DNA of 64,000 nucleotides from the NCBI RefSeq assembly GCF_025685625.1, contig NZ_JAGSYI010000001.1, forward strand, positions 2,046,001 to 2,110,000, read 5' to 3'. This DNA is from Acidicapsa acidisoli (GTDB taxonomy: Bacteria > Acidobacteriota > Terriglobia > Terriglobales > Acidobacteriaceae). The translations under genes were made by a program, and so were the position numbers. Below, one piece after another: positions 1 through 64,000 of the stretch; the stretch's first letter is position 1, and each line of letters opens with the position of its first letter. Below the pieces are notes generated by a model. That model saw nothing but the letters and a program-made list of their open reading frames with translations, ran no database searches and was not told where the DNA came from.

Positions 1-45
1 GATTCGATCGGACGCACTTGACCTAAGAGAAAAGGAGAGATTTCG

Positions 46-463
46 ATGAGCATCGAAAAGAATGTCCAGGTTGTGAGGAATTTTCTTGCGGCACTCGGCA
101 GCCGCGATAAGCAAGGACTGCTGGCGTTGGCTGCCGAAGATATTGAGTGGATCGTTCCGGGCGAGAACTGGCCGCTGGCCGGCACGCACCGCGGGCACGC
201 GGGATTGGAGAATTTACTTCAGAAGGCTAACGAAACGGTGGAAACTTCGTACCCAGAGCCCCCCCGAGTTCATAGCGCAGAGAGACCGGGTCCTGGTCAT
301 CGGCGTCGCTACTGGGAGAATCAAAGCCACGAATAAACCGTTTGAAGACCATTGGGTCTTCGATATCACGCTTCAAAATGGCAAATTGACGAAGGTTCAG
401 GAATATATCGACACGCAAGCATTGGCGCGGGCATCCGAGACGGACGCGAGCCCCAGGCCCTAA
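46..463 (+). pseudogene. SnoaL-like (NTF2-fold) protein, frameshifted
   Basis: The first part reads MSIEKNVQVVRNFLAALGSR and continues with a typical SnoaL-like alpha+beta start, including the aromatic stretch IEWIVPGENWPLAGTHRGH. The second half (FEDHWVFDITLQNGKLTKVQ, then EYIDTQALA) is also typical of the family but lies in the next frame. The switch falls at a run of seven C at 259-265. A one-base change there would restore a protein of about 138 residues. A ribosome binding site (aaggagag) precedes the ATG. SnoaL-like proteins are small cone-shaped enzymes or binding proteins of varied function, so no substrate is proposed. The break may be real decay or a homopolymer sequencing error. 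Confidence 0.75.
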
Positions 464-823
464 CCCATCGAAACTGATCGATCTCGGGCGTGCGTTTTCG
501 CCGGAGCGCCACTGAGATGTGATCGCTATCGAGAGGTTGCTGATCGTCTCCATGCTCCTCTGACGATAAGGGCGTTTTGTATGAGCAGGTCCCAACTGTC
601 AAATATTTTTCCTTATCAGGGCCTTTGCTTTTGCTGTTGTCGTTGCTTTTGATGTTGCTCTCCACCGGGTTTGTATTCGCACTCTGATGAGTCGGATGAG
701 GTCTGGGCTCGGTGCCGGTTGGGGTTCGAGAGGAGAGTCGATGCTGCCATTTATCGGACGGCCTTGGAAAGCCAAAACGCCGACGCAGTCATCGGAACGC
801 GGTGTCGATGCAACGGACAAACT
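464..823. other. Intergenic, no gene supported
   Basis: No coding signal is convincing here. The stretch 610-660 is a low-complexity run built from ttgctttt and ttgctgttg-like units. The remainder leads into the 3' end of the IS110 transposase. Confidence 0.5.
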
Positions 824-1909
824 TTACGCGGCTTGGTGATAGAACGGGATGTACGATTCCTGCGTAGTCCAAAGGTGATGAAGGAGCACAGCCAGCTTGC
901 GAGCAACCGCCACGACGGACTTGTTCTTCGCCTGCTTGCCGCCTCTGGCGGCCAGGTGCAGGCCCCACTGTCGAAGCGCCGAGTCTCGGCCATGAGGTCG
1001 CAGGATATGGTTGGCACACTCGATCAGCAGACTTCGAAGATACGCGCTACCAGCCTTGGTTTTGCCGAGTTGCGGATCACGTTCGCCGGACTGACTGCGT
1101 CTTGGTCGAAGCCCAAGATAGCAGCCAACGTCTCGGCTGCATCTGAATCGTGCCTTATCTCCGAGCGTCAGCACGAAGGTTAGCGCAGTGATGTGGCCGA
1201 CTCCATGAATCGTCATCATGGCCTCGGTCTCGGTATATGCGGTCTGAGTCAGACGTTGGATCTCACGGTCGTACTGCTTGATCTTCAGAGTCATGTCCGC
1301 GATCTGACCAAGGATCGGACCAAGTGCCAGCTTCAGCCCAGGCGGTAGCGCAGCCTGACCTCGTTGTGCGAAGCACTTGGTGGACGAAGCTGGCATGCGG
1401 TGACCGCAAGTCTTCGTCAATCCACGCACAGCGTTCACCGCTGCAGTGCGTAGTCGAACCAGAAGCTCTCGAGCACGAATAAGAGTCAGGGCTTCCTGCT
1501 GTTCAACCGTGCGATGCGGGATCGGCCGGAGGATCTCAGGATCGAGCCGCGCGTAACGGGCCAGCTTCTCCGCATCTACATCGTCGCTCTTACGATCGCT
1601 GTGTGAGATCGTCCGCAGTTCACGCACGTTGGCGACGATCACCTCGTGGCCCAGCTGTTCGAGCTGTTCGCTGATCCAGATCGAATGCACGCCGACCTCC
1701 ATCGCCACTCGAGCATGAGCCACGTCGGTGAACCACTTATCGATGGCCTTCGGCGTGGTCCGAAAGCGGCCTCGATCGATCACTTCTCCTTGCTGGTTGA
1801 GGGTGCAGTAATGGCTCCAAACGTCGCCAAGGTCGATGCCGATCGTCAGCTCAACTTGGCCACGCTTCAGGGATACTTCCGCGATGAGGTGTTGCGCACG
1901 CTTCTTCAT
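824..1909 (-). CDS. IS110-family transposase (DEDD)
   Basis: A 361-residue transposase of the IS110/IS1111 group. The N-terminal RuvC-like DEDD domain shows the first acidic residue in TIGIDLGDVWSH, the glutamate in VAMEVGVHS, and the pair in KSDDVDAEKLARYARLD. The C-terminal Transposase_20 part has the helix-hairpin-like motif IHGVGHITALTF, then LGLRPRRSQSG and a serine-containing helix YLRSLLIECANHIL. Length is normal and the frame is open, so the gene looks intact. IS110 elements move through a circular intermediate, normally without terminal inverted repeats, and a non-coding strand often guides the target choice. I could not fix the element ends. Confidence 0.93.
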   Translation of the reverse strand: MKKRAQHLIAEVSLKRGQVELTIGIDLGDVWSHYCTLNQQGEVIDRGRFRTTPKAIDKWFTDVAHARVAMEVGVHSIWISEQLEQLGHEVIVANVRELRTISHSDRKSDDVDAEKLARYARLDPEILRPIPHRTVEQQEALTLIRARELLVRLRTAAVNAVRGLTKTCGHRMPASSTKCFAQRGQAALPPGLKLALGPILGQIADMTLKIKQYDREIQRLTQTAYTETEAMMTIHGVGHITALTFVLTLGDKARFRCSRDVGCYLGLRPRRSQSGERDPQLGKTKAGSAYLRSLLIECANHILRPHGRDSALRQWGLHLAARGGKQAKNKSVVAVARKLAVLLHHLWTTQESYIPFYHQAA

Positions 1910-1977
1910 GGGAACAGTCTGCTCCTCCTTCGGAGGACCTGCTCATCCCATTTATCGGGAGGAATAATCATAGCTAT

Positions 1978-3441
1978 CTAAGGCTTCTTGTCTCTGTGCC
2001 AGTGAACATAGGTAGTGATGAACTCCAACCCGGTCACTTTGCCTTCAGTATTCACATCGAAGATGACACGCGTCGGAGCGTCGCGGAGGAAGTATTGGGT
2101 GTTAGACTCTGGAAATAGCTCCTGCGCTTTTGATCCGAGTGGTATCTCCGCCATCAGATGGCTTCCGTCCTGGGTAACTTTGATGAAATCGTAGGTTCCA
2201 ACGTAGCGATCGAATTTCGATGGCTCCACTGGCACCACGATATGCTCGACCGGCTTGAAATCAGGCCAGTCGTACGTTTGGGCAACGCTGCGAACAATCT
2301 GGTCCGAGAGAGGGCCGCCTTCCCCTCCGCTGGTGAGCACCACCACTCCATTCCCTGAGGGATATCCCACCATGTCGCATTGATAGACTGCAGACCCGCC
2401 ATGCTCGAAGTAGATATTCGGCTGTGTGCCTCCCACGCGCACGCCCAGGCCCCAACGGATACTATCCGAGGGCCCCATGCCCGCAGTCACCATTGCCCGC
2501 GCCATCTTTTGATTAAGCACACGGTGAGATTCTCCGTCGTACTCTTTCTCCAACTCGATGATGAACTTTGCATAGTCGATCGCTGTCGTCCACAACCCGC
2601 CCGCCGCTGCATTTGGCTCCACAATTTGTGCGGGTGCGTACCCATTCGTTCCACCCTCGTCGTAAGCCGTAGCCGCGGTCGCTGCTTCCTCGGGAGAGAG
2701 CGGCGCTTTGAAGGTGCTGTTGTTCATTCCAATCGGCGTCAAAACCAACTCTTTCATCGCCTCTGCAAAGGGCTTACCCGTAAGCTCGGAGATCAAGAGT
2801 TCGAGGATCAGGTACCCGCCATTGGCGTATGCATACTTTGTGCCTGGCTCCCACTCCACGCGAACAGGAGGCGTCGTTGCCGGCGGCTTTCCATTCAAAA
2901 TCTCAAGGATCGACGGCACACCCGTAGCCGGGTTGTAGATCATGCCATTGTGTGTGCCAATTCCCGACGTATGGCTTAGCAGTTCACGAACTGTGACGGG
3001 ATGGTCTTTCGTGTACTCATTGGCTGAGATCTTCCAGGCCTTCAGGTAGGTGTTCACATCCACGTCCAGGTCGATCTTGCCTTCCTGAACGAGCCTTAGA
3101 ATGGCCATAGCGGTCACCGGTTTGCTCATGGACGCGGCACTAAACAGGGTTGATGTAGAAACAGGCGCCCCGCCAAGGCGTACCACGTCGTAACCTTTGC
3201 TCCAGTCAATTCGCTTATCGCGAATCACGGCGATGCTCACCCCAGGCACATGTAGCCGCGACATCTGGTCCGCCAAGGACATTCCTGGATCAGGACGGCC
3301 TTTGATAACAGTCAGAAAGTGAAGATTTTCTTCCACGGCCTTTTCATTAGGCGCCGGTGACTGACCTCCTGAAATCTGCCCCGGCGCATTTCGGAGAAAT
3401 AAGAAGGCTGCCAGCACAAACCAAAAGCGTGTACGCATCAC
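1978..3441 (-). CDS. Beta-lactamase-fold serine hydrolase (class C type), exported
   Basis: A 487-residue protein of the beta-lactamase/transpeptidase (class C, DUF302-like esterase) family. Residues 1-20 form a signal peptide. The catalytic SxxK is S104-M-S-K107, the YxN motif is Y205-A-N207, and an HGG motif near residue 352 replaces KTG. A small C-terminal beta domain follows (from about residue 400, SKFDRYVGTYDF). Such proteins act in the periplasm as peptidases, esterases or D-amino-acid amidases and are not necessarily antibiotic resistance enzymes. The gene stands alone between two IS110 copies. The start is placed at the first of two adjacent ATG codons in front of a hydrophobic signal sequence. 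Confidence 0.9.
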   Translation of the reverse strand: MMRTRFWFVLAAFLFLRNAPGQISGGQSPAPNEKAVEENLHFLTVIKGRPDPGMSLADQMSRLHVPGVSIAVIRDKRIDWSKGYDVVRLGGAPVSTSTLFSAASMSKPVTAMAILRLVQEGKIDLDVDVNTYLKAWKISANEYTKDHPVTVRELLSHTSGIGTHNGMIYNPATGVPSILEILNGKPPATTPPVRVEWEPGTKYAYANGGYLILELLISELTGKPFAEAMKELVLTPIGMNNSTFKAPLSPEEAATAATAYDEGGTNGYAPAQIVEPNAAAGGLWTTAIDYAKFIIELEKEYDGESHRVLNQKMARAMVTAGMGPSDSIRWGLGVRVGGTQPNIYFEHGGSAVYQCDMVGYPSGNGVVVLTSGGEGGPLSDQIVRSVAQTYDWPDFKPVEHIVVPVEPSKFDRYVGTYDFIKVTQDGSHLMAEIPLGSKAQELFPESNTQYFLRDAPTRVIFDVNTEGKVTGLEFITTYVHWHRDKKP

Positions 3442-3998
3442 CTCTCCTTGTCACCACTCTTGTATTTCAGGACGGTCGGCACTCGAGAGTCGAAGTCTTC
3501 ACAACGACAGCAACATACTACATAGCTACATCTGACTGACGCTTCAGATCAGAGTGCGGTTCAAGTGAACATAAACAGTTTTCCGATCGGGCGGTAAATC
3601 GCTCACGCTCATCGAGGAGATTGGTAACGATAATGTATGGTCCGCCGCGTGACTGCAAGGATTAGTTCGAGCGAGAAGACAAGTCTGCGGCAATGTATTC
3701 GGCCTTTGATGGAGCGGCGTGCTCCTGGCCAGGATGAGTTCCGCTGCGTGTCTGTCCTTACAAGTCGGTCGGTCGTTGAGGACCATTATCGGTATCAGGT
3801 TGCAGACACGCCGTTGTGACTGTTCTTTCGTCCTTGCTGTTCCTGTGCAGACTTCGTGGAAGCTTGATTGCAGCGAAGGCGTGGTCTGCGCTCGACCGTT
3901 GCTCGCAGACGGTGCCCAAGCCCCTGGGCGCGGTCAGCATTACCCTCTGGCATCCTTACGAATGCGGTCCTTCCCCTTCGCTGTGCTGCTAGCTTAGC
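3442..3998. other. Intergenic with possible insertion remnant
   Basis: The first 100 bases are the upstream region of the serine hydrolase. The rest has short open frames on both strands with no recognisable protein. Position next to a 5'-truncated IS110 copy suggests old insertion debris, but I see no ends or repeats that prove it. Confidence 0.4.
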
Positions 3999-4880
3999 TC
4001 ATGCCGCTGCCGTAGCGCTGATGATAGGCCGGTAATCTTCTCCACTGGAAAGCACGGCCCATGCGATGCGCGCGAGCTTGTTGGCCATCGCGACCACCAG
4101 CACGTTGCGAGGCGCTCTAGCTTCAAGTGCGTTCATCCATGTCCCGATGGTGAAGCGATCTCGTTTTATGCGCATGGCCGCGGCGCGTGCGCCGTGGATC
4201 AGCACCTTACGCAGATAGATGTTGCCGCGCTTGCTGATGCCCAGCAGCTTGGCCTTACCGCCCGTAGAGTGCTGTCGCGGAACTAGGCCGAGCCATGCTG
4301 CGAAGTCTCGGCCCTTGCGGAACGCTGCGCCGTTGCCGATGGCGGCAACGATGGCTGTCGCGACGATAGGCCCGATGCCTGGGATCTGGCGGATGCGGCA
4401 GCAACCCGCATCGCTGGCGGCGATCTGCTCAAGTCTGTCGGTCAGCTCGTCGATCTGCTGTTCGACGGTCTTCCACTCGTCCCACAGGATGCCGATCAGG
4501 TTGCGCATCATCGGCGTCAACGCGTTCTCTGCGTTCTCGAGAACATCTGCCATGGCTGCCTTCAGCTTCGCCGGCTTCTGCGCAAACACCATGCCACGTT
4601 CCAGCAGGAATGCCCGTATCTGGTTGATCACCGCCGTGCGCCGCGAGACGAGCCGGTCTCGAACCAGGTGGATCGCTTGCAGGTCCAGCTGGTCGTCCGT
4701 CTTGATCGGGACGAAGCGCATGTTCCTGCGCTCGACAGCCTCAGCGATGGCTTCTGCATCCAAGAAGTCGTTCTTGTTCGACTTCACAAACGGCTTCACG
4801 AACTGCGCTGCGATCAGCCGCACGTCATGGCCTTGCTGCCGCAACGCTCGACCGAGAAAATGCGCTCCAGAGCAGGCTTC
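3999..4880 (-). pseudogene. IS110-family transposase, 5' truncated
   Basis: About 294 residues of an IS110 transposase from EACSGAHFLGRALRQQGHDV to the normal C-terminus. The middle DEDD residues are visible (NKNDFLDAEAIAEAV), as is the Transposase_20 part (RQIPGIGPIVATAIVAAIGN, LGLVPRQHSTGGK, YLRKVLIHGARAA). The first 50 or so residues with the first catalytic aspartate are missing. The frame meets a stop soon after the junction, and the only start is a TTG inside TetR-derived sequence. It is unlike the copy at 824-1909, so it is a different IS110 subgroup. The truncation point coincides with the end of the TetR homology, so it marks a rearrangement junction. Confidence 0.88.
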
Positions 4881-5259
4881 CAATGTTGAATGCTTGTCTG
4901 TTCAATTCCATATTGTATTGCTGCTTTAAGTACGTCGACGGATCATCGGCCTCGGAATAGAACTTTTTAAGTGCCTTCAATCGGAGAGTTGGATTCTGCT
5001 CGCTTTGGTTCTCGATGAAATCGACCGCGCGTTTGGACGTGCCCTGCATTTGCTGTTCAAGTACTGAGAGAAACAGATCTTCTTTACTTTCAAAGTGCGT
5101 GTAAACAGCCCCTCTCGTCCGGCCCACTTCTGCTGCGATGTCATCAATCTGAGCTCGCTCGAATCCTTCTCGAACGAAAATCTTTCGGGCCGCTTGAAGC
5201 AAAGCTGTGCGTGTCGTCTCGCTTTGCAATTGATGCTTGTTGGGCCTGGGCGGCTTCAT
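4876..5259 (-). pseudogene. TetR/AcrR-family regulator, 3' truncated
   Basis: Starting at MKPPRPNKHQLQSETTRTAL the frame encodes a complete TetR-type helix-turn-helix (FVREGFERAQIDDIAAEVGR, then TRGAVYTHFESKEDLF). About 70 residues of the ligand-binding domain follow, up to LNRQAFNIGSLLW. It then runs directly into IS110 sequence in another frame. A normal TetR protein has about 200 residues, so roughly the last 70 are gone. The DNA-binding half may still be made, but a stable dimer is unlikely. The ATG at 5259 was chosen because the family normally begins just before this point. Confidence 0.85.
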
Positions 5260-5414
5260 GGCGCAATCGTAAGACACGTACACAGTGCTTGTAAATGCGT
5301 ACGCATGTGTATTGCTCTTCTCGCTTCCTTCCAGAGTCAGAGCAGACGGGTTTGCACTGGATCTCCTGGAAGCCTTCGAAACCCGACGGACAAAGGGGAG
5401 GAGAGCGGGATGAG

Positions 5415-5449
5415 GGTCCGGGAGAAACCGAAGCGGTTTCTCCCGGACC
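5415..5449. repeat. Perfect 16-bp hairpin, 3-nt loop
   Basis: Positions 5415-5430 and 5434-5449 are perfect reverse complements around the loop aag. No T run follows on either strand, so it is not a classical terminator. It lies between the TetR fragment and the parB terminator and could be a REP-like unit. Confidence 0.7.
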
Positions 5450-5473
5450 GCGCGGCATACTACTCCACAAGAA

Positions 5474-5495
5474 AGCCCCGGACGAATCCGGGGCT
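5474..5495 (-). terminator. Rho-independent terminator of parB
   Basis: A 9-bp GC-rich stem (5474-5482 with 5487-5495, loop cgaa) is followed on the minus strand by tttctt. It sits 30 bases downstream of the parB stop codon. Confidence 0.75.
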
Positions 5496-5525
5496 CAAAG
5501 GCAAGCGCATTGCTGACCAATAGGG

Positions 5526-6935
5526 TTAGGCTGCCTTCTGCTTCTTCACAGCACTCTTCTTCTGAGGAGCCTTTACGACCGTGGACTCTTCACCCTTGTT
5601 CGCGGTCTTCGGTTTGGGAGACTTGGGCTGCGGTGGAGCGAACGCCGCCTCGGCTTCTGAGAGTGGGTCTGGGTCTTCTCCGCGGGGAATGCCGACGTGA
5701 TCTGTCAGCACGAGGCGCAACGCGAAGCCGGTTAGCTTGTCGTCTGCGGTGTTATCGAGTGCGGCGAGTACGATTTCCTCGTCGGTCTGCGGTACGTTCT
5801 CATCGCTCCCGGCGGTGAAGTGGCTCGCCACTTCTTCAAGGAAGCTGTAAGGATCGATGTGGACCAGCAAGCGCAGGAGGGCGCGAAGCTGCGCAGCGCT
5901 AAACATCGCCGGGACCTGGTCGAGAATGCGTTCGAAGGTTGCGGCACGGGCCTTGCTCAACTCCTCCCGTCGTTTCTGTTCGGCCTCGTACTCTTGTTGT
6001 TGGCGTTCCTGCTCGGCTTTGCGCTCCTCCTCAAGGCGCTGTTGTTGGGCTTCGTGCTCCAGGCGGCGCTGTTCGAACTCCGCTCGGCGCTGTTCGGCTT
6101 CCTCTTCTGTTTCCTCCTCCGATGCAGGTTCCATCACAGGGGCCGGGTTCTCGGCCTCCTGTCTGGCAAGACGGGCGGCGGTTTCAGGATCATGCACCGG
6201 GCAATGGCCGTCGGTGCAAACGGTGATGGTCTTTCCGGCATTTCGTCCGAAGACGATCAATGCGGATTTGGTATTGGGGCATGGCGGCTCGGCGTCCGGA
6301 TTGTCGGGAATGTCGAGTTCCCGGTAGGAGTGCTTGGACAGAACGCCGGGGCGTTGTTCCTTAGCGGGTCGCCACGTCGTCTCAATCTGGACAAGATGAG
6401 GCCGCGCGACGAGTTCGCGGTCGATATGCGCTGAAACCTTGGTTTGATAGCAGACTCCGTCGAGGCACTGGTCCCCTTGCACGTCTGCGAAGAGTGAAGT
6501 GTTATATCCACTGCGGCGGGAGCAGGTCACGCAAGCTCCAGCGGCAGGGTTGAGAGTGATGTCTTCTACGTCGAACGGAGCGTCGGCGAGGGCAAGATAG
6601 AGGTTGGTTTCGATCCAAGCGGCAATGTGCTTGGCCGGTAGCAAGTGGGGTTCTTTGTCGTTCCAGTCCTTGCGCCAGCACTGCTCAAAGGCAGCGGCTT
6701 GATGCTCCTGCGGTAGGCGGGCGATAAGGTAGGCGTGGCTGGCGGTAATGCGTTCCTCTACAAATGCCTGTGCCACATCGGGGATGAGTTGCAAGAGGGA
6801 GAGACGTGCGTAGATGTGCGATGCGCTCTTGCCTGACTTCAACACGAGCGCGGCCACATCGTAACCGGGCATGTCGAGCAAGCGCTGGAAGCCCTGCGCC
6901 TCTTCGTATGGATGGATATCGACGCGCTGCGAATT
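5526..6935 (-). pseudogene. parB: ParB-like partition protein, C-terminal piece
   Basis: From HPYEEAQGFQRLLDMPGYDV onward this is the DNA-binding core and C-terminal region of a plasmid-type ParB/Spo0J protein. The helix-turn-helix is in VLKSGKSASHIYARLSLLQL and RITASHAYLIARL. A cysteine-bearing insert (ACVTCSRRSGYN, DQCLDGVCYQ) follows, then a long glutamate/arginine-rich coiled coil (about residues 255-310 of the piece) and a lysine-rich tail. The N-terminal CTPase domain is missing here: it is found in two pieces at 11640-11823 and 15305-15418, separated by two mobile elements. The bases left of the first conserved residues read VENSQR in one frame and VDIHPYEEAQ in another. Even without the insertions one frame change would therefore remain. 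ParB loads at parS to segregate plasmids, and this copy cannot work. Confidence 0.9.
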
Positions 6936-7034
6936 TTCAACTTATCTTTAGTCCTTCAGAAGCAGCCTATGACGTACACGACGAGGGGTATTCGAACGTC
7001 GTGGAATCTTTATCTGTAGTGTTCTATGAAGTAG

Positions 7035-7087
7035 ATCAGCCGGCATGGGCGCTGTGAGCGTAGCGAACTGCGCCCATGCCGGCTGAT
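7035..7087. repeat. 18-bp inverted repeat over the tnpA leader
   Basis: Positions 7035-7052 and 7070-7087 are perfect reverse complements with a 17-base spacer. The repeat lies directly upstream of the tnpA ribosome binding site. It may be a recombinase-binding or regulatory hairpin. Because it covers the upstream ATG at 7076, it favours the later GTG start. Confidence 0.75.
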
Positions 7088-7108
7088 GCCCGGCTCTGGA
7101 GGCAGACC

Positions 7109-8170
7109 GTGGTGAAAGTACAGAGGATCAGGGTTCCGGACACGGGACATCTGAGTTGGATCGTCGTCGACGGGGAGCACCTCCCGGTCGCAGTGTTGAA
7201 TGAGTATCTTCTCTACCTTCATCGGCTGGGGAGATCGCCCAACACGGTAAGGGCATATGCACATCATCTGCAATCGTTCTGGGCGTTCCTGACCGAGCAG
7301 GAGCATGACTGGCAAAGCTTGAAGCTGACTCAACTGGCGGATTTCGTGAGCTGGGTGCGATATGCGACGCGAACCGGTGGACAACATCGCTCCGATGCCA
7401 CGATCAATCTGATCCTGGCGGCCATCGGGTCGTTCTATGAGTATCAGGACAGGCTTGGGGTAGAGACGGCGATCAGCCGCTCGCGCCGCTTTGGTGCAAA
7501 GAGCCCCTACAAGCCGTTCCTGCACCACATGAGCCGAACTCACTCGTTGCGGCATGCGGTCGTGCGGGTGAAATCGATCAAGCGTCTCCCACGTGTGTTC
7601 TCTCCCTCAGAGGTTCAATCCCTGCTCGATGCGTGTACACGTCTCCGGGACCGACTTCTCTTGTGCTTGTTGCATGAGAGCGGGATGCGGATCGGTCAGG
7701 CTCTGGGCCTTCGCCACGCCGACATCCGATCTTACGACGGAGCGATCGACATCGTGCCTCGCGCAAACAGCAACGGCGCTCGTGCGAAGTCGCGCTCTCC
7801 GTATGTAGTCCATGTCTCGAAACAGGCGATGGCGCTGTACGCAGACTACCTGGTCCATGAGTATGGAGAGGCTCCTCACGACTATGTCTTCGCGAACTGG
7901 TGGGGCGGCGAAGTCGGGGCTCCGATGCGGTATGCGACTGTGATCGATCTGTTCCGTCAGCTCTCGAAGAGAACCGGGCTGAAGGCGACGCCACACATGT
8001 TCCGTCACACGCATGCAACCGATCTTCTCCGAGCTGGATGGGATGCGGCCTATGTGCAGCGGCGGCTGGGCCACGCTCATATCCAGACGACCGTCAGCAC
8101 CTATGCCCACTTGTCTATCGAAGATATGGGCGAGATGTTCGAGCAGTATCAGAAGGAGCGTGCGCGATGA
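7109..8170 (+). CDS. tnpA: Tn554-type tyrosine recombinase TnpA
   Basis: A site-specific tyrosine recombinase. An N-terminal SAM-like core-binding domain (about residues 20-110, LLYLHRLGRSPNTVRAYAHH) is followed by a catalytic domain with the expected arginine (SGMRIGQALGLRHADI), HxxRH (PHMFRHTHATDLLRAG), LGHAH and the tyrosine in VSTYAHLS. The start is taken as GTG at 7109 (or 7112) because ggagg lies at 7098-7102. An ATG at 7076 would lie inside an inverted repeat without a ribosome binding site. The length of about 353 residues matches Tn554 TnpA. The stop overlaps the tnpB start (ATGA), so the two proteins are translationally coupled and presumably act together in element integration. Confidence 0.9.
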   Translation: MVKVQRIRVPDTGHLSWIVVDGEHLPVAVLNEYLLYLHRLGRSPNTVRAYAHHLQSFWAFLTEQEHDWQSLKLTQLADFVSWVRYATRTGGQHRSDATINLILAAIGSFYEYQDRLGVETAISRSRRFGAKSPYKPFLHHMSRTHSLRHAVVRVKSIKRLPRVFSPSEVQSLLDACTRLRDRLLLCLLHESGMRIGQALGLRHADIRSYDGAIDIVPRANSNGARAKSRSPYVVHVSKQAMALYADYLVHEYGEAPHDYVFANWWGGEVGAPMRYATVIDLFRQLSKRTGLKATPHMFRHTHATDLLRAGWDAAYVQRRLGHAHIQTTVSTYAHLSIEDMGEMFEQYQKERAR

Positions 8171-9999
8171 CCGCCAATGCTCACTGGACCCGCGCAACTC
8201 AGATCAAGCTCATCGCTGAGTTGGAAGGCTTCTGGGCAGCCGATCTATGGGACATGCACCACAGCCCAGTGAACGACTTGTCTCCCAATGCAAAGCAACG
8301 CCACCTGAAGTTCCGGTGCAAATCTCCGGCTCTCAATGGGGAGTTGAAGTATCTGTGCTGGAAGAAGTTCTCCAACGGCGACTGGCGAAGCACTCAAGAA
8401 ATCTCCCGTGTTCATCGCATGATCCACTGGCTGAACAGCATGCCAACTTTGCCGCTGTCCCTGATGGACAGAGACTTCGAAGGATGGCGCGAAGTCTACC
8501 GGAATTATCTGATCGAGCTTGGGCAATACAAGACGGGAACGACGAGCCGCATGAACGCCCAGCAACATCCCGCTGTCACAGCACGAGACAGCGGCTTCGT
8601 TAGCACTCTGCGGCAGTCCTGCATCCTGCTCAAGCAGGCCTACGATCTTCGTCCCGCGCACCATCAAGATGTCTGGGATCTGAAACGCATGGGTGTGCCC
8701 ACCAACCTCTCGCAATCGAACGGCAAGATGAGCTTTCTTGCGATCGAACAGGAATGGCTTCGTGCGGCGGTAAAGTCCTACTTGACCTACTGCCTGCCGC
8801 TTTACTCTGCTAGCACTTGCCGCACCAGAGTACAGTCCCTTGCATGCTTTTCGCAGTTCCTCGCAACGGAGAGGCCGCGTACGACGGGAAGATCCATCAC
8901 ACGGAGACTGCTTCTCGAATATGTCAGCTATCTGCAAGGAAGAATCAGCGTCGGGACGGCGAAGAACCACATACTCAATCTTCGCAACTTCCTTGAGATG
9001 GCGCATCGGGAGGGATGGCTTGCGGTTGGGCCGGACCGTCTGATCTACGACGAAGAAGTCCCGCGTCCATCCAAACCTCAGCCTCGTTACCTGCAAACAA
9101 CGGTACTGGACCAACTGAATGAGCACCTCTCCGATCTGCAACCGTCATGGCGCTGCAAGGTGCTCATCCTCCAGGAATGCGGCATGCGCATCAGCGAACT
9201 GCTCCAGCTACCCATCGACTGCCTCACGCAGGACGCACGCGGCGTCTACTACCTGCGGTACATGCAAGGGAAGGTGAAGCGAGAAAACGCAATCCCCGTC
9301 TCAAAGGAGATCGCGCAGATTGTGCAAGAACAACAGGCTGAAGCGCGAAGCCGCAGGAAGCCTTCGATTTGGCTGTTTCCGAACGAGCGAGGAGGAGTCA
9401 TCAAACAAGCCACCTTCTCAAACCGGATCAATCGGCTCGCTTACGACCACGATATCCGTGATGCCGCCGGCAAGTTGTTCCGCTTCCAGGCGCACCAGTT
9501 CCGCCACACGGTAGGAACGCGCATGATCAACCTCGGCGTTCCACATCACATCATCCAGCGCTACCTCGGGCATAAGGGGCCCGAGATGACGAGCCGTTAC
9601 GCTCATATCCACGACGCCACGATGAAGGACAAGCTATCGGAGTATCTGAAAGGCACTCTGATCGATGTCTCTGGCAAAGTGGTTGCGGAGGAGGGGGTAA
9701 ACGACACCGCCGATCTTCAGTGGTTCACCCGCAGTGTACTGGCGCAAGCTCTGACTAACGGCTACTGCGCGATACCCATCGTGGCAGGGCCATGCCCGCA
9801 TCCAAATGCCTGCCTCAACTGCGCCCACTTCCGAACCGACGCTACTTTCCTCGAAGTTCATCGCGCTGAACTCCACGAGACGGAGCGCGTCATCGCCAAG
9901 GCCGATGCCAACGGATGGGTGCGACAGAGTGAGATGAACGCGCGGAAACGAACAAGCCTCATCAACATCGTTACAACACTGGAGACTCATCATGGTTAG
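8167..9999 (+). CDS. tnpB: Tn554-type tyrosine recombinase TnpB
   Basis: A 610-residue second tyrosine recombinase. A long N-terminal region (to about residue 300) precedes the catalytic domain with arginine in LQECGMRISELLQLPID, HxxRH in AHQFRHTVGTRMINLG, LGHKG and the tyrosine in TSRYAHIHDA. Near the C-terminus is a cysteine/histidine cluster (GPCPHPNACLNCAHF) typical of the TnpB group. It starts at ATG 8167 within the tnpA stop. The open frame extends upstream to 7900, but that part is out-of-frame tnpA sequence and should not be counted. The end overlaps the tnpC start by 8 bases. Confidence 0.92.
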   Translation: MTANAHWTRATQIKLIAELEGFWAADLWDMHHSPVNDLSPNAKQRHLKFRCKSPALNGELKYLCWKKFSNGDWRSTQEISRVHRMIHWLNSMPTLPLSLMDRDFEGWREVYRNYLIELGQYKTGTTSRMNAQQHPAVTARDSGFVSTLRQSCILLKQAYDLRPAHHQDVWDLKRMGVPTNLSQSNGKMSFLAIEQEWLRAAVKSYLTYCLPLYSASTCRTRVQSLACFSQFLATERPRTTGRSITRRLLLEYVSYLQGRISVGTAKNHILNLRNFLEMAHREGWLAVGPDRLIYDEEVPRPSKPQPRYLQTTVLDQLNEHLSDLQPSWRCKVLILQECGMRISELLQLPIDCLTQDARGVYYLRYMQGKVKRENAIPVSKEIAQIVQEQQAEARSRRKPSIWLFPNERGGVIKQATFSNRINRLAYDHDIRDAAGKLFRFQAHQFRHTVGTRMINLGVPHHIIQRYLGHKGPEMTSRYAHIHDATMKDKLSEYLKGTLIDVSGKVVAEEGVNDTADLQWFTRSVLAQALTNGYCAIPIVAGPCPHPNACLNCAHFRTDATFLEVHRAELHETERVIAKADANGWVRQSEMNARKRTSLINIVTTLETHHG

Positions 10000-10393
10000 G
10001 AATCTGGCAGGTCTGAAGCGCAGTACTCAATCGCGCAGCGACGGAGCGATGTCGCGCGCCACCGCAGCAATCCGAAAGATGCAGTCCGAGGAAGTTGAAA
10101 TCAACTTCCGCAGCGTTGCCACACAAGCTGGCGTCTCGACGGCATGGCTTTACCGAACGAAGTCCATGCGGGACAAAATCATGAAGGCGCGAACCACCTC
10201 GCCGACTGTTGCCGGCGAAATTCCGCAGCATCGTCAGCGGCTCTCGCAGGAACGAGTCGTGGCAACCCTGCGACTCCGCATTCGAACTTTGGAGGTAATC
10301 AATCGCGAGTTGAAAGAGCAGCTCGAAGCCGTCTACGGCGAACTTGCGGTGGTACAACCGAAGCTGGAGTCCTTGCACCGAACGTCTCAATAA
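9992..10393 (+). CDS. tnpC: Tn554-type accessory protein TnpC (DUF6262)
   Basis: A 133-residue basic protein. It has an N-terminal helix-turn-helix-like part (INFRSVATQAGVSTAWLYRT) and a C-terminal coiled coil (RLRIRTLEVINRELKEQLEA). In Tn554, TnpC is a helper that affects efficiency and orientation of transposition. Its position directly after tnpB with an 8-base overlap, and its size, support the call. Confidence 0.87.
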   Translation: MVRNLAGLKRSTQSRSDGAMSRATAAIRKMQSEEVEINFRSVATQAGVSTAWLYRTKSMRDKIMKARTTSPTVAGEIPQHRQRLSQERVVATLRLRIRTLEVINRELKEQLEAVYGELAVVQPKLESLHRTSQ

Positions 10394-10545
10394 TGAGGCA
10401 ATTGTCTGCGAAGGATGTTCCGAGGCATTCCGGAGTGCGTGGTTGCCACAAACCTGACTTTCCGGGACTGGTTGGTTGCCGCGGCGCTTCATCAGGTCTG
10501 CGATTACGATTAAGGGTGGCAGTAGTCGGCCGGGGAGGGAGCTAG

Positions 10546-10839
10546 ATGGACAGTCTTGCGTGGCTTCAAAATTGGTATACCGAACAGTGTGACGGCGATT
10601 GGGAGCACGCGAACGGAGTTCAGATTGACACCCTTGACAATCCTGGTTGGAGTGTCAACATCAACCTCCAGGACACTCGGTATAGCGAGGTATTGAATGC
10701 CGTGATCGTCGATGAAAACGTCGGAGACTCAGACTGGATTGTTTGCAGGATTGTCGATGGGAAATCCGAAGGTCGCGGTGACTCTCAAAAGCTCTTGGTA
10801 ATTGTTCAAAGATTTCGCAGCTGGATCGATAACTTTTGA
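10546..10839 (+). CDS. Imm53-family immunity protein
   Basis: The 97-residue protein matches the Imm53 pattern: WLQNWYTEQCDGDWEHANGV, then IDTLDNPGWSVNINL. These proteins neutralise the toxin domains of contact-dependent or polymorphic toxins. A good ribosome binding site (gggaggg) precedes the ATG. No toxin gene is present nearby, so this is an orphan immunity gene carried as transposon cargo. It may protect the host against toxins of competing cells. Composition is more AT-rich than tnpABC, as expected of a separately acquired gene. Confidence 0.85.
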   Translation: MDSLAWLQNWYTEQCDGDWEHANGVQIDTLDNPGWSVNINLQDTRYSEVLNAVIVDENVGDSDWIVCRIVDGKSEGRGDSQKLLVIVQRFRSWIDNF

Positions 10840-11003
10840 AGATGTTTGACCAAGTGACTTAATCTCATAGCTGGTGTTTAGCGACGTTGAACAACTGAAT
10901 GTGCCTGCTTGGCCAGAACGTGTCCATCTCCCGCAAAAAGGTGTTGGGAGACTTCGGGTTGAAGTTGCCGATTGCCTGACTTCACGGGAGGTACACTCGT
11001 ACG

Positions 11004-11498
11004 ATGACCGAGCCAGATAATTTGAACGTGCCGATCATTGGGGGATCCAGCGGCACAACAGCGAGGAAGCTGGGGGTTTGGGTTCTCGAAATCCTAAGTG
11101 AGGCTATTGGCACATGCCTCATTTTCATTGCCTTCGCTTTCTTGCAGTTTCGACATGAAGAACCACCCTTGGGTAATGATCTCTCCCTATACAAGCTCTT
11201 TGGGATTTCGATAGTCGTTCTCATTGAATTCGCGATGACCGGGTATCTTGCGACCACGTTGATTTCACGGTTCGCTCTTCGAGGCAAGGTGCAGCGACTT
11301 TACCCGTATGCTTGCGCTGGCCTCTATTTGTTGCACTCTACCATCTTTTTTGTCGCGGCTGGAAATCCCCTACTTAGGCTCGAGGACTTGGAAATCCAGT
11401 TCCCCGGCGCAATTCTGACGTTAGCTTGCACATGGGGCGGAAATCAACTCGTTGCTCATTGGGACAAGGACAGCAGTGTCTGGCGCATTGTTCCCTGA
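11004..11498 (+). CDS. Small membrane protein of unknown function
   Basis: A 164-residue protein with four predicted membrane segments at about residues 31-51, 71-93, 101-122 and 131-150 (for example IGTCLIFIAFAFLQF and FGISIVVLIEFAMTGYLATT). I do not recognise the family. It follows the Imm53 gene in the transposon with the same orientation and no obvious promoter, so it may be a second cargo gene. A ggagg lies somewhat far (about 13 bases) upstream of the ATG. Confidence 0.6.
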   Translation: MTEPDNLNVPIIGGSSGTTARKLGVWVLEILSEAIGTCLIFIAFAFLQFRHEEPPLGNDLSLYKLFGISIVVLIEFAMTGYLATTLISRFALRGKVQRLYPYACAGLYLLHSTIFFVAAGNPLLRLEDLEIQFPGAILTLACTWGGNQLVAHWDKDSSVWRIVP

Positions 11499-11510
11499 AA
11501 ACGGGGTTGC

Positions 11511-11627
11511 GGCAAGTTCTCCTGGTCCCGAGAAGCGCCAAGGCGCGGCGCGTCAATCCTCCGCCCGGCACGTCGATTACATATAAACGACGTGCCGGGC
11601 CGCATGAAGAGAAAGAAAGAACTTGCC
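11511..11627. repeat. Nested inverted repeats near the transposon right end
   Basis: A 13-bp perfect stem (11563-11575 with 11588-11600) lies inside a second inverted pair (ggcaagttct at 11511-11520 and its complement at 11618-11627). The second arm is only 12 bases from the transposon end. No T run follows the inner stem, so recombinase binding is as likely as termination. Confidence 0.65.
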
Positions 11628-11639
11628 AACTGTAGATAA

Positions 11640-11823
11640 TTCGACCAACTGCCATTCTTGGGCGGCTACATCGTCCAGTTCAACGATGCGGGCAGGAATG
11701 GAAAACAACTCTGCCAACTGTGATGCGCGGAAGCGACGTGCGCCCGCGACAATCTCGAATCCGCTGGCGTCGGGCCTGACGGTGATGGGTTGGATGAGGC
11801 CATTCTGCCGAATGCTTTCGGCA
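11640..11823 (-). pseudogene. parB: ParB-like protein, middle piece (ParB_N domain)
   Basis: The minus strand encodes AESIRQNGLIQPITVRPD, then FEIVAGARRFRASQLAELF and EWQLVE. This is the conserved core of the ParB N-terminal CTPase domain, including the GARRFRA motif. At the 5' side it is cut by the RIT inverted end (11824), at the 3' side by the Tn554-like end (11639). It joins in frame and in sequence with the N-terminal piece (LEELA at 15311) and continues as VENSQR at 6935. Confidence 0.92.
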
Positions 11824-11851
11824 TTTTGTGGCGCTGATCGTTTTGTTGCCG
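11824..11851 (+). repeat. RIT left terminal inverted repeat
   Basis: 28 bases beginning ttttgtggcgctgatcg are identical to the reverse complement of 15256-15283. The outer neighbour 11806-11823 is itself a small hairpin (tgccgaa / ttcggca), made from the parB target sequence. Confidence 0.93.
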
Positions 11852-11909
11852 ATGAAGTGGGGAGCCGCATGGAAACAGGCGGCTCCCCTTCGTGATAGGC
11901 ACATAACTA

Positions 11910-12917
11910 TTACAGCGAGCTAAGCCATTTCAACAGCTCTTGATCGTCACGCCATCCTTTCGTTGGGTGAGCTGATTCCGAAGTTCCGGTTGGCGGGAGG
12001 CAAGCCTCCACAGCAGCCTGCTTCGTCCTTAAGGTGATTTCGACATAACGGTTGGTGGTCTCCAAGCTGACATGTCCCAGCCAGGCTCGGATGACATTGA
12101 CGTCTACGCCTTGCTCCAGCAGGCCAACCGCCGTGGAGTGACGGAAAACGTGCGGAGATACGCTCCGGCGCCTCTTATCCGGAGTGGTGGGAGACAAGGC
12201 GGACGTGTGCCGCTTAACGATTTTGTAAATGCCGAACCGCGTCAGAGGCTTTCGCTGACGAGACATGAACAAGGGAACGCCTTGGTTCCCGTGTACGTCG
12301 GCTGTCAACTTCTTCAACAGTTCAGCAGTTTCAGGCCAGATCGGACAACTTCGCCACTTATCGCCCTTGCCGTGAAGACGTGCGCGCAGTGGCCCGTCGA
12401 GATCAACATCTTCGACTCTCAGGTCGGCCACTTCCTGCGCTCGCGCACCGGTGTTGTATAGCACCATGAAGAGAGCCCGATCGCGCAGCGCAAGGATGCC
12501 GTTGCGTGGCAAGCTCCGGAAAAGGGTTTCGATTTCGTCGTGTTCCAGGAACAGGGTGTGGGGAGGCGCGGTGCGTTTGACAGGAATCGCCTCCACTTGC
12601 TGGGCTTCAGCCAGCATCTCAGGATGCCTGAGAGCGAGGAAGCGGTAGAAGGTATGCAAGGCAGCTAGCCGCTGATTGCGTGTGCTTACACGATTGCCGC
12701 GCGTGGATTCCATGGTGCTGAGGAAGTCGCGCACGCGCTGTGCTGACAGGTCAGCAAGCGATAAGCGGGTGATCGGCCGCCGGCAACTGGCGGAGACATA
12801 GGCAAGGAAGAGCTTCATTGTGTCCCGATAGCTTCGAACCGAACCGGGCCGAAGACCCTTCTGCGTCTTGAGGTAGTCTTCGAAAAATGCGAACAGCACT
12901 CGCCCCACTCCGATCAT
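11910..12917 (-). CDS. RIT tyrosine recombinase, third gene
   Basis: About 335 residues. The core-binding domain starts near FFEDYLKTQKGLRPGSVRSY. The catalytic set is arginine in YNTGARAQEVADLRVED, HxxRH in SPHVFRHSTAVGLLEQG, LGHVSLET and the tyrosine in TNRYVEITL. The start at 12917 was chosen because its ATG overlaps the stop of the preceding gene (ATGA). The longer open frame upstream is a shadow of that gene. All catalytic residues are present, so the enzyme may be active. Confidence 0.9.
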   Translation of the reverse strand: MIGVGRVLFAFFEDYLKTQKGLRPGSVRSYRDTMKLFLAYVSASCRRPITRLSLADLSAQRVRDFLSTMESTRGNRVSTRNQRLAALHTFYRFLALRHPEMLAEAQQVEAIPVKRTAPPHTLFLEHDEIETLFRSLPRNGILALRDRALFMVLYNTGARAQEVADLRVEDVDLDGPLRARLHGKGDKWRSCPIWPETAELLKKLTADVHGNQGVPLFMSRQRKPLTRFGIYKIVKRHTSALSPTTPDKRRRSVSPHVFRHSTAVGLLEQGVDVNVIRAWLGHVSLETTNRYVEITLRTKQAAVEACLPPTGTSESAHPTKGWRDDQELLKWLSSL

Positions 12918-13885
12918 TGTGCACCTCCTTTCGGGGCGAGCACCTGGAAGCGTTGAGCAGCCTGGTTGAGAAGCTCTTCGGTGATCGTCAGGTATACAGA
13001 GGTGGAAGTGGGATCGACGTGGCCGAGGAACGTGGCGAGGTGCATCAACCGGCAGTTGGGGTCGATGCCTTCCCGGTACCATCGAAGCAGCGTGGCGACA
13101 GCAAACGAGTGGCGCAGGTCATGGAGTCGCGGTGGCGACACGCCCGGCGGGATATGCAGTTCCAGCTTGGGCCAGAGGGCATGAAAAGTGATGCTGATTG
13201 TCCCTTCATCGACACCGCCACGCTTAGAGTTGAAGGTGAACATTGGCAGGTCGGAAGTTGGCGTGCTTCCATACCGTTCTGCCACGTAATCTTTCAGGCG
13301 CTGTGTAAGACGAGGTCCCATTGGCACATATCGGCTTTTGGCGAATTTCGTCTCCCGGATGAACAGCAGATTGCGTGTGAAATCGGCATCGCCCATCTTC
13401 AGTCGTGACACTTCGCCTACCCGCAATCCCAGACCATAAAGCAGAGCAAAAATCGTCTCGTACACAAGGCCTCGATAGGGCGCACGAGATCTCTCCGGCA
13501 GTTTTCGTGCTTCTGCCATTAGACGTCTCGCGGTATCGAGATCGAATAAGTATGGAATCCGGCTGCCGGTAATGCGGCGTGGACTAGCGGTCACAGGATT
13601 CCGCCGCGTCCACTGCTGCATAATTGCAAAGGCAAAGAACCGGCGCACTGCATACAGAATGAGGTTGTATCTCCTTGGCCCTACTGCAGGACGGGACGCC
13701 AGGAAATCATCGACTACAGCGCTATCGACGGCGTGCCAGTCGGCGATGTTGTGGTTGTAGAGATACCGGTCCAACAGGCGCAACGTATGCGCATCGTTTA
13801 AGTACTTGCGGTTCAGTGCACGCTTGTATTGCACGAACTGATGGAGGTACGGCGCCAGGAAGCTCTGGAAAAAGGGAGTGTTCAT
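12914..13885 (-). CDS. RIT tyrosine recombinase, second gene
   Basis: A 323-residue tyrosine recombinase. The arginine is in LYGLGLRVGEVSRLKMGD, HxxRH in RLHDLRHSFAVATLLRW, then LGHVDPTSTSVYLTI with the nucleophilic tyrosine. It overlaps both neighbours by four bases, so the trio is one translationally coupled operon. In RIT elements the three recombinases are distinct subfamilies in fixed order, which suggests a hetero-oligomeric complex. That is an inference from architecture. Confidence 0.9.
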   Translation of the reverse strand: MNTPFFQSFLAPYLHQFVQYKRALNRKYLNDAHTLRLLDRYLYNHNIADWHAVDSAVVDDFLASRPAVGPRRYNLILYAVRRFFAFAIMQQWTRRNPVTASPRRITGSRIPYLFDLDTARRLMAEARKLPERSRAPYRGLVYETIFALLYGLGLRVGEVSRLKMGDADFTRNLLFIRETKFAKSRYVPMGPRLTQRLKDYVAERYGSTPTSDLPMFTFNSKRGGVDEGTISITFHALWPKLELHIPPGVSPPRLHDLRHSFAVATLLRWYREGIDPNCRLMHLATFLGHVDPTSTSVYLTITEELLNQAAQRFQVLAPKGGAQ

Positions 13886-15144
13886 AGAGCCTCCCCATCG
13901 CCCATGGCAACCTCGCGCAGGGCTTCGATAGCGACTTTCGTATAGATGCGTGTGGACTCCGGCGAGCGATGCCCAACATAATCGCCGATAGTCTTAAGTG
14001 GAAATTCGGCGTCGATCAGGCGTTGTACGCAGGTGTGCCGGAAGGTGTGCGATCCTGCCCGTCGGACCTTGATCCCTGCCTTCTGAAGATAAAACACGGC
14101 GCTTGATGCAACCGCCGCCGGACTGATCGGAGCACGCGGCGCCACCACGCGGAAAAATAGATGGCGATCCTGCGTCTCAGGCCGCCCACGCTTGAAATAG
14201 TCGATCAACGCTTCAGCCACAACGCCGGCAAGCGGATAGGCAGTCGCATGGCCGGCCTTGCGTTCTGGTACCTGAAGGCGCTCGCGTTTCCAGTCGATAT
14301 CCTCCAGCGTTAGCTTGGCAACTTCATGGGCGCGCAGGCCGTAGGTGACGAGGAGCAGCAAAATAGCATAGTCTCGCCGCCCCCGGATGGTCCTGCGGTC
14401 CACAACGTCCAACGTGCGACGGACTTCATCCCAGGTGATTGATCGGGGGACATCGGCCAGCCGGTATACCTGCGACATGCCCACTGCGCCGCTGAGATTC
14501 CTGTCCGTAATTCTCTGCCGATGGCAGAAACTCAGCAGCACCTTCAAATGACCGCAGAGCTCGCGGCGGGAAGTGGGAGCCAGCCCCGGTGCACAGTCAA
14601 CGATGAACGATGACACCAGCGCCGGCGACAACTCGCCAAACGAAGTGATGCCAGCCTTGCGAAGGTATTCTCCGAAGACATGCAAATGGTGACGATATCC
14701 ATGAATCGTACTTTCCATGAGCCCGCGTTCATCGCGCAGATATTCCTGAAAACCTGGAACTACTGACACAAGCGGAAATGGACGGCGATGCCGATTCGAC
14801 ATCACACGCCCATCTCTGGCGAGCCGCAGCATCTGCCGCAAGCCGTTGCCCACATCAATCGCATGTTTGCGCAACGCTGCGGCTGTCTTTGCTTCGGCTC
14901 CATGTTGGACTAGCCATTCGGATACGAACTCCTCGATTAGATCGAAGGCGGAAGCTACCTCTGTGCAGCCCCGCTTTTGTGCGAACGCGGCAAAGTGGTA
15001 TACGTGTGTCACCCGGCGAAGAATGGTAGGCCGAGCGTAGCCGTTGGCCTCCAGCCATTCCACATAACTGTCGATTTGAGGCCCAAGCCAGGTGTCACGG
15101 ATTCGGTCGATGGTTGAAGGTTTGACAAAGAAGTGCTCTAACAT
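13882..15144 (-). CDS. RIT tyrosine recombinase, first gene
   Basis: About 420 residues from the ATG at 15144 (MLEHFFVKPSTIDRIRDTW), which has the ribosome binding site ggaggttttc just upstream. The open frame continues to 15195, but the extension lacks such a site. The catalytic arginine is in VTYGLRAHEVAKLTLED, HxxRH in GSHTFRHTCVQRLI, then VGHRSPESTRIYTKV with the tyrosine. The stop overlaps the next start. A 14-bp palindrome lies 13 bases upstream and may be an operator. Confidence 0.9.
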   Translation of the reverse strand: MLEHFFVKPSTIDRIRDTWLGPQIDSYVEWLEANGYARPTILRRVTHVYHFAAFAQKRGCTEVASAFDLIEEFVSEWLVQHGAEAKTAAALRKHAIDVGNGLRQMLRLARDGRVMSNRHRRPFPLVSVVPGFQEYLRDERGLMESTIHGYRHHLHVFGEYLRKAGITSFGELSPALVSSFIVDCAPGLAPTSRRELCGHLKVLLSFCHRQRITDRNLSGAVGMSQVYRLADVPRSITWDEVRRTLDVVDRRTIRGRRDYAILLLLVTYGLRAHEVAKLTLEDIDWKRERLQVPERKAGHATAYPLAGVVAEALIDYFKRGRPETQDRHLFFRVVAPRAPISPAAVASSAVFYLQKAGIKVRRAGSHTFRHTCVQRLIDAEFPLKTIGDYVGHRSPESTRIYTKVAIEALREVAMGDGEAL

Positions 15145-15156
15145 GAAAACCTCCAT

Positions 15157-15170
15157 TCGGAAATTTCCGA
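15157..15170. promoter_or_regulatory. 14-bp palindrome upstream of RIT operon
   Basis: TCGGAAATTTCCGA is a perfect palindrome (extended imperfectly to ccat/atgg) just in front of the ribosome binding site of the first RIT gene. Autoregulation by a recombinase is possible but not shown. Confidence 0.5.
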
Positions 15171-15255
15171 TGGACGCAATCATTCCACTACGCACTTGCC
15201 ATTATGTATCCTTAAAATTGCGGATCTCGTGTTTCCACGCGGCTCCTCAGTTCCG

Positions 15256-15283
15256 CGGCAACAAAACGATCAGCGCCACAAAA
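15256..15283 (-). repeat. RIT right terminal inverted repeat
   Basis: Exact reverse complement of 11824-11851. On its outer side it touches the 30-bp palindrome at 15285-15314. Confidence 0.93.
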
Positions 15284-15284
15284 G

Positions 15285-15314
15285 GCCGATTTTGTTCCCG
15301 GGAACAAAATCGGC
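15285..15314. repeat. 30-bp perfect palindrome at RIT boundary
   Basis: The 15-base half gccgattttgttccc is followed directly by its exact complement, without a spacer. Its outer arm starts in the parB codons for LA-D. It is absent from the other RIT flank, where a shorter hairpin from parB occupies the equivalent place. Confidence 0.9.
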
Positions 15315-15418
15315 AAGCTCTTCCAGTTTTGTTTGATCGAAGGTCACGCGCGGGTTGGTGGTAGACTCACGAATTTGGTCGATGGCAATAAATTGGAATG
15401 CGCTGCTGTTCTGCATGA
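15305..15418 (-). pseudogene. parB: ParB-like protein, N-terminal piece
   Basis: The minus strand reads MQNSSAFQFIAIDQIRESTT, then NPRVTFDQTKLEELAD, the usual beginning of a ParB N-terminal domain. A strong ribosome binding site (aaaggagggcatc) precedes the ATG, so this is the true 5' end of the parB gene. After LEELA the frame runs into the 30-bp palindrome and stops about 20 codons later inside the RIT inverted repeat. The next residues of the protein are found at 11823 on the far side of the element. Confidence 0.9.
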
Positions 15419-16264
15419 TGCCCTCCTTTGGGCGTGGTTGGGCTATGAGGTTGTGGAGCGGACGCGGCTTCCCATCCGCTCCAAGGCGGAACGGACTAAG
15501 CGCGTCGGCTCTGCTGGTGCTCGTAGGCGTACAAGAAGCCTTGCAAGCGCAGGTTGTTGTCCCACTCGATGGCGAATCGCTTATGCTGCTCGTGCAAGGC
15601 GGTCAACGCGACGTATCGACCGCGGACGAGATTGCGACTCCACTGCTCAACGCCGAGGTAGCCCGAAGGTCCAATTGCCCGATGAAACCGGCACGCACTT
15701 CCTGACGATCGGGCCTGCCTACCAGTCAGACGAGTAGATCGACGAGGGCCTTCAAGATCGCATAACCCGGTCCGGTGTCCGTATAGCTTCCAGGTCGATA
15801 CGAGTGCCGGACCGTTTCTTCCGTACCTTATTTGCTTGATTGAGTCCCTGAGTCTTCCGCTTGCGCATTTTTTAGACGCCGTCAGACCTCATACTGATCG
15901 TGCTTGGCTGGATATGGATCCTCATACCCCCGCAACCAAAATCGAAGCCAACCGGCCTTGCCTGTGCGCCTTGGCTCGACCAAGAATCCGCGAACTACCC
16001 ATCGATGAATGCTCCTACCCTTCCTTCACAATTTCCTTGAGACAGCTTCATTTTCTGCGCGATCACGAATATTAGGCCGCTTTGTCGTTCACTAGTTGCG
16101 TCGGCAAGCCCGGGATAATGTGTCCAGGGCTCTTGTCCGAGATGCCGGTTTTACGTCCACTTGGTGATTTCTACGCATATCTGCCTTGTCACGGCACTCC
16201 CGGGAATCTTCGGGAATCGAGGGGCACCGAAAGGAACACGCGGTAACGGTTGGAAATCGATAAT
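15419..16264. other. Upstream region of parB, possible small gene relic
   Basis: The minus strand at roughly 15700-15496 contains an open stretch (GYLGVEQWSRNLVRGRYVAL, ending EHQQSRRA and a stop at 15496) that looks protein-like. It lacks a clear start, and another piece continues in a different frame, so it may be a broken small gene upstream of parB. Nothing else convincing is seen up to the tRNA-like sequence. Confidence 0.35.
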
Positions 16265-16334
16265 GCGGAGCGTAGTTCAGATGGTTAGAACACCTGCCTA
16301 TCGCGCAGGAGGCTGCGGGTCGTCGCTCTCGCCA
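16265..16334 (+). pseudogene. Degenerate tRNA-Asp-like gene
   Basis: The D arm (gttcagatggttagaac) and anticodon arm (cctgc ctatcgc gcagg) match bacterial tRNA-Asp closely, but the anticodon position reads ATC instead of GTC. The T arm is collapsed: after gcggg the sequence jumps to cgctctcgcca, which resembles a 3' acceptor with CCA. About ten bases of the T arm are missing, so it should not fold as a functional tRNA. It may be a relic of integration at a tRNA gene. Confidence 0.7.
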
Positions 16335-16590
16335 GAATTGTTTGCGACACCGGCACTGCACTTGCTTCTTGAGGTCCGAGGGCTTGATCTCCGGCTACTT
16401 GAATCACCGGTGTGATGATCGATCCCCGCTCCCATTCTATGCCCATCTCCTCGATGTGCTTCGTCGGACGAAGCCGTTACGCAGTCATGTACCACCCAAT
16501 CGCTTGCACTCGACCCTCCGAAGTTCCATCCTGCTGCGAGATCGTTCGTTCGACGCTTCTGCGCTGTTTCTCTCGTAATTGCAACGGAGC

Positions 16591-17481
16591 TTACCTGATA
16601 ATCTCGTGTACCTCCGCGATGTATCCTCCTGGAAATTCGACCATGGCCGCGCGCCGGCCGTCTGAGGTATATGGTTGGACAATGATGCCGACTCCGAGCG
16701 ATTTCGCCTTAGCCAGCGTATCGGTAAGGCTCACAACTTCGTAGCCGGTCAGCTCTCTTCCGTAAGGGTATGGAAGGTGCCCGTCTGTCATCAGGACCGT
16801 GAGTTTGCCGAAAAGGGACTCGACCCTAATCCGACGGAAGGTTTCGCCAGCGCGTCCAATTTCGACGCCGGCCGCGTGCGGATCATCGGATACGACTTTC
16901 CCGTGAGAAAAGGCGAGGAAGCTCTGTAGGAATTCTGCGACTCGGACGGACGACAAGTAAACGCGATTCTCGGGGACCATCTGAAATGGCTGATAAGAGG
17001 GTGTCTTGAAGTGCCAGTAGAGCTGAGTATTGACTCCACCCGGCCATTGGATGACGGCGTCACGACCAATTGGATCGGGAAACGAGTCAACGAGCACGTC
17101 GGCTCCCGTTGATTTTGCGGCAGCGATTGCAGCGTCAAAATCTGATACGAGGTATCCGGTCCTCTCGGCGCCAAAGGGATAAGGAACCGGCGTTTTGAAC
17201 GCGAAGAGAGACACAGTGCCCACTGGCGTCTGCAGAAGCTGCGAAGTGGTACTGCTCGGTGTTGGTGTAACAGTAGCCACTACTTGCTTTGTACTCGTAC
17301 CGCCGAATGTGCCGAGAAACGCCTTCACAAATGCGTCCACGTTCTCGGGCGCAACGTAGACATGCGTTGTGTCGTATTGAGGGGCGACAGCGATGGTTGG
17401 AGCGGATTGAGCTGAGCATATAGAAGCGCTGACGATCAGAAGAGCAACTGTGCAACGATGGACTAAGGACTCTCTCTGCAT
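16591..17481 (-). CDS. Exported VOC (glyoxalase-fold) protein
   Basis: A 296-residue protein with a signal peptide (residues 1-24, ending SICSAQSA). Two repeats of the vicinal-oxygen-chelate fold follow: about residues 38-150 (THVYVAPENVDAFVKAFLGT, PFGAERTGYLVSDFDAAIAA) and 170-290 (RVYLSSVRVAEFLQSFLAFS, PYGRELTGYEVVSLTDTLAK). VOC proteins bind metal and act on small vicinal-oxygen substrates or bind drugs. A periplasmic version is unusual, and the substrate is not evident. It stands alone, transcribed on the minus strand. Confidence 0.8.
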   Translation of the reverse strand: MQRESLVHRCTVALLIVSASICSAQSAPTIAVAPQYDTTHVYVAPENVDAFVKAFLGTFGGTSTKQVVATVTPTPSSTTSQLLQTPVGTVSLFAFKTPVPYPFGAERTGYLVSDFDAAIAAAKSTGADVLVDSFPDPIGRDAVIQWPGGVNTQLYWHFKTPSYQPFQMVPENRVYLSSVRVAEFLQSFLAFSHGKVVSDDPHAAGVEIGRAGETFRRIRVESLFGKLTVLMTDGHLPYPYGRELTGYEVVSLTDTLAKAKSLGVGIIVQPYTSDGRRAAMVEFPGGYIAEVHEIIR

Positions 17482-17612
17482 GAATCACCCCCAACTTGAT
17501 CTCTGAATTCTTAGGACTTCAGCCATTACGATAGCGGCTCTGTTTCTTTCAGGCATTACCCATTACGGGCGAACCCTCTTTACCCTTTTGAGCGAGGATC
17601 TAGTGGAAGAAT

Positions 17613-18248
17613 TCAGAGCAGGTTCTGAATGAGAGATCGACCGGCCTCTAGCTCTTGATCAAGGATTGTATGTGGCCTGCCGGGGTGGCGCATGAGTTCA
17701 ACGCGGGCTCCCATTCGCTTCAGCTCAATAGCCGAGGCTTCCACGCGGGACCAGGGGACATGCGGATCGGGGTCTCCAGAACTGAGTAGAGCTGCCGTTC
17801 CAACGAGCGATCCTTCATGACGGATTCCGAGATCAGAGGGTCCTATTAAGCCCCCGGTGAATGCGATTAGAGCTCCATAATGTGTTGGATGACGGGCAAC
17901 GGATTCAGCCGCGAGACACGCTCCTTGAGAGAAGCCGCAAAGCACAACGCGACTGAGCGTGACTCCAGCGGTCACGCAATTTTGAATAAGACCTGCAACT
18001 TTGGCGATTGCTGACGATAGCCATGGCTCATTCTGTTCGATAGGAGCGAGAAACGAATTCGGGTACCAGGTGTCGTTCGCGGCCTGGGGAGCGAGAAAGG
18101 ATATGCGCTCATCGTAGAAGGCATCCGCAAGACGGAGGATGTCTTCTGCGGAACTGCCTCGACCATGGAGAAGGATCACCACGCAACCTGCGCCATGAAG
18201 GTCGTGTCCAGTGTAGGCGATAGGCGTGTCTGCGTGTGGATCAAGCAT
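17613..18248 (-). CDS. Carboxylesterase/phospholipase-like hydrolase (MhqD-like)
   Basis: A 211-residue alpha/beta hydrolase of the small carboxylesterase group. It has an oxyanion loop (VVILLHGRGSSAEDILRLAD), nucleophile elbow GFSQGACLAAESVA, an acidic residue in SSGDPDPHVPWSRVEA and a terminal histidine in RHPGRPHTILDQEL. Its start overlaps the stop of the upstream ring-cleaving dioxygenase-like gene by 8 bases, so they form an operon. The same pair (MhqO plus MhqD) occurs in Bacillus quinone-stress operons. A role in quinone or hydroquinone detoxification is therefore plausible, though inferred from context. Confidence 0.85.
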   Translation of the reverse strand: MLDPHADTPIAYTGHDLHGAGCVVILLHGRGSSAEDILRLADAFYDERISFLAPQAANDTWYPNSFLAPIEQNEPWLSSAIAKVAGLIQNCVTAGVTLSRVVLCGFSQGACLAAESVARHPTHYGALIAFTGGLIGPSDLGIRHEGSLVGTAALLSSGDPDPHVPWSRVEASAIELKRMGARVELMRHPGRPHTILDQELEAGRSLIQNLL

Positions 18249-19206
18249 CGGCTTGCTCTTTCCGGAAGTGCGGCAAACCTATGGGCGGAAGCGATTGTTC
18301 AATATCTGCACGGTGTTCTTCGAGCCACGGCGGAAGTTTGAGGGCTTCGCCGAGGTGCTCGATCGGCTCATCGAAAGTGAATCCGGGCGGCTCGGTGGCA
18401 ATTTCAAACAAAACGCCGCCGGGCTCACGAAAGTAAATGGAATGAAAGTAGGTGCGGTCGCGCACCGGAGTGACATTGAGAGTCACTTTCGACAGGGCCT
18501 GTCGCCACTCCAACTGAGCACGGTCAGTCGGTACTCGAAAGGCAATGTGATGTATTGTCCCGGCTCCCATGTCTCCGTAGACCAGTTCCGGCTGAACAAG
18601 AATGTCGACGTAATTCCCCGGCACGCTTGCCGACGACGTGAACCGAATGCGATTCTTCTCCCCACGTGCGTTTGAAAATCCCATTGTTTCGAGGACTGAT
18701 GAGGTTAGTTCCACGCCCATTTCGCAAAGGGTAACACCATCAAATCCACGAATTGCGTGCTCAACAGGGACATCGCTGGTGCGTGGTGCTATGAAGTCCG
18801 GCGGATTCTCCCGTCCGATCAATTCAATTTGCATTCCGTCTGGGTCGCCGAGCCTGAGTACGGGGTCACCGAAGCGCTCGCCAACATGCTCGACGGGAGA
18901 TCCATTGGCTAAGATGCGTCGTTCCCAAAACTCGAGCGATGATTGCGGTATAGAAAATGCGACAGAAGAAGTCTCCCCGACTCCGACTCGACCGCGTGGC
19001 GCATGCGGCCAAGCAAAAAATGTAAGGATTGAGCCTGGCGACCCTGCATCGTCTCCAAAGTAGAAGTGATATGAGCCGGGGTCGTCGAAGTTCACGGTAC
19101 GTTTGACAAAACGGAGTCCAAGCACCTCACAGTAGAAATCAAGGTTGCGCTGCGGGTCCGAGGCGATTGCAGTTACGTGATGCAGTCCGACTATGGGCTC
19201 CGGCAT
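18241..19206 (-). CDS. Ring-cleaving dioxygenase, VOC family (MhqO-like)
   Basis: About 321 residues with tandem VOC modules: GLHHVTAIASDPQRNLDFY, then PGSYHFYFGDDAGSPGSILT in the first half and GTIHHIAFRVPTDRAQLEW and REPGGVLFEIATEPPGF in the second. The putative metal ligands are the histidines in LHHVT and IHHIAF and the glutamate in LFEIA. Homologues are annotated as ring-cleaving or hydroquinone-specific dioxygenases. The start MPEPIVGLHHV at 19206 fits homologue lengths; an in-frame ATG at 19236 adds ten unlikely residues. It is the first gene of an operon with the hydrolase downstream. Confidence 0.87.
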   Translation of the reverse strand: MPEPIVGLHHVTAIASDPQRNLDFYCEVLGLRFVKRTVNFDDPGSYHFYFGDDAGSPGSILTFFAWPHAPRGRVGVGETSSVAFSIPQSSLEFWERRILANGSPVEHVGERFGDPVLRLGDPDGMQIELIGRENPPDFIAPRTSDVPVEHAIRGFDGVTLCEMGVELTSSVLETMGFSNARGEKNRIRFTSSASVPGNYVDILVQPELVYGDMGAGTIHHIAFRVPTDRAQLEWRQALSKVTLNVTPVRDRTYFHSIYFREPGGVLFEIATEPPGFTFDEPIEHLGEALKLPPWLEEHRADIEQSLPPIGLPHFRKEQADA

Positions 19207-19263
19207 CCAATCCTCCATCCCTGTCTTGAATCGCACAAATCATCAAGCGAGATAAGCCTACGC

Positions 19264-19902
19264 TTACTGTTTCGTATTTGGGTGAATCATGTCGCGTGCA
19301 TATGTTAGCCCGATTCCGTATCCACCTCCGTGCTCTTCGACGATTTGTCGTGCACCTGCGTAGGTTTCGTGCCGCGTCCAATCACGCTGGAATTCGAGAA
19401 GCACCTGAATCCAACTCGTCAGCTTTGCCCCAGCACCTTCCATTCGATGCATCGCCAAATCATGGCCGACGGTCGTGAGCCCTCCACAGGCATCCCCTAC
19501 TACGAATACTTCGAAGCCTTCTGATAACGCGGAGAGCACAGGAAACGATACGCATGCCTCCGTCAGCAATCCCGCGACCAGAAGGCGCTTTCTGCCTGTG
19601 GCCAGAACGGCGCTCCGTGCCGTTTCATCTTCCCATGCATTCATGTTTCGCCGCTCGATTGGCTCGACACCGGGCAGAACTGCATGGAGGACCGGAAACA
19701 GCGGCCCGCTGTATACCCGCGATGCCGAAGTCGAGACGATAACGGGTACATCGTAGACCTGCGAGGTGCGAGCCAGCGCGACCGCATTGTTAAGCAGTGT
19801 TTGCCGTGCCGTAGATTCCACACCAAACGCGAGTCCAGCCTGGAAATCCACGAACAACATTACACACTGCCCCGGACTTAAGAGTGTTTCAGCACCATTC
19901 AT
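19264..19902 (-). CDS. Isochorismatase-like hydrolase (YcaC type)
   Basis: A 212-residue cysteine hydrolase. The catalytic aspartate is in CVMLFVDFQAGLAFGV and the nucleophilic cysteine in VAGLLTEACVSFPVLSAL, preceded by the lysine/arginine segment TGRKRLLV. The C-terminus (GAKLTSWIQVLLEFQRDW, YGIGLTYARDMI) is typical of YcaC-like enzymes, which are octameric hydrolases of unclear substrate. It lies 58 bases upstream of the dioxygenase-like gene in the same direction, so it could belong to the same transcript. A similar protein is encoded on the other strand at 20296. Confidence 0.87.
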   Translation of the reverse strand: MNGAETLLSPGQCVMLFVDFQAGLAFGVESTARQTLLNNAVALARTSQVYDVPVIVSTSASRVYSGPLFPVLHAVLPGVEPIERRNMNAWEDETARSAVLATGRKRLLVAGLLTEACVSFPVLSALSEGFEVFVVGDACGGLTTVGHDLAMHRMEGAGAKLTSWIQVLLEFQRDWTRHETYAGARQIVEEHGGGYGIGLTYARDMIHPNTKQ

Positions 19903-20295
19903 TGGAACCTCAGCCTGTATGTGCGTACGTGAAGTAAATTCGTCGAGTTTCCAGAATATGGGCCTGCCTTTTTCGAATCATCCCCCTTTCGGGTAACAGC
20001 GTCCGTCGCAAGCTTCACTGCTCAAAAGGGTAGAGTCGAACCGCCCACATTGAGGCAAGACGGCGATTGAATGGGCCGATAGCGTGATCATCAGTCGGTC
20101 AGTTTCCGATTTGATCTCGGCCTCAGTATCAGTACGAAGCGATTAGCTCCGAGATTACCCCTTTGAGTGAAGAAAATTCGCCTCGATTGGGAGTATCAGT
20201 CGCGGCTTAAATGCAGCAACAATCACGGCGGGGATTGGACTCAGCGGTAGCAAGAGCCAGCGAGCCACCTTCAGCAAATGAAGAACGGAGGAGAC
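19903..20295. other. Divergent intergenic region between two hydrolases
   Basis: About 390 bases separate two divergent isochorismatase-like genes. Promoters for both operons should lie here. I see no distinct operator, repeat or RNA. Confidence 0.4.
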
Positions 20296-20988
20296 ATGAA
20301 ACTGCAACCGAGAAGTGAAAAGGGGCTGCTGACGCCAGATAACTGTGTCATCACCCTCATTGACCATCAACCTCAAATGCTGTTCGGCGTGGCAAGCATC
20401 GACCGGCAGTCTTTGATCAACAACGTCGTCGGCTTCGCCAAGGCGGCGCGAATCTTCAGCGTTCCTTTGATTCTGAGTACGGTCGAAACAAAGTCGTTCA
20501 GTGGAAATCTGTGGCCTCAGCTCCAAGCAATTTACCCCGATCAGACGCCGATTGAGCGCAGCAGCATGAATTCGTGGGATGACGAAAAGTTCGTTGCCGC
20601 TGTGAAAAAGACCGGCCGCAAGAAGATCGTGCTTGCCGGTTTGTGGACTGAAGTCTGCGTCGCATTCCCGACAATTCAGGCGATTCACGATGGATACGAA
20701 GTATACGTGGTGGAAGATCTGTGCGGCGATCTGGATGAGAAGACCCATCAAGCTGCCATGCGGCGAGTAGAACAGGCCGGGGCGAAGCCAGTCACCTGGA
20801 TTCAGGTAATGCTCGAATGGCAGCGTGACTGGTCGCAGAGAGAAACCTATGCAGCCGTCATGGACGTTGTCAAGAATCACGCGGGCGCGTATGGCATGGG
20901 AGTTGAATACGCCTACACGATGGTTCACAATGCGCCGGCAACTGTTCATCCTGGCTGGGAAGTACCAGAAGAACTAGTGCACAGTTAG
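20296..20988 (+). CDS. Isochorismatase-like hydrolase (YcaC type)
   Basis: About 230 residues from the ATG at 20296, which has the ribosome binding site ggagga seven bases upstream (an ATG at 20278 adds six residues without such a site). The catalytic aspartate is in CVITLIDHQPQMLFGV, the lysines in TGRKKIVLAG, and the nucleophile in LWTEVCVAFPTIQAI. The C-terminus contains TWIQVMLEWQRDWSQRETY. It is clearly related to the divergent protein at 19264-19902 but longer at the C-terminus. A terminator follows directly. Confidence 0.9.
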   Translation: MKLQPRSEKGLLTPDNCVITLIDHQPQMLFGVASIDRQSLINNVVGFAKAARIFSVPLILSTVETKSFSGNLWPQLQAIYPDQTPIERSSMNSWDDEKFVAAVKKTGRKKIVLAGLWTEVCVAFPTIQAIHDGYEVYVVEDLCGDLDEKTHQAAMRRVEQAGAKPVTWIQVMLEWQRDWSQRETYAAVMDVVKNHAGAYGMGVEYAYTMVHNAPATVHPGWEVPEELVHS

Positions 20989-21002
20989 CCGAATCACGAG
21001 TG

Positions 21003-21030
21003 GGGCCGGCGATTGCCGGCCCTTTCATTT
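21003..21030 (+). terminator. Rho-independent terminator
   Basis: Stem gggccggc (21003-21010) pairs with 21015-21022 around the loop gatt, followed by tttcattt. It lies 15 bases after the hydrolase stop. Confidence 0.8.
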
Positions 21031-21058
21031 CCATGAATGAAAACGCGCGGAGGCATCT

Positions 21059-22870
21059 ATGGGATCACTCAAGATCTTTCATAACGGCAAGATAGCTACG
21101 AATTCCAAGCCCTATTTTGTAGAGGCTATTGCGATTGAGGATGGGAAAATTGCTTCCGTCGGGCGCAATTCTGAAATTCTTCGGCTGAAGACTCCGGACA
21201 CGAAAATAGTGGATCTCAAAGGTCACACGGTAATTCCTGGTTTGAATGATTCTCACCTCCACATCATTCGTGGAGGCCTGCACTACAACCTCGAACTGCG
21301 TTGGGATGGCGTACCGTCGCTAGCTGACGCATTGCGCATGTTGAAAGAACAGGCTGCAAGGACTCCCGCGCCGCAATGGGTGCGCGTGGTCGGAGGTTGG
21401 AACGAATTTCAGTTCGCTGAGCGGCGGATGCCAACGTTAGATGAGATCAATGCGGTGTCTCCGGATACGCCGGTCTTCGTCTTACACCTATATGATCGTG
21501 CACTCCTCAACGCGGCGGCGTTGCGCGCGGTGGGCTATACAAAAGACACTCCGAATCCGCCGGGGGGCGAGATTCAGCGTGACAAGACTGGCAATCCAAC
21601 CGGAATGTTGATCGCGCGTCCGAACGCGGGAATCCTCTATTCCACTCTGGCGAAGGGGCCGGTTCTGCCCTATGAAGATCAATTGATTTCTTCACGGCAC
21701 TTCATGCGAGAAATGAATCGTCTTGGTGTTACGAGCGCGATCGACGCCGGCGGCGGTTTTCAGAATTATCCGTCCGACTACAAAGTAATTTCTGAGCTCC
21801 ACGAACGCGGTGAAATGACGGTGCGTATTGCATATAACCTCTTCACTCAGAGACCAAAGCATGAAATCGAAGACTTCCAGAACTGGACATCGACGACCAA
21901 ACTCTTCCAAGGAGACCAGACATTACGTCTTAACGGAGCCGGTGAAATGCTCGTTTTCTCGGCAGCAGACTTCGAAGACTTCCTAGAGCCTCGACCAGAT
22001 TTGGATGGAGTCCTGGAAAAGGAGCTTGAACGAGTAGTCCAACATCTCGCCGCGCAGCGCTGGCCCTTTCGACTCCACGCTACTTACAACGAATCGATCG
22101 AGCGATTCCTCAACGTATTCGAGAACGTGAATCGCGATGTCCCGTTCAACGGTCTCCACTGGTTCTTTGACCACGCAGAGACTGTCAGCGATAGAAATAT
22201 CGAGCGTATCGCGGCACTGGGTGGAGGAATCGCAGTTCAGCATCGGATGGCTTTCCAAGGCGAATACTTTGTGGACCGCTATGGCGCAGCCGCCGCAAGA
22301 AGGACCCCGCCAATCCGGCGGATGCTGGAACTCGGCGTGCCTGTGGGCGCCGGCACTGACGCCACTCGTGTTGCCAGCTTCAATCCGTTTGTTTCTCTTT
22401 ATTGGTTGGTTTCAGGAAGGACTGTTGGCGGTCTCGAACTATACCCGGAGGAGAATCGCATGTCTCGCGAAGAGGCTCTGAAGCTCTACACACAGGGCAG
22501 CAGTTGGTTTTCCACCGAAGACGGCAGTAAGGGAGGCTTGTATCCGGGACAACTGGCCGATTTCGCTGCGTTGAATGGAGACTATTTCGGCGTACCCGAA
22601 GAGGAGATCAAGCACCTGGAATCGGAGCTGACCGTAGTAGGTGGAGAAATAGTACATGCCAGCAACGATTTCATGACGATGGCACCACCAGCGCTGCCTT
22701 CTGCGCAAGATTGGGCTCCAACTGGGCACTACGGGGGCTACCACAGCGAGGTCAGCTCATCTACAGCGATTCACACGCATCGATGTGATATTCACGTTCG
22801 CCATGCGGCGCTGCAAAATAAGTTGGGCGAGGCAATTTGGGGCCTCGGGTGTGACTGCTTCGCGTTCTGA
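21059..22870 (+). CDS. YtcJ-like amidohydrolase
   Basis: A 603-residue amidohydrolase-superfamily protein. An N-terminal composite beta domain leads to the metal motif in VIPGLNDSHLHIIRGG. Further ligands are expected in HWFFDHAETVSDR, and an aspartate in VGAGTDATRVASFNPF. The C-terminal beta domain ends with GLYPGQLADFAALNGDYF. YtcJ-type enzymes hydrolyse amides of small molecules, and the substrate is unknown. A ribosome binding site (gcggaggcatct) precedes the ATG. The next gene starts 50 bases downstream in the same direction. About 50 extra residues at the C-terminus look non-homologous. Confidence 0.9.
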   Translation: MGSLKIFHNGKIATNSKPYFVEAIAIEDGKIASVGRNSEILRLKTPDTKIVDLKGHTVIPGLNDSHLHIIRGGLHYNLELRWDGVPSLADALRMLKEQAARTPAPQWVRVVGGWNEFQFAERRMPTLDEINAVSPDTPVFVLHLYDRALLNAAALRAVGYTKDTPNPPGGEIQRDKTGNPTGMLIARPNAGILYSTLAKGPVLPYEDQLISSRHFMREMNRLGVTSAIDAGGGFQNYPSDYKVISELHERGEMTVRIAYNLFTQRPKHEIEDFQNWTSTTKLFQGDQTLRLNGAGEMLVFSAADFEDFLEPRPDLDGVLEKELERVVQHLAAQRWPFRLHATYNESIERFLNVFENVNRDVPFNGLHWFFDHAETVSDRNIERIAALGGGIAVQHRMAFQGEYFVDRYGAAAARRTPPIRRMLELGVPVGAGTDATRVASFNPFVSLYWLVSGRTVGGLELYPEENRMSREEALKLYTQGSSWFSTEDGSKGGLYPGQLADFAALNGDYFGVPEEEIKHLESELTVVGGEIVHASNDFMTMAPPALPSAQDWAPTGHYGGYHSEVSSSTAIHTHRCDIHVRHAALQNKLGEAIWGLGCDCFAF

Positions 22871-22921
22871 GCGAGTGTGCATCTCTGGAACTGCAGGTGC
22901 AAAAAATCGAGGAGAAGGAAG

Positions 22922-23182
22922 ATGAAGGGTCTATTCATATCGTTTGCAGTCGGAGCTTTCGTTGGTTTGCTGTACGGAGTAATTAAGGTAAAAAGTCCCG
23001 CGCCTCCCATCATTGCTCTGCTGGGACTACTCGGCATGGTGCTAGGTGAACAAGTGGGTACTTGGGTCCATGCAAAAAAAGTAAATGTCGCGCACGCCGC
23101 TTCAACTTGCCTTACCGGTAAGCACTGGGATTCACCTCTCCAAGTAGCAGAACAGGCTTCCGTATTGCCGCGGGCTGAATGA
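22922..23182 (+). CDS. XapX domain small membrane protein
   Basis: 86 residues from the ATG at 22922 with ribosome binding site gaggagaagga. Two membrane segments (LFISFAVGAFVGLLYGVI and PPIIALLGLLGMVLGEQVG) with the proline in the middle are the XapX pattern. The family has no known biochemical role, but it frequently neighbours amidohydrolase, isochorismatase and hydrolase genes. The set here repeats that association. The following porin gene starts 6 bases after the stop. Confidence 0.82.
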   Translation: MKGLFISFAVGAFVGLLYGVIKVKSPAPPIIALLGLLGMVLGEQVGTWVHAKKVNVAHAASTCLTGKHWDSPLQVAEQASVLPRAE

Positions 23183-23188
23183 GAGTGC

Positions 23189-24613
23189 ATGTCGATCAAG
23201 TTGAGTACCCTCGCTCTTTTGTTTTTTTTGGTGCAACCGGGACTTTTCAAGTCGCTGGCCCAAACCGATGCGCTCAAGACCTCTCCTGATAGAGCGTATA
23301 AGCTCTTACGCGAGGATGAAGACTGGAGCTTCCTCGAAGACAAGAGTCTTCGCCAGGATTCTTGGGATCCGATTAAATACATTCACCTTCGGAACGGTCA
23401 AAAGGACTGGTACATCACCCTTGGGGGAGAAGCGCGCGAGGTTTGGGAGCAAATCGGCAACGAGAATTGGGGCGAATCACCCTTTTGGAACGGATATCTC
23501 AACGAGAGATACATGCTTTATACCGATCTCCACTACGGTCCTCATGTTCGAACATTCTTTGAATTGAAAAGTGGTATCAACTCCTGGCGAGCCGGCGGTC
23601 CGCGCCCCATTGATGAAAAGAGACTCGATTTTCAAGTGGGTTTTCTAGAGGTCAGGGACGCCACATCGTGGGGATCGATCCAAGTCCGCGCAGGTCGTCA
23701 AGAACTGGAGTATGGGTCGGGTCGGCTCGTAGATGTGCGAGAGGGACCGAATGTACGGCTTAGCTTCGATGGATTCTTATTACGGGCCCGAATTCATTCG
23801 TGGCAAATAGACGGTATCGCAGTACGACCCGATGAAGACAAGCCTGGTGTTTTTGACAATGCTCCAGATCACACTGCGAGTTTTTGGGGTGTGTATGGAA
23901 CGCACCCGATGCCTGCTAAGTCTCTGCTCGATGTTTACTATCTGGGCCAGGATCGCAAGGATGGCGCATTTGAGAGAGGAACCGAGCATGAGGTGCGTCA
24001 CTCCGTCGGAGCGCGGCTTTCAAAACCGGTGGCCAGTGAGCATCCAGGTTGGGACTTCGATGATGAGGCTCTCTGGCAGTTTGGAAGTTTTGGAACGGCC
24101 GACATCCGTGCATGGACCGTCGCGACAGAGACCGGGTACAGGCTTCCGAATATTCCTTTGCAACCGCGTTTCAGCGCGAAGGCAGATATCTCAAGCGGAG
24201 ACCATCCATCTACGAACACGCTGGGTACATTCAATCCTCTTTACCCCAAGGGAAACTATTTTGGCGTGTTGGCGACAACTGGGCCCGGACCGATCAACTT
24301 CATTGATGTACATCCTCACGTAGAGGCGTGGACTCCGCACAACATCTCCGTATCTGCCGATTGGATCTTTCAGTGGAGACAGAGCCTGGACGACGGTGTC
24401 TATGCCGTGCCCGGGTTCCTCATCAGACCTGCAGACGCCAGTCGAGCCCGATTTGTTGGAAACAGACCTGGCACCGAAATCCGATGGCAGGCAGATCGTC
24501 ACCTGTGGTTCCAGGGAGACTACGGAGTCTTCTACGCCGGAAAGTTTCTCAAAGAAACGCAGCCAGGGCGGAATCTTAATTATTGGGCGGTTTGGGCGGG
24601 CTACAAATTCTAA
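23189..24613 (+). CDS. Alginate-export-family outer membrane porin
   Basis: A 474-residue protein with a signal peptide (about residues 1-25, LALLFFLVQPGLFKSLAQ) and a long beta-rich body. The segments EDEDWSFLEDKSLRQDSWDP, IKYIHLRNGQKDWYITLGGE and SIQVRAGRQELEYGSGRLVD are characteristic of the alginate_exp family. The C-terminus ends in aromatic KF, typical of outer membrane barrels. These channels pass anionic or small organic compounds, and here the gene follows hydrolase genes, suggesting uptake or export of their substrate. That link is inferred. Confidence 0.88.
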   Translation: MSIKLSTLALLFFLVQPGLFKSLAQTDALKTSPDRAYKLLREDEDWSFLEDKSLRQDSWDPIKYIHLRNGQKDWYITLGGEAREVWEQIGNENWGESPFWNGYLNERYMLYTDLHYGPHVRTFFELKSGINSWRAGGPRPIDEKRLDFQVGFLEVRDATSWGSIQVRAGRQELEYGSGRLVDVREGPNVRLSFDGFLLRARIHSWQIDGIAVRPDEDKPGVFDNAPDHTASFWGVYGTHPMPAKSLLDVYYLGQDRKDGAFERGTEHEVRHSVGARLSKPVASEHPGWDFDDEALWQFGSFGTADIRAWTVATETGYRLPNIPLQPRFSAKADISSGDHPSTNTLGTFNPLYPKGNYFGVLATTGPGPINFIDVHPHVEAWTPHNISVSADWIFQWRQSLDDGVYAVPGFLIRPADASRARFVGNRPGTEIRWQADRHLWFQGDYGVFYAGKFLKETQPGRNLNYWAVWAGYKF

Positions 24614-24625
24614 AGCGGAGCTCAC

Positions 24626-25342
24626 ATGGATTCTCTGACTAACAGTGAGCGTGTCCTGCACGGCTCTCTCTATTGCCTGACCTTCGTCACCGGACTCGTC
24701 GACGCCGGCAGCTATGTCGCGATGGGCCACGTATTCACGGCCAATATGACTGGAAATATTGTTTTCCTTGGCTTCGCTGTTGGAGGGGTCTCGGGCTTGT
24801 CGATCGGCAGGTCGTCAACCGCTCTCGGCTTCGCGCTCCTTGGTGGCTTCCTGGCCGGCAGGCTAGATGCTTGGCTCGGTAACGGACGCCGGAACTCTTG
24901 GCTTGCGGTAGCCTTGGCAATTGAAGCAATGCTTCTCTTCGGAGCAACTGCTGTTGCCAGGTACTTTGAACCACAAGGGGGACAGCATATTCCGACCGCA
25001 CTCTATGGAATTATTGCTCTATCGGCACTCGGTATGGGAATGCGCAACGGCACTGTCAGACGACTCGCGGTGCCGGAGTTGACCACAACTGTACTCACGC
25101 TCACGGTTGCGGCTCTTGCCTTCGACTTTTCGCTTGTGCCGGGCAGTAATCCCCGATGGCGCAGGCGCGTTGGCTCAATCGTGATGATGTTTTCCGGGGC
25201 ATATGCCGGAGTACAGCTGGTCCGCCATTCCCTGGCACTGTTACTCGGTGTGGCCGCCGTACTGACGGTTTTCTGTACAGTCGCCCAAATCTATCGAGAT
25301 GAAACACAGCACGAGGCTGGGCTTCGAGCGCAGCAGCGCTGA
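24626..25342 (+). CDS. DUF1275 (YoaK-type) membrane protein
   Basis: A 238-residue inner membrane protein with about six hydrophobic segments. The conserved start (LYCLTFVTGLVDAGSYVAMG, then HVFTANMTGNIVFLGFAVGG) is diagnostic of DUF1275/YoaK. The arginine-containing GMGMRNGTVRRLAVPELTTT segment is also typical. Function is unknown. It begins 12 bases after the porin gene and closes this plus-strand gene group. Confidence 0.88.
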   Translation: MDSLTNSERVLHGSLYCLTFVTGLVDAGSYVAMGHVFTANMTGNIVFLGFAVGGVSGLSIGRSSTALGFALLGGFLAGRLDAWLGNGRRNSWLAVALAIEAMLLFGATAVARYFEPQGGQHIPTALYGIIALSALGMGMRNGTVRRLAVPELTTTVLTLTVAALAFDFSLVPGSNPRWRRRVGSIVMMFSGAYAGVQLVRHSLALLLGVAAVLTVFCTVAQIYRDETQHEAGLRAQQR

Positions 25343-25428
25343 CCGGCGTTACGCGTGATTTGCGGGAGAAGTCCGGAGAAACGAGGAGCCGGGAGCTCTA
25401 CAATGATGAGCGTCCCGGCGCCGTCTGA

Positions 25429-26263
25429 TTAGCTCTTGATGAAGTTCAGGATGTCGGCATTGATCAAATCTGCATTCGTCGTCATCATGCCGTGAGAGAG
25501 CCTCGGATAGACTTTGTGCGTTCCGCTTTTAAGAAGTTTCGCTTGGAGCAATGCCGCATTTTTGAAGGGAACGACCTGATCGTCGTCGCCCTGCATCACG
25601 AAGGTTGGCACCGTAATCGCTTTCAGATCGTCTGTTTGATCTGTTTCGGAGAATGCTTTGATCCCTTCGTAATGGGCCAAGGCGCTCCCCATCATCCCTG
25701 ACGCCACCAATTTTGGATTATTCCCTGGGAGGCCTTCGCGCCAGGTCTATTGAAGCCATAGAACGGGCCCGAGGGAACATCGAGAAAGAGCTGAGCCCGG
25801 TTGTCGGCTAAGGCTTTGCGAAAGCCATCGAATACTTCGATTGGAGTGCCATCTGGATTCTTCTGGGTCTTGACCATAAGCGGTGGAACCGCAGCGATGA
25901 GCACTGCCTTAGCGACTCGCCCCTGTGGCTGGCCAAACTTCGCAACGTAGCGAGCCACTTCATCTCCTCCTGTTGAGTGTCCGATGTGAATTGCATTCCT
26001 CAGATCCAGATGCTCTGCCAGAGCTGAGGTATCAGAAGCGTAATGATCCATGTCGTGCCCCGTGTCCACCTGCGTGGAGCGACCGTGACCGCGCCTGTCA
26101 TGCGCGACCACCCGATAATCGTGGGCGAGAAAAACAGCATTTGAGCATCCCAGTCGTCGGACGACAAAGGCCAGCCGTGATGAAACACAATGGGCTGGGA
26201 ATTTTTTGAGCCCCAGTCCTTGTAGAAAATAGTGGTGCCGTCTTTGGTGGTAATGGATGCCAT
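25429..26263 (-). pseudogene. Alpha/beta hydrolase (non-heme chloroperoxidase-like), two frameshifts
   Basis: Three frames together give one alpha/beta hydrolase. [20 protein letters not shown] to [10 protein letters not shown] starts at 26263; then [20 protein letters not shown] and the nucleophile [18 protein letters not shown]; then QGDDDQVVPFKNAALLQAKL with the catalytic aspartate, and LSHGMMTTN with the histidine. The first shift lies in a short T run at 26129-26133, the second near 25698. Each is explained by one missing base. All catalytic residues survive in the sequence, so either the gene is recently broken or the sequence has two base-call errors. Confidence 0.88.
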
Positions 26264-26575
26264 GGAAGACTCTCCTTGATTTTGTGAAAGATCAAATGCT
26301 GTTAGAGGATAGTTCAGATCTGCGCCGTAAGATGTAGTGATAGATCGAAAAGCGTCGCCCCCAATTAGAGCTTCGCGTCCTGTTGGTTCGGCCATGTACT
26401 GCTTAGAGTCTCCCCACGCGTCTTCACAGAAGGGCAATCAAGTGAGGAGGTCAGTTAGGACCGGTTGTTGTTCAAAGTTTGCCCATCCGCAACATCCCGC
26501 GGGGCGCTGAAACTTCGTCCATTCGGGTAGTGCCTGCAGTCAAGGCGAGCAAAGCACGGCGATACCCGCGTGCTG
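26264..26575. other. Intergenic, nothing recognised
   Basis: This holds the promoter region of the broken hydrolase and the 3' flank of the DoxX-like gene. Open frames here are short and unconvincing. Confidence 0.4.
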
Positions 26576-26950
26576 TCATTGGCTCGTCACGTCTAGTCGC
26601 TGGCGACCAAACAAGATGGAGTCTATTGACCAGCAGCCAGGCCCCAGCATGGCGATCGCCACGTAGACACAAATGAGTAGTATCCCCTCCTTCGGCTTTT
26701 GGCAGCCCATTAAGACTATGAAGGCCTCGAGCAGCGCCGCGAGAATTCCAGCGACCGGTGTCCAGAGCCCAACGATCAGGAGCCCGCCAGGTATCGCTGA
26801 GATGAGCGCGAGTAGGCCTGGGCCGCGAGATCCAGAAGCTGCAATCGCGGCGATTACATCCGTAAGCAAATATCCACCAGACGCGATTCGGAGCACGAGC
26901 AAGCCTGCGCCCGGCCACCCATTTGGAAAGATCGAAAACAGGCGTTGCAA
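26576..26950 (-). CDS. DoxX-like membrane protein
   Basis: 124 residues with four hydrophobic segments. The first, GLLVLRIASGGYLLTDVIAA, and the third, PVAGILAALLEAFIVLMG, are typical of the DoxX/DoxD-like family. Such proteins are often linked to redox or thiosulfate metabolism, but most members have no assigned reaction. The gene stands between the hydrolase remnant and the response regulator, on the same strand as both. A ggagg-like site (aaggaggcatcc in the plus sense lies elsewhere) is not clear, so the start is tentative. Confidence 0.72.
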   Translation of the reverse strand: MQRLFSIFPNGWPGAGLLVLRIASGGYLLTDVIAAIAASGSRGPGLLALISAIPGGLLIVGLWTPVAGILAALLEAFIVLMGCQKPKEGILLICVYVAIAMLGPGCWSIDSILFGRQRLDVTSQ

Positions 26951-27042
26951 GGAGGCATCCCCCTTTTGCTCTCAACCGTACCTGCGAATCGAAGCCGCGT
27001 GAAACGCCAAGAAGAGTAAGCTGCAAATTACCCTTTCGAGTC

Positions 27043-27678
27043 CTATAGGTCGATAATTCCCCGTTTAAGGGCGATGGTAACCGCGTGCGTCCGGTCATTC
27101 GCACTCAACTTGGAAAGGATGCTCTTCACATGAGCTTTGACTGTGTCCTCCGTGATTCTTAGCTTGTCCGCCACCAATTTGTTGGGATTTCCGCCGGCGA
27201 TTGACTGAAGGACGTCCATTTCGCGCTCCGTAAGATTGCTTTCACCTGCGTGGTCGGCAATCTGAGCGGCGATTTCCGGCGGAATTCTCTTGCGGCCTGC
27301 GTAAACCTTGCGGATCGTGTCCAGCAGTTCCTTGCGCAAGAAGCCCTTGAGCAAATAGGCCCTGGCTCCAGCTTTGAGTGCGCGAAGGATCTGGACGTCT
27401 CCGCTGTAGGTCGAAAGAACGATGAATTTCGCCTCCCGAGAATCTCGAAGGATCTCCGTCATTGCGTCAACGCCACTCAAGTCGGGCATGCGCATGTCCA
27501 TCAAAGTCACATCTGGTTGGTGCAGACGAAAGAGTTCAATTGCTTCTCTCCCCGTGGCAGCTTCGGCCACAACCGTCATGTCGGATTGTTTAGAGACGAG
27601 TGATTCGACTCCCTCTCGTAAGAGAGGGTGATCATCAACGATGAGAATGCGGATGGGATCAGAGCCGTTCGACATCAT
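27043..27678 (-). CDS. NarL/LuxR-family response regulator
   Basis: About 211 residues. The receiver domain starts at IRILIVDDHPLLREGVESLV, with the phosphoacceptor aspartate in PDVTLMDMRMPDLSGVDAM and the lysine in GARAYLLKGFLRKELL. The C-terminal LuxR helix-turn-helix is in LTEREMDVLQSIAGGNPNKL, then VADKLRITEDTVKAHVKSIL. The start is set at one of two adjacent ATG codons at 27678/27675; the open frame extends further upstream. It overlaps the end of the histidine kinase gene by about 20 bases, so the two form a cognate two-component pair. Confidence 0.92.
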   Translation of the reverse strand: MMSNGSDPIRILIVDDHPLLREGVESLVSKQSDMTVVAEAATGREAIELFRLHQPDVTLMDMRMPDLSGVDAMTEILRDSREAKFIVLSTYSGDVQILRALKAGARAYLLKGFLRKELLDTIRKVYAGRKRIPPEIAAQIADHAGESNLTEREMDVLQSIAGGNPNKLVADKLRITEDTVKAHVKSILSKLSANDRTHAVTIALKRGIIDL

Positions 27679-29107
27679 GTGCCTGCTCCTTTTTGTGGGA
27701 TAATCTGAACCGGACGCGCGATGGAGCCGCGTCGTAGGCAATATAAGCAGGAATCCTCAGCTCGATCTCGGTGCCGGCGCCTGGCTTGCTCCAGATGCTT
27801 AGGCATGCATGAATGTTTCTTGCCCTCTCATACATTCCCGTCAATCCCCAGTGACCTTCACGCCCGCGATTCTTCAGGATTTCTGAATCGACGCCGATTC
27901 CGTCGTCGCGAAATCGAAGACGGAGAAATTGATCCGAATAAGCAACTTCCAGCTCGATTCGTTGCGCACGAGCGTGGGAGAGTGAATTCAATAGTGCCTC
28001 CCTTGCGATCCTGCACACTTCCTCTACGGTCCACGAGTTCACTGTCCTCGGTTGACCTTCTGTCACTACTGAGGTTGTTAGGGGCGGCGTCTTGCCACAG
28101 CAAAACTCCTCAATCAAATCGTTCATCATGGTTTTGAGGGAATCGGCGAGACAGCGCCCCGCTGGAGCCACTGAACGAATTCCTTGAATTGCCTTTCTGC
28201 TCTCTGCCAGAGCTTGATCTGCTCTGCTGAGAGCCTGTTCCAACATCTCCTTCGCACACAGCGGATCGGAGAGGACTGTGTCGGTCGCTATTTGAAAACG
28301 AAGAATGAGTCCTTGGAAGCTCTGCAGCAAGGTATCGTGGAGTTCTTGTGCCATTCGGGTCCGTTCGGCAAGCCGTTCTTGAAATCGAATATTCAACTGG
28401 TGAGTAAGGAGAAACATGCGACACCGGTAGAAGAGAATCGCTGTTATGAGAGCTGACCCCAAGCAGGTTATGCGAAACCAACCGGATTGCCAGAAATCGC
28501 GTTTGATAGCGAACTCAACGGTGGCGTAGTCCGCACCCACCTGCGTGAAGTTTTTGCGAGTTGAGTCAGGTTGAACTTCGGTGAACGGAGAATCTCCGAC
28601 AGGTTGTAGCCGCCGGATCGTTCTGTGTGCGGAGACGAAATTTTCTTGACCCTGCTGAGCTTCCGTCAATTTTCCACCGTTATATTCAGTCTGGTCAGGA
28701 CCGCCCGCAAGTGAGCCTTGGGTGAATTTGATCGGCGGGTCTCTGGCCGAGTCACGTGATCGGCAGCCAATCCTGAATAGCAGAGGGGCCACCAGGAGTA
28801 GGCCTATCGTCGCCCATTGGACTGAGTGCGCCGCTCGCAAAAGAGCGCGATCGGCTTTTGACCGCGGGAATTCGGCGGCCCGGATCTTGCAGGGAAGACC
28901 GAGGCGTACTATCGGTGTGTCGGAAGAGCATCGCCACATGTCCGGGGTCTCGACTTCTGGACAAATACGGTTGGTCGTCGGGGAATTGTGCTGGTGATGG
29001 CCCGAGCGGATCAGACGACACTCAAAACGTGGATCGAATTTTTCATTGACTACCCTGCAGAACTGAAAGTTGTGCCTTGGCAGATTCCGTAAAGCTCCAT
29101 GGACCAT
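27659..29107 (-). CDS. Sensor histidine kinase (HisKA_3/NarX type)
   Basis: Up to 482 residues. A first membrane segment (about residues 95-115, WATIGLLLVAPLLFRIGC) is followed by a periplasmic domain with IKFTQGSLAGGPDQTEYNGG and PFTEVQPDSTRKNFTQVGAD, a pattern I associate with acidobacterial kinases. A second membrane segment (WFRITCLGSALITAILFY) comes next. The dimerisation helix has the phosphoacceptor histidine in RMAQELHDTLLQSFQGLILR. The ATPase domain shows IAREALLNSLSHA (N box), RFRDDGIGVD (G1) and HWGLTGMYERA (G2). The exact start is unclear; an internal ATG about 57 residues later is an alternative. It partners the downstream response regulator. Confidence 0.85.
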   Translation of the reverse strand: MVHGALRNLPRHNFQFCRVVNEKFDPRFECRLIRSGHHQHNSPTTNRICPEVETPDMWRCSSDTPIVRLGLPCKIRAAEFPRSKADRALLRAAHSVQWATIGLLLVAPLLFRIGCRSRDSARDPPIKFTQGSLAGGPDQTEYNGGKLTEAQQGQENFVSAHRTIRRLQPVGDSPFTEVQPDSTRKNFTQVGADYATVEFAIKRDFWQSGWFRITCLGSALITAILFYRCRMFLLTHQLNIRFQERLAERTRMAQELHDTLLQSFQGLILRFQIATDTVLSDPLCAKEMLEQALSRADQALAESRKAIQGIRSVAPAGRCLADSLKTMMNDLIEEFCCGKTPPLTTSVVTEGQPRTVNSWTVEEVCRIAREALLNSLSHARAQRIELEVAYSDQFLRLRFRDDGIGVDSEILKNRGREGHWGLTGMYERARNIHACLSIWSKPGAGTEIELRIPAYIAYDAAPSRVRFRLSHKKEQAHDVERL

Positions 29108-29352
29108 GCGTATCTCTGACTACCGCCGGGGTAAATGTTCTGCCGATGATTTGAGAGTGAAATCCGGGTGAAATCTGGAAACGCGTTGATTCTAAAGACA
29201 AGACCCAGGATTCGACGTTTGTCGAATGCTCGCTCTCATCGCTGTTAGGGAGGAGGCGGCCTCGACAGAGGCGGAAGCTGTTGCCATCGATCTGAACCTG
29301 CTTATGTGTCATGCTAGGGTTTAGTAGACATCGGCCCTTTTTTGTGGCTCCT
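29108..29352. other. Divergent promoter region
   Basis: This lies between the histidine kinase (minus) and the winged-helix/TPR regulator (plus). No clear operator or repeat is visible. Confidence 0.4.
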
Positions 29353-31269
29353 ATGGCAAACGTGCTTTCAGGTCGCGTCCGGTTGGGGGTCTTTGAAGTT
29401 GACCTCAAGTCTGGAGAACTGCACTCAATTGAGGCACCCGCAGCCAAGCCGACTCTTCTGAGGGAGCAGGTATTGCAAGTCCTGCGGCTATTGGTGGAGC
29501 GTAGCGGAGAGATCGTCACCCGTGAGGAGATCAAGAGCAAGTTGTGGGCCGATGACACGGTAGTGGAATTCGACCAGAGCATTAACGCGACCATCAAAAG
29601 CCTGCGGCGTGCGCTGGGGGATTCCGCGGATGAACCCCGGTATATCGAGACCTTGGCGCGGCGTGGCTATCGATTGATGGTCCCGATAGAGTACCAGGAG
29701 TCATCGCCAGAAACCACGTTGGAGCAGGACCCGGATCAGCGCGGGCGCACGGGCCGGATGGGCGAACAGGCGGCCAAAGTTCAGCGGCGGCTAAAGCCTG
29801 CCTGGTGGAAAATTGCGCTCCTGGTCGCGCCTGCCGTCATTTTGGCTGGCGTGGGCTACATTTCTTGGCGGCACTCTCGTTCCACAGCACCACCCACTGC
29901 AGAAAGAATCAGGCTCGCCGTGCTGCCGTTTGAGAATCTCACCGGCGACCCCAATAAGGAATACCTCGCGGATGGGCTTACCGAAGAAACGATTTCACAA
30001 CTGGGCCGGCTTGACCCGAAACGGCTGGCCGTCATCGCTCGGACCTCCGTAATGGGATACAAACACAAGGACGAACACCTGGACCAGATCGGACGCGATC
30101 TTTCTGTGCAGTATGTTCTGGAAGACAGTCTTCGCCAAAACGGAGACCACATACGTCTTACCGCGCAACTCATTCAGGTGAAGGACCAAACTCATCTGTG
30201 GTCGGAGGATTACGACTATACGGCGAAGGACATACTTAATGTCGAAGACGACGTAGCCAGCGCGGTTGCGCAACAAATCAGGTTGCGTTTGACTTCGCAA
30301 CAACAAGCAGACTTGACTCAATCGCATCCGGTTAATCCGGAAGCCTTCGATGCCTACTTGCGGGGGTACTCCTTATTCGAGCGAAACACCAGCAAGGATG
30401 CGGAAATGGCAGCGAAGTATTACGAACGAGCGACCCAACTCGATCCTTCCTACGCTTTGGCTTGGGTCGGGTTGTCTCGAGTGCACAACTGGGAAGTCAA
30501 CATAGACCTCATTCCCGCTGAGGAGGGTCACCGGCTTGCGCGCGAAGAAGTGGAACGGGCGTTAGCTCTAAACCCGAACCTAGCAGAAGCGCATATTCAG
30601 ATGGGACGGATTAAGCAGCAGACCGACTTCGACTGGCTTGGAGTGGACGCTTCTTTACGAAGAGCCATTGCTCTGGAGCCAGGAAATCCCGAAGCTCTAA
30701 CGGGGGAGGCTAGTAACTTAGAGATCCTCGGTCGCTTCGAGGAAGCGATTAAGTTGGACCGCCAAGCCGTTGACTTGGATCCTCTGAATGCGGATAGTTG
30801 GCAGCGTCTTGCAGAGGTTGAGTATTTTATGGGGCAATTGGACAAAGCCGCGGCGGATTGCAAAAAGGGGCTTGAGCTAAGCCCCGATGCTTGGCCCGGT
30901 CCTATGCTGTTAAGCCAAATCTATTTGTTGCAGGGGCGGCATCAGGATGCATTGTCTGAAATCAGGCTGGTACGATTTGATGCCCCACGTTTCATGCTGT
31001 ATGCGATTGCGTACCATACGCTTGGTCTTGAAAAAGAATCGGACGCCGCCTTGAGTGAACTAATTGCGAAATACCATGAAGAGCCGGTGCTTGTCGCCGA
31101 GGCCTATGCTTGCCGTAACCAGTCCAATAAGGCCTTCGAATGGCTTGACCGAGCTTATGCCCAACATGATTCCAGTCTGATTGCCACGAAAATAGACCCT
31201 CTACTGAAGAGCTTGCACAACGACCCGCGATTTGCCGAGTTGTTGAAGAAGCTCAACCTGCCGACTTGA
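29353..31269 (+). CDS. Winged-helix/TPR transmembrane regulator (CadC-like)
   Basis: About 638 residues. An OmpR/CadC-type winged helix covers residues 1-105 (LLREQVLQVLRLLVERSGEI, TVVEFDQSINATIKSLRRAL). One membrane segment follows (WWKIALLVAPAVILAGVGYI). Then comes a TolB/FlgO-like domain with LAVLPFENLTGDPNKEYLAD and VIARTSVMGYKHKDEHLDQI. Five or more TPR units complete the protein (AKYYERATQLDPSYALAWVG, EAIKLDRQAVDLDPLNADSW). This architecture is very common in Acidobacteriota. The start MANVLSGRVRLG at 29353 fits the domain; an ATG at 29311 is possible. It is probably a membrane-bound transcription factor, and the target and signal are unknown. Confidence 0.88.
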   Translation: MANVLSGRVRLGVFEVDLKSGELHSIEAPAAKPTLLREQVLQVLRLLVERSGEIVTREEIKSKLWADDTVVEFDQSINATIKSLRRALGDSADEPRYIETLARRGYRLMVPIEYQESSPETTLEQDPDQRGRTGRMGEQAAKVQRRLKPAWWKIALLVAPAVILAGVGYISWRHSRSTAPPTAERIRLAVLPFENLTGDPNKEYLADGLTEETISQLGRLDPKRLAVIARTSVMGYKHKDEHLDQIGRDLSVQYVLEDSLRQNGDHIRLTAQLIQVKDQTHLWSEDYDYTAKDILNVEDDVASAVAQQIRLRLTSQQQADLTQSHPVNPEAFDAYLRGYSLFERNTSKDAEMAAKYYERATQLDPSYALAWVGLSRVHNWEVNIDLIPAEEGHRLAREEVERALALNPNLAEAHIQMGRIKQQTDFDWLGVDASLRRAIALEPGNPEALTGEASNLEILGRFEEAIKLDRQAVDLDPLNADSWQRLAEVEYFMGQLDKAAADCKKGLELSPDAWPGPMLLSQIYLLQGRHQDALSEIRLVRFDAPRFMLYAIAYHTLGLEKESDAALSELIAKYHEEPVLVAEAYACRNQSNKAFEWLDRAYAQHDSSLIATKIDPLLKSLHNDPRFAELLKKLNLPT

Positions 31270-31329
31270 CGCGCGCATCCCGCGGCAATCCATTCCCTAC
31301 CTGCATCCGCTACTTGTGTCTTCCGGATC

Positions 31330-31792
31330 CTACCAATCTGATCCGACCGTAACTCTTTTCTGTCCGTGGATGCGCTTGGCTAGATGGGTACGAGCGCGAT
31401 AGAGCCTTGACTTTGCAGCGGCAACCGAGATATTCAGGGCGCCCGCGATATCTTTCAACGGGAGATCTTCGGCCAATTGAATCTCGACGGGCGCGCGCAA
31501 TCGGGGTTCAAGCTTTCTGATCGCATGCAGGAGGCGGTTCCACCGCTGACGGATGTCGCACAGTTGCTCCGGGTTGATGCCTGGGTCTCTCACCTCCAAC
31601 GAAGGCTGATCAGCCCCTTCCTCAGATGAGGAGATCACCACAATCTCAGGATGTGTGCGCCGTCTTCGAAGAATCATCAATGCGGAGTTCATCGCGATTC
31701 GCGTCAGCCATGAATAAAGACTCGATCTTCCTTCAAATCGGCGGAGAGACACATATGCACGGAGGAGGGTATGGTCTGCAAACGAGACGCTT
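31330..31792 (-). pseudogene. ECF RNA polymerase sigma factor, 5' truncated
   Basis: From LLRAYVSLRRFEGRSSLYSW onward this is a typical ECF sigma factor. It has region 2 (TRIAMNSALMILRRRR), a linker, and region 4 with APVEIQLAEDLPLKDIAGAL, then NISVAAAKSRLYRARTHLA. The first 50-60 residues of region 2 that bind core polymerase are missing. Upstream of about 31792 the frame continues open but the sequence is non-homologous, because a hydrolase fragment on the plus strand abuts here. The DNA-binding region 4 is intact, but the protein should not act as a sigma factor. Confidence 0.82.
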
Positions 31793-31795
31793 TTG

Positions 31796-32020
31796 AACTG
31801 TTCCGTTCCAGTTCTGATCGTCCATTGCGAGCGCGATCGCGCATTTCCAGTACGGATGGCTCGGGAACTGGCCTCTCTTTGCGATCCCAAGGCAGAATTG
31901 GTGATCGTTCCGGAGCAGGCCCACAATGAAGCCTTTTACGATCCAAAGTTGTCTTATTGGCACTACGTTCTCGATCACATCGCTTCCGATGGTTCTCATA
32001 GCCCTGGAACATCAACTTGA
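31796..32020 (+). pseudogene. Alpha/beta hydrolase, C-terminal fragment
   Basis: The plus strand encodes CSVPVLIVHCERDRAFPVRM, then LASLCDPKAELVIVPEQAHN. This is the end of a serine aminopeptidase-like alpha/beta hydrolase with the catalytic aspartate region (HCERDRAF) and histidine (EQAHNEAF). The rest of the gene is absent. The fragment directly joins the truncated sigma factor gene. Confidence 0.78.
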
Positions 32021-32159
32021 GTCGCACTCCGCGCAGCGATTGTCGAAGCTTAGTTGCGGCAGCACCCGCGTGCTTCGGGAACAGGATTGAAACTGAAATA
32101 GGGCACATCGATCCATACGAGTCTCGACATATATTGATACCCTCGTTTCGCCTTTCCGG

Positions 32160-32363
32160 CGGCATAAGCGCCAACAGCGTCGCAATCACGCCGGAGAGAC
32201 CCACGGGATCGAGAGGCCTGGTTCCAGAAAGCATTGACAGGAAGGCGCGTGTTGCCGCGCAGCTCAACAGCAAGCCACGGCCGAGGCTGAACAGCGCTGG
32301 GCACAGACGCAGACCATCGAACAGCATCAACTGCAAGAGCCGATCGCGTTGTGCACCGAGTGA
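32160..32363 (-). pseudogene. FtsX/MacB-like permease, C-terminal fragment (copy 1)
   Basis: The minus strand reads SLGAQRDRLLQLMLFDGLRL, then a hydrophobic segment and MLSGTRPLDPVGLSGVIATL. This is the last cytoplasmic loop and membrane segments of an ADOP/MacB-type FtsX permease: the family normally shows ALGAQR, a glycine-rich helix and a DP motif. The usual C-terminal ending is lost and the upstream part of the gene is absent. About 145 bases are shared with the fragment at 35987-36131. Confidence 0.72.
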
Positions 32364-32693
32364 CTTGCACTTTTGCAATATTCTGCTTCGACCGTGGCTT
32401 GGGTACTCGTTGTCTCGCCCTCATCGCGAGCCACGTGGCAGGTGCCCTATGGAGTTTTCCCGAGGTGGTTCGCGAGGGGAAAGGAATACGCACCACATCC
32501 GGCGGCATTTTCAAACTCGATCCTCATAACGAGGTTCAAACCATTCTCAATGAGCGAATTGGGCTGAACGCAACAGCAGACATATTCATATGCCGCGCGG
32601 CGCATCGAAAACTGAAGGTCCCCAAAAACCAAGATCTCCGCCCATTCGCGCAAACGGCGCGCGATAAGGACGGGGTACCTGGTCTCTTGAGCT
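32364..32693. other. Intergenic debris, no gene supported
   Basis: Open frames exist on both strands (for example a plus-strand piece ILNERIGLNATADIFICRAA) but none is recognised. Given the gene fragments on its left it is probably decayed coding sequence. Confidence 0.35.
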
Positions 32694-33257
32694 TTACTTC
32701 TTGGGCCGCGACTCCGGCGGCACAAGACCTGCGAGGCGGTAGTACACAACGAGCTGGCCGTAGTGTTCACCGCCATGTTCGATGATGCCGTTTGCTATGT
32801 CGAGAACGCGCGATTTCTGATGAGGGAAGTAAACAAACTCCGTCATCATGCCTTTTTCACCGTGCGACAGAATGGCGGCGGATCCGTCGGCAAAGGATTT
32901 CTTGACGAATGCGACGATGTCCGCCTTTGTTTTGTACTGGTCGCGCTTTGGATCTTCTCCCGCGGGAGGCTTCCGCCCCATCACCGTATCAGTGAAGAGG
33001 TAGTTTGAACCCGCCGCGTGCAGCAACTGCTCGGCGAAGCTCCGCTGCGCGGGTGTCGGCTTGAAGTCATATTTGTCCTCGGGAAAATCTTCGGCCATCG
33101 CGGTCAGCTTGCGGCCAATCTCATTCCAGGAATCGAGCACGACTTTCACTTCCGGATCGGCAGGTTTGACGGCTGCATCTTTCTTCATTGCGCCCTGGGC
33201 ATGGGCGGGAAACGCGCATGCCAGCAGGACGATTGCGAGAAACGGTATTCCCTTCAT
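32694..33257 (-). CDS. Exported DinB-family protein
   Basis: About 187 residues with a signal peptide (FLAIVLLACAFPAHAQ) and a DinB four-helix bundle (SWNEIGRKLTAMAEDFPEDK, YDFKPTPAQRSFAEQLLHAA, GIIEHGGEHYGQLVVYYRLA). The histidines near LLHAAG and in EHGGEHYGQ are the expected metal ligands. DinB-like proteins include thiol-dependent S-transferases, and exported members are common in Acidobacteriota. The ATG at 33257 has ggagaaag upstream; a GTG at 33269 adds four residues. It is followed upstream by SRPBCC and ArsR genes on the same strand. Confidence 0.87.
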   Translation of the reverse strand: MKGIPFLAIVLLACAFPAHAQGAMKKDAAVKPADPEVKVVLDSWNEIGRKLTAMAEDFPEDKYDFKPTPAQRSFAEQLLHAAGSNYLFTDTVMGRKPPAGEDPKRDQYKTKADIVAFVKKSFADGSAAILSHGEKGMMTEFVYFPHQKSRVLDIANGIIEHGGEHYGQLVVYYRLAGLVPPESRPKK

Positions 33258-33300
33258 TTCTTTCTCCACGATTGAGTTCGCGAATCAAAGCTTCAGCTTC

Positions 33301-33810
33301 TTATTTCGTCTGCACCAGTCCTGCAACAACGGCAGCAAGTTTATCGAGTTGCTCCGCCCAGCCCTCGAGTTGCCCGCTCTCGATTGCGTTCTGCATGGTT
33401 TCGTTTCCAATGAAAGTGAGTTTCGTCTGGCCGTTTCCAATATCCTCGAAAAGAATCACGTTGTGCGCGTCGTCTATTGCCTCAAGCTCTATTTCCAGCT
33501 GCTCAGGCTCAATCTTGTTTCCCTTCGAATCGGAAAAGTACATCGATGAGACGATCTTCTCGTACGGAACAATCTCATAGTATTCACCACTGTTCCAGCC
33601 CTCCCACCCATCCGGCGTTCTCATGCTAAGGAGAAATTTTCCTCCCACGCGAAAATCTATCTCGCAAAAGGGCGCAGTGAAACCCTTCGGCCCCCACCAC
33701 TGCATCACATATTTCGGGTCTGTCCACGCCTTCCAAACCAATTCGCGTGGGGCATCAAAAACTCTCGTGATAACCATCGGCTCTGTTTCATTCACCGTGT
33801 TTTTTGTCAT
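33301..33810 (-). CDS. SRPBCC (AHSA1-like) protein
   Basis: 169 residues of the activator-of-Hsp90 homologue 1-like START fold: MVITRVFDAPRELVWKAWTD, VMQWWGPKGFTAPFCEIDFR, VGGKFLLSMRTPDGWEGW and TRLTFI-like GQTKLTFIGNETMQNAIESG. Such proteins bind hydrophobic ligands. The gene overlaps the upstream ArsR gene by about 23 bases. The ArsR + SRPBCC pair is a very common operon, in which the SRPBCC protein and the repressor are co-regulated. Confidence 0.9.
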   Translation of the reverse strand: MTKNTVNETEPMVITRVFDAPRELVWKAWTDPKYVMQWWGPKGFTAPFCEIDFRVGGKFLLSMRTPDGWEGWNSGEYYEIVPYEKIVSSMYFSDSKGNKIEPEQLEIELEAIDDAHNVILFEDIGNGQTKLTFIGNETMQNAIESGQLEGWAEQLDKLAAVVAGLVQTK

Positions 33811-34144
33811 CTCTGACCTCCTCTTTCTTCATTTGCTTTACAACGGCATCCAGTTTGTCGAAACTCTCTTCCCAGAACTGGCGATAGCTGATCGCCCAGT
33901 CGCTGACAGTCTTTATCGCCTCTGGCCTGAGCCTGCAAATACTCTCTCGACCACGTTTCGTTTTAATCACAATCCGCGCCCGCACCAGATAGGCAATATG
34001 TTTTGAAATCATCTGCTGCGAGAGTGCGAAGGGCTCCGTCAAGCCATGCACGGTGGCTGGCCCTCGGGAGAGTCGTTCGATCATCGCCCTACGGGTGGGA
34101 TCAGACAAAGCCGCAAATGTTGTACCCAATCTATCCACAACCAT
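33788..34144 (-). CDS. ArsR-family repressor
   Basis: A 118-residue winged-helix protein: TTFAALSDPTRRAMIERLSR, then TVHGLTEPFALSQQMISKHI and the wing ARIVIKTKRGRESICRLRPE. It lacks the metal-binding cysteines of ArsR proper, so it belongs to the group that pairs with SRPBCC genes. It is the first gene of the operon with the SRPBCC gene and perhaps DinB. It probably represses its own transcription. Confidence 0.9.
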   Translation of the reverse strand: MVVDRLGTTFAALSDPTRRAMIERLSRGPATVHGLTEPFALSQQMISKHIAYLVRARIVIKTKRGRESICRLRPEAIKTVSDWAISYRQFWEESFDKLDAVVKQMKKEEVRDDKKHGE

Positions 34145-34165
34145 ATGGTAGTGGATATTCGTCGC

Positions 34166-34398
34166 ATGTCAATTGCTATTCTCGCGATCCCCGTTTTCTG
34201 TTCCCTGATCGGCGGGTGCGCCTCTTAGAGACACCTGAACCCTTGACTCACTCCGTTGCGGCCGGAAGTGTTCGGCCGCCGCAAATTCCTTCGTTCCATG
34301 ACCTTGAGATTCAAGTTTCTGAAACGACGGTTATTGCCCAGATCGGGAGGGAGCACGGTGTGGGCACGCTAACACGCGAGAAGATCCAACTGCCTTAA
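34166..34398 (+). pseudogene. Possible small lipoprotein, frameshifted
   Basis: MSIAILAIPVFCSLIGGCAS looks like a complete lipoprotein signal with lipobox, and then stops at 34228. An open stretch in another frame continues with TPEPLTHSVAAGSVRPPQIP and FHDLEIQVSETTVIAQIGRE to 34398. A one-base change would fuse them into a 75-residue lipoprotein. There is no family match, so this is a suggestion only. Confidence 0.25.
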
Positions 34399-34439
34399 CG
34401 GGATTCCCGGGATAGGATGGGACAAGAGAGAGGCTTCCC

Positions 34440-35753
34440 GTGTCTGAGGATGATCGTCAACATTTGGACGTGCAGCCTGAGAGTATCTGGCTGGTGGACA
34501 GAATCGTTTCCCGGGCCGCCGGCACGGAATCCGCATTCCTGCGTGACGGGTCTGGCTTTCGCCTCGACGGAAAAGACCCTTATCTCCGCCTGCATTTCGT
34601 CAGCATCTACGTGAGCGACCAGGAACGGAGCCTGCATTTTTTCGTCGATCTACTTGGCTTCAGCTTGATCTCCGACTCACACTTTGCTTCCGGCCGCCGT
34701 TGGATCGAGGTTGCTCCACCCGACGGCGCGGCGATCCTGACTCTCGTGAAACCCATTCCGGGGCTAAACCAAGACCATTTTGTCGGGAACTCCGGGATGG
34801 CCACCTTCCTGACCGAAGATGTGGAAGCCAAATATCGGGAATGGTCCGGGCGCGGTGTGTCTTTCTCTATGCCGCCGCAAACACCGGCATGGGGCGGCAC
34901 CTACTGCGCGTTTCATGACCCCGACGGCAACACCTTCGCGCTTGCCGGTTTCGACGCGACCACTCGTGAACTGGACGCGCGCCGCCGCGCTTATGCCGAC
35001 CGCATTGAAGCAGACACGCGTGCCGCGCGAGAACTGGAAATCGCCAAGCAGGTACAGGCACGTCTCTTTCCCCAACGTTTGCCTCCGGTTCCAACGCTGG
35101 ATTACGCGGGGCTTTGTATCCAGGCCCGCTCCGTCGGCGGAGACTACTACGATTTTCTGGAACTTGGGTCCGGCCGCTTGGCGCTTGTCTTGGCCGACAT
35201 TGCAGGCAAAGGCATCGCGGCATCCCTGCTGATGGCGAATCTGCAGGCCAACCTGCGCAGCCAGTGCGCCGTGGCCGCAGATGACCCGCAGAGGTTTCTG
35301 AATTCGGTCAACCGCCTGCTGTTTGAAAACACGGCCGAGAACGCGTACGCCACGCTCTTCTTTGCCGACTTTGATCCTCGCAGCGGATGCCTGCGCTACG
35401 CCAACTGCGGTCATCTGCCCGGTCTCGTGCTGCGCCCCGATGGGACCATCGAGCGGCTCGACGCCACCTGTACCGTGGTCGGACTGTTCGACCATCTTCC
35501 CTGCGCGGTCTTGGAGAATCGCCTCGATCCGGGCGACATTCTGGCTATCTACTCCGACGGCGTCACCGAGTCCTTCAATGCCAATGGCGAGGAATTCGGT
35601 GAGGCGGGATTAACGAATGCTCTGATGTGTCATCGTTCGCTGCCTGCAGAGCGGCTAGTCGCTGCGATTGTGGAAGAGGTCAAGCAATTCGCCACCGGCA
35701 CCCAGTTCGATGACATCACGCTCATCATCGCCAAGCGCAGTGGTGCGCTCTAG
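34440..35753 (+). CDS. VOC domain-PP2C (SpoIIE-type) phosphatase fusion
   Basis: A 437-residue protein. Residues about 45-175 form a glyoxalase-fold domain (FVSIYVSDQERSLHFFVDLL to YCAFHDPDGNTFALAGF). A coiled-coil linker follows (TRELDARRRAYADRIEADTR). Residues about 195-435 form a SpoIIE-type PP2C phosphatase with LEIAKQVQARLFPQRLPPVP, RSVGGDYYDFLELGSGRLAL, VLADIAGKGIAASLLMANLQ and FDDITLIIAKR. The metal-binding aspartates are in GGDYYDF, ADIAGKG, SDGVTE and FDDI. Such phosphatases act on anti-sigma-factor antagonists. The VOC domain may sense a small ligand. The start is GTG at 34440, and the ribosome binding site is weak. Confidence 0.87.
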   Translation: MSEDDRQHLDVQPESIWLVDRIVSRAAGTESAFLRDGSGFRLDGKDPYLRLHFVSIYVSDQERSLHFFVDLLGFSLISDSHFASGRRWIEVAPPDGAAILTLVKPIPGLNQDHFVGNSGMATFLTEDVEAKYREWSGRGVSFSMPPQTPAWGGTYCAFHDPDGNTFALAGFDATTRELDARRRAYADRIEADTRAARELEIAKQVQARLFPQRLPPVPTLDYAGLCIQARSVGGDYYDFLELGSGRLALVLADIAGKGIAASLLMANLQANLRSQCAVAADDPQRFLNSVNRLLFENTAENAYATLFFADFDPRSGCLRYANCGHLPGLVLRPDGTIERLDATCTVVGLFDHLPCAVLENRLDPGDILAIYSDGVTESFNANGEEFGEAGLTNALMCHRSLPAERLVAAIVEEVKQFATGTQFDDITLIIAKRSGAL

Positions 35754-35986
35754 TAACTGCCAACTTGGCAAGTGAGTCGCCCACCATCCACACCATTTTT
35801 GAAGTCAGACGTTGGGATCGTGGTCGAATCACCCTCCATCCGTCAGTAACAAGTTGAGCAACAGCCATGCATGGTTTTGGCGATGGCGATTTTTCGATGC
35901 TCTGAAGCATGTGGGGCAGCGGTACGATGTCCAGTTTTTCTAGCCACAGTCCAACTCACACTTGATGCTGCCTGTCGACTTCCGCG

Positions 35987-36131
35987 TTCCGGAAAGCATT
36001 GACTGGAAGGTGCGTGTTGCCGCGAAGCTCAACAGCAACCCAAGGCCGAGGCCGAACAGCGCTGGGCGCAGACGCAGACCATCGAACAGCATCAACTGCA
36101 AGAGCCGATCGCGTTGTGCACCAAGTGCCAT
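35987..36131 (-). pseudogene. FtsX/MacB-like permease, C-terminal fragment (copy 2)
   Basis: The minus strand reads MALGAQRDRLLQLMLFDGLR, LRPALFGLGLGLLLSFAATR and FQSMLSGTR. It is nearly the same protein segment as at 32160-32363, but ends earlier, at the MLSGTR motif. Neither end shows the remainder of a permease gene. Confidence 0.72.
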
Positions 36132-36252
36132 GCGATTTCTCAGCTCGGAAGTTTTTGGCGAGACACAGCGGGCTGGCAGGAGCAGAATATTCCAGGGCGC
36201 ACTTATTGCGCCCTCAAAATCCCCAAGGGTCCTATTAAGTTATTGATTTGAT

Positions 36253-36297
36253 TGGTTGCGGGGGCTGGATTTGAACCAGCGACCTTTGGGTTATGAG
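36253..36297 (-). tRNA. tRNA-Met(CAT) 3' half, attachment-site remnant
   Basis: Read on the minus strand this is the anticodon loop (ctcataaccc), variable loop, a perfect T arm (gctggttcaaatccagc) and a 3' end with CCA. The 5' half is missing: homology stops just before the anticodon loop. A 3' tRNA fragment of this length is the typical direct-repeat end left by integrase-mediated insertion into a tRNA gene. The inserted element lies to the right, since the CCA side faces left. Confidence 0.85.
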
Positions 36298-36738
36298 GGC
36301 AGTCATTAACTGATTCGAAAAGACTTAGTGCGGCGCGGATGATACGCAAGCACTTTTTGGAATCAGGAAGATACAAATCGGCCTCGGCACCTGCGCTCTC
36401 GTTTGCGCCCCCGTGTCTGGGGAATTTTAAGCTGAGCTGTGGCGATCGAACCGGCGACATTCAGCTTGGGAAGACGGCGATCAATTGAAAACAGAGAACA
36501 TAGCGTTTCCCGGCATCTCGTTGTGGCAATAGAAATTACGGGAAATTTGCAACCCCGATTCTCCAAACCGCAAACGGAGCACAAATGGAGCACACGAGTT
36601 TAGCCCGCACTTCGTGTACGCCAACCCCACGCACCGGCCTTTTCGGGACAGTCAACCGAATAGAGGCTTTAAAGCACAAAAGGCTTTTGACGAATGCGAC
36701 AACTATGCATACTTGCCTCCTAGATTATGGGGGAATCG
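36298..36738. other. Element end, no gene supported
   Basis: Immediately inside the presumed attachment site. Short open frames on both strands have no recognisable features. No integrase gene is found here, so it should lie at the other end of the element, outside the window. Confidence 0.45.
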
Positions 36739-36996
36739 ATGACAGCGCCGATCGACGTGTCCGTTGCGAAACTCAGAAAGCAAATCAGGGCGAGCGCGGA
36801 AAAGATCAAGGCTTCTATCCTCGCCCATATTGAGAGGGAAACCGATCCCGTGAATCAAAATGCTGAGGTATCGATGGCTTTGCTCGATCTTGCCCTCGAC
36901 CGATATGTCGAGCTGCATGGCGAGCCCGATGCCCGCCGTCTAGTTGATTCTGCGTTTAAGAGAGCCGTTGCTCGCTGGAAGTCAGGCATGAATTGA
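36739..36996 (+). CDS. Small helical protein of unknown function
   Basis: 85 residues from the ATG at 36739, preceded by tggggga. The protein appears wholly helical: VSVAKLRKQIRASAEKIKAS, MALLDLALDRYVELHGEPDA. No known family is recognised. It lies next to the replication region of the element. The start eight codons upstream (36727) is possible but has no ribosome binding site. Confidence 0.5.
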   Translation: MTAPIDVSVAKLRKQIRASAEKIKASILAHIERETDPVNQNAEVSMALLDLALDRYVELHGEPDARRLVDSAFKRAVARWKSGMN

Positions 36997-37141
36997 CGGC
37001 GCAGAACACTGAAATAGTCTCTATCCATGTGAAGGTAAAGAGCATCGGGCCTCTCGAAGTGACGAAGGTCGATATTCGCTCGCACAACTTCCACTGATTA
37101 CGTTCTTCACAAAGGGTGTGCTGTTGCGCCACCATTCATAA

Positions 37142-38110
37142 ATGTCAGGAATTCGCCCTTACCAGAAAATCAAAAAGACTGGGCCATTCGATCTTTCGGC
37201 CATTTTGCCGGAATATACATCCTTCTCGCACCTGCTCGGTCACGCTGTCGGTGAACTGAAGGAGCTGCCGGATTTCTCCGAAGACACGAAGATCGCTATC
37301 ATGTCCGACTTCAGCGGCGAACACAAAGGGGCCTCATACAACACCTATTCGTTCCTGATCATGGCCTATAACAAGGTCGGCCCATTCCAGGCCAAGGCGG
37401 AAGAGCTGCGCCGGAAATATGGTTATGGCGAATTCGCTTTTAAAGATCTGACTTATGGTCCCCGCAGCCGGGCGCTGCCGGAGTTCCTGAATTTGGTCGA
37501 CAACTTCATTCACGGTGCGGTGGTCACCATCGCTATCGATAAACGAATAGGCACGGTCTTCGGGCAATCGAAGCAAGACACCCACCCCTACATCCAGAAG
37601 CAGCTTGCGGAATTGAAACTCGGAAGGTGGAAGGGAGAGATTGCCGAGAAGGTTCTGCGTGTCTGTCATTCGATTGCGCTCTTTACCGCATTGACAACAC
37701 ATGCGAACCAAAAGCTGCTCTGGTATTGCGACGACGATGCGATCAATCAGGACGCCCAGGAAAGGAGTTTCGAGGACACCCAAAATATCTTTGTCCGGAC
37801 GCTCGGCATGTACTGCAAGCACGATTTTGAGCTTATCGGGTTTGCAAAATCATTCACCGATAAAACCCATCTTGACGATCTGCTGAGTATTCCGGATCTC
37901 GCTGCGGGTGCCGTGCAGGATATCCTCCACGCCCACACGACGGGCGATGATAACGTTCCGGGCGGTTCAGAGAAGGAAGCCCTTATCCGTTGGATTGCAA
38001 GCCAAGGCAAATTTCTATCCAAGATCACATTGCAAATCAGCCCGCTCCCCGGCGGTCAACTTGGAAGCGGAGTGGTCCACATCACTCCCAAGAGCACCAC
38101 TCTTCAGTAG
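37142..38110 (+). CDS. Conserved-looking protein of unknown function
   Basis: A 322-residue protein. IAIMSDFSGEHKGASYNTYS, then FLIMAYNKVGPFQAKAEELR and later VVTIAIDKRIGTVFGQ and LLWYCDDDAINQDAQERS resemble the acidic beta-strand pattern of RNase H-like proteins such as DUF3800. I cannot confirm the family. It is codon-rich and intact, and stands directly upstream of the iteron array and replication initiator. There is no clear operon partner. Confidence 0.55.
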   Translation: MSGIRPYQKIKKTGPFDLSAILPEYTSFSHLLGHAVGELKELPDFSEDTKIAIMSDFSGEHKGASYNTYSFLIMAYNKVGPFQAKAEELRRKYGYGEFAFKDLTYGPRSRALPEFLNLVDNFIHGAVVTIAIDKRIGTVFGQSKQDTHPYIQKQLAELKLGRWKGEIAEKVLRVCHSIALFTALTTHANQKLLWYCDDDAINQDAQERSFEDTQNIFVRTLGMYCKHDFELIGFAKSFTDKTHLDDLLSIPDLAAGAVQDILHAHTTGDDNVPGGSEKEALIRWIASQGKFLSKITLQISPLPGGQLGSGVVHITPKSTTLQ

Positions 38111-38278
38111 CTGCTCACCTTGCCTTCTTTCCTACCGTCCTCGTTCGGTTTGCATTGTTTTTGGTCGTCGTTCTCTGTTCGCGTGAGTGTTAGAGAAGTT
38201 AGAGTCTGTGTTAAGTAGTGTTACGCCCTCGACGACTCGGATTAACCCCCCGCTCCGCTTTATGGATTCCTTATCCGT

Positions 38279-38448
38279 GGTACCTGAAACCACGAAATTC
38301 TGCACCTGAAAACACGAATTGACGTACCTGATACCACGAAAATCCGCCCCCGATACCACGAATCCACGTCTGGTACCTGATAACACGAATCGCTTGACAC
38401 GGTACCTGATACCACGAATATGGTCGGATGGCAGCTGATTCCGCGAAT
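38279..38448 (+). repeat. Iteron array, probable replication origin
   Basis: Six copies of ggtacctgataccacgaat-like units start at 38279, 38302, 38323, 38346, 38372 and 38401. A degenerate seventh at 38430 lies inside the first codons of the initiator gene. Spacing is 21-29 bases. Such direct repeats next to an initiator gene are binding sites for the Rep protein. They control both replication start and rep expression. Confidence 0.88.
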
Positions 38449-39504
38449 TCAAAAGACCACCTTCTCCCGCTGCGGCATAGCGAGGGTGATCTCTTTATTT
38501 GCGATGTATCCGACGCAATTCTGAAGGATGTTATTCCGCAGCTCGAACATCCGTTTTTCTCGCTTTCGAAGAAGCCGGAAACCAAAATCCGCCGTTATGA
38601 GCACAATGGCAAGTGGCTTGAGATCGTGCCGAGCGTCAAAGGCATGGCGACAATCTACGACAAGGACATCCTGATTTATTGCATCTCGCAGGTGATGGAG
38701 AAGCTCAAGCGCAATGAGCCGGTCGGTCCGCGTTTGAAAATCACGAGCTACGATCTGCTTGTTTTCGCCAACCGCGGTACGTCCGGGCGGGACTACATGC
38801 AACTCTGCGAAAGCCTCGACCGGCTTGAGGGCACTCGCATTAAGACGAACATCCGCAACGAAGCAGGGCGAGAAAGCTTTGGTCTCATCGATGCGTCGAG
38901 CGTCACCCGCAAGTTTGGACTGGACGGACGAATTCAGCACATTGAAATCAAGCTTTCGGATTGGGTCTTTGATGCCATCCGCGACCAAGAAGTCCTGACC
39001 TTGCACCGCGACTATTTCCGGCTCGGAAAGGCGCTTGAAAAGCGCATCTATGAGCTGGCGCGCAAGCATTGCGGCCGTCAAAGCACTTGGCACATTTCGC
39101 TCGAGACGTTGCTCAAAAAATCGGGTTCGCAAAGCTCAACAAAGCGTTTCCGGCAGCATTTGAAAGGGATCGCCCTGCACGATCATCTCCCGGACTACCG
39201 CCTCGTCTTCGATGAAGAGAAGGACATGGTGGTGTTTCTCAATCGCGAGAATGCATGGGTCGATCGCCCGCTGCCCTCGTCATCCGATGATGAGACGCTG
39301 CCGCTCCTTCCCGCGGAAACTTACGACCAAGCACGCGAAGCAGCTCCTGGCTACGACATTCACGCCCTTGAAAGCGAATGGCGCGAATTCTGGGAAAATT
39401 CCGGGAAGCCGACTCTCGCCAATCCTCCCGCAGCCTTCGTCGGGTTCTGCCGGAGCCGACACAAACGCGCGCCTCTTCCCCGACGGGGCACGAAACATGC
39501 CTAA
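38428..39504 (+). CDS. repA: Replication initiator protein (RPA family)
   Basis: A 358-residue initiator of the plasmid RPA family. Conserved segments include MEHPFFSLSKKP-like QLEHPFFSLSKKPETKIRRY, GMATIYDKDILIYCISQVME, ITSYDLLVFANRGTSGRDYM, and the winged-helix parts LGKALEKRIYELARKHCGRQ and SSTKRFRQHLKGIA. It opens the origin by binding the iterons just upstream, which overlap its own 5' end, so it probably represses itself. Its presence shows that this element is or was a plasmid, even though a tRNA remnant suggests it is now integrated. Confidence 0.9.
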   Translation: MAADSANSKDHLLPLRHSEGDLFICDVSDAILKDVIPQLEHPFFSLSKKPETKIRRYEHNGKWLEIVPSVKGMATIYDKDILIYCISQVMEKLKRNEPVGPRLKITSYDLLVFANRGTSGRDYMQLCESLDRLEGTRIKTNIRNEAGRESFGLIDASSVTRKFGLDGRIQHIEIKLSDWVFDAIRDQEVLTLHRDYFRLGKALEKRIYELARKHCGRQSTWHISLETLLKKSGSQSSTKRFRQHLKGIALHDHLPDYRLVFDEEKDMVVFLNRENAWVDRPLPSSSDDETLPLLPAETYDQAREAAPGYDIHALESEWREFWENSGKPTLANPPAAFVGFCRSRHKRAPLPRRGTKHA

Positions 39505-39927
39505 GCCCCCTGCTCTGCCGTGAAAGCTGAAAGCGCAATAGAGGCGCAGGGATGCGATCAGAGTGTAATGGGCACCTACACCCTCCTACTTTTGAGATTT
39601 CCGGCTCCACGGCCAAATTTCGTGGCAAAGCGTCGATCTTGTCCGCCACATGGCCCGGTTAATCACCTGAATTCCTTGTCAATTTGTCTACTCATGGTTA
39701 ACAAAAAGACGACGGTGGGCATTCTGTCTTCCAATGGAAGACCAAGAGTAATCCGGATGCCTTCCATCGTCCTGAGGTTTTTCAACAGTAGACAAACGAT
39801 ATTCGGTGTGCCGACCGAAGCCCTTTCGTCAACTGTCGGCCAACGATAGACGGATTGAATGCCTATTGTCTTCGGAGGGCAGACAGGTTACGTTCTGCGC
39901 CGCGAGTGATTCGGAGGAGGAAGGACC
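39505..39927. other. Intergenic region, possible partition site
   Basis: About 420 bases between repA and parA. The 10-mer TTTGTCTACT (39683-39692) returns as its complement at 39787-39796, and related gacaga/tgtctt pieces occur nearby. Upstream of parA this could be a centromere-like site or operator. It is not clearly iterated. Confidence 0.4.
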
Positions 39928-40638
39928 ATGCCAACGATTGCGTTTGTGTGTCCAAAGGGTGGTGTGGGCAAGACCACCTCTGCGCTCCTGTGCGCCACGG
40001 CTCTAGCCACACTCTATGACGTCACAATCATTGACGCCGATCCAAACTATCCGATTCAAGATTGGGCAGCCGGTGGAAATGTTCCGCGCCGCTTATCCGT
40101 AGTGACGGAAGTCGACGAGGACACGATCATCGATGCGATCGAGGATGCGGCTTCGAAAACGCCGTTCGTGCTTATCGATCTGGAAGGAACGGCCGCGAAG
40201 ATCGTCGTATACGCGATTTCGCTCGCGGATTTTGTCGTGATTCCGCTCAGCGGATCGGATCTAGATGCAAAAGCGGCAAGCCGGGCGGTGCGCGTCGTGC
40301 TGCAAAGTGAGAAGCTGTCGGGAAAGCGTAAGCCCTATGCGGTTCTCTTCACGCAAACCAAGCAGACAGCGCGCTCACGGATTCTCACGAATATCCAGAA
40401 CAATCTCATCGACCACGGCATTCCGATGTTCGAAACCGAGCTGAACGACCGTGATGCCTTCAAGGCAATTATCTCTTTCCAGCAGACGCTCGATGGTCTC
40501 AACCCATCGGAAGTGCCGAATATCGAAAAGGCGAAACTCAACGTTTGGGAATTTATGGAGGAACTTGTACGGCGGCTTAAGGCCGAGCAGGACCGTGACA
40601 GAGTAACTGTGTCAACCAATGGAGAAGGGCCAGCATGA
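39928..40638 (+). CDS. parA: ParA-family partition ATPase
   Basis: A 236-residue deviant Walker ATPase: [20 protein letters not shown] at residues 8-27 with the signature lysine, [15 protein letters not shown] (A' box), [20 protein letters not shown] (Walker B). It belongs to the short ParA group without an N-terminal DNA-binding domain. It forms dynamic patches on the nucleoid to position plasmids. A strong ribosome binding site (cggaggaggaagg) precedes the ATG. Its stop overlaps the start of a small partner gene (ATGA). Confidence 0.92.
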
Positions 40639-40964
40639 CAACGCGCGTCAACGCTTTCGCAGAACTCGACGGTCTTCCGGACTTCGGCGTGAAGCCGAAA
40701 AAAGCGGCCCCGGTCCCCGAAGAAAAGATTGCTCAGATCGCAGAAGACAACAACTTCCCGAGCCGTCAGCCGCAGAAGCCGACACGACTGCAGAAGCGCA
40801 AACCGCGCGTCTACAGAACTGGCCGCAATCGGCAATTCAGTGCCAAGGCGACGGACGAAACCATCGACAAAATCTACAAAGCGGCGGACGAGCGCGGCGT
40901 TGTCATTGGCGAAGTCTTGCGGCTTGCGATGGATGCGCTGGAGAGAGAAGGGGACCCGCGCTGA
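40635..40964 (+). CDS. Small partition partner protein
   Basis: A 109-residue basic protein. A flexible N-terminal half ([37 protein letters not shown]) is followed by a ribbon-helix-helix-like C-terminus ([36 protein letters not shown]). It overlaps parA by four bases. This layout is that of the small centromere-binding partners of short ParA proteins, with the N-terminus contacting ParA. The call rests on context and the helix pattern. Confidence 0.75.
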
Positions 40965-40971
40965 GTTCGGC

Positions 40972-41442
40972 TCAGTGAGTGTTGAAGTCGTTGTACCGGG
41001 CGTTTAGCGCCAATGTGCAGTAGATCTCAAGTAGGGCCTGCGCGTTCTGATCGGTCTCTTCGACGAAGCGAAAGTCCATCCGTCGGATGCGAGCCTTAGC
41101 TTGATCGAAAGCGTTTTTGAATTCGAGATTCAACATCAGTCCTTTTCGGCTATCTTCTCCGACCCGGTAACTCGCTATCATTTTGCCGGTGGCGTTGCGC
41201 GCAAGCTTAAATGCAAAGGCAGCCATACGGTGCGTCGCACCTGGATTGCAATGGCGTCCATAACGATTGCGAATGTTGTTCGACCGGCCAACGTAAAGGT
41301 GTTCCGCGCCTTCGCTGAAAAGGTAAACGCCTTGCCGTGGGATGTCTTTCGGCAGATATCCGTGGCGACACGGCGTCATGCCGATCAACTGCTCACATTT
41401 CGGATGCAGGCCTTGAACGAGCTGTGCAAACGTCGAATGCAT
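40972..41442 (-). CDS. GIY-YIG nuclease-like protein
   Basis: 156 residues. The GIY-YIG core shows GVYLFSEGAEHLYVGRSNNI with the conserved arginine/asparagine, then RNRYGRHCNPGATHRMAAFA. The downstream catalytic glutamate may be in NAQALLEIYCTLALNARYN. It begins only three bases after the helicase stop, so it is the third gene of the hamA-hamB operon. GIY-YIG proteins cut DNA. In a Hachiman context this could be an added effector or simply a neighbour. Confidence 0.83.
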   Translation of the reverse strand: MHSTFAQLVQGLHPKCEQLIGMTPCRHGYLPKDIPRQGVYLFSEGAEHLYVGRSNNIRNRYGRHCNPGATHRMAAFAFKLARNATGKMIASYRVGEDSRKGLMLNLEFKNAFDQAKARIRRMDFRFVEETDQNAQALLEIYCTLALNARYNDFNTH

Positions 41443-41445
41443 CGA

Positions 41446-44400
41446 TCACAACGCCTGGTCGAAAATGTGTGTGAAATAAGAAGGAAACTTCTGAAGCGTT
41501 GCTCTCACCGCATCGGGATCGTCGCGCAGGCGCTCCCGAACTTCGCCGCGGTGCTCGTCCACCAATCCAAGCGTGGTGCAAAGTTCGGACACCACGGCGC
41601 GGTCCGCAAATCCCAATTCGTAGAGAGCGATAGCAGCAGGCGTCGGAAGGCCGTATTTCAGCATCTTCTGCAAGAGCCCCAGCATTTCGATCAGTTGCCC
41701 GTCAGGATCAGAACCGGCGAAGCCGATCAGCTCAGTGATCGCTCCGATGAGCAGGGCTCCATCATAGGAAAGACCGTTCTCGAAAATCTCGACGATATGC
41801 TCGATCGTGTAATCCCGAAATTTCGTGCCCCAGATCAGCTGGGCCTCTGCCGCTCGCAACATCTGAAAGAGGTCGGCGTAAGACCGTCCAGAAATCCAGG
41901 CCTGCGCCGCCACACGCAGCGCGTCGGGTTTGCTGCACTTCTGGAACGTTTCGTTCGGGATGTATTTTGAGAGAAGGGGCCAGATGAATTCGAGAAGCAT
42001 GGTGGGGGCAGGGGCGGCCGCGAGCAGTACCTCAATGTGCGAGGTTAGCCACGCCTCAATTTCTTCTGACGTGAAAATGCCGTAGAGCGTTTTTCCGAAC
42101 GAACGGCGGCGCTCCGGATCGACGATCTTACTTTCGATGTTTTCCGCGATGGTCGTGAACAGGCTTTCAATACGGGCCTTGTCGTCATCGCCGGCGAGAT
42201 GATAGGCGAGCGTTCCGCGGGCCAAAGCAAGGATGGCGTCGGTGGAAAGAGGTATCTCGCCGGCATCCCAATGCGACATGAGAAAACTTTCGATGGCGCC
42301 AATTATGTTGAGTTTCCATGCAATCTGCTTGTCCATGCCTTGCCGGGTAAATTTCTTATCGGCGTGTGCGGTCGACACGGACTGGGCAAGCTCCGAAAAG
42401 GCATCCTGGCTTTGCAAATAACGTCGCAGAAAATCCATTGCATCAAGCTGCAATGTATATTTCGCGTCATCACTCTTGAACGGGTCGAAGAACGAGAGCA
42501 GGGTGCTGATGCATGGCTCGGACTTGCCGGGGTCGAGAAGCTCTTTAACCTGCCTCCAGCGCCATCTCTCATCTAGGTCGTAGCGTTTGTCGTACACATT
42601 CGGGTCTGCGAAAAGGATGCTGCCTTCCGTATGCATGCCAGCGCGCCCGGCACGCCCGATGAGATTGTGAAAGTCACGCACTTTGATGCGTTCGACTCCC
42701 TGATAGACACTCGTCACAATCAGGTAGCGGATCGGCAGGTTGACGCCTTGCGCCAGCGTCGAGGTGCAAATCACAAAGCGAATGGTGCCCTCACGCATCG
42801 CGTGCTCGACGGCGAGACGAATGCCGTGGGGTGTGTTGCCGTGATGAGAGAAAATGCCGAGTCCTGCACTCCGGGTCGAGAAGGCGTTGGGGCCAACATT
42901 GGCCGCAAGCAGATAGACGAGCCGCGCGGTCTCATCGGGATCGGACATGGACGAGGGAGGGGCGAGCTCGACGTTCCTTTCAAAAATTCCGACAGCACGA
43001 CCGCAGAGATTGGCGGCCGTATCCTTGCGCCCGCAAAAGATGGCTACAGCGCCATTCTTGACCAGCTTGAGGCCGAGGAAAAGCGCGACATCTTTGCCGT
43101 CGGTGCGCTCGGGAAAAAGCCGCTCCTTTTCGCGCGGCAAGCGAAGGAGAGGCAGCTGCTCGACGACACGAGGCACATAGAATTCTTGCGTGTCGGGCTC
43201 GCCCGGGGCCACGAACTCAAGCCGTCCAAGGGTATCGAGCCAGCTGGCAAAGGCAACTGTCCGGAAAGTCGGGCTCAAGGTGATGCCGGAAACAATTTCG
43301 GAATCGGTACCGTTGAGCCATTCACCGACGGCCTCTGCGTTGCTGATCACAGCCGAGATGAGGACCTTTTGGGCGTCCACCCGTACCATCGACTTCAGCG
43401 AGGTCAGTAGCAATTCATAGGTAATGCCGCGCGTGCCGGAATCAAACTGATGCCCTTCGTCGAAGATGAGCACGCCGATGCGTTGAGCAAGCTCGGGAGC
43501 ATGTCGCAAGACGTACACAAACTTTTCGGGCGTCACAACAAGGATCTGCCGGGTTTCTTCTTCGTCTTCGAAGAGGAAGTCCATTTGAGGCACGTCGGTG
43601 AGTTCATCCACTGTGACGGGCTCACCTCGAAAAGCAGCGGCAAAGCTGTTCTTGATTTCGTGGCAGAGCGCGCGAAACGGAGCGATGATAACCGCAAAAG
43701 AGGTACGGTCGGCAAGAAATGCGCTTCGGATAATCAACTCCGCGGCGCGGGTTTTCCCGGCGCTGGTCGGCATCTGGACAACGGCAGATCTGCCGCGCAA
43801 CACGCCGGACCGGCCGAGCAAATGCTGAGCCGGCCAGAGTTCCCGCATGAAGGTGCGTTTCTGAAGGGCGGATGCCCAAAGATCGCGGGAGAGCGCCGTA
43901 TATTCCGGCACGGCATGCCAGCTTGAATTTGCGAATTTCTTTCTGACAACAGATCGCACGATGTCCGCGAGGAGCAGTTGCCGCGGCGTCCCGGTGGCGT
44001 AAGCGGATTGCCTGAGCCCGTCGCAACGCGCGAGCAGGGCGTCGCCGCCTTGGCCTTCCGCGAAGTATTGCCGCAAAAGATCGGAGATCTCGCCGATGGT
44101 GGTTCCAAAGACCCTTTCTCCGCCCGAGATAGGTAGCGAGAAATCTCCAAGCAGGAGCCATCGCAGCAAATCTTCGAGGCCTTCGCCGCCTAAATCCGTG
44201 GTCTGTGTGCCGACCCGGCGGCCGAGCACAAGCGCGCTGCCGGGAAAGTCGCAGAGGTAAAAGGAAGCGGCGCCGAGCAGCGTGACATAGGGGTCGAGCG
44301 ACTGATCGAAGCGCGCCTCCATATAGGCATCGAAGAAACGGGCGGAGAACTGGAGATCATTTCGAGTGTCTGTGCCGCTACCGTTGTCGGCAGCGGCCCC

Positions 44401-44562
44401 GCGCGCGGCTAGGTCGCCGAGAATGCCGATGGACAGTCGGAATAGGCGCCCTGGGTCTTGCGGGACCATGATGTGGTCGGCTAACGGCACGTCGTATTCG
44501 AACATCTTGGCCTTCGACCGCGTGATGCCAAGCAGTGTGTGCGATCTCTGTTCAGGCTTCAT
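41446..44562 (-). CDS. hamB: HamB-like superfamily 2 helicase (Hachiman)
   Basis: 1038 residues. The helicase core has motif I MPTSAGKT (264-271), motif II DEGH (368-371), motif III near LISAVISNAEA, motif V in STLAQGVNLPIRYLIVTSV and motif VI HNLIGRAGRAG, as in Ski2-like helicases. A long helical C-terminal region follows. It directly follows hamA with an 11-base overlap. In Hachiman, the helicase HamB holds and senses DNA and releases the nuclease HamA upon phage damage. The annotation rests on the helicase type plus the DUF1837 partner. Confidence 0.85.
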   Translation of the reverse strand: MKPEQRSHTLLGITRSKAKMFEYDVPLADHIMVPQDPGRLFRLSIGILGDLAARGAAADNGSGTDTRNDLQFSARFFDAYMEARFDQSLDPYVTLLGAASFYLCDFPGSALVLGRRVGTQTTDLGGEGLEDLLRWLLLGDFSLPISGGERVFGTTIGEISDLLRQYFAEGQGGDALLARCDGLRQSAYATGTPRQLLLADIVRSVVRKKFANSSWHAVPEYTALSRDLWASALQKRTFMRELWPAQHLLGRSGVLRGRSAVVQMPTSAGKTRAAELIIRSAFLADRTSFAVIIAPFRALCHEIKNSFAAAFRGEPVTVDELTDVPQMDFLFEDEEETRQILVVTPEKFVYVLRHAPELAQRIGVLIFDEGHQFDSGTRGITYELLLTSLKSMVRVDAQKVLISAVISNAEAVGEWLNGTDSEIVSGITLSPTFRTVAFASWLDTLGRLEFVAPGEPDTQEFYVPRVVEQLPLLRLPREKERLFPERTDGKDVALFLGLKLVKNGAVAIFCGRKDTAANLCGRAVGIFERNVELAPPSSMSDPDETARLVYLLAANVGPNAFSTRSAGLGIFSHHGNTPHGIRLAVEHAMREGTIRFVICTSTLAQGVNLPIRYLIVTSVYQGVERIKVRDFHNLIGRAGRAGMHTEGSILFADPNVYDKRYDLDERWRWRQVKELLDPGKSEPCISTLLSFFDPFKSDDAKYTLQLDAMDFLRRYLQSQDAFSELAQSVSTAHADKKFTRQGMDKQIAWKLNIIGAIESFLMSHWDAGEIPLSTDAILALARGTLAYHLAGDDDKARIESLFTTIAENIESKIVDPERRRSFGKTLYGIFTSEEIEAWLTSHIEVLLAAAPAPTMLLEFIWPLLSKYIPNETFQKCSKPDALRVAAQAWISGRSYADLFQMLRAAEAQLIWGTKFRDYTIEHIVEIFENGLSYDGALLIGAITELIGFAGSDPDGQLIEMLGLLQKMLKYGLPTPAAIALYELGFADRAVVSELCTTLGLVDEHRGEVRERLRDDPDAVRATLQKFPSYFTHIFDQAL

Positions 44563-45442
44563 GCGCGGCCCTCTGATAGAGACTGTGAACCAGCGGCATC
44601 ATGTCAGCGCCCCGTACCACAATCAGAGCCAACGAATCGTGATTGGGATGGGGCTTAAAGCCGTTTTCGCTCTTCGTGCAGGGTACTTTCTGGCAATCGG
44701 CGGCGCTGATTGCCGTGGATTGGAACTGGTCGGTTGAATACAGCGCCGCCGCGCCGAAGAGCTGACGACACGGAAAGTCTACCGGATTCTGAAAGCGCTC
44801 CACCTGCTTCGCCTGATCTGTCTGCCCCTTCTCGAACAGGCGCTGCTTGATGTAATTGAGGGATTCGTCGATGCGGATGTGATCTTTCGCCGAGTCATTG
44901 ATCGCGTCCTGAAGGCGGTTCGCGGTAGAACCTGACGAGAATTTTGTCTTGGATTCGAAAACGGCGAGGGTGTCCTCGGGCGATGCGGCGGCAGGATTTT
45001 GCATGCGGAAGCCGATAACATCGCTTCCTTTCGACGACTCATCCCGGACCATCTTGGCGTTCCAGCGGAAACGCGGCACCCAATATCCCAGACGCCAGTG
45101 CAAATAATCGGCGATCAGGATCTCGCCGAAATCGCCGGCGCGAACACTTGGCCCCAAGGCTGAAGTCCGGGATGGAAACTTTATGTCCTCAAGATACTGC
45201 TGGCGCGTCCGTGGCGCGCGCAAGGCATCGATGTCGCTATCGAGGCAATAGTGATTGCGAAAATGTGTGGCCCACGCGGACAAGATTGTTTCGTCCGCCA
45301 AGTGACGGAGTTCCCAGACCTCGATCATTTTCCCATCGGCGGTCGTTAAACGCTCGCCGGTGTCGACCAGCCAGTCCAGATGGGGCGGTTTGGTTGCTGC
45401 AGAATGCGTGGAGCCTGCAGCGACTGCGGGCGTGGTGGACAT
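44552..45442 (-). CDS. hamA: HamA-like nuclease, DUF1837 (Hachiman)
   Basis: 296 residues. A PD-(D/E)XK nuclease set is visible: E107 in RAGDFGEILIADYLHW, D141 in SKGSDVIGFRM, and E163-S-K165 in LAVFESKTKFSSGSTANRL. This spacing and the segment order match the DUF1837/HamA family. It is the first gene of the operon. HamA is an unspecific DNase held inactive by HamB until infection. Catalytic residues are intact. An inverted repeat 40 bases upstream may regulate it. Confidence 0.83.
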   Translation of the reverse strand: MSTTPAVAAGSTHSAATKPPHLDWLVDTGERLTTADGKMIEVWELRHLADETILSAWATHFRNHYCLDSDIDALRAPRTRQQYLEDIKFPSRTSALGPSVRAGDFGEILIADYLHWRLGYWVPRFRWNAKMVRDESSKGSDVIGFRMQNPAAASPEDTLAVFESKTKFSSGSTANRLQDAINDSAKDHIRIDESLNYIKQRLFEKGQTDQAKQVERFQNPVDFPCRQLFGAAALYSTDQFQSTAISAADCQKVPCTKSENGFKPHPNHDSLALIVVRGADMMPLVHSLYQRAAHEA

Positions 45443-45480
45443 ATTGGGTCCCGGTACTTCTAATTAGGTTTGCGAAGTCA

Positions 45481-45504
45481 GGATGCATCATAATCGATGC
45501 ATCC
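45481..45504. promoter_or_regulatory. Inverted repeat upstream of hamA
   Basis: GGATGCAT at 45481-45488 pairs with ATGCATCC at 45497-45504 around an 8-base spacer. It lies about 40 bases upstream of hamA and could bind a repressor. Confidence 0.5.
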
Positions 45505-45551
45505 GCCATCTTCGCAAGATTCCGAAAGGACCCAAGCAGGCGTGCAGAGAA

Positions 45552-45579
45552 GCCCGCGCCGGGCTACGCCGGCGCGGGC
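45552..45579 (-). terminator. Terminator of the DUF6876 gene
   Basis: Stem gcccgcgcc (45552-45560) with ggcgcgggc (45571-45579), followed on the minus strand by ttctct. It lies 8 bases after the stop codon. The tail is only moderately T-rich. Confidence 0.6.
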
Positions 45580-45586
45580 CTCACTT

Positions 45587-45955
45587 TCAATACTCGGACG
45601 GTAGGAGAAGAGTGTTGTCGGTGAAATAGAACTGGATTTCAGCGAGCGGGAAGTCGGTGAACTCGATTTCCTTCGTGAAAACGAGATTGCCGTTGCCATC
45701 CTCGCAGGCCAGCGTGGCGGCGCGGTCGGCCCGAACCAAGAGTTTCCAGACCTGGAACGGTTCGGCTGCGACTTTCTTGTCGTAAGGCTGGATGAGCGCG
45801 ATTTCATCGATGAGCCAATAGGCGCCGCCATTCTCGGCGACGTACTGCACGCCTTCGGTATAGAGGACCTTGCGATTGATCGGATGCCGGAACCAGGTTT
45901 CGGTGCCTGTGAATTGCCGGAGATCGTCGGCGGTGAGTGTTTTCGTGTTCGACAT
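45587..45955 (-). CDS. DUF6876 family protein
   Basis: 122 residues: LTADDLRQFTGTETWFRHPI, VLYTEGVQYVAENGGAYWLI and DEIALIQPYDKK, then EIEFTDFPLAEIQFYFTDNT. This is the DUF6876 pattern, a protein carried by many proteobacterial plasmids and integrative elements with no known function. The start at 45955 was chosen because a conserved leader ends exactly there. The open frame further upstream is the translated leader and not protein. It is one of three genes here with the same leader hairpins. Confidence 0.82.
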   Translation of the reverse strand: MSNTKTLTADDLRQFTGTETWFRHPINRKVLYTEGVQYVAENGGAYWLIDEIALIQPYDKKVAAEPFQVWKLLVRADRAATLACEDGNGNLVFTKEIEFTDFPLAEIQFYFTDNTLLLPSEY

Positions 45956-46130
45956 ATGCGCCTCTTTCGGTTGAAGTGCCCCGTCGGCGGGGATGAGAGA
46001 GGCACAGGGCCGGCGCAACCGAGCGCGGCTGTCATAGCTTGTTGGGGGAACCGTGCCCGCAGGGCAGGGGGGAGCCAAGAAGCGTCATTGACGGCAAGCG
46101 GCGGCGGTCATCGTGCCGATTCCCGCCGTG
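45956..46130 (-). promoter_or_regulatory. Conserved structured leader, copy A
   Basis: In the minus sense: conserved 35-base block (46072-46108), variable hairpin tgccc/gggca (46054-46066), conserved ctatgacagccgcgctcggt block, then a hairpin enclosing the ribosome binding site. The outer stem pairs 45998-46005 with 45958-45965 (agagg side holds the binding site), the inner stem 979-983 with 988-992 (of 45xxx). Copies B and C keep both stems with different bases or lengths. Confidence 0.78.
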
Positions 46131-46309
46131 CCGGGGCCTGCGAAAGGGCCTGATAATGCGAAGAGAAGCTCCAACGACGAAGGCGGTCATGGAATGTTCG
46201 GCAGCTTCCGGACAGGGACAGGCTCGATGGCTGGGGGTTATTTGAAGACGGTTGAGACCAATCGCCGGGGTGTCCTACGCTCGTGTCATCTGATGCGAAG
46301 GAGAACGTT

Positions 46310-47479
46310 ATGACGATGCAATCGAGACCGGCGGAGCAAGAATTCGTCGAAGAAGTTACCGAAGCGCTGCAAAATAATCTGGGCGAAGATGTCCAATTTC
46401 GGATTTTCGATCCGCAGATTTGCGGGTCGTTCCAGCGGGACTGGCTGGCTGCCGCCTTGGAGGGGCAAGGCGTCGACGGCGCCGAACTCGACTGGATCCT
46501 GGATCAAGGTCTCTTGAGGCGCTCGAAGGCACCCTCGGGCGAAGAGGGTTTCATCCTCTACACCGAGCGGATGGCGGTTCTGGCCAAGAATCTCTGGGAT
46601 ACCGGGCGATACTCGGTGGATGAGCTCCGCCACATCTTCGATGACTGGTATGTCCGCGTGGAGATTATCTCGACGGAGCATCTAGCGTATGACAGCTTCG
46701 ACGTGGACGATTATGACCATTTCCGCCGGCGCGCCGCCGAAATGATCGAGATCTCCGAGCACAGTCTCTTTGGCCTTGCTGAGAACAATCCGTCCTGGAC
46801 GCCGGAAGTGCTGGCGGAACGGACGCGGGATGCGGAAACAAAAGTCTCCCGGTGGCGCTGGATTCATGGGCTGGTGTCGAATGACGCGGATGCCATCCTC
46901 GCTCCTTCTGTTCGAAAGCTCTGGCGCAAGCAGCTTTTTCAGCTGCGCTGGCTGGATGAGTGGTGCCGCATCATGCAGATCGGCGAATTCGAAACCCTGA
47001 TAACGGACGGTTACAGCCCCGAGGTCACTTTTTACGGCACGCGTTGGGAGAATGGAAAAACGACGCTGACCAATCTGAACTGGTCCAGCACCCTTGACCG
47101 GTTCAGAGAAACCCTCAACGAAGGCGGAGCCTTTCCGCTCCGGACGCCGGGCTTCAACGTCACGGCGCAGGGACTGACATTCACGCGCCACCCTTCGCCG
47201 GAGGAATATCAGGCAATTTTCGAGAAGGAACGTCTCGATCAGCTCTTCGGAGAACTCGAGAGACGGGGACCGGGCTATTGGACCTGCGATCTGGAAGCCT
47301 CGGGCCGCGGACAGTGCGCCGAGTGCAAGGCGATCTTCGAACGCACCACATCATCCCGAAAGTATTGCAGTGAACGCTGCAGCAGCAGAGCCAAAAGCCG
47401 CCGCTGGCGAGAAGCCAATCCGGAACGTGCGCGCGAGTCCCAAGCGAAGTATTACCGCGAGAATTATCCGGAAGAATAA
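46310..47479 (+). CDS. Unknown protein with C-terminal zinc-ribbon
   Basis: 389 residues from ATG 46310, which has aaggaga upstream (the frame opens at 46283 without such a site). The main part is unrecognised and mostly helical, tryptophan-rich (AKVSRWRWIHGLVSNDADAI-like). The C-terminus holds a zinc-binding cluster CAECKAIFERTTSSRKYC and ERC, followed by a basic tail (SRAKSRRWREANPERARESQ), resembling small zinc fingers of DNA- or RNA-binding proteins. It stands alone, convergent with the ParB-like gene, on the defence-rich element. Confidence 0.6.
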   Translation: MTMQSRPAEQEFVEEVTEALQNNLGEDVQFRIFDPQICGSFQRDWLAAALEGQGVDGAELDWILDQGLLRRSKAPSGEEGFILYTERMAVLAKNLWDTGRYSVDELRHIFDDWYVRVEIISTEHLAYDSFDVDDYDHFRRRAAEMIEISEHSLFGLAENNPSWTPEVLAERTRDAETKVSRWRWIHGLVSNDADAILAPSVRKLWRKQLFQLRWLDEWCRIMQIGEFETLITDGYSPEVTFYGTRWENGKTTLTNLNWSSTLDRFRETLNEGGAFPLRTPGFNVTAQGLTFTRHPSPEEYQAIFEKERLDQLFGELERRGPGYWTCDLEASGRGQCAECKAIFERTTSSRKYCSERCSSRAKSRRWREANPERARESQAKYYRENYPEE

Positions 47480-47529
47480 GTCAGGAAAGTGCGACAGCCC
47501 CGCGAACGAGGCTGCCGCGATACTGCACG

Positions 47530-49386
47530 TTATTCCGCCGCGATGGACTCCAGGGCTGGCTGAGGTTGCGGCAAACGCAACATCGCCGGAATCCAGCGGA
47601 CCTTCGCGGCTTCGCGTTCGGCAAGGCTCGCCAGTTCGGTCTTCTTCATCGCAGTCCATGCCGGAGCAACGGCGCCCTTGATCTCCTCAAGGTTGCCGAT
47701 GATCGTCGCTTTGCTTGCCCGGCCAAAGTAGTTCGCGCCGGTCGGCGAGAACCACAGGGCCATGTCGAGGTTGAGCAGCGCCGCGAGTGTCTCGGATTGC
47801 GCCATTCGCGGCGACGAAGAGCGCGTGTCTTTGCTCTGCACCGCATTCACCGTCTGCGCCACGCAGAAGGTAAGTAAGCCCTGAAGGGTAGCGACACTCT
47901 GCATGAAACACCAGCCAAGAAGAGCCTCGCTATCGGCCGGTAGACGCAACCGCCAAACCGCATGAGCGGACTCGATCGTGGCGTGAGCGGCCGAGCCTTC
48001 GACGCGATGGAACGACGCGGTTCGCGGTGTGATCTGCAACAGGCCATCATCGTGCGGCCCGCTGTAGAACACCGGGAGCGCAAGCCGTTCGACCAGCAGG
48101 GCAAGCGCGGCTTCCGGATGGTCAAGCAACGCAGCGCTGAGCGCGGCGGAACGCTGTGCCGTGAGGCTTTCGACCAGTGACACGGGCAGCGGGGATGCTC
48201 CGTCGCCGCTATTCTCGGTCACGTCAGGCGCACCTGCCTCGCGCCGGGATGTTTTTCGGGGCGCATCTTCGGGGCGAACGAGACCGTAATGCAGTTCGGC
48301 CTTGCCGTCTCGGCCAAGCGTGACGACCACGCCGGCGATCCCGAGAGTTTCGGGTGACCACACGGTTTCACGATCACCCAGTTCGGCGAGACGTTCCTCG
48401 ACAGCATCGAGGCGCGTCACCTGGCCTTCATCCAGATCCTCGAGGGCCCAAAGCTCCTCGCGTTCGACGAGCAGCGCGTCGTATTCCGACTGCTCTTCCG
48501 GTGAGAAGGGTGTGGGCTCGGGGTGAAAGCGCTGGCATTTCGACCATGCGTCGTGATCGAAGATGGCCTCGATCTCGACCCACCTCCAGCCCTGCTTGCG
48601 GACAGCTGCTGCGACTGAATCAAGCTTCTTTGCGACCAAGCTTTCGAGCAGCACGGCGTCATCGATGAAAACGCCGTCGTCGCCCTCGCTAAAGAGATCG
48701 CGGCGTACCGTACCTCCGGCCTTCTCATAAGCCTTGACGGAGACGAACCGCACGCGGGGATCGGCGCCAGTGATCTCACCTTCGGTGAGCATGTCCCGGA
48801 TCGCATCGGGATTGCCGCGCTTCCATGCGGCAACCTCACGCCAGACACGCTCCTGCGCCGCATGATCGTCTGTCACGGCGAAGGCCATGATGTGCTGCAG
48901 CGTCATCTTGCCCCTGCGGTAGGCGGCGACGAGCTTCGGGCTCACATGGGCAAGCTTCATACGCTGCTTGACGACGGTCTCCGTTACGCCGAAACGCGCG
49001 GCGACATCGGCGGGCGGCGTACCGCTTTCGATCAGCGCTTTGAACGCCTCGAATTCGTCGGCGGGATGCATGGCCTCCCGCTGGACGTTTTCGGCGAGGC
49101 TGATCTCGGTAGCGTCGGTGTCGAGACCGATGACGTTGCACGGCACCGGGTAGTCGGCTTCGAGCGTGCCGGCATCGGCAAGCGATTGGAGCGCAAGAAG
49201 CCTGCGGCCTCCGGCGACAACGGCGTATTTGTCGCGCTTGTCCTTTCGCACGACGAGCGATTGCAGAAGGCCATGTGCTGAAATCGATGCGGCCAGTTCA
49301 TCGATGTTCTTGTCGGACTCCGTCTTGCGGACATTGCCGCCCCAGGCGAGGAGCTTGTTGAGGGATATGGTCGTGGTCGTTGTCAT
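47530..49386 (-). CDS. ParB/RepB/Spo0J-like protein
   Basis: 618 residues. The N-terminal ParB domain contains LNKLLAWGGNVRKTESDKNI, HGLLQSLVVRKDKRDKYAVV, AGGRRLLALQSLADAG and ISLAENVQREAMHPADEFEA. The KorB/HTH part follows with PADVAARFGVTETVVKQRMK, then a long acidic and variable region to residue 618. It is unrelated in its C-terminus to the broken parB at 5.5-15.4 kb. It lies far from parA and belongs to the large plasmid ParB-like group that may regulate transcription or conjugation. Start 49386 coincides with the end of the conserved leader. Confidence 0.87.
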   Translation of the reverse strand: MTTTTTISLNKLLAWGGNVRKTESDKNIDELAASISAHGLLQSLVVRKDKRDKYAVVAGGRRLLALQSLADAGTLEADYPVPCNVIGLDTDATEISLAENVQREAMHPADEFEAFKALIESGTPPADVAARFGVTETVVKQRMKLAHVSPKLVAAYRRGKMTLQHIMAFAVTDDHAAQERVWREVAAWKRGNPDAIRDMLTEGEITGADPRVRFVSVKAYEKAGGTVRRDLFSEGDDGVFIDDAVLLESLVAKKLDSVAAAVRKQGWRWVEIEAIFDHDAWSKCQRFHPEPTPFSPEEQSEYDALLVEREELWALEDLDEGQVTRLDAVEERLAELGDRETVWSPETLGIAGVVVTLGRDGKAELHYGLVRPEDAPRKTSRREAGAPDVTENSGDGASPLPVSLVESLTAQRSAALSAALLDHPEAALALLVERLALPVFYSGPHDDGLLQITPRTASFHRVEGSAAHATIESAHAVWRLRLPADSEALLGWCFMQSVATLQGLLTFCVAQTVNAVQSKDTRSSSPRMAQSETLAALLNLDMALWFSPTGANYFGRASKATIIGNLEEIKGAVAPAWTAMKKTELASLAEREAAKVRWIPAMLRLPQPQPALESIAAE

Positions 49387-49556
49387 GATGTGCCTCTCTT
49401 GTTGAAGTGACCCCCACGGCGGGGGCGAGAGAGGCACGTCCTGCCGGCGCAACCGAGCGCGGCTGTCATAGCTTGTTGGGGGAACCGTGCCCCTCGCGAA
49501 AGCGGGGGCAGGGGGGAGCCAAGAAGCGTCATTGACAGCAAGCGGCGGCGGCTAGA
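49387..49556 (-). promoter_or_regulatory. Conserved structured leader, copy B
   Basis: The outer stem is perfect: 49390-49399 with 49428-49437 (gtgcctctct / agagaggcac). The arm next to the ATG holds the ribosome binding site. The inner stem is 49411-49415 with 49421-49425. The upstream hairpin is longest here (49488-49493 with 49505-49510, plus cgc/gcg and a gaaa loop), so stem length varies while the pairing is kept. Blocks shared with copies A and C: agctatgacagccgcgct, and the ggagccaag...gcaagcgg region. Confidence 0.8.
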
Positions 49557-49716
49557 GTGCCCTCGCCCTGCTGCTGAAGGGGTCACCGGGGAGAGGCCTA
49601 TGCTGGAGACGTCGAAATATCGCCAAGTGACGGATGTGCGCCGGAGACGATTAAGAAAAAATGGGTAGTTCTTCTTAACGGGTCCTGCCAAGGCGCGATG
49701 CGTCGAATAGGGGGCC

Positions 49717-49781
49717 TAATCTACGCAAATTTGCGTAGATTATCCTTGCCTTTGCGTCGATTAGCGGCTAGATTCGACGCA
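49717..49781. promoter_or_regulatory. Palindromic operator region upstream of fic
   Basis: A 26-bp perfect palindrome occupies 49717-49742 (half-site TAATCTACGCAAA). Directly downstream TGCGTCGA (49753-49760) is inverted at 49774-49781, ending two bases before the fic ATG. The same octamer occurs again at 49787. The Fic protein has a C-terminal winged helix, so it may bind here and repress itself. Confidence 0.8.
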
Positions 49782-49782
49782 G

Positions 49783-50910
49783 ATGGTGCGTCGAAAAAGG
49801 GCAGGGACCTACATCCACGAGCAAGCAGGCTGGCCAGGCTTTCGCTGGGACCATGATCGGATTTCTGCGCGTCTCATCGATGTGCGGCACCGCCAGGGGC
49901 TCCTGATCGGCCAGATGAAAGGGCTTGGATTCCAGTTGAGGACGGAAGCTGTCCTCAACACGCTCACGGAAGATGTCCTGAAATCGAGCGAGATCGAGGG
50001 CGAAGTGCTCGATCGCGATCAGGTGCGCTCCTCGATCGCGCGCCGCCTCGGGCTGGACATTGGCGGGCTGGTGCCGGCCGATCGGAATGTCGAGGGCGTT
50101 GTCGAGATGATGCTCGATGCGACGCAGCGTTACGCCGATCCGCTGACAGGCCGGCGTCTCTTCGGCTGGCACGCGGCCTTGTTCCCGACCGGCCATAGCG
50201 GGATATCGAAGATCAGGGTAGGGGCCTGGCGTGACGATGCGAAAGGCCCGATGCAGGTCGTCTCGGGACCCATTGGCAAGGAACGGGTTCACTACGAAGC
50301 TCCCGCGGCTGACCGTCTGCGTGACGAGATGAAGGCGTTTGTTGATTGGTTCGAGAAAGACCGCTCGACCGATCTTGTGCTCAAGGCCGGGGTTGCACAT
50401 CTCTGGTTCGTGACGATCCATCCATTCGACGACGGCAATGGGCGCATCGCGCGCGCGATTGCCGACATGGTGCTCGCCCGTTCGGAAGACACCTCGCAGC
50501 GTTTCTACAGCATGTCGGCGCAGATCCGGCAGGAACGCAAGGCCTATTACGACATCCTCGAAGCGACGCAGAAAGGCGATCTCGACATCACCCGCTGGCT
50601 CGAATGGTTCCTCGACTGCCTTGGCCGCGCCTTCGAGCGGTCCGAGACCGTCCTTGGGGCCGTCCTCGGCAAGACGCGGTTCTGGGAGCATTTTGCGAAG
50701 GTGGAATTCAACGAACGTCAACGCGCAGTGATCAACCGGCTGCTCAACGGCTTCGAGGGCAAGCTGACCTCGTCCAAATGGGCCAAACTCGCCAAGTGCT
50801 CGCACGATACAGCGCTGCGCGATATCGAAGACCTCATCCGGAAGAAAGTGCTGGTAAAAGACCCTGCGCGGGGCCGGAGTACGTCGTATTCTCTGGTACG
50901 AGTAAAGTGA
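49783..50910 (+). CDS. Fic-family AMP-transferase (DUF4172-Fic-wHTH)
   Basis: 375 residues. The catalytic motif is HPFDDGNGRIARA (H213 onward), complete. The N-terminal inhibitory helix carries S68-S-E-I-E72-G73, a class II inhibitory motif. The N-terminus resembles DUF4172. The C-terminus (SSKWAKLAKCSHDTALRDIE) is a winged helix. Fic enzymes transfer AMP to target proteins, here kept in check by the inhibitory helix. An overlapping operator suggests autoregulation. There is no Shine-Dalgarno before the ATG, so translation may be inefficient or leaderless. Confidence 0.9.
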   Translation: MVRRKRAGTYIHEQAGWPGFRWDHDRISARLIDVRHRQGLLIGQMKGLGFQLRTEAVLNTLTEDVLKSSEIEGEVLDRDQVRSSIARRLGLDIGGLVPADRNVEGVVEMMLDATQRYADPLTGRRLFGWHAALFPTGHSGISKIRVGAWRDDAKGPMQVVSGPIGKERVHYEAPAADRLRDEMKAFVDWFEKDRSTDLVLKAGVAHLWFVTIHPFDDGNGRIARAIADMVLARSEDTSQRFYSMSAQIRQERKAYYDILEATQKGDLDITRWLEWFLDCLGRAFERSETVLGAVLGKTRFWEHFAKVEFNERQRAVINRLLNGFEGKLTSSKWAKLAKCSHDTALRDIEDLIRKKVLVKDPARGRSTSYSLVRVK

Positions 50911-50949
50911 GAGGTTCGCTTTAGTCTGCTTTCAAAGCAATCTTATCGC

Positions 50950-51516
50950 CTAGTTTGAGTAACGGGAGCGGCTGTGCCGGATGCGCGCGCCGCTGCCGTT
51001 TATGCGCATTCGAAGCACAGGTAAACTGACTCCGTAATGCGTGGAGGCGGACTGTTCATCCATGCCCTGACGAACGATATGCAGGGCGGCTTCATCGGAG
51101 ATGAGGATCGCCGGCCCAAGCCAATTCGCCTCATCTTCAAGATCACGGTCATGGTTTCGGCAACCTGTGCTGTCGATCGGATATGTGAAAGGGTGGCCAA
51201 GCAGAATATGTGAGATTTCATGCGACAAATTGCTGCGCTGCCTAAGCGGATGGTGGGAATCATTATGGATAATGATGCGCTTTCCCGTATCGAACCGAAT
51301 AGTCGTCGCTGAAAAGGCTTCCGAATCGATGATGGAGAGTTGCTGAACAGCTTCGGGGCTTTCTTCGGCAAAGGCCGACAGTGGCGCGATCTCAATCTCA
51401 AGACGCGCCGCAATAATCTCCAGATCGATCGGCGCGTGCGGCAGGCAATCCTGCCCGCGTCGTAATCGCAGAGATAACCGGTTAGCGCTTGCTTTGAAAC
51501 CTCGCCTGAGGCTCAT
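50950..51516 (-). CDS. ImmA/IrrE-type metallopeptidase
   Basis: 188 residues. The zinc motif is H99-E100-xx-H103 in NLSHEISHILLGHPF, followed by an acidic helix (EDEANWLGPAILI) with the third ligand. N-terminal part: LPHAPIDLEIIAARLEIEIA. Such peptidases cut partner XRE repressors to release operons from repression. Its ATG overlaps the stop of the XRE gene (ATGA), so the two are coupled. The divergent neighbour is the ubiquitin-like operon. Confidence 0.9.
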   Translation of the reverse strand: MSLRRGFKASANRLSLRLRRGQDCLPHAPIDLEIIAARLEIEIAPLSAFAEESPEAVQQLSIIDSEAFSATTIRFDTGKRIIIHNDSHHPLRQRSNLSHEISHILLGHPFTYPIDSTGCRNHDRDLEDEANWLGPAILISDEAALHIVRQGMDEQSASTHYGVSLPVLRMRINGSGARIRHSRSRYSN

Positions 51517-51872
51517 TTTGCTGGCTCCTTAAATCGCTTATATGCGGCTTTCAGTATTTGTTCGATCGCCTCAGCGCTTGCCCGGCTCAGACTCTTGTCG
51601 GCGCGCAGTACCGCGGTGATTTGGGCGATCGGTTCTGCTTCTTTCTTTTTGGTTCCCTCCTTGGCCGCGATAAACATCTCCGCTTTAAGTCCCGACCACC
51701 GCAAGAGCGCCGCCAGTCCGTCAACATCCGGTCTCTTGCCTTGCGCCATCCGGGTTAGGGTGGATGCGCTTACACCTGATTCTTCGGCTACATCTTTCCA
51801 GGTCATTCCCATCGCCAATCGCTGACTATCGAGTGCCGCCCGGAACGCCTCGGTGTCGAAATTCTCTGTCAT
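51513..51872 (-). CDS. XRE-family repressor
   Basis: 119 residues. The helix-turn-helix is LAMGMTWKDVAEESGVSAST, then LTRMAQGKRPDVDGLAALLR. A C-terminal helix region follows. It is the first gene of the XRE-ImmA pair and should bind the dyad at 51892-51952 between it and the ubiquitin-like operon. Confidence 0.88.
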   Translation of the reverse strand: MTENFDTEAFRAALDSQRLAMGMTWKDVAEESGVSASTLTRMAQGKRPDVDGLAALLRWSGLKAEMFIAAKEGTKKKEAEPIAQITAVLRADKSLSRASAEAIEQILKAAYKRFKEPAK

Positions 51873-51891
51873 GCATTACCCCCCCCACGAA

Positions 51892-51952
51892 TTGCTAACT
51901 CGCAATCGCACACCACATGTGCAATTATGGTCTTGCGATTCGAGTTTAGCAA
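51892..51952. promoter_or_regulatory. Divergent operator between XRE gene and ubiquitin-like operon
   Basis: TTGCTAACTCGCAATCGCA (51892-51910) and the complement of 51934-51952 (TTGCTAAACTCGAATCGCA) form a long imperfect dyad. A further aatcgcaattg lies at 51964. This fits binding sites for the adjacent XRE repressor controlling both directions. Confidence 0.65.
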
Positions 51953-51985
51953 CCGCAGTTCTTAATCGCAATTGAGGAGACGAAA

Positions 51986-52285
51986 ATGGAACAAACTCAG
52001 TCATTCTCACACGAACCGCATGGCCATCCTCACCCGCATCATCATCCGCACCCCGAGCCGGTGAGATTCCATGTCAACGAAAAGCACGTCCACATGGAAG
52101 GCCACCATCACACCGGGCTTCGGATCAAAGAGGCCGCAAAGGCGCAAGGGGTCAAGATCGAGCTCGATTTTCTTCTGTACCTGGTACGCCACCACCAGCC
52201 CAACAAGCTGATCGGCGACGGCGAAGAAGTGCACCTTACGCACGAAAGCCGCTTTCACGCGATTGCGGATGACGACAATTCGTGA
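51986..52285 (+). CDS. Ubiquitin-like protein (Multi_ubiq type, one domain)
   Basis: 99 residues. A histidine-rich N-terminus (HGHPHPHHHPHPEP) precedes one beta-grasp domain: VRFHVNEKHVHMEGHHHTGL, RIKEAAKAQGVKIELDFLLY and LIGDGEEVHLTHESRFHAIA. This matches the multiubiquitin-domain family found in bacterial ubiquitin-like operons. There is one domain instead of several, and the C-terminus ends DDDNS, with no diglycine. In the family it would be activated by E1 and transferred by E2. Ribosome binding site gaggaga. Confidence 0.85.
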   Translation: MEQTQSFSHEPHGHPHPHHHPHPEPVRFHVNEKHVHMEGHHHTGLRIKEAAKAQGVKIELDFLLYLVRHHQPNKLIGDGEEVHLTHESRFHAIADDDNS

Positions 52286-52297
52286 GGGCTCCAGGCC

Positions 52298-52684
52298 ATG
52301 ACGCCAGAAGTGCAGGAAGCGATTAAGGAGATATCCGAGGCGTACCCGGACTGCCACCTGGAATCCGTTGACGACGGTCAAGGTGGCGCTGTCGTTACAG
52401 TGCAGAACATTCCCCTTGAGGGAGCGCTGTACCTGCAGACGCAAACCTGGGTCGGATTTCATATCACTCACACCTATCCGTATGCGGATGTCTACCCGCA
52501 TTTCGTGAGGCATGACTTGAGCCGGCGTGATGGGAAGGCGCTGGGGGAGGGCACGTCGATCGGCACCTTCCAGAAGACTCCGGCCGTGCAGATTTCCCGG
52601 CGCACGAACAAACTCGATCCAACTTCGCATACAGCGCTTCTCAAGCTGTGCAAGGTGCTACGATGGCTGACTTCTCGTCCATGA
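52298..52684 (+). CDS. E2-like protein of a bacterial ubiquitin-like system
   Basis: 128 residues, with the E2/UBC-family pattern of these operons: EAIKEISEAYPDCHLESVDD, VVTVQNIPLEGALYLQTQTW, ITHTYPYADVYPHFVRHDLS and TKL-like NKLDPTSHTALLKLCKVLRW. Cysteines occur only at C19 and in KLCKV near the C-terminus, not in the usual place after the YPHF strand. The catalytic mechanism is therefore open. The gene begins 12 bases after the ubiquitin-like gene, and its stop overlaps the next start (ATGA). Confidence 0.8.
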   Translation: MTPEVQEAIKEISEAYPDCHLESVDDGQGGAVVTVQNIPLEGALYLQTQTWVGFHITHTYPYADVYPHFVRHDLSRRDGKALGEGTSIGTFQKTPAVQISRRTNKLDPTSHTALLKLCKVLRWLTSRP

Positions 52685-54174
52685 AACGCCGTTATCGTCT
52701 GATTGTCCCCGATGATCTCTATCGCCGGCTGGATCATCATCTATTCCCCGGCGATCACGATGAGCACGGGGCCGTTATTGTCGCTGGAATAGCCGAGAGC
52801 AAATCCGAAGTGCGTTTGCTCGCGCGCGAGCTCTTTCTCGCGGCGGACGGCATTGACTACGTTCCCGGCAAGCGCGGCTACAGGATGCTCAAGGCCGGCT
52901 TCATCGCCGATCGCATTGCGATGTGCGGCACGGAAAGACTTGTTTATCTGGCGATTCACAACCACGGCGGTTGCGACTCCGTCCAGTTCTCATCCGATGA
53001 TCTGCGGTCGCATCAGCGGGGCTATCCGGCATTATTGGACATTGCGCGTGGTATGCCCGTGGGCGCCCTGGTGTTCGCGGAAAATGCCGTCGCTGGCAGC
53101 ATCTGGCTATCGGGTGATCGGCAAATTGAGCTTTCAGAGATCGTCGTTGTCGGTCGTTCCCGCCGCAGGCTTACGGCCGCGCCGACCCGGCAGGTGAGTC
53201 TCTCTTCGCCGGTGTATGACAGGCAGGCGCGGCTCTTTGGAGATTTGGGCCAAGCCATCCTGGGCCGGGCAAAGGTCGGAATCATCGGCCTGGGCGGAGC
53301 AGGTTCATTGATTGCGGAGTACCTCGGGCGTCTTGGGGTCGGATCATTTGTTCTGGTCGATCCGGATCGCGCCGAACTTTCGAATCTGCCGCGACTGACC
53401 GGCGCCTCTCGTTGGGACGCTCTAGGCTGGCTTGCGAGCGAGAAATCTCCGAAGTGGCTTCAACAAATTGCTTTCCGCCTTGCGAAGCCAAAGGTCCTGA
53501 TGGCGCGCCGGAATATCTTGCGCGCAAATCCAAGCGCAAAAGTCGAAACGATCATCGGCGATTTCCTTGAAGCGGATATTGCGGCTCGGTTCACCGATTG
53601 CGACTATCTGTTCCTGGCCGCAGACACCGCGCGCGCGAGGCTGCTGTTCAACGCAATCGTCCATCAGTATCTGATCCCCGGAGTTCAGGTCGGCGCGAAG
53701 GTCCAGGTCGATCGGAAAACGGGCGAGGTCACCGATGTCTTCAGCGTGGTCCGGCCGGTTACGCCCGAAAGCGGCTGCCTCCTATGCAACGGGCTGATCA
53801 ATGCGGCGAAGCTGCAGGAGGAGAGCATCTCCGAGCAGGAGAGGAGAGGGCAACGCTATGTCGATGACCCCGACGTTATTGCGCCGAGCGTTATCACATT
53901 AAATGCGGTAGCGGTTTCTCACGCCACAGACGACTTTCTGTTCTATATGACCGGCCTGCGCGACCCCAATGCTCCAACCTCGTTCATGAGGTTTCATCCA
54001 CGAGGTCGGCAGGTATGGTCGGACGAGCCTCGCAAGTCGCCATCCTGCCCGGAGTGCGGTCAGGGCCCACGAAGCCGTCTTGCGCGCGGCGATGCGCGCC
54101 GCCTTCCCGTCATTGAACGTACAAAGGTAAAGACAGCAGAGGCCACAGAATCTGGAATTCGGTTGCCGGCGTAA
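52681..54174 (+). CDS. JAB peptidase-E1 (ThiF) fusion
   Basis: 497 residues from ATG 52681, which overlaps the E2 stop (upstream starts at 52648/52663 are less likely). Residues about 1-150 form a JAB/JAMM domain with H93-N-H95 and S104/D107 (AIHNHGGCDSVQFSSDDLRS). Residues about 180-450 form a ThiF/E1 adenylation domain with VGIIGLGGAGSLIAEYLGRL, VDPDRAELSNLPR and C-terminal cysteines (SGCLLCNGLI, CPECGQG). It should adenylate the ubiquitin-like protein and, by the JAB domain, process or remove it. The same trio occurs in known bacterial ubiquitin-like loci. Confidence 0.88.
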   Translation: MKRRYRLIVPDDLYRRLDHHLFPGDHDEHGAVIVAGIAESKSEVRLLARELFLAADGIDYVPGKRGYRMLKAGFIADRIAMCGTERLVYLAIHNHGGCDSVQFSSDDLRSHQRGYPALLDIARGMPVGALVFAENAVAGSIWLSGDRQIELSEIVVVGRSRRRLTAAPTRQVSLSSPVYDRQARLFGDLGQAILGRAKVGIIGLGGAGSLIAEYLGRLGVGSFVLVDPDRAELSNLPRLTGASRWDALGWLASEKSPKWLQQIAFRLAKPKVLMARRNILRANPSAKVETIIGDFLEADIAARFTDCDYLFLAADTARARLLFNAIVHQYLIPGVQVGAKVQVDRKTGEVTDVFSVVRPVTPESGCLLCNGLINAAKLQEESISEQERRGQRYVDDPDVIAPSVITLNAVAVSHATDDFLFYMTGLRDPNAPTSFMRFHPRGRQVWSDEPRKSPSCPECGQGPRSRLARGDARRLPVIERTKVKTAEATESGIRLPA

Positions 54175-54231
54175 AGGTGTAGACGGTGGCGCCATCCAGC
54201 GCCATCTGACTGTGTTGCTAAATTGCGCGGT

Positions 54232-55197
54232 TTAGGAATCCGCGGCAGCCAGCGCTTCCCGCAGCTCCTTCTGAACCACCGTCGCATAACCCGGATGGAA
54301 CCCGAGAACCATGTCGGCAATACGCTGAGCATCCGCGGCGGCGCGGAAGATCTCGCGCTTGTCGTCCTTGAGTGCCTTGATCCAGCTGGCGATATAGCTG
54401 GCATGGTGCGGGATGTCCGTCGGAATGCCGATTTCATTTGCAACGAACGCCGAAGCCAGCTCGGCGCGAAGCTCTTCCATCGCGTAGGCAGCAGAACCAA
54501 AACGGTCCTGGAGATCGCGGTTAAGCCGCGTTGGATGCCCGGTCCAGTGCGCCAGCTCATGCAGTGCGGTTACCGCGAATCCCAACGGCCCGCTGAAGGC
54601 CTGTTCCGGAGGCATTTGAATGTGATCGGTCGACGGCGAGTAGAACGCGCGATCGCCGCCGATCCGGATGACAGCGCCGCTGTTGCGGAGGATGATGTCG
54701 GATGCTTCGGGCTTGGCCAACGGGGCCTCCTCGATCGTCGCAGCTTCATAAGCCGGAATACCGTCGATCTGCGACGCATGGAAAACGGCAAAGTGTCGGA
54801 GGACGCTGACGGTCTTGGTTTCCTCGTCGGAAGCCTCGTTTTCGACTTCGTAGGATTTCGCGAAGAAGATGGTGGTCGAGCGCTCGCCCTTCTTCACCTG
54901 CCAGTCTTTGCCTTGCGCCTGCTGGTAGGTCATCCAGCGCGGATCGCCAGTCTGGAAGGCGCGCATGTCCATGCCGAGAATCAGGACATTGATGCCGTGA
55001 TACCGCTTTCCGGTCACAGGATTGAAGGGCGCCTGCGGGCCGCCGGCTTTCTCCGGGTCCCACGGGCGGACCCACGGTTTCACGCCGCGCTCAAGCTCGG
55101 CGATGATGCGGTTTGCGAATTCCTGCATCGGATCGCGGGCAGGGCCGCTCTCCGGGCGACGCGCGTGCCTGCTTCTGTTCGAAAGCGGTTTCGTCAT
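54232..55197 (-). CDS. ardC: ArdC-like antirestriction protein
   Basis: 321 residues. An N-terminal ssDNA-binding ArdC domain (MQEFANRIIAELERGVKPWV, RPWDPEKAGGPQAPFN, KRYHGINVLILG) is joined to a zincin-like metallopeptidase domain with H213-E-L-A-H217 (TALHELAHWTGHPTRL) and the glutamate in MEELRAELASAF. ArdC proteins protect incoming plasmid DNA against host restriction during conjugation. The start 55197 lies just after the third copy of the conserved leader. Confidence 0.9.
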   Translation of the reverse strand: MTKPLSNRSRHARRPESGPARDPMQEFANRIIAELERGVKPWVRPWDPEKAGGPQAPFNPVTGKRYHGINVLILGMDMRAFQTGDPRWMTYQQAQGKDWQVKKGERSTTIFFAKSYEVENEASDEETKTVSVLRHFAVFHASQIDGIPAYEAATIEEAPLAKPEASDIILRNSGAVIRIGGDRAFYSPSTDHIQMPPEQAFSGPLGFAVTALHELAHWTGHPTRLNRDLQDRFGSAAYAMEELRAELASAFVANEIGIPTDIPHHASYIASWIKALKDDKREIFRAAADAQRIADMVLGFHPGYATVVQKELREALAAADS

Positions 55198-55372
55198 GGT
55201 GTGCCTCTTTCCGTTTGAATTGCCCCCATCGGCGGGGGTGGAAGAGGCACAGGAGCCGGCGCAACCAAGCGCGGCTGTCATAGCTTTTTGGGGGGACCGG
55301 CCCAAAGGGCAGGGGGAGCCAAAACAGCGTCATTGACGGCAAGCGGCGACGGCCAGAGTGCCGATACCCCGC
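55198..55372 (-). promoter_or_regulatory. Conserved structured leader, copy C
   Basis: Outer stem 55201-55209 with 55242-55250 (gtgcctctt / aagaggcac), extended by cc/gg, again with the ribosome binding site in the arm near the ATG. Inner stem 55223-55227 with 55234-55238. Upstream hairpin gccc/gggc (55300-55310). The conserved blocks are as in copies A and B, and changes at 55210-55212 versus 55240-55241 keep pairing. Confidence 0.8.
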
Positions 55373-55706
55373 CATGTGAGGGGCAGCAGGAAAGAGGTCA
55401 TGATGCAAAACGCTTTGGTAACGGATCGCGGCTTCGCTGGTAGCGGGCGGCAGTGTAACAATACTGATGCATCCGACTGCAGAGTTAGAGCCGTCGTCGA
55501 GCGGCGACGGGGCAGCTATCCGCCGGCAACGGAAGGAGCTGAAATCGTGGCTCGCATGGCTATTCATGCGCATGTTGTGGGGCGCCGAGTTACGTTCTAT
55601 CTTCCGGGATTAGCTCGCTAATTTGCCCCGGCGCGCGGTTGACCGAGCAGCAGGCTGAGTTCGGCGGAAGGCGAAGTGCAAGACAAACACGGAGTGGTGA
55701 CAAAGA
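55373..55706. other. Divergent region, possible small ORF
   Basis: The plus strand holds an open frame from ATG 55400 to 55621 (MQNALVTDRGFAGSGRQCNN, 73-74 residues) with aaagagg upstream. No family or homologue pattern is recognised, so it is only a possible gene. The promoter of hsdM must lie near its end. Confidence 0.3.
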
Positions 55707-58010
55707 GTGGATCAAGCGACGCATAACAAAATTGTTTCCTTTATCTGGGGCATTGCCGACGACGTTCTCCGCGATCTCTTCAAGCGCGGGAAATACCCCG
55801 ACGTGATCCTGCCGATGTGCGTCATTCGACGGATGGACGCCGTTCTTGAGCCGACAAAACAGGCAGTCCTCGATACCAAGGAGATGCTAGACAACGCAGC
55901 CATCACGGAACAACGGGCGGCTCTCTGCGAAGCATCCGGCCAGGCGTTCTACAACACATCGAAATTCACGCTGCGCGACCTGAAGTCGCGAGGGAGTCAG
56001 CAGCAGCTGTTAGCCGACTTTGAGGATTACCTGAACGGCTTTTCATCGAACGTCCAGGACATTCTGGATAACTTCAAATTCCGGAATCAGCTTCCGACGC
56101 TCTCGAAAGCCGACGCTATTGGCACATTGATCAATAAGTTTCTTGATCCCGATATCGATCTCTCGCCGACAGGAATCGACAACCACTCGATGGGGACCGT
56201 CTTTGAAGAACTGGTCCGCAAGTTCAATGAAGAAAACAATGAAGAAGCCGGTCAGCACTGGACGCCTCGCGATGCAATTTCCTTGATGGCCAACCTTGTT
56301 TTTCTTCCTGTAGAGCCGCAGTTGCGGTCAGGGACTTACTTGCTTTACGACTGTGCCTGTGGAACGGGCGGCATGCTTACCGTTGCGGAAGAGAGGCTTA
56401 AACGGATTGGCCTAAAGCACAATCGCGACGTCCGAGCCGTACTTTACGGGCAGGAAATCAACCCCGAGACCTACGCCGTTTGCAAAGCTGACATGCTGCT
56501 CAAAGGCGAAGGCGAAGTGGCAGATCACATCGTCGGCGGTGCGGAGTGGTCGACGCTTGCGCACGACGCGTTTCCTGCACAGGAATTCGATTTCATGCTC
56601 GCGAACCCGCCTTACGGAAAGAGCTGGAAGAAGGATCTTGAAGCGATGGGCGGCAAGGATGGCTTGCGCGATCCCCGTTTCAAGGTAATGCACGAAGGCG
56701 AAGAGCTTTCTCTTGTTACGCGCTCCAGCGATGGGCAGATGCTGTTCCTCGCGAATATGGCGTCGAAGATGAACCCCAAATCGGCCCTCGGCAGCCGTAT
56801 TGCCGAGGTTCACAACGGCTCGTCCTTGTTCACGGGCGACGCGGGCCAGGGGGAAAGCAATATCCGACGCTGGCTGATTGAGAATGATTGGGTCGAAGCC
56901 ATCGTCGCCTTGCCGCTCAATCTCTTTTACAACACGGGTATTGCGACCTATATCTGGGTCCTGTCCAATCGCAAGCCCGCGCATCGCGCCGGGCAAATTC
57001 AACTCATCGACGGCTCCGAATGGTTCAAGCCATTGCGCAAAAACCTCGGCAAGAAAAACTGCGAGCTCTCGGGCGACGATATCGAACGCATCAGCCGGGT
57101 CTTCCAGGAATTCACGGAAACGCCTCAGTCAAAGATTTTTCCGAACCAGGCCTTCGGCTATTGGAAGGTGACGGTCGAGCGGCCGTTGCGCCTGCATAGC
57201 CAGCTCACGCTGAAAGCAATCGAAAAACTGCGGTTTGCCTCGGGTGACGAGGACTTGCGTTCAACGCTTTATGACGAGTTCGGTGACGATCTTTTTGCTG
57301 ACTTCTCAAAAATCGAAGCCCAGCTTGAAACGCGCCTAGCCGACTGGGGCAGTGACGATGAGGAGGCGGCGGACGACGACGAAGAGAACGGAAAAAAGAA
57401 AGGCCTGCCGGAAAAGAAAAAAAAGAAGATGCTCGATCCGAAGACGTGGGAACGCGACGGCCGGTTGGTCGAAGTGGCCACGGCACTGCGTAAGAAGCTC
57501 GGGGAAGCCGTCTTCGACGATCACAATATATTCCGTGATCGCGTCGATGAGGCGCTCAAGGAAGATGACACGAAACTCTCGGCCGCCGATCTCAAACTAA
57601 TCCTCAAAACGGTGAGCTGGCGCGTTGAGACGGCGCCGCCGGTCATCGCAAAGATACACAAAACCGGCAAAGTCGGCGCTGATCCTCTCCGCGGGTTGTT
57701 CGAGGCAAGTATTGCGGGGAAGAAGGCGACGGTCGAATATGAGCCCGATTCCGATTTGCGGGACACCGAGCAGGTGCCGCTTCTCGAAGACGGCGGAATC
57801 GAAGCCTTCATCCGCCGTGAAGTGCTGCCCTACACGCCCGACGCCTGGATCAAGGAAAGCGCAACCAAGATCGGCTACGAAATCAGCTTTACGCGGCATT
57901 TCTACAAACCGCAGCCGATGCGGTCACTTCAGGAAATCAGTGCCGATATTGTGGCTATTGAGAAGGAGTCCGAGGGACTTCTCGACGGCCTGTTGATTGG
58001 GGGCAAGTAG
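55707..58010 (+). CDS. hsdM: Type I restriction-modification methyltransferase HsdM
   Basis: 767 residues from GTG 55707. An N-terminal HsdM_N domain (SFIWGIADDVLRDLFKRGKY) is followed by N6_Mtase. The SAM motif is in YDCACGTGGMLTVAEER, the catalytic motif in DFMLANPPYGKSWKKD. An acidic/lysine-rich linker (DDDEENGKKKGLPEKKKK) leads to a C-terminal extension. It methylates adenine in the target read by HsdS and protects host DNA. First gene of a four-gene operon. Length is in the range of the long HsdM group. Confidence 0.93.
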   Translation: MDQATHNKIVSFIWGIADDVLRDLFKRGKYPDVILPMCVIRRMDAVLEPTKQAVLDTKEMLDNAAITEQRAALCEASGQAFYNTSKFTLRDLKSRGSQQQLLADFEDYLNGFSSNVQDILDNFKFRNQLPTLSKADAIGTLINKFLDPDIDLSPTGIDNHSMGTVFEELVRKFNEENNEEAGQHWTPRDAISLMANLVFLPVEPQLRSGTYLLYDCACGTGGMLTVAEERLKRIGLKHNRDVRAVLYGQEINPETYAVCKADMLLKGEGEVADHIVGGAEWSTLAHDAFPAQEFDFMLANPPYGKSWKKDLEAMGGKDGLRDPRFKVMHEGEELSLVTRSSDGQMLFLANMASKMNPKSALGSRIAEVHNGSSLFTGDAGQGESNIRRWLIENDWVEAIVALPLNLFYNTGIATYIWVLSNRKPAHRAGQIQLIDGSEWFKPLRKNLGKKNCELSGDDIERISRVFQEFTETPQSKIFPNQAFGYWKVTVERPLRLHSQLTLKAIEKLRFASGDEDLRSTLYDEFGDDLFADFSKIEAQLETRLADWGSDDEEAADDDEENGKKKGLPEKKKKKMLDPKTWERDGRLVEVATALRKKLGEAVFDDHNIFRDRVDEALKEDDTKLSAADLKLILKTVSWRVETAPPVIAKIHKTGKVGADPLRGLFEASIAGKKATVEYEPDSDLRDTEQVPLLEDGGIEAFIRREVLPYTPDAWIKESATKIGYEISFTRHFYKPQPMRSLQEISADIVAIEKESEGLLDGLLIGGK

Positions 58011-58013
58011 GCC

Positions 58014-59810
58014 ATGTCGTCGCAAAGATATTCGGTCACACCACATCCCATTGAAACCCTGCTTACCTGGGTAAAATCGGGCGAGATCGCTATTCCCGAG
58101 ATCCAACGGCCATTCGTGTGGGAAGGGACCAAGGTCCGCAATCTGCTCGATTCCCTCTACCAGGGCTATCCGGTGGGCTACCTGATTGCGTGGCGCAACC
58201 CGAATGTGAAACTCAAGGACGGCACGCTGTCGGCGGGCAAACGAATTCTCATTGACGGGCAACAACGCGTCACGGCGCTTATGGCGGGGTTGCTTGGCCG
58301 CGAAGTCCTCACAAAAGACTATGACACGGTCCGCATCCGAATTGCTTTTCATCCGCTGGAGGAGAAATTCGAGGTGGCGAACCCCGCAATCAGAAAAGAT
58401 GGGTCCTGGATCGAGGATGTCGCCACGGTGTTTGCGCCCGATGCCGATCTGATCGAGCTCACGGACTCTTATATCAGCAAAAATCCGCAGGCCGATCGCA
58501 AACATGTCGGGAAGGTCCTTCAAAAACTCCAGAAGATCATTAACAACCATGTCGGCCTGATCGAGCTCGCCGAGGATCTCGATATCGAAACGGTGACCGA
58601 GATCTTCATCCGCGTGAATTCGGCCGGCACAGAGCTCTCTCAAGCGGATTTCGTGATGTCGAAGATTGCCGCCAACGAAAGCTACGGTGGCAATACGCTC
58701 CGCAAGGCCATCGACTATTTCTGCCGCCTCGCGGTCGCACCCGAGTTTCTGTCGACGATTGAAAAGAGCGACAAGGTCTTCGTGGCATCAGAGTTTCTGC
58801 CGAAGATGCGTTGGCTTAAAGACGTCAACGATGATATCTATGACCCCGCTTATACCGATATGCTCCGCGTCGCCTTCACGGCCGAGTTCGGCCGCGGCAA
58901 ACTGTCGGACCTGGTTGCCTTGCTATCCGGCCGCAACTTCGAGACGCGACAGTATGAAGCATCGATCGCCGAGGAGTCCTTCGGGAAGCTTAAGCAAGGG
59001 ATTCTTCAATTCATAAACCAAACCCATTTCGAGCGGTTCACGATGATCCTGCGCTCGGCGGGTTTTGTAACCAGCGATCTCATTGGCGGGCAGAATGCCG
59101 TCAATTTCGCCTACATCCTTTACCTAAAGGGCAGGGCGGAGAAGATTCCGGCCCACGAACTCGAACAGCTAGTGCGGCGCTGGTACGCGATGTCGATTCT
59201 CCGCGGGCGCTTCACGGCTAGTCCGGAAACGGCCTTCGATCTGGATATTCGTCAGATTGAATCTGTCGGTCTCGTGCCGTATGTGAATACGGTCATCGAA
59301 ACAGAGCTTCCCGCCTCGTTCTGGACGGGGATGCTGCTGCAGCAGATGGACACCTCCTCAGGTCAGAGCCCTTATCTGCTGGCGTACAAGGCCGCGCAGG
59401 TGAAACTCAAAGACAAGGGTTTCCTGTCGCGGGATATCTCGGTCCATGACTTGCTGATGAATCGCAGCGACGTGCACCATGTCTTTCCGCGAAACTACTT
59501 GAAGAAGCAAGGACTCGCCCGCGGCCGCTACAACCAGATTGCGAACTTTGTCTTAGCGCAAAGCGAGATCAATATCGTGATCGGTGACCGGGCTCCGGAT
59601 ATCTATTTCAAGGAACTGACAGAACAATGTGCCGGCAGTACCGCGAAGTATGGCGGCATCACGGAACTCGCAGAGATGAAGGCAAACTTTCAGATGAATT
59701 GCCTGCCCGAGTCGCTGCTGAATGGTCAAATCCCGTCTTACGACGATTTCCTTGAGGAGAGGCGTCAATTGATGGCCTTCAAGATCAAGCAATGGTTCGA
59801 GGTGCTGTGA
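58014..59810 (+). CDS. DUF262/DUF1524 protein in restriction operon
   Basis: 598 residues. An N-terminal DUF262 (ParB-like) domain with [29 protein letters not shown] and [17 protein letters not shown] is joined to a C-terminal HNH-like part with [18 protein letters not shown]. The combination is the GmrS/GmrD type, known from type IV enzymes that cut modified DNA and from BREX-like loci. The start is 3 bases after hsdM. The stop overlaps the hsdS start by one base. It may add a second nuclease acting on modified phage DNA, independent of HsdR. Confidence 0.88.
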
Positions 59811-61186
59811 TGATTGCTGGCCTCAAACCATACCCCAAATATCAGGATACTGACCTGCCCTGGCTAGATTCGATGCCGTCGAACTGGTCCAAGCGAAGAA
59901 TGAAGTTTCTCTTTAGGGAACGCGTCCAAAAGGGCTTCCCGCATGAGCCGCTCCTCGCCGCAACTCAGAGAAAAGGCGTTGTACGCAAGAGCGACTATGA
60001 AAGTCGTACAGTCACCGCATCGAAGGATTTTCATCTTCTCAAGCTGGTCGAAACAGGCGATTTTGTAATTAGTTTACGTTCATTCGAGGGTGGTATTGAG
60101 TTAGCCCACGCTCGCGGCATTATAAGCCCTGCATACACCATTCTCTGTCCGGGACCCGACGCGGTGCGAGCTTTCTATTCGCGCTTCTTCAAGTCGGCCG
60201 ACTTTATTCGAAGTTTGACGCTCTTTGTCACGGGCATTCGCGAGGGCCAGAACATCGACTATGAGCGACTCAGCCGTGCCTACATGCCCTTACCACCGGC
60301 AGAAGACCAGATTGCAATAGGTCGGTTCTTAGACTGGAGCAGCGGACGGCTGGACAAGGCAATCCGGAGCAAACAGAGAGTGGTCATGCTCCTCAACGAG
60401 CAACGGCAAACCATAATCAACCACGCAGTTACCCGCGGAATAGATGCTAGTGCACGTCTCAAACCCTCAGGCATTCCTTGGGTTGGGGACATCCCGGAGC
60501 ATTGGGATATTCGCCGCGCGAAATACATCTTCCACGAAGTTGACGAAAGGTCTCTTGATGGCGGCGAGGAACTCCTGTCCGTCTCTCACATCACGGGAGT
60601 CACGCCGCGAAGTCAGAAGAACATTACAATGTTCAAAGCCGCTTCGTACTCCGGCCATAAACTCTGTCAACCGGGCGATCTTGTAGTTAATACAATGTGG
60701 GCTTGGATGGGTGCGCTCGGAGTGTCGACCTATTCGGGAATCATTAGCCCCGCATACGCAGTTTATCGACCACACCAGAACCAAAGGTTTGTCCGAGAAT
60801 ATATCGACGGTTTGCTACGAAGTAGACCGTACATCTCAAACATCCTGTGTCGTTCCACGGGTGTACGATCTTCGCGGCTTCGAATGTACCCGGAGGAATT
60901 CTTCCGACTACCCATTATCCTCCCTCCGTTTTCGGAGCAACAGAGAATAGTTGAATCGATAGGAGTCAAGAGCGCCGGTGTCAACAAAAGCATCGCTCGT
61001 CTTGAGCGCGAAATCGAGCTGCTCCAAGAACTAAAGACAAGCTTAGTTAACGACGTTGTCACAGGAAAAGTCGACGTTCGTGGAGCGGGGGCTCAATTAC
61101 CGAAAGACGTTATCGCCGAAGCGGCAAACTTTGATGCTGATCAAGAGATCGATGACGAGACTCTCGAAGAAGAGGTGTCGCTATGA
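59810..61186 (+). CDS. hsdS: Type I restriction specificity subunit HsdS
   Basis: 458 residues from ATG 59810, overlapping the DUF262 stop (TGATG). Two target-recognition domains: about residues 15-190 (DLPWLDSMPSNWSKRRMKFL, FVTGIREGQNIDYERLSRAY, PLPPAEDQIAIGRFL) and 215-400 (IPWVGDIPEHWDIRRAKYIF, IILPPFSEQQRIVESI). Each is followed by a conserved helical spacer. The tandem arrangement reads the two halves of a bipartite site. Confidence 0.93.
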   Translation: MIAGLKPYPKYQDTDLPWLDSMPSNWSKRRMKFLFRERVQKGFPHEPLLAATQRKGVVRKSDYESRTVTASKDFHLLKLVETGDFVISLRSFEGGIELAHARGIISPAYTILCPGPDAVRAFYSRFFKSADFIRSLTLFVTGIREGQNIDYERLSRAYMPLPPAEDQIAIGRFLDWSSGRLDKAIRSKQRVVMLLNEQRQTIINHAVTRGIDASARLKPSGIPWVGDIPEHWDIRRAKYIFHEVDERSLDGGEELLSVSHITGVTPRSQKNITMFKAASYSGHKLCQPGDLVVNTMWAWMGALGVSTYSGIISPAYAVYRPHQNQRFVREYIDGLLRSRPYISNILCRSTGVRSSRLRMYPEEFFRLPIILPPFSEQQRIVESIGVKSAGVNKSIARLEREIELLQELKTSLVNDVVTGKVDVRGAGAQLPKDVIAEAANFDADQEIDDETLEEEVSL

Positions 61187-64000
61187 CCTCCCGCCCAGCT
61201 ATTCCCATCGAAATTCGCCGCGACGTTCTGTTTGAAGCGCGCCATCACTGTGCGGTCTGTTGTGTGCCAACCCCCCTACAGCGCGCCCATGTGCGGCCGT
61301 GGAGCAAGAGCCATGAACACAGTGTCGCCAATCTGATCGCACTTTGCGCAAATTGCCACGCCCGTGCTGACCAGGAGAAATGGGGAGAAGCGGTTCTCGG
61401 CCGCTACAAGAAAAATCCCTGCATCCTCGCGGCAAACTCGCCGGTCGTCATGAGTGCCGAGCAAAAAGCGATCGTCGACCTCATTGTGGCGAAAGATCCC
61501 GATGCGATGACGGAAAAGGAACGGATGAGATTCGTGTCCATCGTCGCCGCTTATGCCGGGACGCGCATCGGGAATATCGAAGTCATTTCGGTTGCAGCGG
61601 CAAATAGTTCGCGGATACGGCTAAAGATGCCCATGACTGCAGCGGCAAAACTCGTCGGAGGTTTCGAGCGACACGACCCATTGCTGACGGAGTTCATGGA
61701 GGATTTCTCGCTGTTGAAGGTGGAACCGCCAAAACCTCTCGACGAGGCCATTTTTAACAGACGAACAACCGATACAAGTGAGAAGGGGCTCGAAACCATC
61801 ATCGTCCGCCACATGACGGGCTCAGACGGTCTGGCCGTGACGCCGGGCGCAATGGAGGGAACTCCACACACCGCCGGAACCGGCTATTTTGCGGGCAGCG
61901 CGCGCGACTACGACCGCGGTCATTCCCTCGACGTCCCCCACCTATTTGCATTCTTGCGCGCGACTCAGCCGGATAGCTTTGCGAAATTGGCGATTGGCGA
62001 TGATCCCAAAGATATCAACCGCCTTAAGTTTCTTACCCGGCTATCGTCCGAAATCGGAAAAAGAGGCGTAATCGATGTATTGCGGAAGGGATTGGATCAT
62101 GGACCTCTACGTTTCGATCTCTTCTATGGCACGCCCTCGCCGGGTAACGTGAAAGCCGAATGGCTCAACTCGCTGAACCGATTTTCACTGACGCGCCAGC
62201 TTGCCTATAGCATGGATGAGAGCCGCCGAGCCCTTGACCTGTGTCTCTTTATCAATGGGCTACCCATTGCGACATTCGAGCTGAAGAATAGCCTGACGAA
62301 GCAAACCGTCGATGATGCGGTTGAGCAATACCGTCGTGATCGCGATCCGCGGGAGCCTCTATTCGGGTTCGGGAGGTGTGTTGTCCATTTCGCTGTCGAC
62401 GACAGTGAAGTGAGTATTTGCACGGAGTTGAAGGGGAAGGCTTCGTGGTTCCTTCCTTTCAATAAAGGCTATAAGGACGGTGCTGGCAATCCGCCGAATC
62501 CAATCGGCCTGAAGACCGATTACCTCTGGAAAGAGGTGCTCACGCCTGCCGGACTGACCGATATTCTCGAGAATTTCGCTCAGATCGTTGAGGAGAAGGA
62601 CCCGCGTACCAACCGTAAGAAGCGCAAACAGGTCTGGCCACGCTACCACCAGCTTGATCTCGTGCATAAGGCGCTCGCCGACGTTCGTCACACGGGGGCT
62701 GGGAAGCGCTATCTCGTGCAGCATTCCGCAGGCAGCGGTAAATCGAATTCCATCGCATGGCTTTCACACCAGCTAGTCGGTCTCAAGCGCAACGGAAAGG
62801 AGATCTTCGACTCGGTCATCGTGGTGACGGATCGTAGGATTCTCGATGATCAGATCCAAAAGACGATTAAACAATTCATGCAGGTCGGCGCCACTGTCGG
62901 CCATGCCGAGCATTCAGGAGACCTGCGCAAATTCATCGAGCAGGGCAGGAAGATCATTGTCTCGACGGTGCAAAAATTCCCATTCATCCTCGATGAGATC
63001 GCCACTGAGTCGGGACGGTCGTTTGCGATCGTTATCGATGAGGCGCATTCCAGTCAGGGTGGGAAGACATCAGCCGCGATGAGCCAGGCGCTCTCGTCGA
63101 GTGATGTTGAGGGCGACCACGACGCCGAAGACACCGTCAATGAGGCGCTAGAAAAGCGGATGGCGGCGCGCAAAATGCTGAAAAACGCCAGCTACTTCGC
63201 GTTCACGGCGACGCCCAAAAATAAGACGCTGGAAATGTTCGGAGAGGTGTTGCCGCCGGATGCCGAAGGCAAGGTCAAGCACAGACCGTTCCATTCCTAC
63301 ACGATGAAGCAGGCGATCGAGGAGCGGTTCATCCTCGACGTGCTGAAGGCCTTCACGCCGGTAACGAGCTATTACAAACTGATCAAAAAAACCGAAGAAG
63401 ATCCCGAGTTTGACACAAAGAAGGCGAAGAAAAAGCTCCGCCGTTATGTAGAGAGCCACGATCATGCAATCCGCCTCAAAGCGGAGATCATGGTCGATCA
63501 TTTCCATGACCATGTAATCGCCGCCGGCAAAATCGGCGGCGAGGCGCGCGCAATGATCGTCACGAGCGGTATCGAACGCGCGATTCAATACTTCCACGCT
63601 TTCAAGACTTACCTTGCCGAGCGCAAGAGCCCTTATCAGGCGATCGTGGCATTTTCAGGGGACCATGAATTCGGCGGTACGAAGGTAAGCGAAGCATCGC
63701 TCAATGGCTTTCCAAGCCGAGATATCGCGGACACCATACAGGAGGACCCGTATCGCTTCCTGATCTGCGCCGATAAGTTCCAGACCGGCTACGACGAGCC
63801 GCTGCTGCACTCAATGTATGTCGATAAACCGCTGTCTGGCATCAAGGCGGTTCAGACCCTGTCGCGCCTCAATCGCGCGCATCCGCAAAAATACGACTGC
63901 TTCGTTCTCGATTTCCAGAACAATTCGGAAGCCATTAACTTTGCCTTTCAGGATTACTACCGCACGACGATTCTGGCCGAGGAGACCGATCCCAACAAAC
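61183..64000 (+). CDS. hsdR: HsdR restriction subunit with N-terminal HNH domain, partial
   Basis: One open frame of at least 939 codons without stop to the window end. Its ATG overlaps the hsdS stop. Residues 1-65 form an HNH zinc finger (C23-x2-C26, H36, N50, C55-x2-C58-H59). Residues about 90-175 are an unassigned domain (VISVAAANSSRIRLKMPMTA). From about residue 190 a standard HsdR follows: nuclease E366-L-K368, Walker A at 515-521 (SAGSGKS), DEAH at 619-622, and motor motifs to the end. HsdR translocates and cuts unmodified DNA. The HNH head is not part of the usual enzyme. Confidence 0.9.
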   Translation, partial: MTSRPAIPIEIRRDVLFEARHHCAVCCVPTPLQRAHVRPWSKSHEHSVANLIALCANCHARADQEKWGEAVLGRYKKNPCILAANSPVVMSAEQKAIVDLIVAKDPDAMTEKERMRFVSIVAAYAGTRIGNIEVISVAAANSSRIRLKMPMTAAAKLVGGFERHDPLLTEFMEDFSLLKVEPPKPLDEAIFNRRTTDTSEKGLETIIVRHMTGSDGLAVTPGAMEGTPHTAGTGYFAGSARDYDRGHSLDVPHLFAFLRATQPDSFAKLAIGDDPKDINRLKFLTRLSSEIGKRGVIDVLRKGLDHGPLRFDLFYGTPSPGNVKAEWLNSLNRFSLTRQLAYSMDESRRALDLCLFINGLPIATFELKNSLTKQTVDDAVEQYRRDRDPREPLFGFGRCVVHFAVDDSEVSICTELKGKASWFLPFNKGYKDGAGNPPNPIGLKTDYLWKEVLTPAGLTDILENFAQIVEEKDPRTNRKKRKQVWPRYHQLDLVHKALADVRHTGAGKRYLVQHSAGSGKSNSIAWLSHQLVGLKRNGKEIFDSVIVVTDRRILDDQIQKTIKQFMQVGATVGHAEHSGDLRKFIEQGRKIIVSTVQKFPFILDEIATESGRSFAIVIDEAHSSQGGKTSAAMSQALSSSDVEGDHDAEDTVNEALEKRMAARKMLKNASYFAFTATPKNKTLEMFGEVLPPDAEGKVKHRPFHSYTMKQAIEERFILDVLKAFTPVTSYYKLIKKTEEDPEFDTKKAKKKLRRYVESHDHAIRLKAEIMVDHFHDHVIAAGKIGGEARAMIVTSGIERAIQYFHAFKTYLAERKSPYQAIVAFSGDHEFGGTKVSEASLNGFPSRDIADTIQEDPYRFLICADKFQTGYDEPLLHSMYVDKPLSGIKAVQTLSRLNRAHPQKYDCFVLDFQNNSEAINFAFQDYYRTTILAEETDPNK

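Follow-up and report, generated by a model that had tools for sequence, protein, structure and literature searches.

According to the parts of the literature covered here, promoters that act on single-stranded DNA have been proven on the plasmids F and ColIb-P9; the cases beyond these two are predictions from similarity. The Frpo/ssi elements of these plasmids resemble the leaders described below in that they are long palindromes directly upstream of leading-region genes, fold better as the antisense strand and, in F, occur as two co-oriented copies; one report adds that Frpo itself also primes (PMC7736820). A further likeness exists with EGeRS1 of the pLS20 family of Bacillus plasmids, which comprises repeated, inverted-repeat-rich leaders of 420-750 bp located just before the ribosome-binding site of ardC and of other establishment operons; according to its authors, the strand that is transferred does not serve as the template (PMC8708921). 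Leader RNAs of the Rfam type also combine a covarying fold before a start codon with a hidden ribosome-binding site. The end repeats of insertion sequences such as IS10 and IS50 hide the SD sequence, such that a read-through RNA conceals the ribosome-binding site and an internally started RNA does not.

The window, that is, the whole stretch of 64,000 nucleotides that was analysed, contains three related leaders, each of which reaches a start codon (Table 1). An 18-mer core occurs three times exactly, against 0.08 occurrences expected even when up to three mismatches are allowed, and the pairwise similarity of the copies is 80-85%, beginning 150-180 nt upstream of the ATG. The proposal of the earlier note, that one structured leader is repeated in front of three unrelated genes, was confirmed far beyond chance for all three copies. 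They lie at the places proposed, but the unit is longer: it is a near-palindrome of about 200 nt whose 5' end, a further left arm, can pair with the ribosome-binding site, and whose apex is a hairpin of variable length. Rfam yielded no family at gathering score at the three leaders and no match there at E up to 5, and in five further loci it gave one sub-threshold match, outside the leader. No upstream open reading frame is conserved across the three copies.

Table 1. Leaders, promoter-like boxes and neighbouring features, in window coordinates.
Feature	Position	Strand	Remarks
Left attachment repeat of the 55-kb element	36251..36297	.	the same 47 bp recur at 91365-91411 in window numbering and overlap the 3' end of a tRNA-Met gene
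Replication initiator protein A of the element	38428..39504	+	PF10134, E 5.7e-79
ParA/VirC1-like partition ATPase of the element	39928..40638	+	
DUF6876 gene behind copy 1	45587..45955	-	PF21781, E 7e-47; start codon at 45955
Copy 1, palindromic leader	45956..46150	-	earlier 45956-46130, plus left arm 46142-46150; ends at DUF6876 start codon
Boxes in arm of copy 1	46088..46114	+	TTGACG-N15-CATCGT, antisense
ParB-like gene behind copy 2	47530..49386	-	ParB_N E 1.4e-10; HTH_ParB; start codon at 49386
Copy 2, leader	49387..49596	-	left arm 49591-49596; ends at ParB-like start codon
Boxes in arm of copy 2	49532..49558	+	TTGACA-N15-TAGAGT
ArdC anti-restriction gene behind copy 3	54232..55197	-	ArdcN E 1.2e-34; MPTase-PolyVal (zincin-like peptidase) E 3.4e-50; start codon at 55197
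Copy 3, leader	55198..55397	-	left arm CCTCTTTCC 55389-55397; ends at ArdC start codon
Ribosome-binding site GAAAGAGG of copy 3	55204..55211	-	pairs with left arm in long hairpin; same place in the other two copies
Boxes in arm of copy 3	55333..55359	+	TTGACG-N15-CAGAGT

Searches with a covariance model returned 36 matches; three of them fell opposite a copy, on its other strand, and two were halves of a single copy, which left 32 copies in 23 stretches, 22 of them full-length (class I). The ten copies outside the class I count are broken or truncated (L017, L082:14118, L006:7605, L076:2268 and L094), diverged (L086, L087, L088 and L092) or, in one case, L093. In 30 of the 32 matches the last three letters are an ATG with a frame behind it, a placement that is partly built in, as the model itself ends in ATG; in one of the 30, L094, this placement is probably accidental. 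Further copies are present in the same genome, at C1:1717604 (5' half lost), C1:1722113 and C1:371371 (much diverged), and in genome G497 of the same family, Acidobacteriaceae, on a contig with the same copies as that of Silvibacterium bohemicum. A scan of the order by pattern gave hits in 15 of 397 genomes; on reading them, ten, the genome of the window included, contain leaders and five look like chance. Beyond that genome, scans of the phylum in which few candidates were scored per genome gave two weak DNA matches among 297 genomes and, with the model, one among 396, and the pattern matched none of 396. Phages, viral contigs and E. coli genomes, variously queried with copy 3, the 18-mer or copy 1, gave no match, nor was any plasmid matched by copy 1. 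The diverged form of the leader matched 96 plasmid records and a rhizobial form 202, of which 16 were examined.

In the consensus fold, the 22 full copies form one long hairpin on either strand, with 90.3% of the cells paired; for alignment A4, RNAalifold with ribosum scoring gave -98.8 kcal/mol, and other consensus folding gave -23.2 with no long hairpin. Eleven pairs have changed on both sides, compared with 6.2 in shuffled alignments, none of 500 of which reached 11, and with 3-5 in slid versions. Pairing is thus maintained where bases differ, as the earlier note had stated. The separate stems that it described merge into one long hairpin in the consensus, although single copies (copy 1 and L080) fold differently when taken alone; the small hairpin next to the start codon is conserved. 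The structured family is real, is kept by compensatory changes and stands directly before start codons.

The leaders belong to a 55-kb element located in tRNA-Met that encodes a relaxase, a coupling protein and an integrase, and the genome that carries it is Acidobacteriaceae-like and not proteobacterial. Across the family, the genes behind the leaders encode ArdC, a DNA methylase, ParB-like proteins, DUF3768, DUF6876, DUF6878 and DUF736. An open reading frame at 45478-46035 is in a different frame from the DUF6876 gene. Over its length, the ParB-like protein behind copy 2 aligns with a homologue in plasmid F, the ParB-like protein of the leading region (32% identity, 630 columns, E 2e-69), which is encoded between ssb and psiB in a cluster that stands behind Frpo2 (PMC9849209). 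Frpo/ssi elements and the leaders share gene families, among them the ParB-like protein and anti-restriction genes. They differ in length (about 200-240 nt in the leaders and about 300 in F), in the visible -35 and -10 boxes spaced by 15 nt in class I, in the ribosome-binding site inside the hairpin and in the Acidobacteriota host. At E up to 1, covariance model R1 gave no match to the stretches of F and ColIb-P9, and for this reason we propose that the leaders work like Frpo, not that they descend from it.

We consider it probable, at roughly 0.58, that every copy acts as a promoter on single-stranded DNA, as Frpo/ssi elements do, and that these copies recur before establishment genes of a transferable element. 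From the family and its covarying fold, the class I boxes, the orientation of the copies and the genes behind them, we infer transcription from single strands, its start point and a gating of translation. The entering transferred strand, antisense to the genes, would fold in the recipient into one long hairpin whose stem would rebuild a sigma70-like promoter, made up of an apical stem rich in A, the box TTGAc and, after a gap of 15 nt, TAnAGT, which falls in an internal loop without pairing. The host RNA polymerase could then read outward into the DUF6876 gene, the ParB-like gene or ardC ahead of second-strand synthesis, with a start predicted close to column 200 of the alignment, immediately ahead of CCCCCGCC. 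Protective functions, anti-restriction for one, would in this way be the first to be expressed. In a duplex, each arm would be paired to its own complementary strand, with the boxes directed away from the gene.

The promoter-like boxes were recovered with a simple home-made sigma70 matrix, which misses the matching place in F's own Frpo1 and Frpo2 and so is not validated on a known case. In 22 of 22 class I copies, the top-scoring promoter of the 5' arm, read on its antisense strand, was the same site, TTGA(C/T)-N15-xAnnGT (TTGA-N15-TAnAGT or a near variant), which was reached by at most 2% of 100 mononucleotide shuffles in 21 copies and by 7% in one. The spacing of 15 is short. TTGA, the A at -11 and the T at -7 are invariant in all 22, although these copies are homologous, hence not independent, and some of the conservation at -35 comes from the search itself, four of them (L077 and L089-L091) having been found with a pattern containing the TTGAC complement. 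The -11 A lies in an internal loop whose opposite side varies. The -10 is missing from L086, L088 and L092, three diverged copies of Acidobacteriota. An ATG closely follows the mirrored GAAAGAGG on the left arm of several copies, but the frames that it opens are mostly short and no divergent gene was recognised.

The earlier note had taken the sense RNA to be the functional fold. Under such an explanation, which we regard as unlikely, the leader would be a cis-regulatory RNA whose sense transcript hides the ribosome-binding site until the action of a factor, an RNase or a ligand exposes it and translation starts; the hidden site in the full RNA, the maintained pairing of the far-left arm and the conserved small hairpin at the start codon agree with it. 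The substitutions point the other way. Among the 52 pairs common to the folds of both strands, the sense strand has 37 A.C cells and 22 G.T cells (20 and 11 column types, respectively), an excess opposite to the one expected of an RNA; when all 60 pairs of either fold are taken, the counts are 64 and 58, 22 of the G.T cells coming from one invariant pair. With dinucleotide composition controlled for, 20 of 27 copies (mean +0.69), and 17 of the 22 in class I (mean +0.61), fold better as the antisense strand; by the plain z-score only 17 of 27 do so. The composition-controlled measure gave +2.46 for four Frpo/ssi stretches, all antisense, and, among 25 known RNAs, -1.40 for RNase P (10 of 15 loci used; antisense better in one) and -0.49 for cobalamin (15 of 26 matches used; antisense better in four). 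The asymmetry of the leaders is weaker than that of Frpo. In the 150 nt that precede the unit on the sense strand, the matrix described above found no promoter in any of the 22 copies (0/22 below 0.05 by shuffles), the best sites being reached by 7-100% of the shuffles. The leaders thus differ from Rfam-type leader RNAs in having no Rfam match, a sense strand that folds worse and no upstream promoter found, and an RNA leader would leave the boxes and the invariant loop base without a role and the orientation relative to relaxase genes and nick motifs unexplained.

The ribosome-binding site is indeed predicted to be hidden, with a mean unpaired probability of 0.09 in the full read-through RNA and of 0.53 (0.21-0.99), only a partial exposure, in an RNA begun at the predicted start, values that include one wrongly picked site, in L077. 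Two stretches are able to hide it, the far-left arm and CTCTTTC before the last small hairpin; the left-arm pairing is kept with other letters in L087, L092 and L089-L091. Both stretches lie upstream of the predicted start, and an RNA started in the hairpin would leave the site freer, while a read-through RNA would stay shut. The hiding noted earlier reads better as a brake on read-through RNA, and the idea of a shared early-expression signal for the element is plausible, though not primarily as a switching RNA. Compared with the IS10 and IS50 end repeats, the internal promoter of the leader is proposed only in single-stranded DNA.

The orientation of the copies is also consistent with a single-stranded-DNA promoter. 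In 7/7 stretches with several copies these are co-oriented, and the leaders are co-oriented with the relaxase gene in all six Acidobacteriota neighbourhoods where both lie within about 31 kb, and in 13 of the 14 plasmid records with a relaxase in view. For Ti-type plasmids we relied on what we take to be the nick motif near traC-traA, which was found in nine of nine plasmids; the strand predicted to be transferred is antisense to the leader, and would hence be its template, in eight of them, at a distance of 3.4-18 kb. One leader copy of pTi_Tun198 is in the wrong orientation. A presumed MOBP-type nick motif occurs once in the presumed oriT region of the element studied here, on the strand contrary to a single-stranded-DNA promoter, where about one chance match is expected. 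EGeRS1 differs, since its transferred strand is reported to be the non-template, whereas in eight of the nine Ti-type plasmids this strand is the inferred template of the leader.

The same strand and orientation evidence would also fit a transferred-strand hairpin with another job, either to prime second-strand synthesis or to bind a protein that accompanies the entering DNA, and so would the priming by Frpo and rhizobial relatives without visible boxes; the placement at start codons and the class I boxes point to gene expression, and we judge this less likely than even an RNA leader. A mobile palindrome or recombination site (MITE-like or attC-like), spread before genes by recombination, is very improbable: copies before unrelated genes are similar only inside the unit, one copy with a truncated 5' end borders directly on a gene for a tyrosine recombinase, the domain of which is cut through at position 86 of the 172 in the profile, and some rhizobial copies have trios of recombinase genes or IS110 genes in their neighbourhood, but the distance to start codons is fixed, each element has one orientation, the boxes and the ribosome-binding site are conserved, and the stretches read contain no integron-type array.

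The leader family seems related, to judge from sequence, to leaders of rhizobial plasmids, often located before DUF736, through intermediate copies; the link to class I consists of a short core (21-34% of the query) together with these intermediates, and the rhizobial copies escape model R1. No consistent promoter boxes were seen in 15 rhizobial loci, which are loosely anchored, and the antisense strand folded better in 10 of 15, with a mean of +0.16 that is near zero and an anchor off by 30-50 nt in about five. We hold it only tentatively, and with less confidence than the reading of each copy as a single-stranded-DNA promoter, that one such promoter family extends across phyla (Acidobacteriota, Rhizobiales plasmids including Ti, and Tn4371-like elements of gammaproteobacteria), with a two-layer switch of transcription and translation in one palindrome: only the entering strand could be transcribed, and any read-through RNA would stay untranslated because the two arms that mask the ribosome-binding site are both upstream of the start inside the hairpin. 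If true, a family of this kind in Acidobacteriota, with clear boxes, an apex that varies and a gated ribosome-binding site, and with probable relatives close to oriT in rhizobial and Ti plasmids, would point to early single-strand expression as a general way to establish conjugative DNA. The family offers a sequence handle for establishment and anti-defence genes, for which DUF6876, DUF6878, DUF3768 and DUF736 become candidates, and it makes testable whether G.U versus A.C changes tell single-strand DNA elements from RNAs.

Sequence comparison confirmed that the three leaders described in the earlier note, all on the minus strand before the DUF6876, ParB-like and ardC genes, are related: the similarity among them (80–85%) starts 150–180 nt before the ATG and stops just past it. 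The copies are real, but the unit is longer than first stated: an additional left arm (CTCTTTC in copy 3) is complementary to the ribosome-binding site GAAAGAG and pairs with it. The consensus of the 22 full-length Acidobacteriota copies (class I) is therefore one long hairpin, shown by RNAalifold with ribosum scoring and absent with default RNAalifold. In these copies, the 52 pairs common to the consensus folds of both strands were 90.3% paired. The maintenance of pairing where bases differ proved to be significant, with 11 pairs changed on both sides against a shuffle mean of 6.2 (0 of 500 shuffles reached 11, and slid versions gave at most 5). At columns 88/153 and 89/152, C-G and U-A were replaced by G-C and A-U in four sequences each, and in two retrieved stretches, L087 and L092, the left arm still pairs with the ribosome-binding site through different letters.

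The leaders are a real family. An exact 18-mer search of species genomes returned 14 stretches, of which 11, all from Acidobacteriota, carried the leader and three were unrelated; more copies came from whole-genome searches of eight of these genomes and from scanning 397 genomes of the order with a pattern. The covariance model R1 gave 36 matches in 23 retrieved stretches, corresponding to 32 copies; in 30 of the 32 the match stops at an ATG with an open frame behind it, in one of these probably by accident, a count to be read knowing that the model itself ends in ATG. DUF6876 lies behind seven copies (all confirmed by Pfam), ArdC behind four (two by domain test, two by reading) and ParB-like proteins behind three (two by domain test, one by reading). 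DUF3768, DUF6878, DUF736 and a DNA methylase were also found in this position, and small genes without family assignment follow the remaining copies. No Rfam family fits the window copies, no Rfam entry for the family was found, and the titles and abstract openings listed (8–20 per search) revealed no published description. Some copies are incomplete: in L006:6979-7764 a leader lacking its 5' half is fused to a tyrosine recombinase gene at the point where that gene is cut short (profile positions 2-86 of 172), which hints at a breakpoint within the palindrome, and L094:7202-7363 and L017:1248-1393 retain an intact left half, the right half and the usual gene being missing.

RNA tolerates G.U pairs; if it is the antisense DNA that folds, this tolerance should be seen on the sense strand as A.C. 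In the 52 shared pairs, A.C exceeded G.T on the sense strand (37 vs 22 cells; 20 vs 11 column types), and in all 60 pairs of either fold the values were 64 and 58, 22 of the G.T cells being one invariant pair. Tested against dinucleotide shuffles, the antisense strand was favoured in 20 of 27 copies with RNA parameters (mean +0.69) and in 19 of 27 with DNA parameters (mean +0.73), and within class I alone in 17 of 22 (mean +0.61), the copies being related and hence not independent trials. By plain z-score it was better in 17 and 20 of the 27 with RNA and DNA parameters, respectively. As controls, the Frpo/ssi single-stranded promoters scored +2.46 (antisense in 4/4), RNase P −1.40 (1/10) and cobalamin −0.49 (4/15). 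The rhizobial copies were near zero (+0.16, 10/15), in part because of loose anchoring.

Using a simple home-made sigma70 matrix and 100 mononucleotide shuffles, we found that the top-scoring site on the strand antisense to the 5' arm lay at the same place in 22/22 copies: TTGA(C/T)-N15-xAnnGT, mostly TAAAGT or TAGAGT. It was reached by at most 2% of shuffles in 21 copies and by 7% in one; on the sense strand, the best sites within 150 nt upstream were reached by 7–100%. All 22 copies share TTGA, A at −11, G at −8 and T at −7 without variation; in four copies, found via a pattern containing the TTGAC complement, the −35 part (not the −10) was built in. A 15-nt promoter spacer is short. The −10 faces a loop side that is variable in sequence and length. 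On duplex DNA the boxes point away from the gene, to a side where no gene was recognised. The boxes are absent from the diverged and rhizobial copies, and the same matrix detected none at the matching place in Frpo1/2 of F.

Most likely, the entering strand would fold into the hairpin, RNA polymerase would use the boxes rebuilt in it, and the RNA would begin near alignment column 200, past both stretches able to cover the ribosome-binding site. Predicted from that start, the mean unpaired probability of the site was 0.53 (range 0.21–0.99), compared with 0.08 for a start 11 columns earlier and 0.09 in the full read-through RNA. Since the site is freer from the hairpin start, the palindrome may, according to this modelling, act both as a promoter active only as single strand and as a brake that restrains translation of read-through RNA; the proposed start and the gating are both putative. 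The earlier reading as an early-expression signal is probably right, although the leaders probably act as single-stranded DNA, not as an RNA switch. We give a probability of about 0.58 to the reading that they act as single-stranded DNA in early expression. Single-strand promoters are already a known kind, of which the leaders would, on balance, be a new variant.

The leaders of the window belong to a 55.1-kb integrated element flanked by identical 47-bp repeats, the second of which overlaps the 3' end of tRNA-Met. It also encodes replication protein A, ParA, HamA-like, helicase, ArdC and HsdM/GmrSD proteins, and a Silvibacterium contig shows the same gene order over the part seen.

Features of the element and its surroundings (coordinates above 64,000 lie past the end of the window)
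Feature	Position	Strand
Integrase gene near tRNA-like match	13882-15195	
tRNA-like match	16266-16331	plus
47-bp repeat	36251	
HamA-like, then large DEAD-box helicase gene	41446-45442	minus
DUF6876 gene, behind leader copy 1	45587-45955	minus
ParB-like gene, behind leader copy 2	47530-49386	minus
Sub-threshold SAM-II (SAM_alpha) riboswitch match	51603-51706	plus
ardC, behind leader copy 3	54232-55197	minus
HsdM-type methylase and GmrSD-type gene	55707-59810	plus
HlyD, peptidase-C39 ABC transporter and RTX-repeat protein genes	67605-77363 (L108:5605-15363)	
Relaxase MobA/VirD2	~78.9-80.7 kb	minus
Coupling protein, TraG-type	85.8-87.3 kb	plus
Integrase of element	90.2-91.4 kb	plus
47-bp repeat	91365	

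Because the relaxase and coupling protein genes diverge, oriT probably lies between them. The circular form would then read oriT, coupling protein, integrase, att, rep, par, leaders, and its leaders would lie, by their coordinates, about 16–26 kb from oriT and point toward it. Leaders and relaxase gene are co-oriented in all six Acidobacteriota neighbourhoods holding both within about 31 kb (this element, a second locus of the same genome, and genomes G497, G560, G399 and G674, the last with a relaxase match barely over the cut-off). The same holds for 13 of the 14 plasmid records in which a relaxase could be seen; two of these records represent the same element. In Ti-type plasmids the order is oriT, traCDG, leaders, with the leaders pointing to oriT; the one exception is a pTi_Tun198 copy beside an IS110 gene. 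The motif that we take to be their nick site occurs near traC-traA in 9/9, 3.4–18 kb from the leader; judged by the strand on which it lies, the transferred strand is antisense to the leader in 8/9. A MOBP-type nick motif is uninformative for the Acidobacteriota elements: in the presumed oriT region of the element itself it was found once, on the unexpected strand, about one match being expected by chance.

A feature shared with F is that the ParB-like protein of copy 2 has a homologue encoded between ssb and psiB (32% identity over ~630 columns), presumably by a yfj gene, given its position. Early expression in recipients has been reported for the cluster that follows Frpo2 (ssb, yfjA, yfjB, psiB, psiA), as tested for ssb and yfjA by Frpo2 deletion (PMC9849209). 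Samuel et al. describe Frpo-like promoters as widespread in leading regions (PMC11541004); their main text mentions neither ArdC nor Acidobact.

Probable relatives occur in plasmids. The diverged copies L086-L088 join the class I stem GTCAATGACG...CTATGAC to a different apex, ATTTTCCCC-hairpin-TTCCTCGCG..AAAAT; their core matches 96 plasmid records over 21–34% of the query, among which two Tn4371-like elements and a Ruegeria plasmid were inspected. A longer rhizobial form matches 202 plasmid records. In 10 of the 16 plasmid records inspected from the two sets, a DUF736 gene lies directly behind the leader. Model R1 does not detect these copies, so their probable relationship to class I is based on the shared core and intermediates. 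In pTiS4, one of the nine Ti-type plasmids above, no annotated gene directly follows the leader; three tyrosine recombinase genes lie there between inverted DUF736 gene copies (L099:18480-22947), and a similar trio is present in stretch L104. IS110 genes lie near leaders in L099, L100 and L101.

Other features of the window and its surroundings were also observed. The HamA-like and helicase genes, a Hachiman-like defence pair, adjoin the DUF6876 leader copy; the methylase and GmrSD-type genes, encoded on the other strand from the leaders, are cargo, as are the HlyD, transporter and RTX-repeat genes. The SAM-II match is below threshold (27.3 bits; gathering score 36), overlaps an HTH gene on the opposite strand and is probably due to chance. 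The tRNA-like match (33.6 bits; not called by ARAGORN) has an integrase gene about 1 kb away and is possibly a remnant of another integration site.
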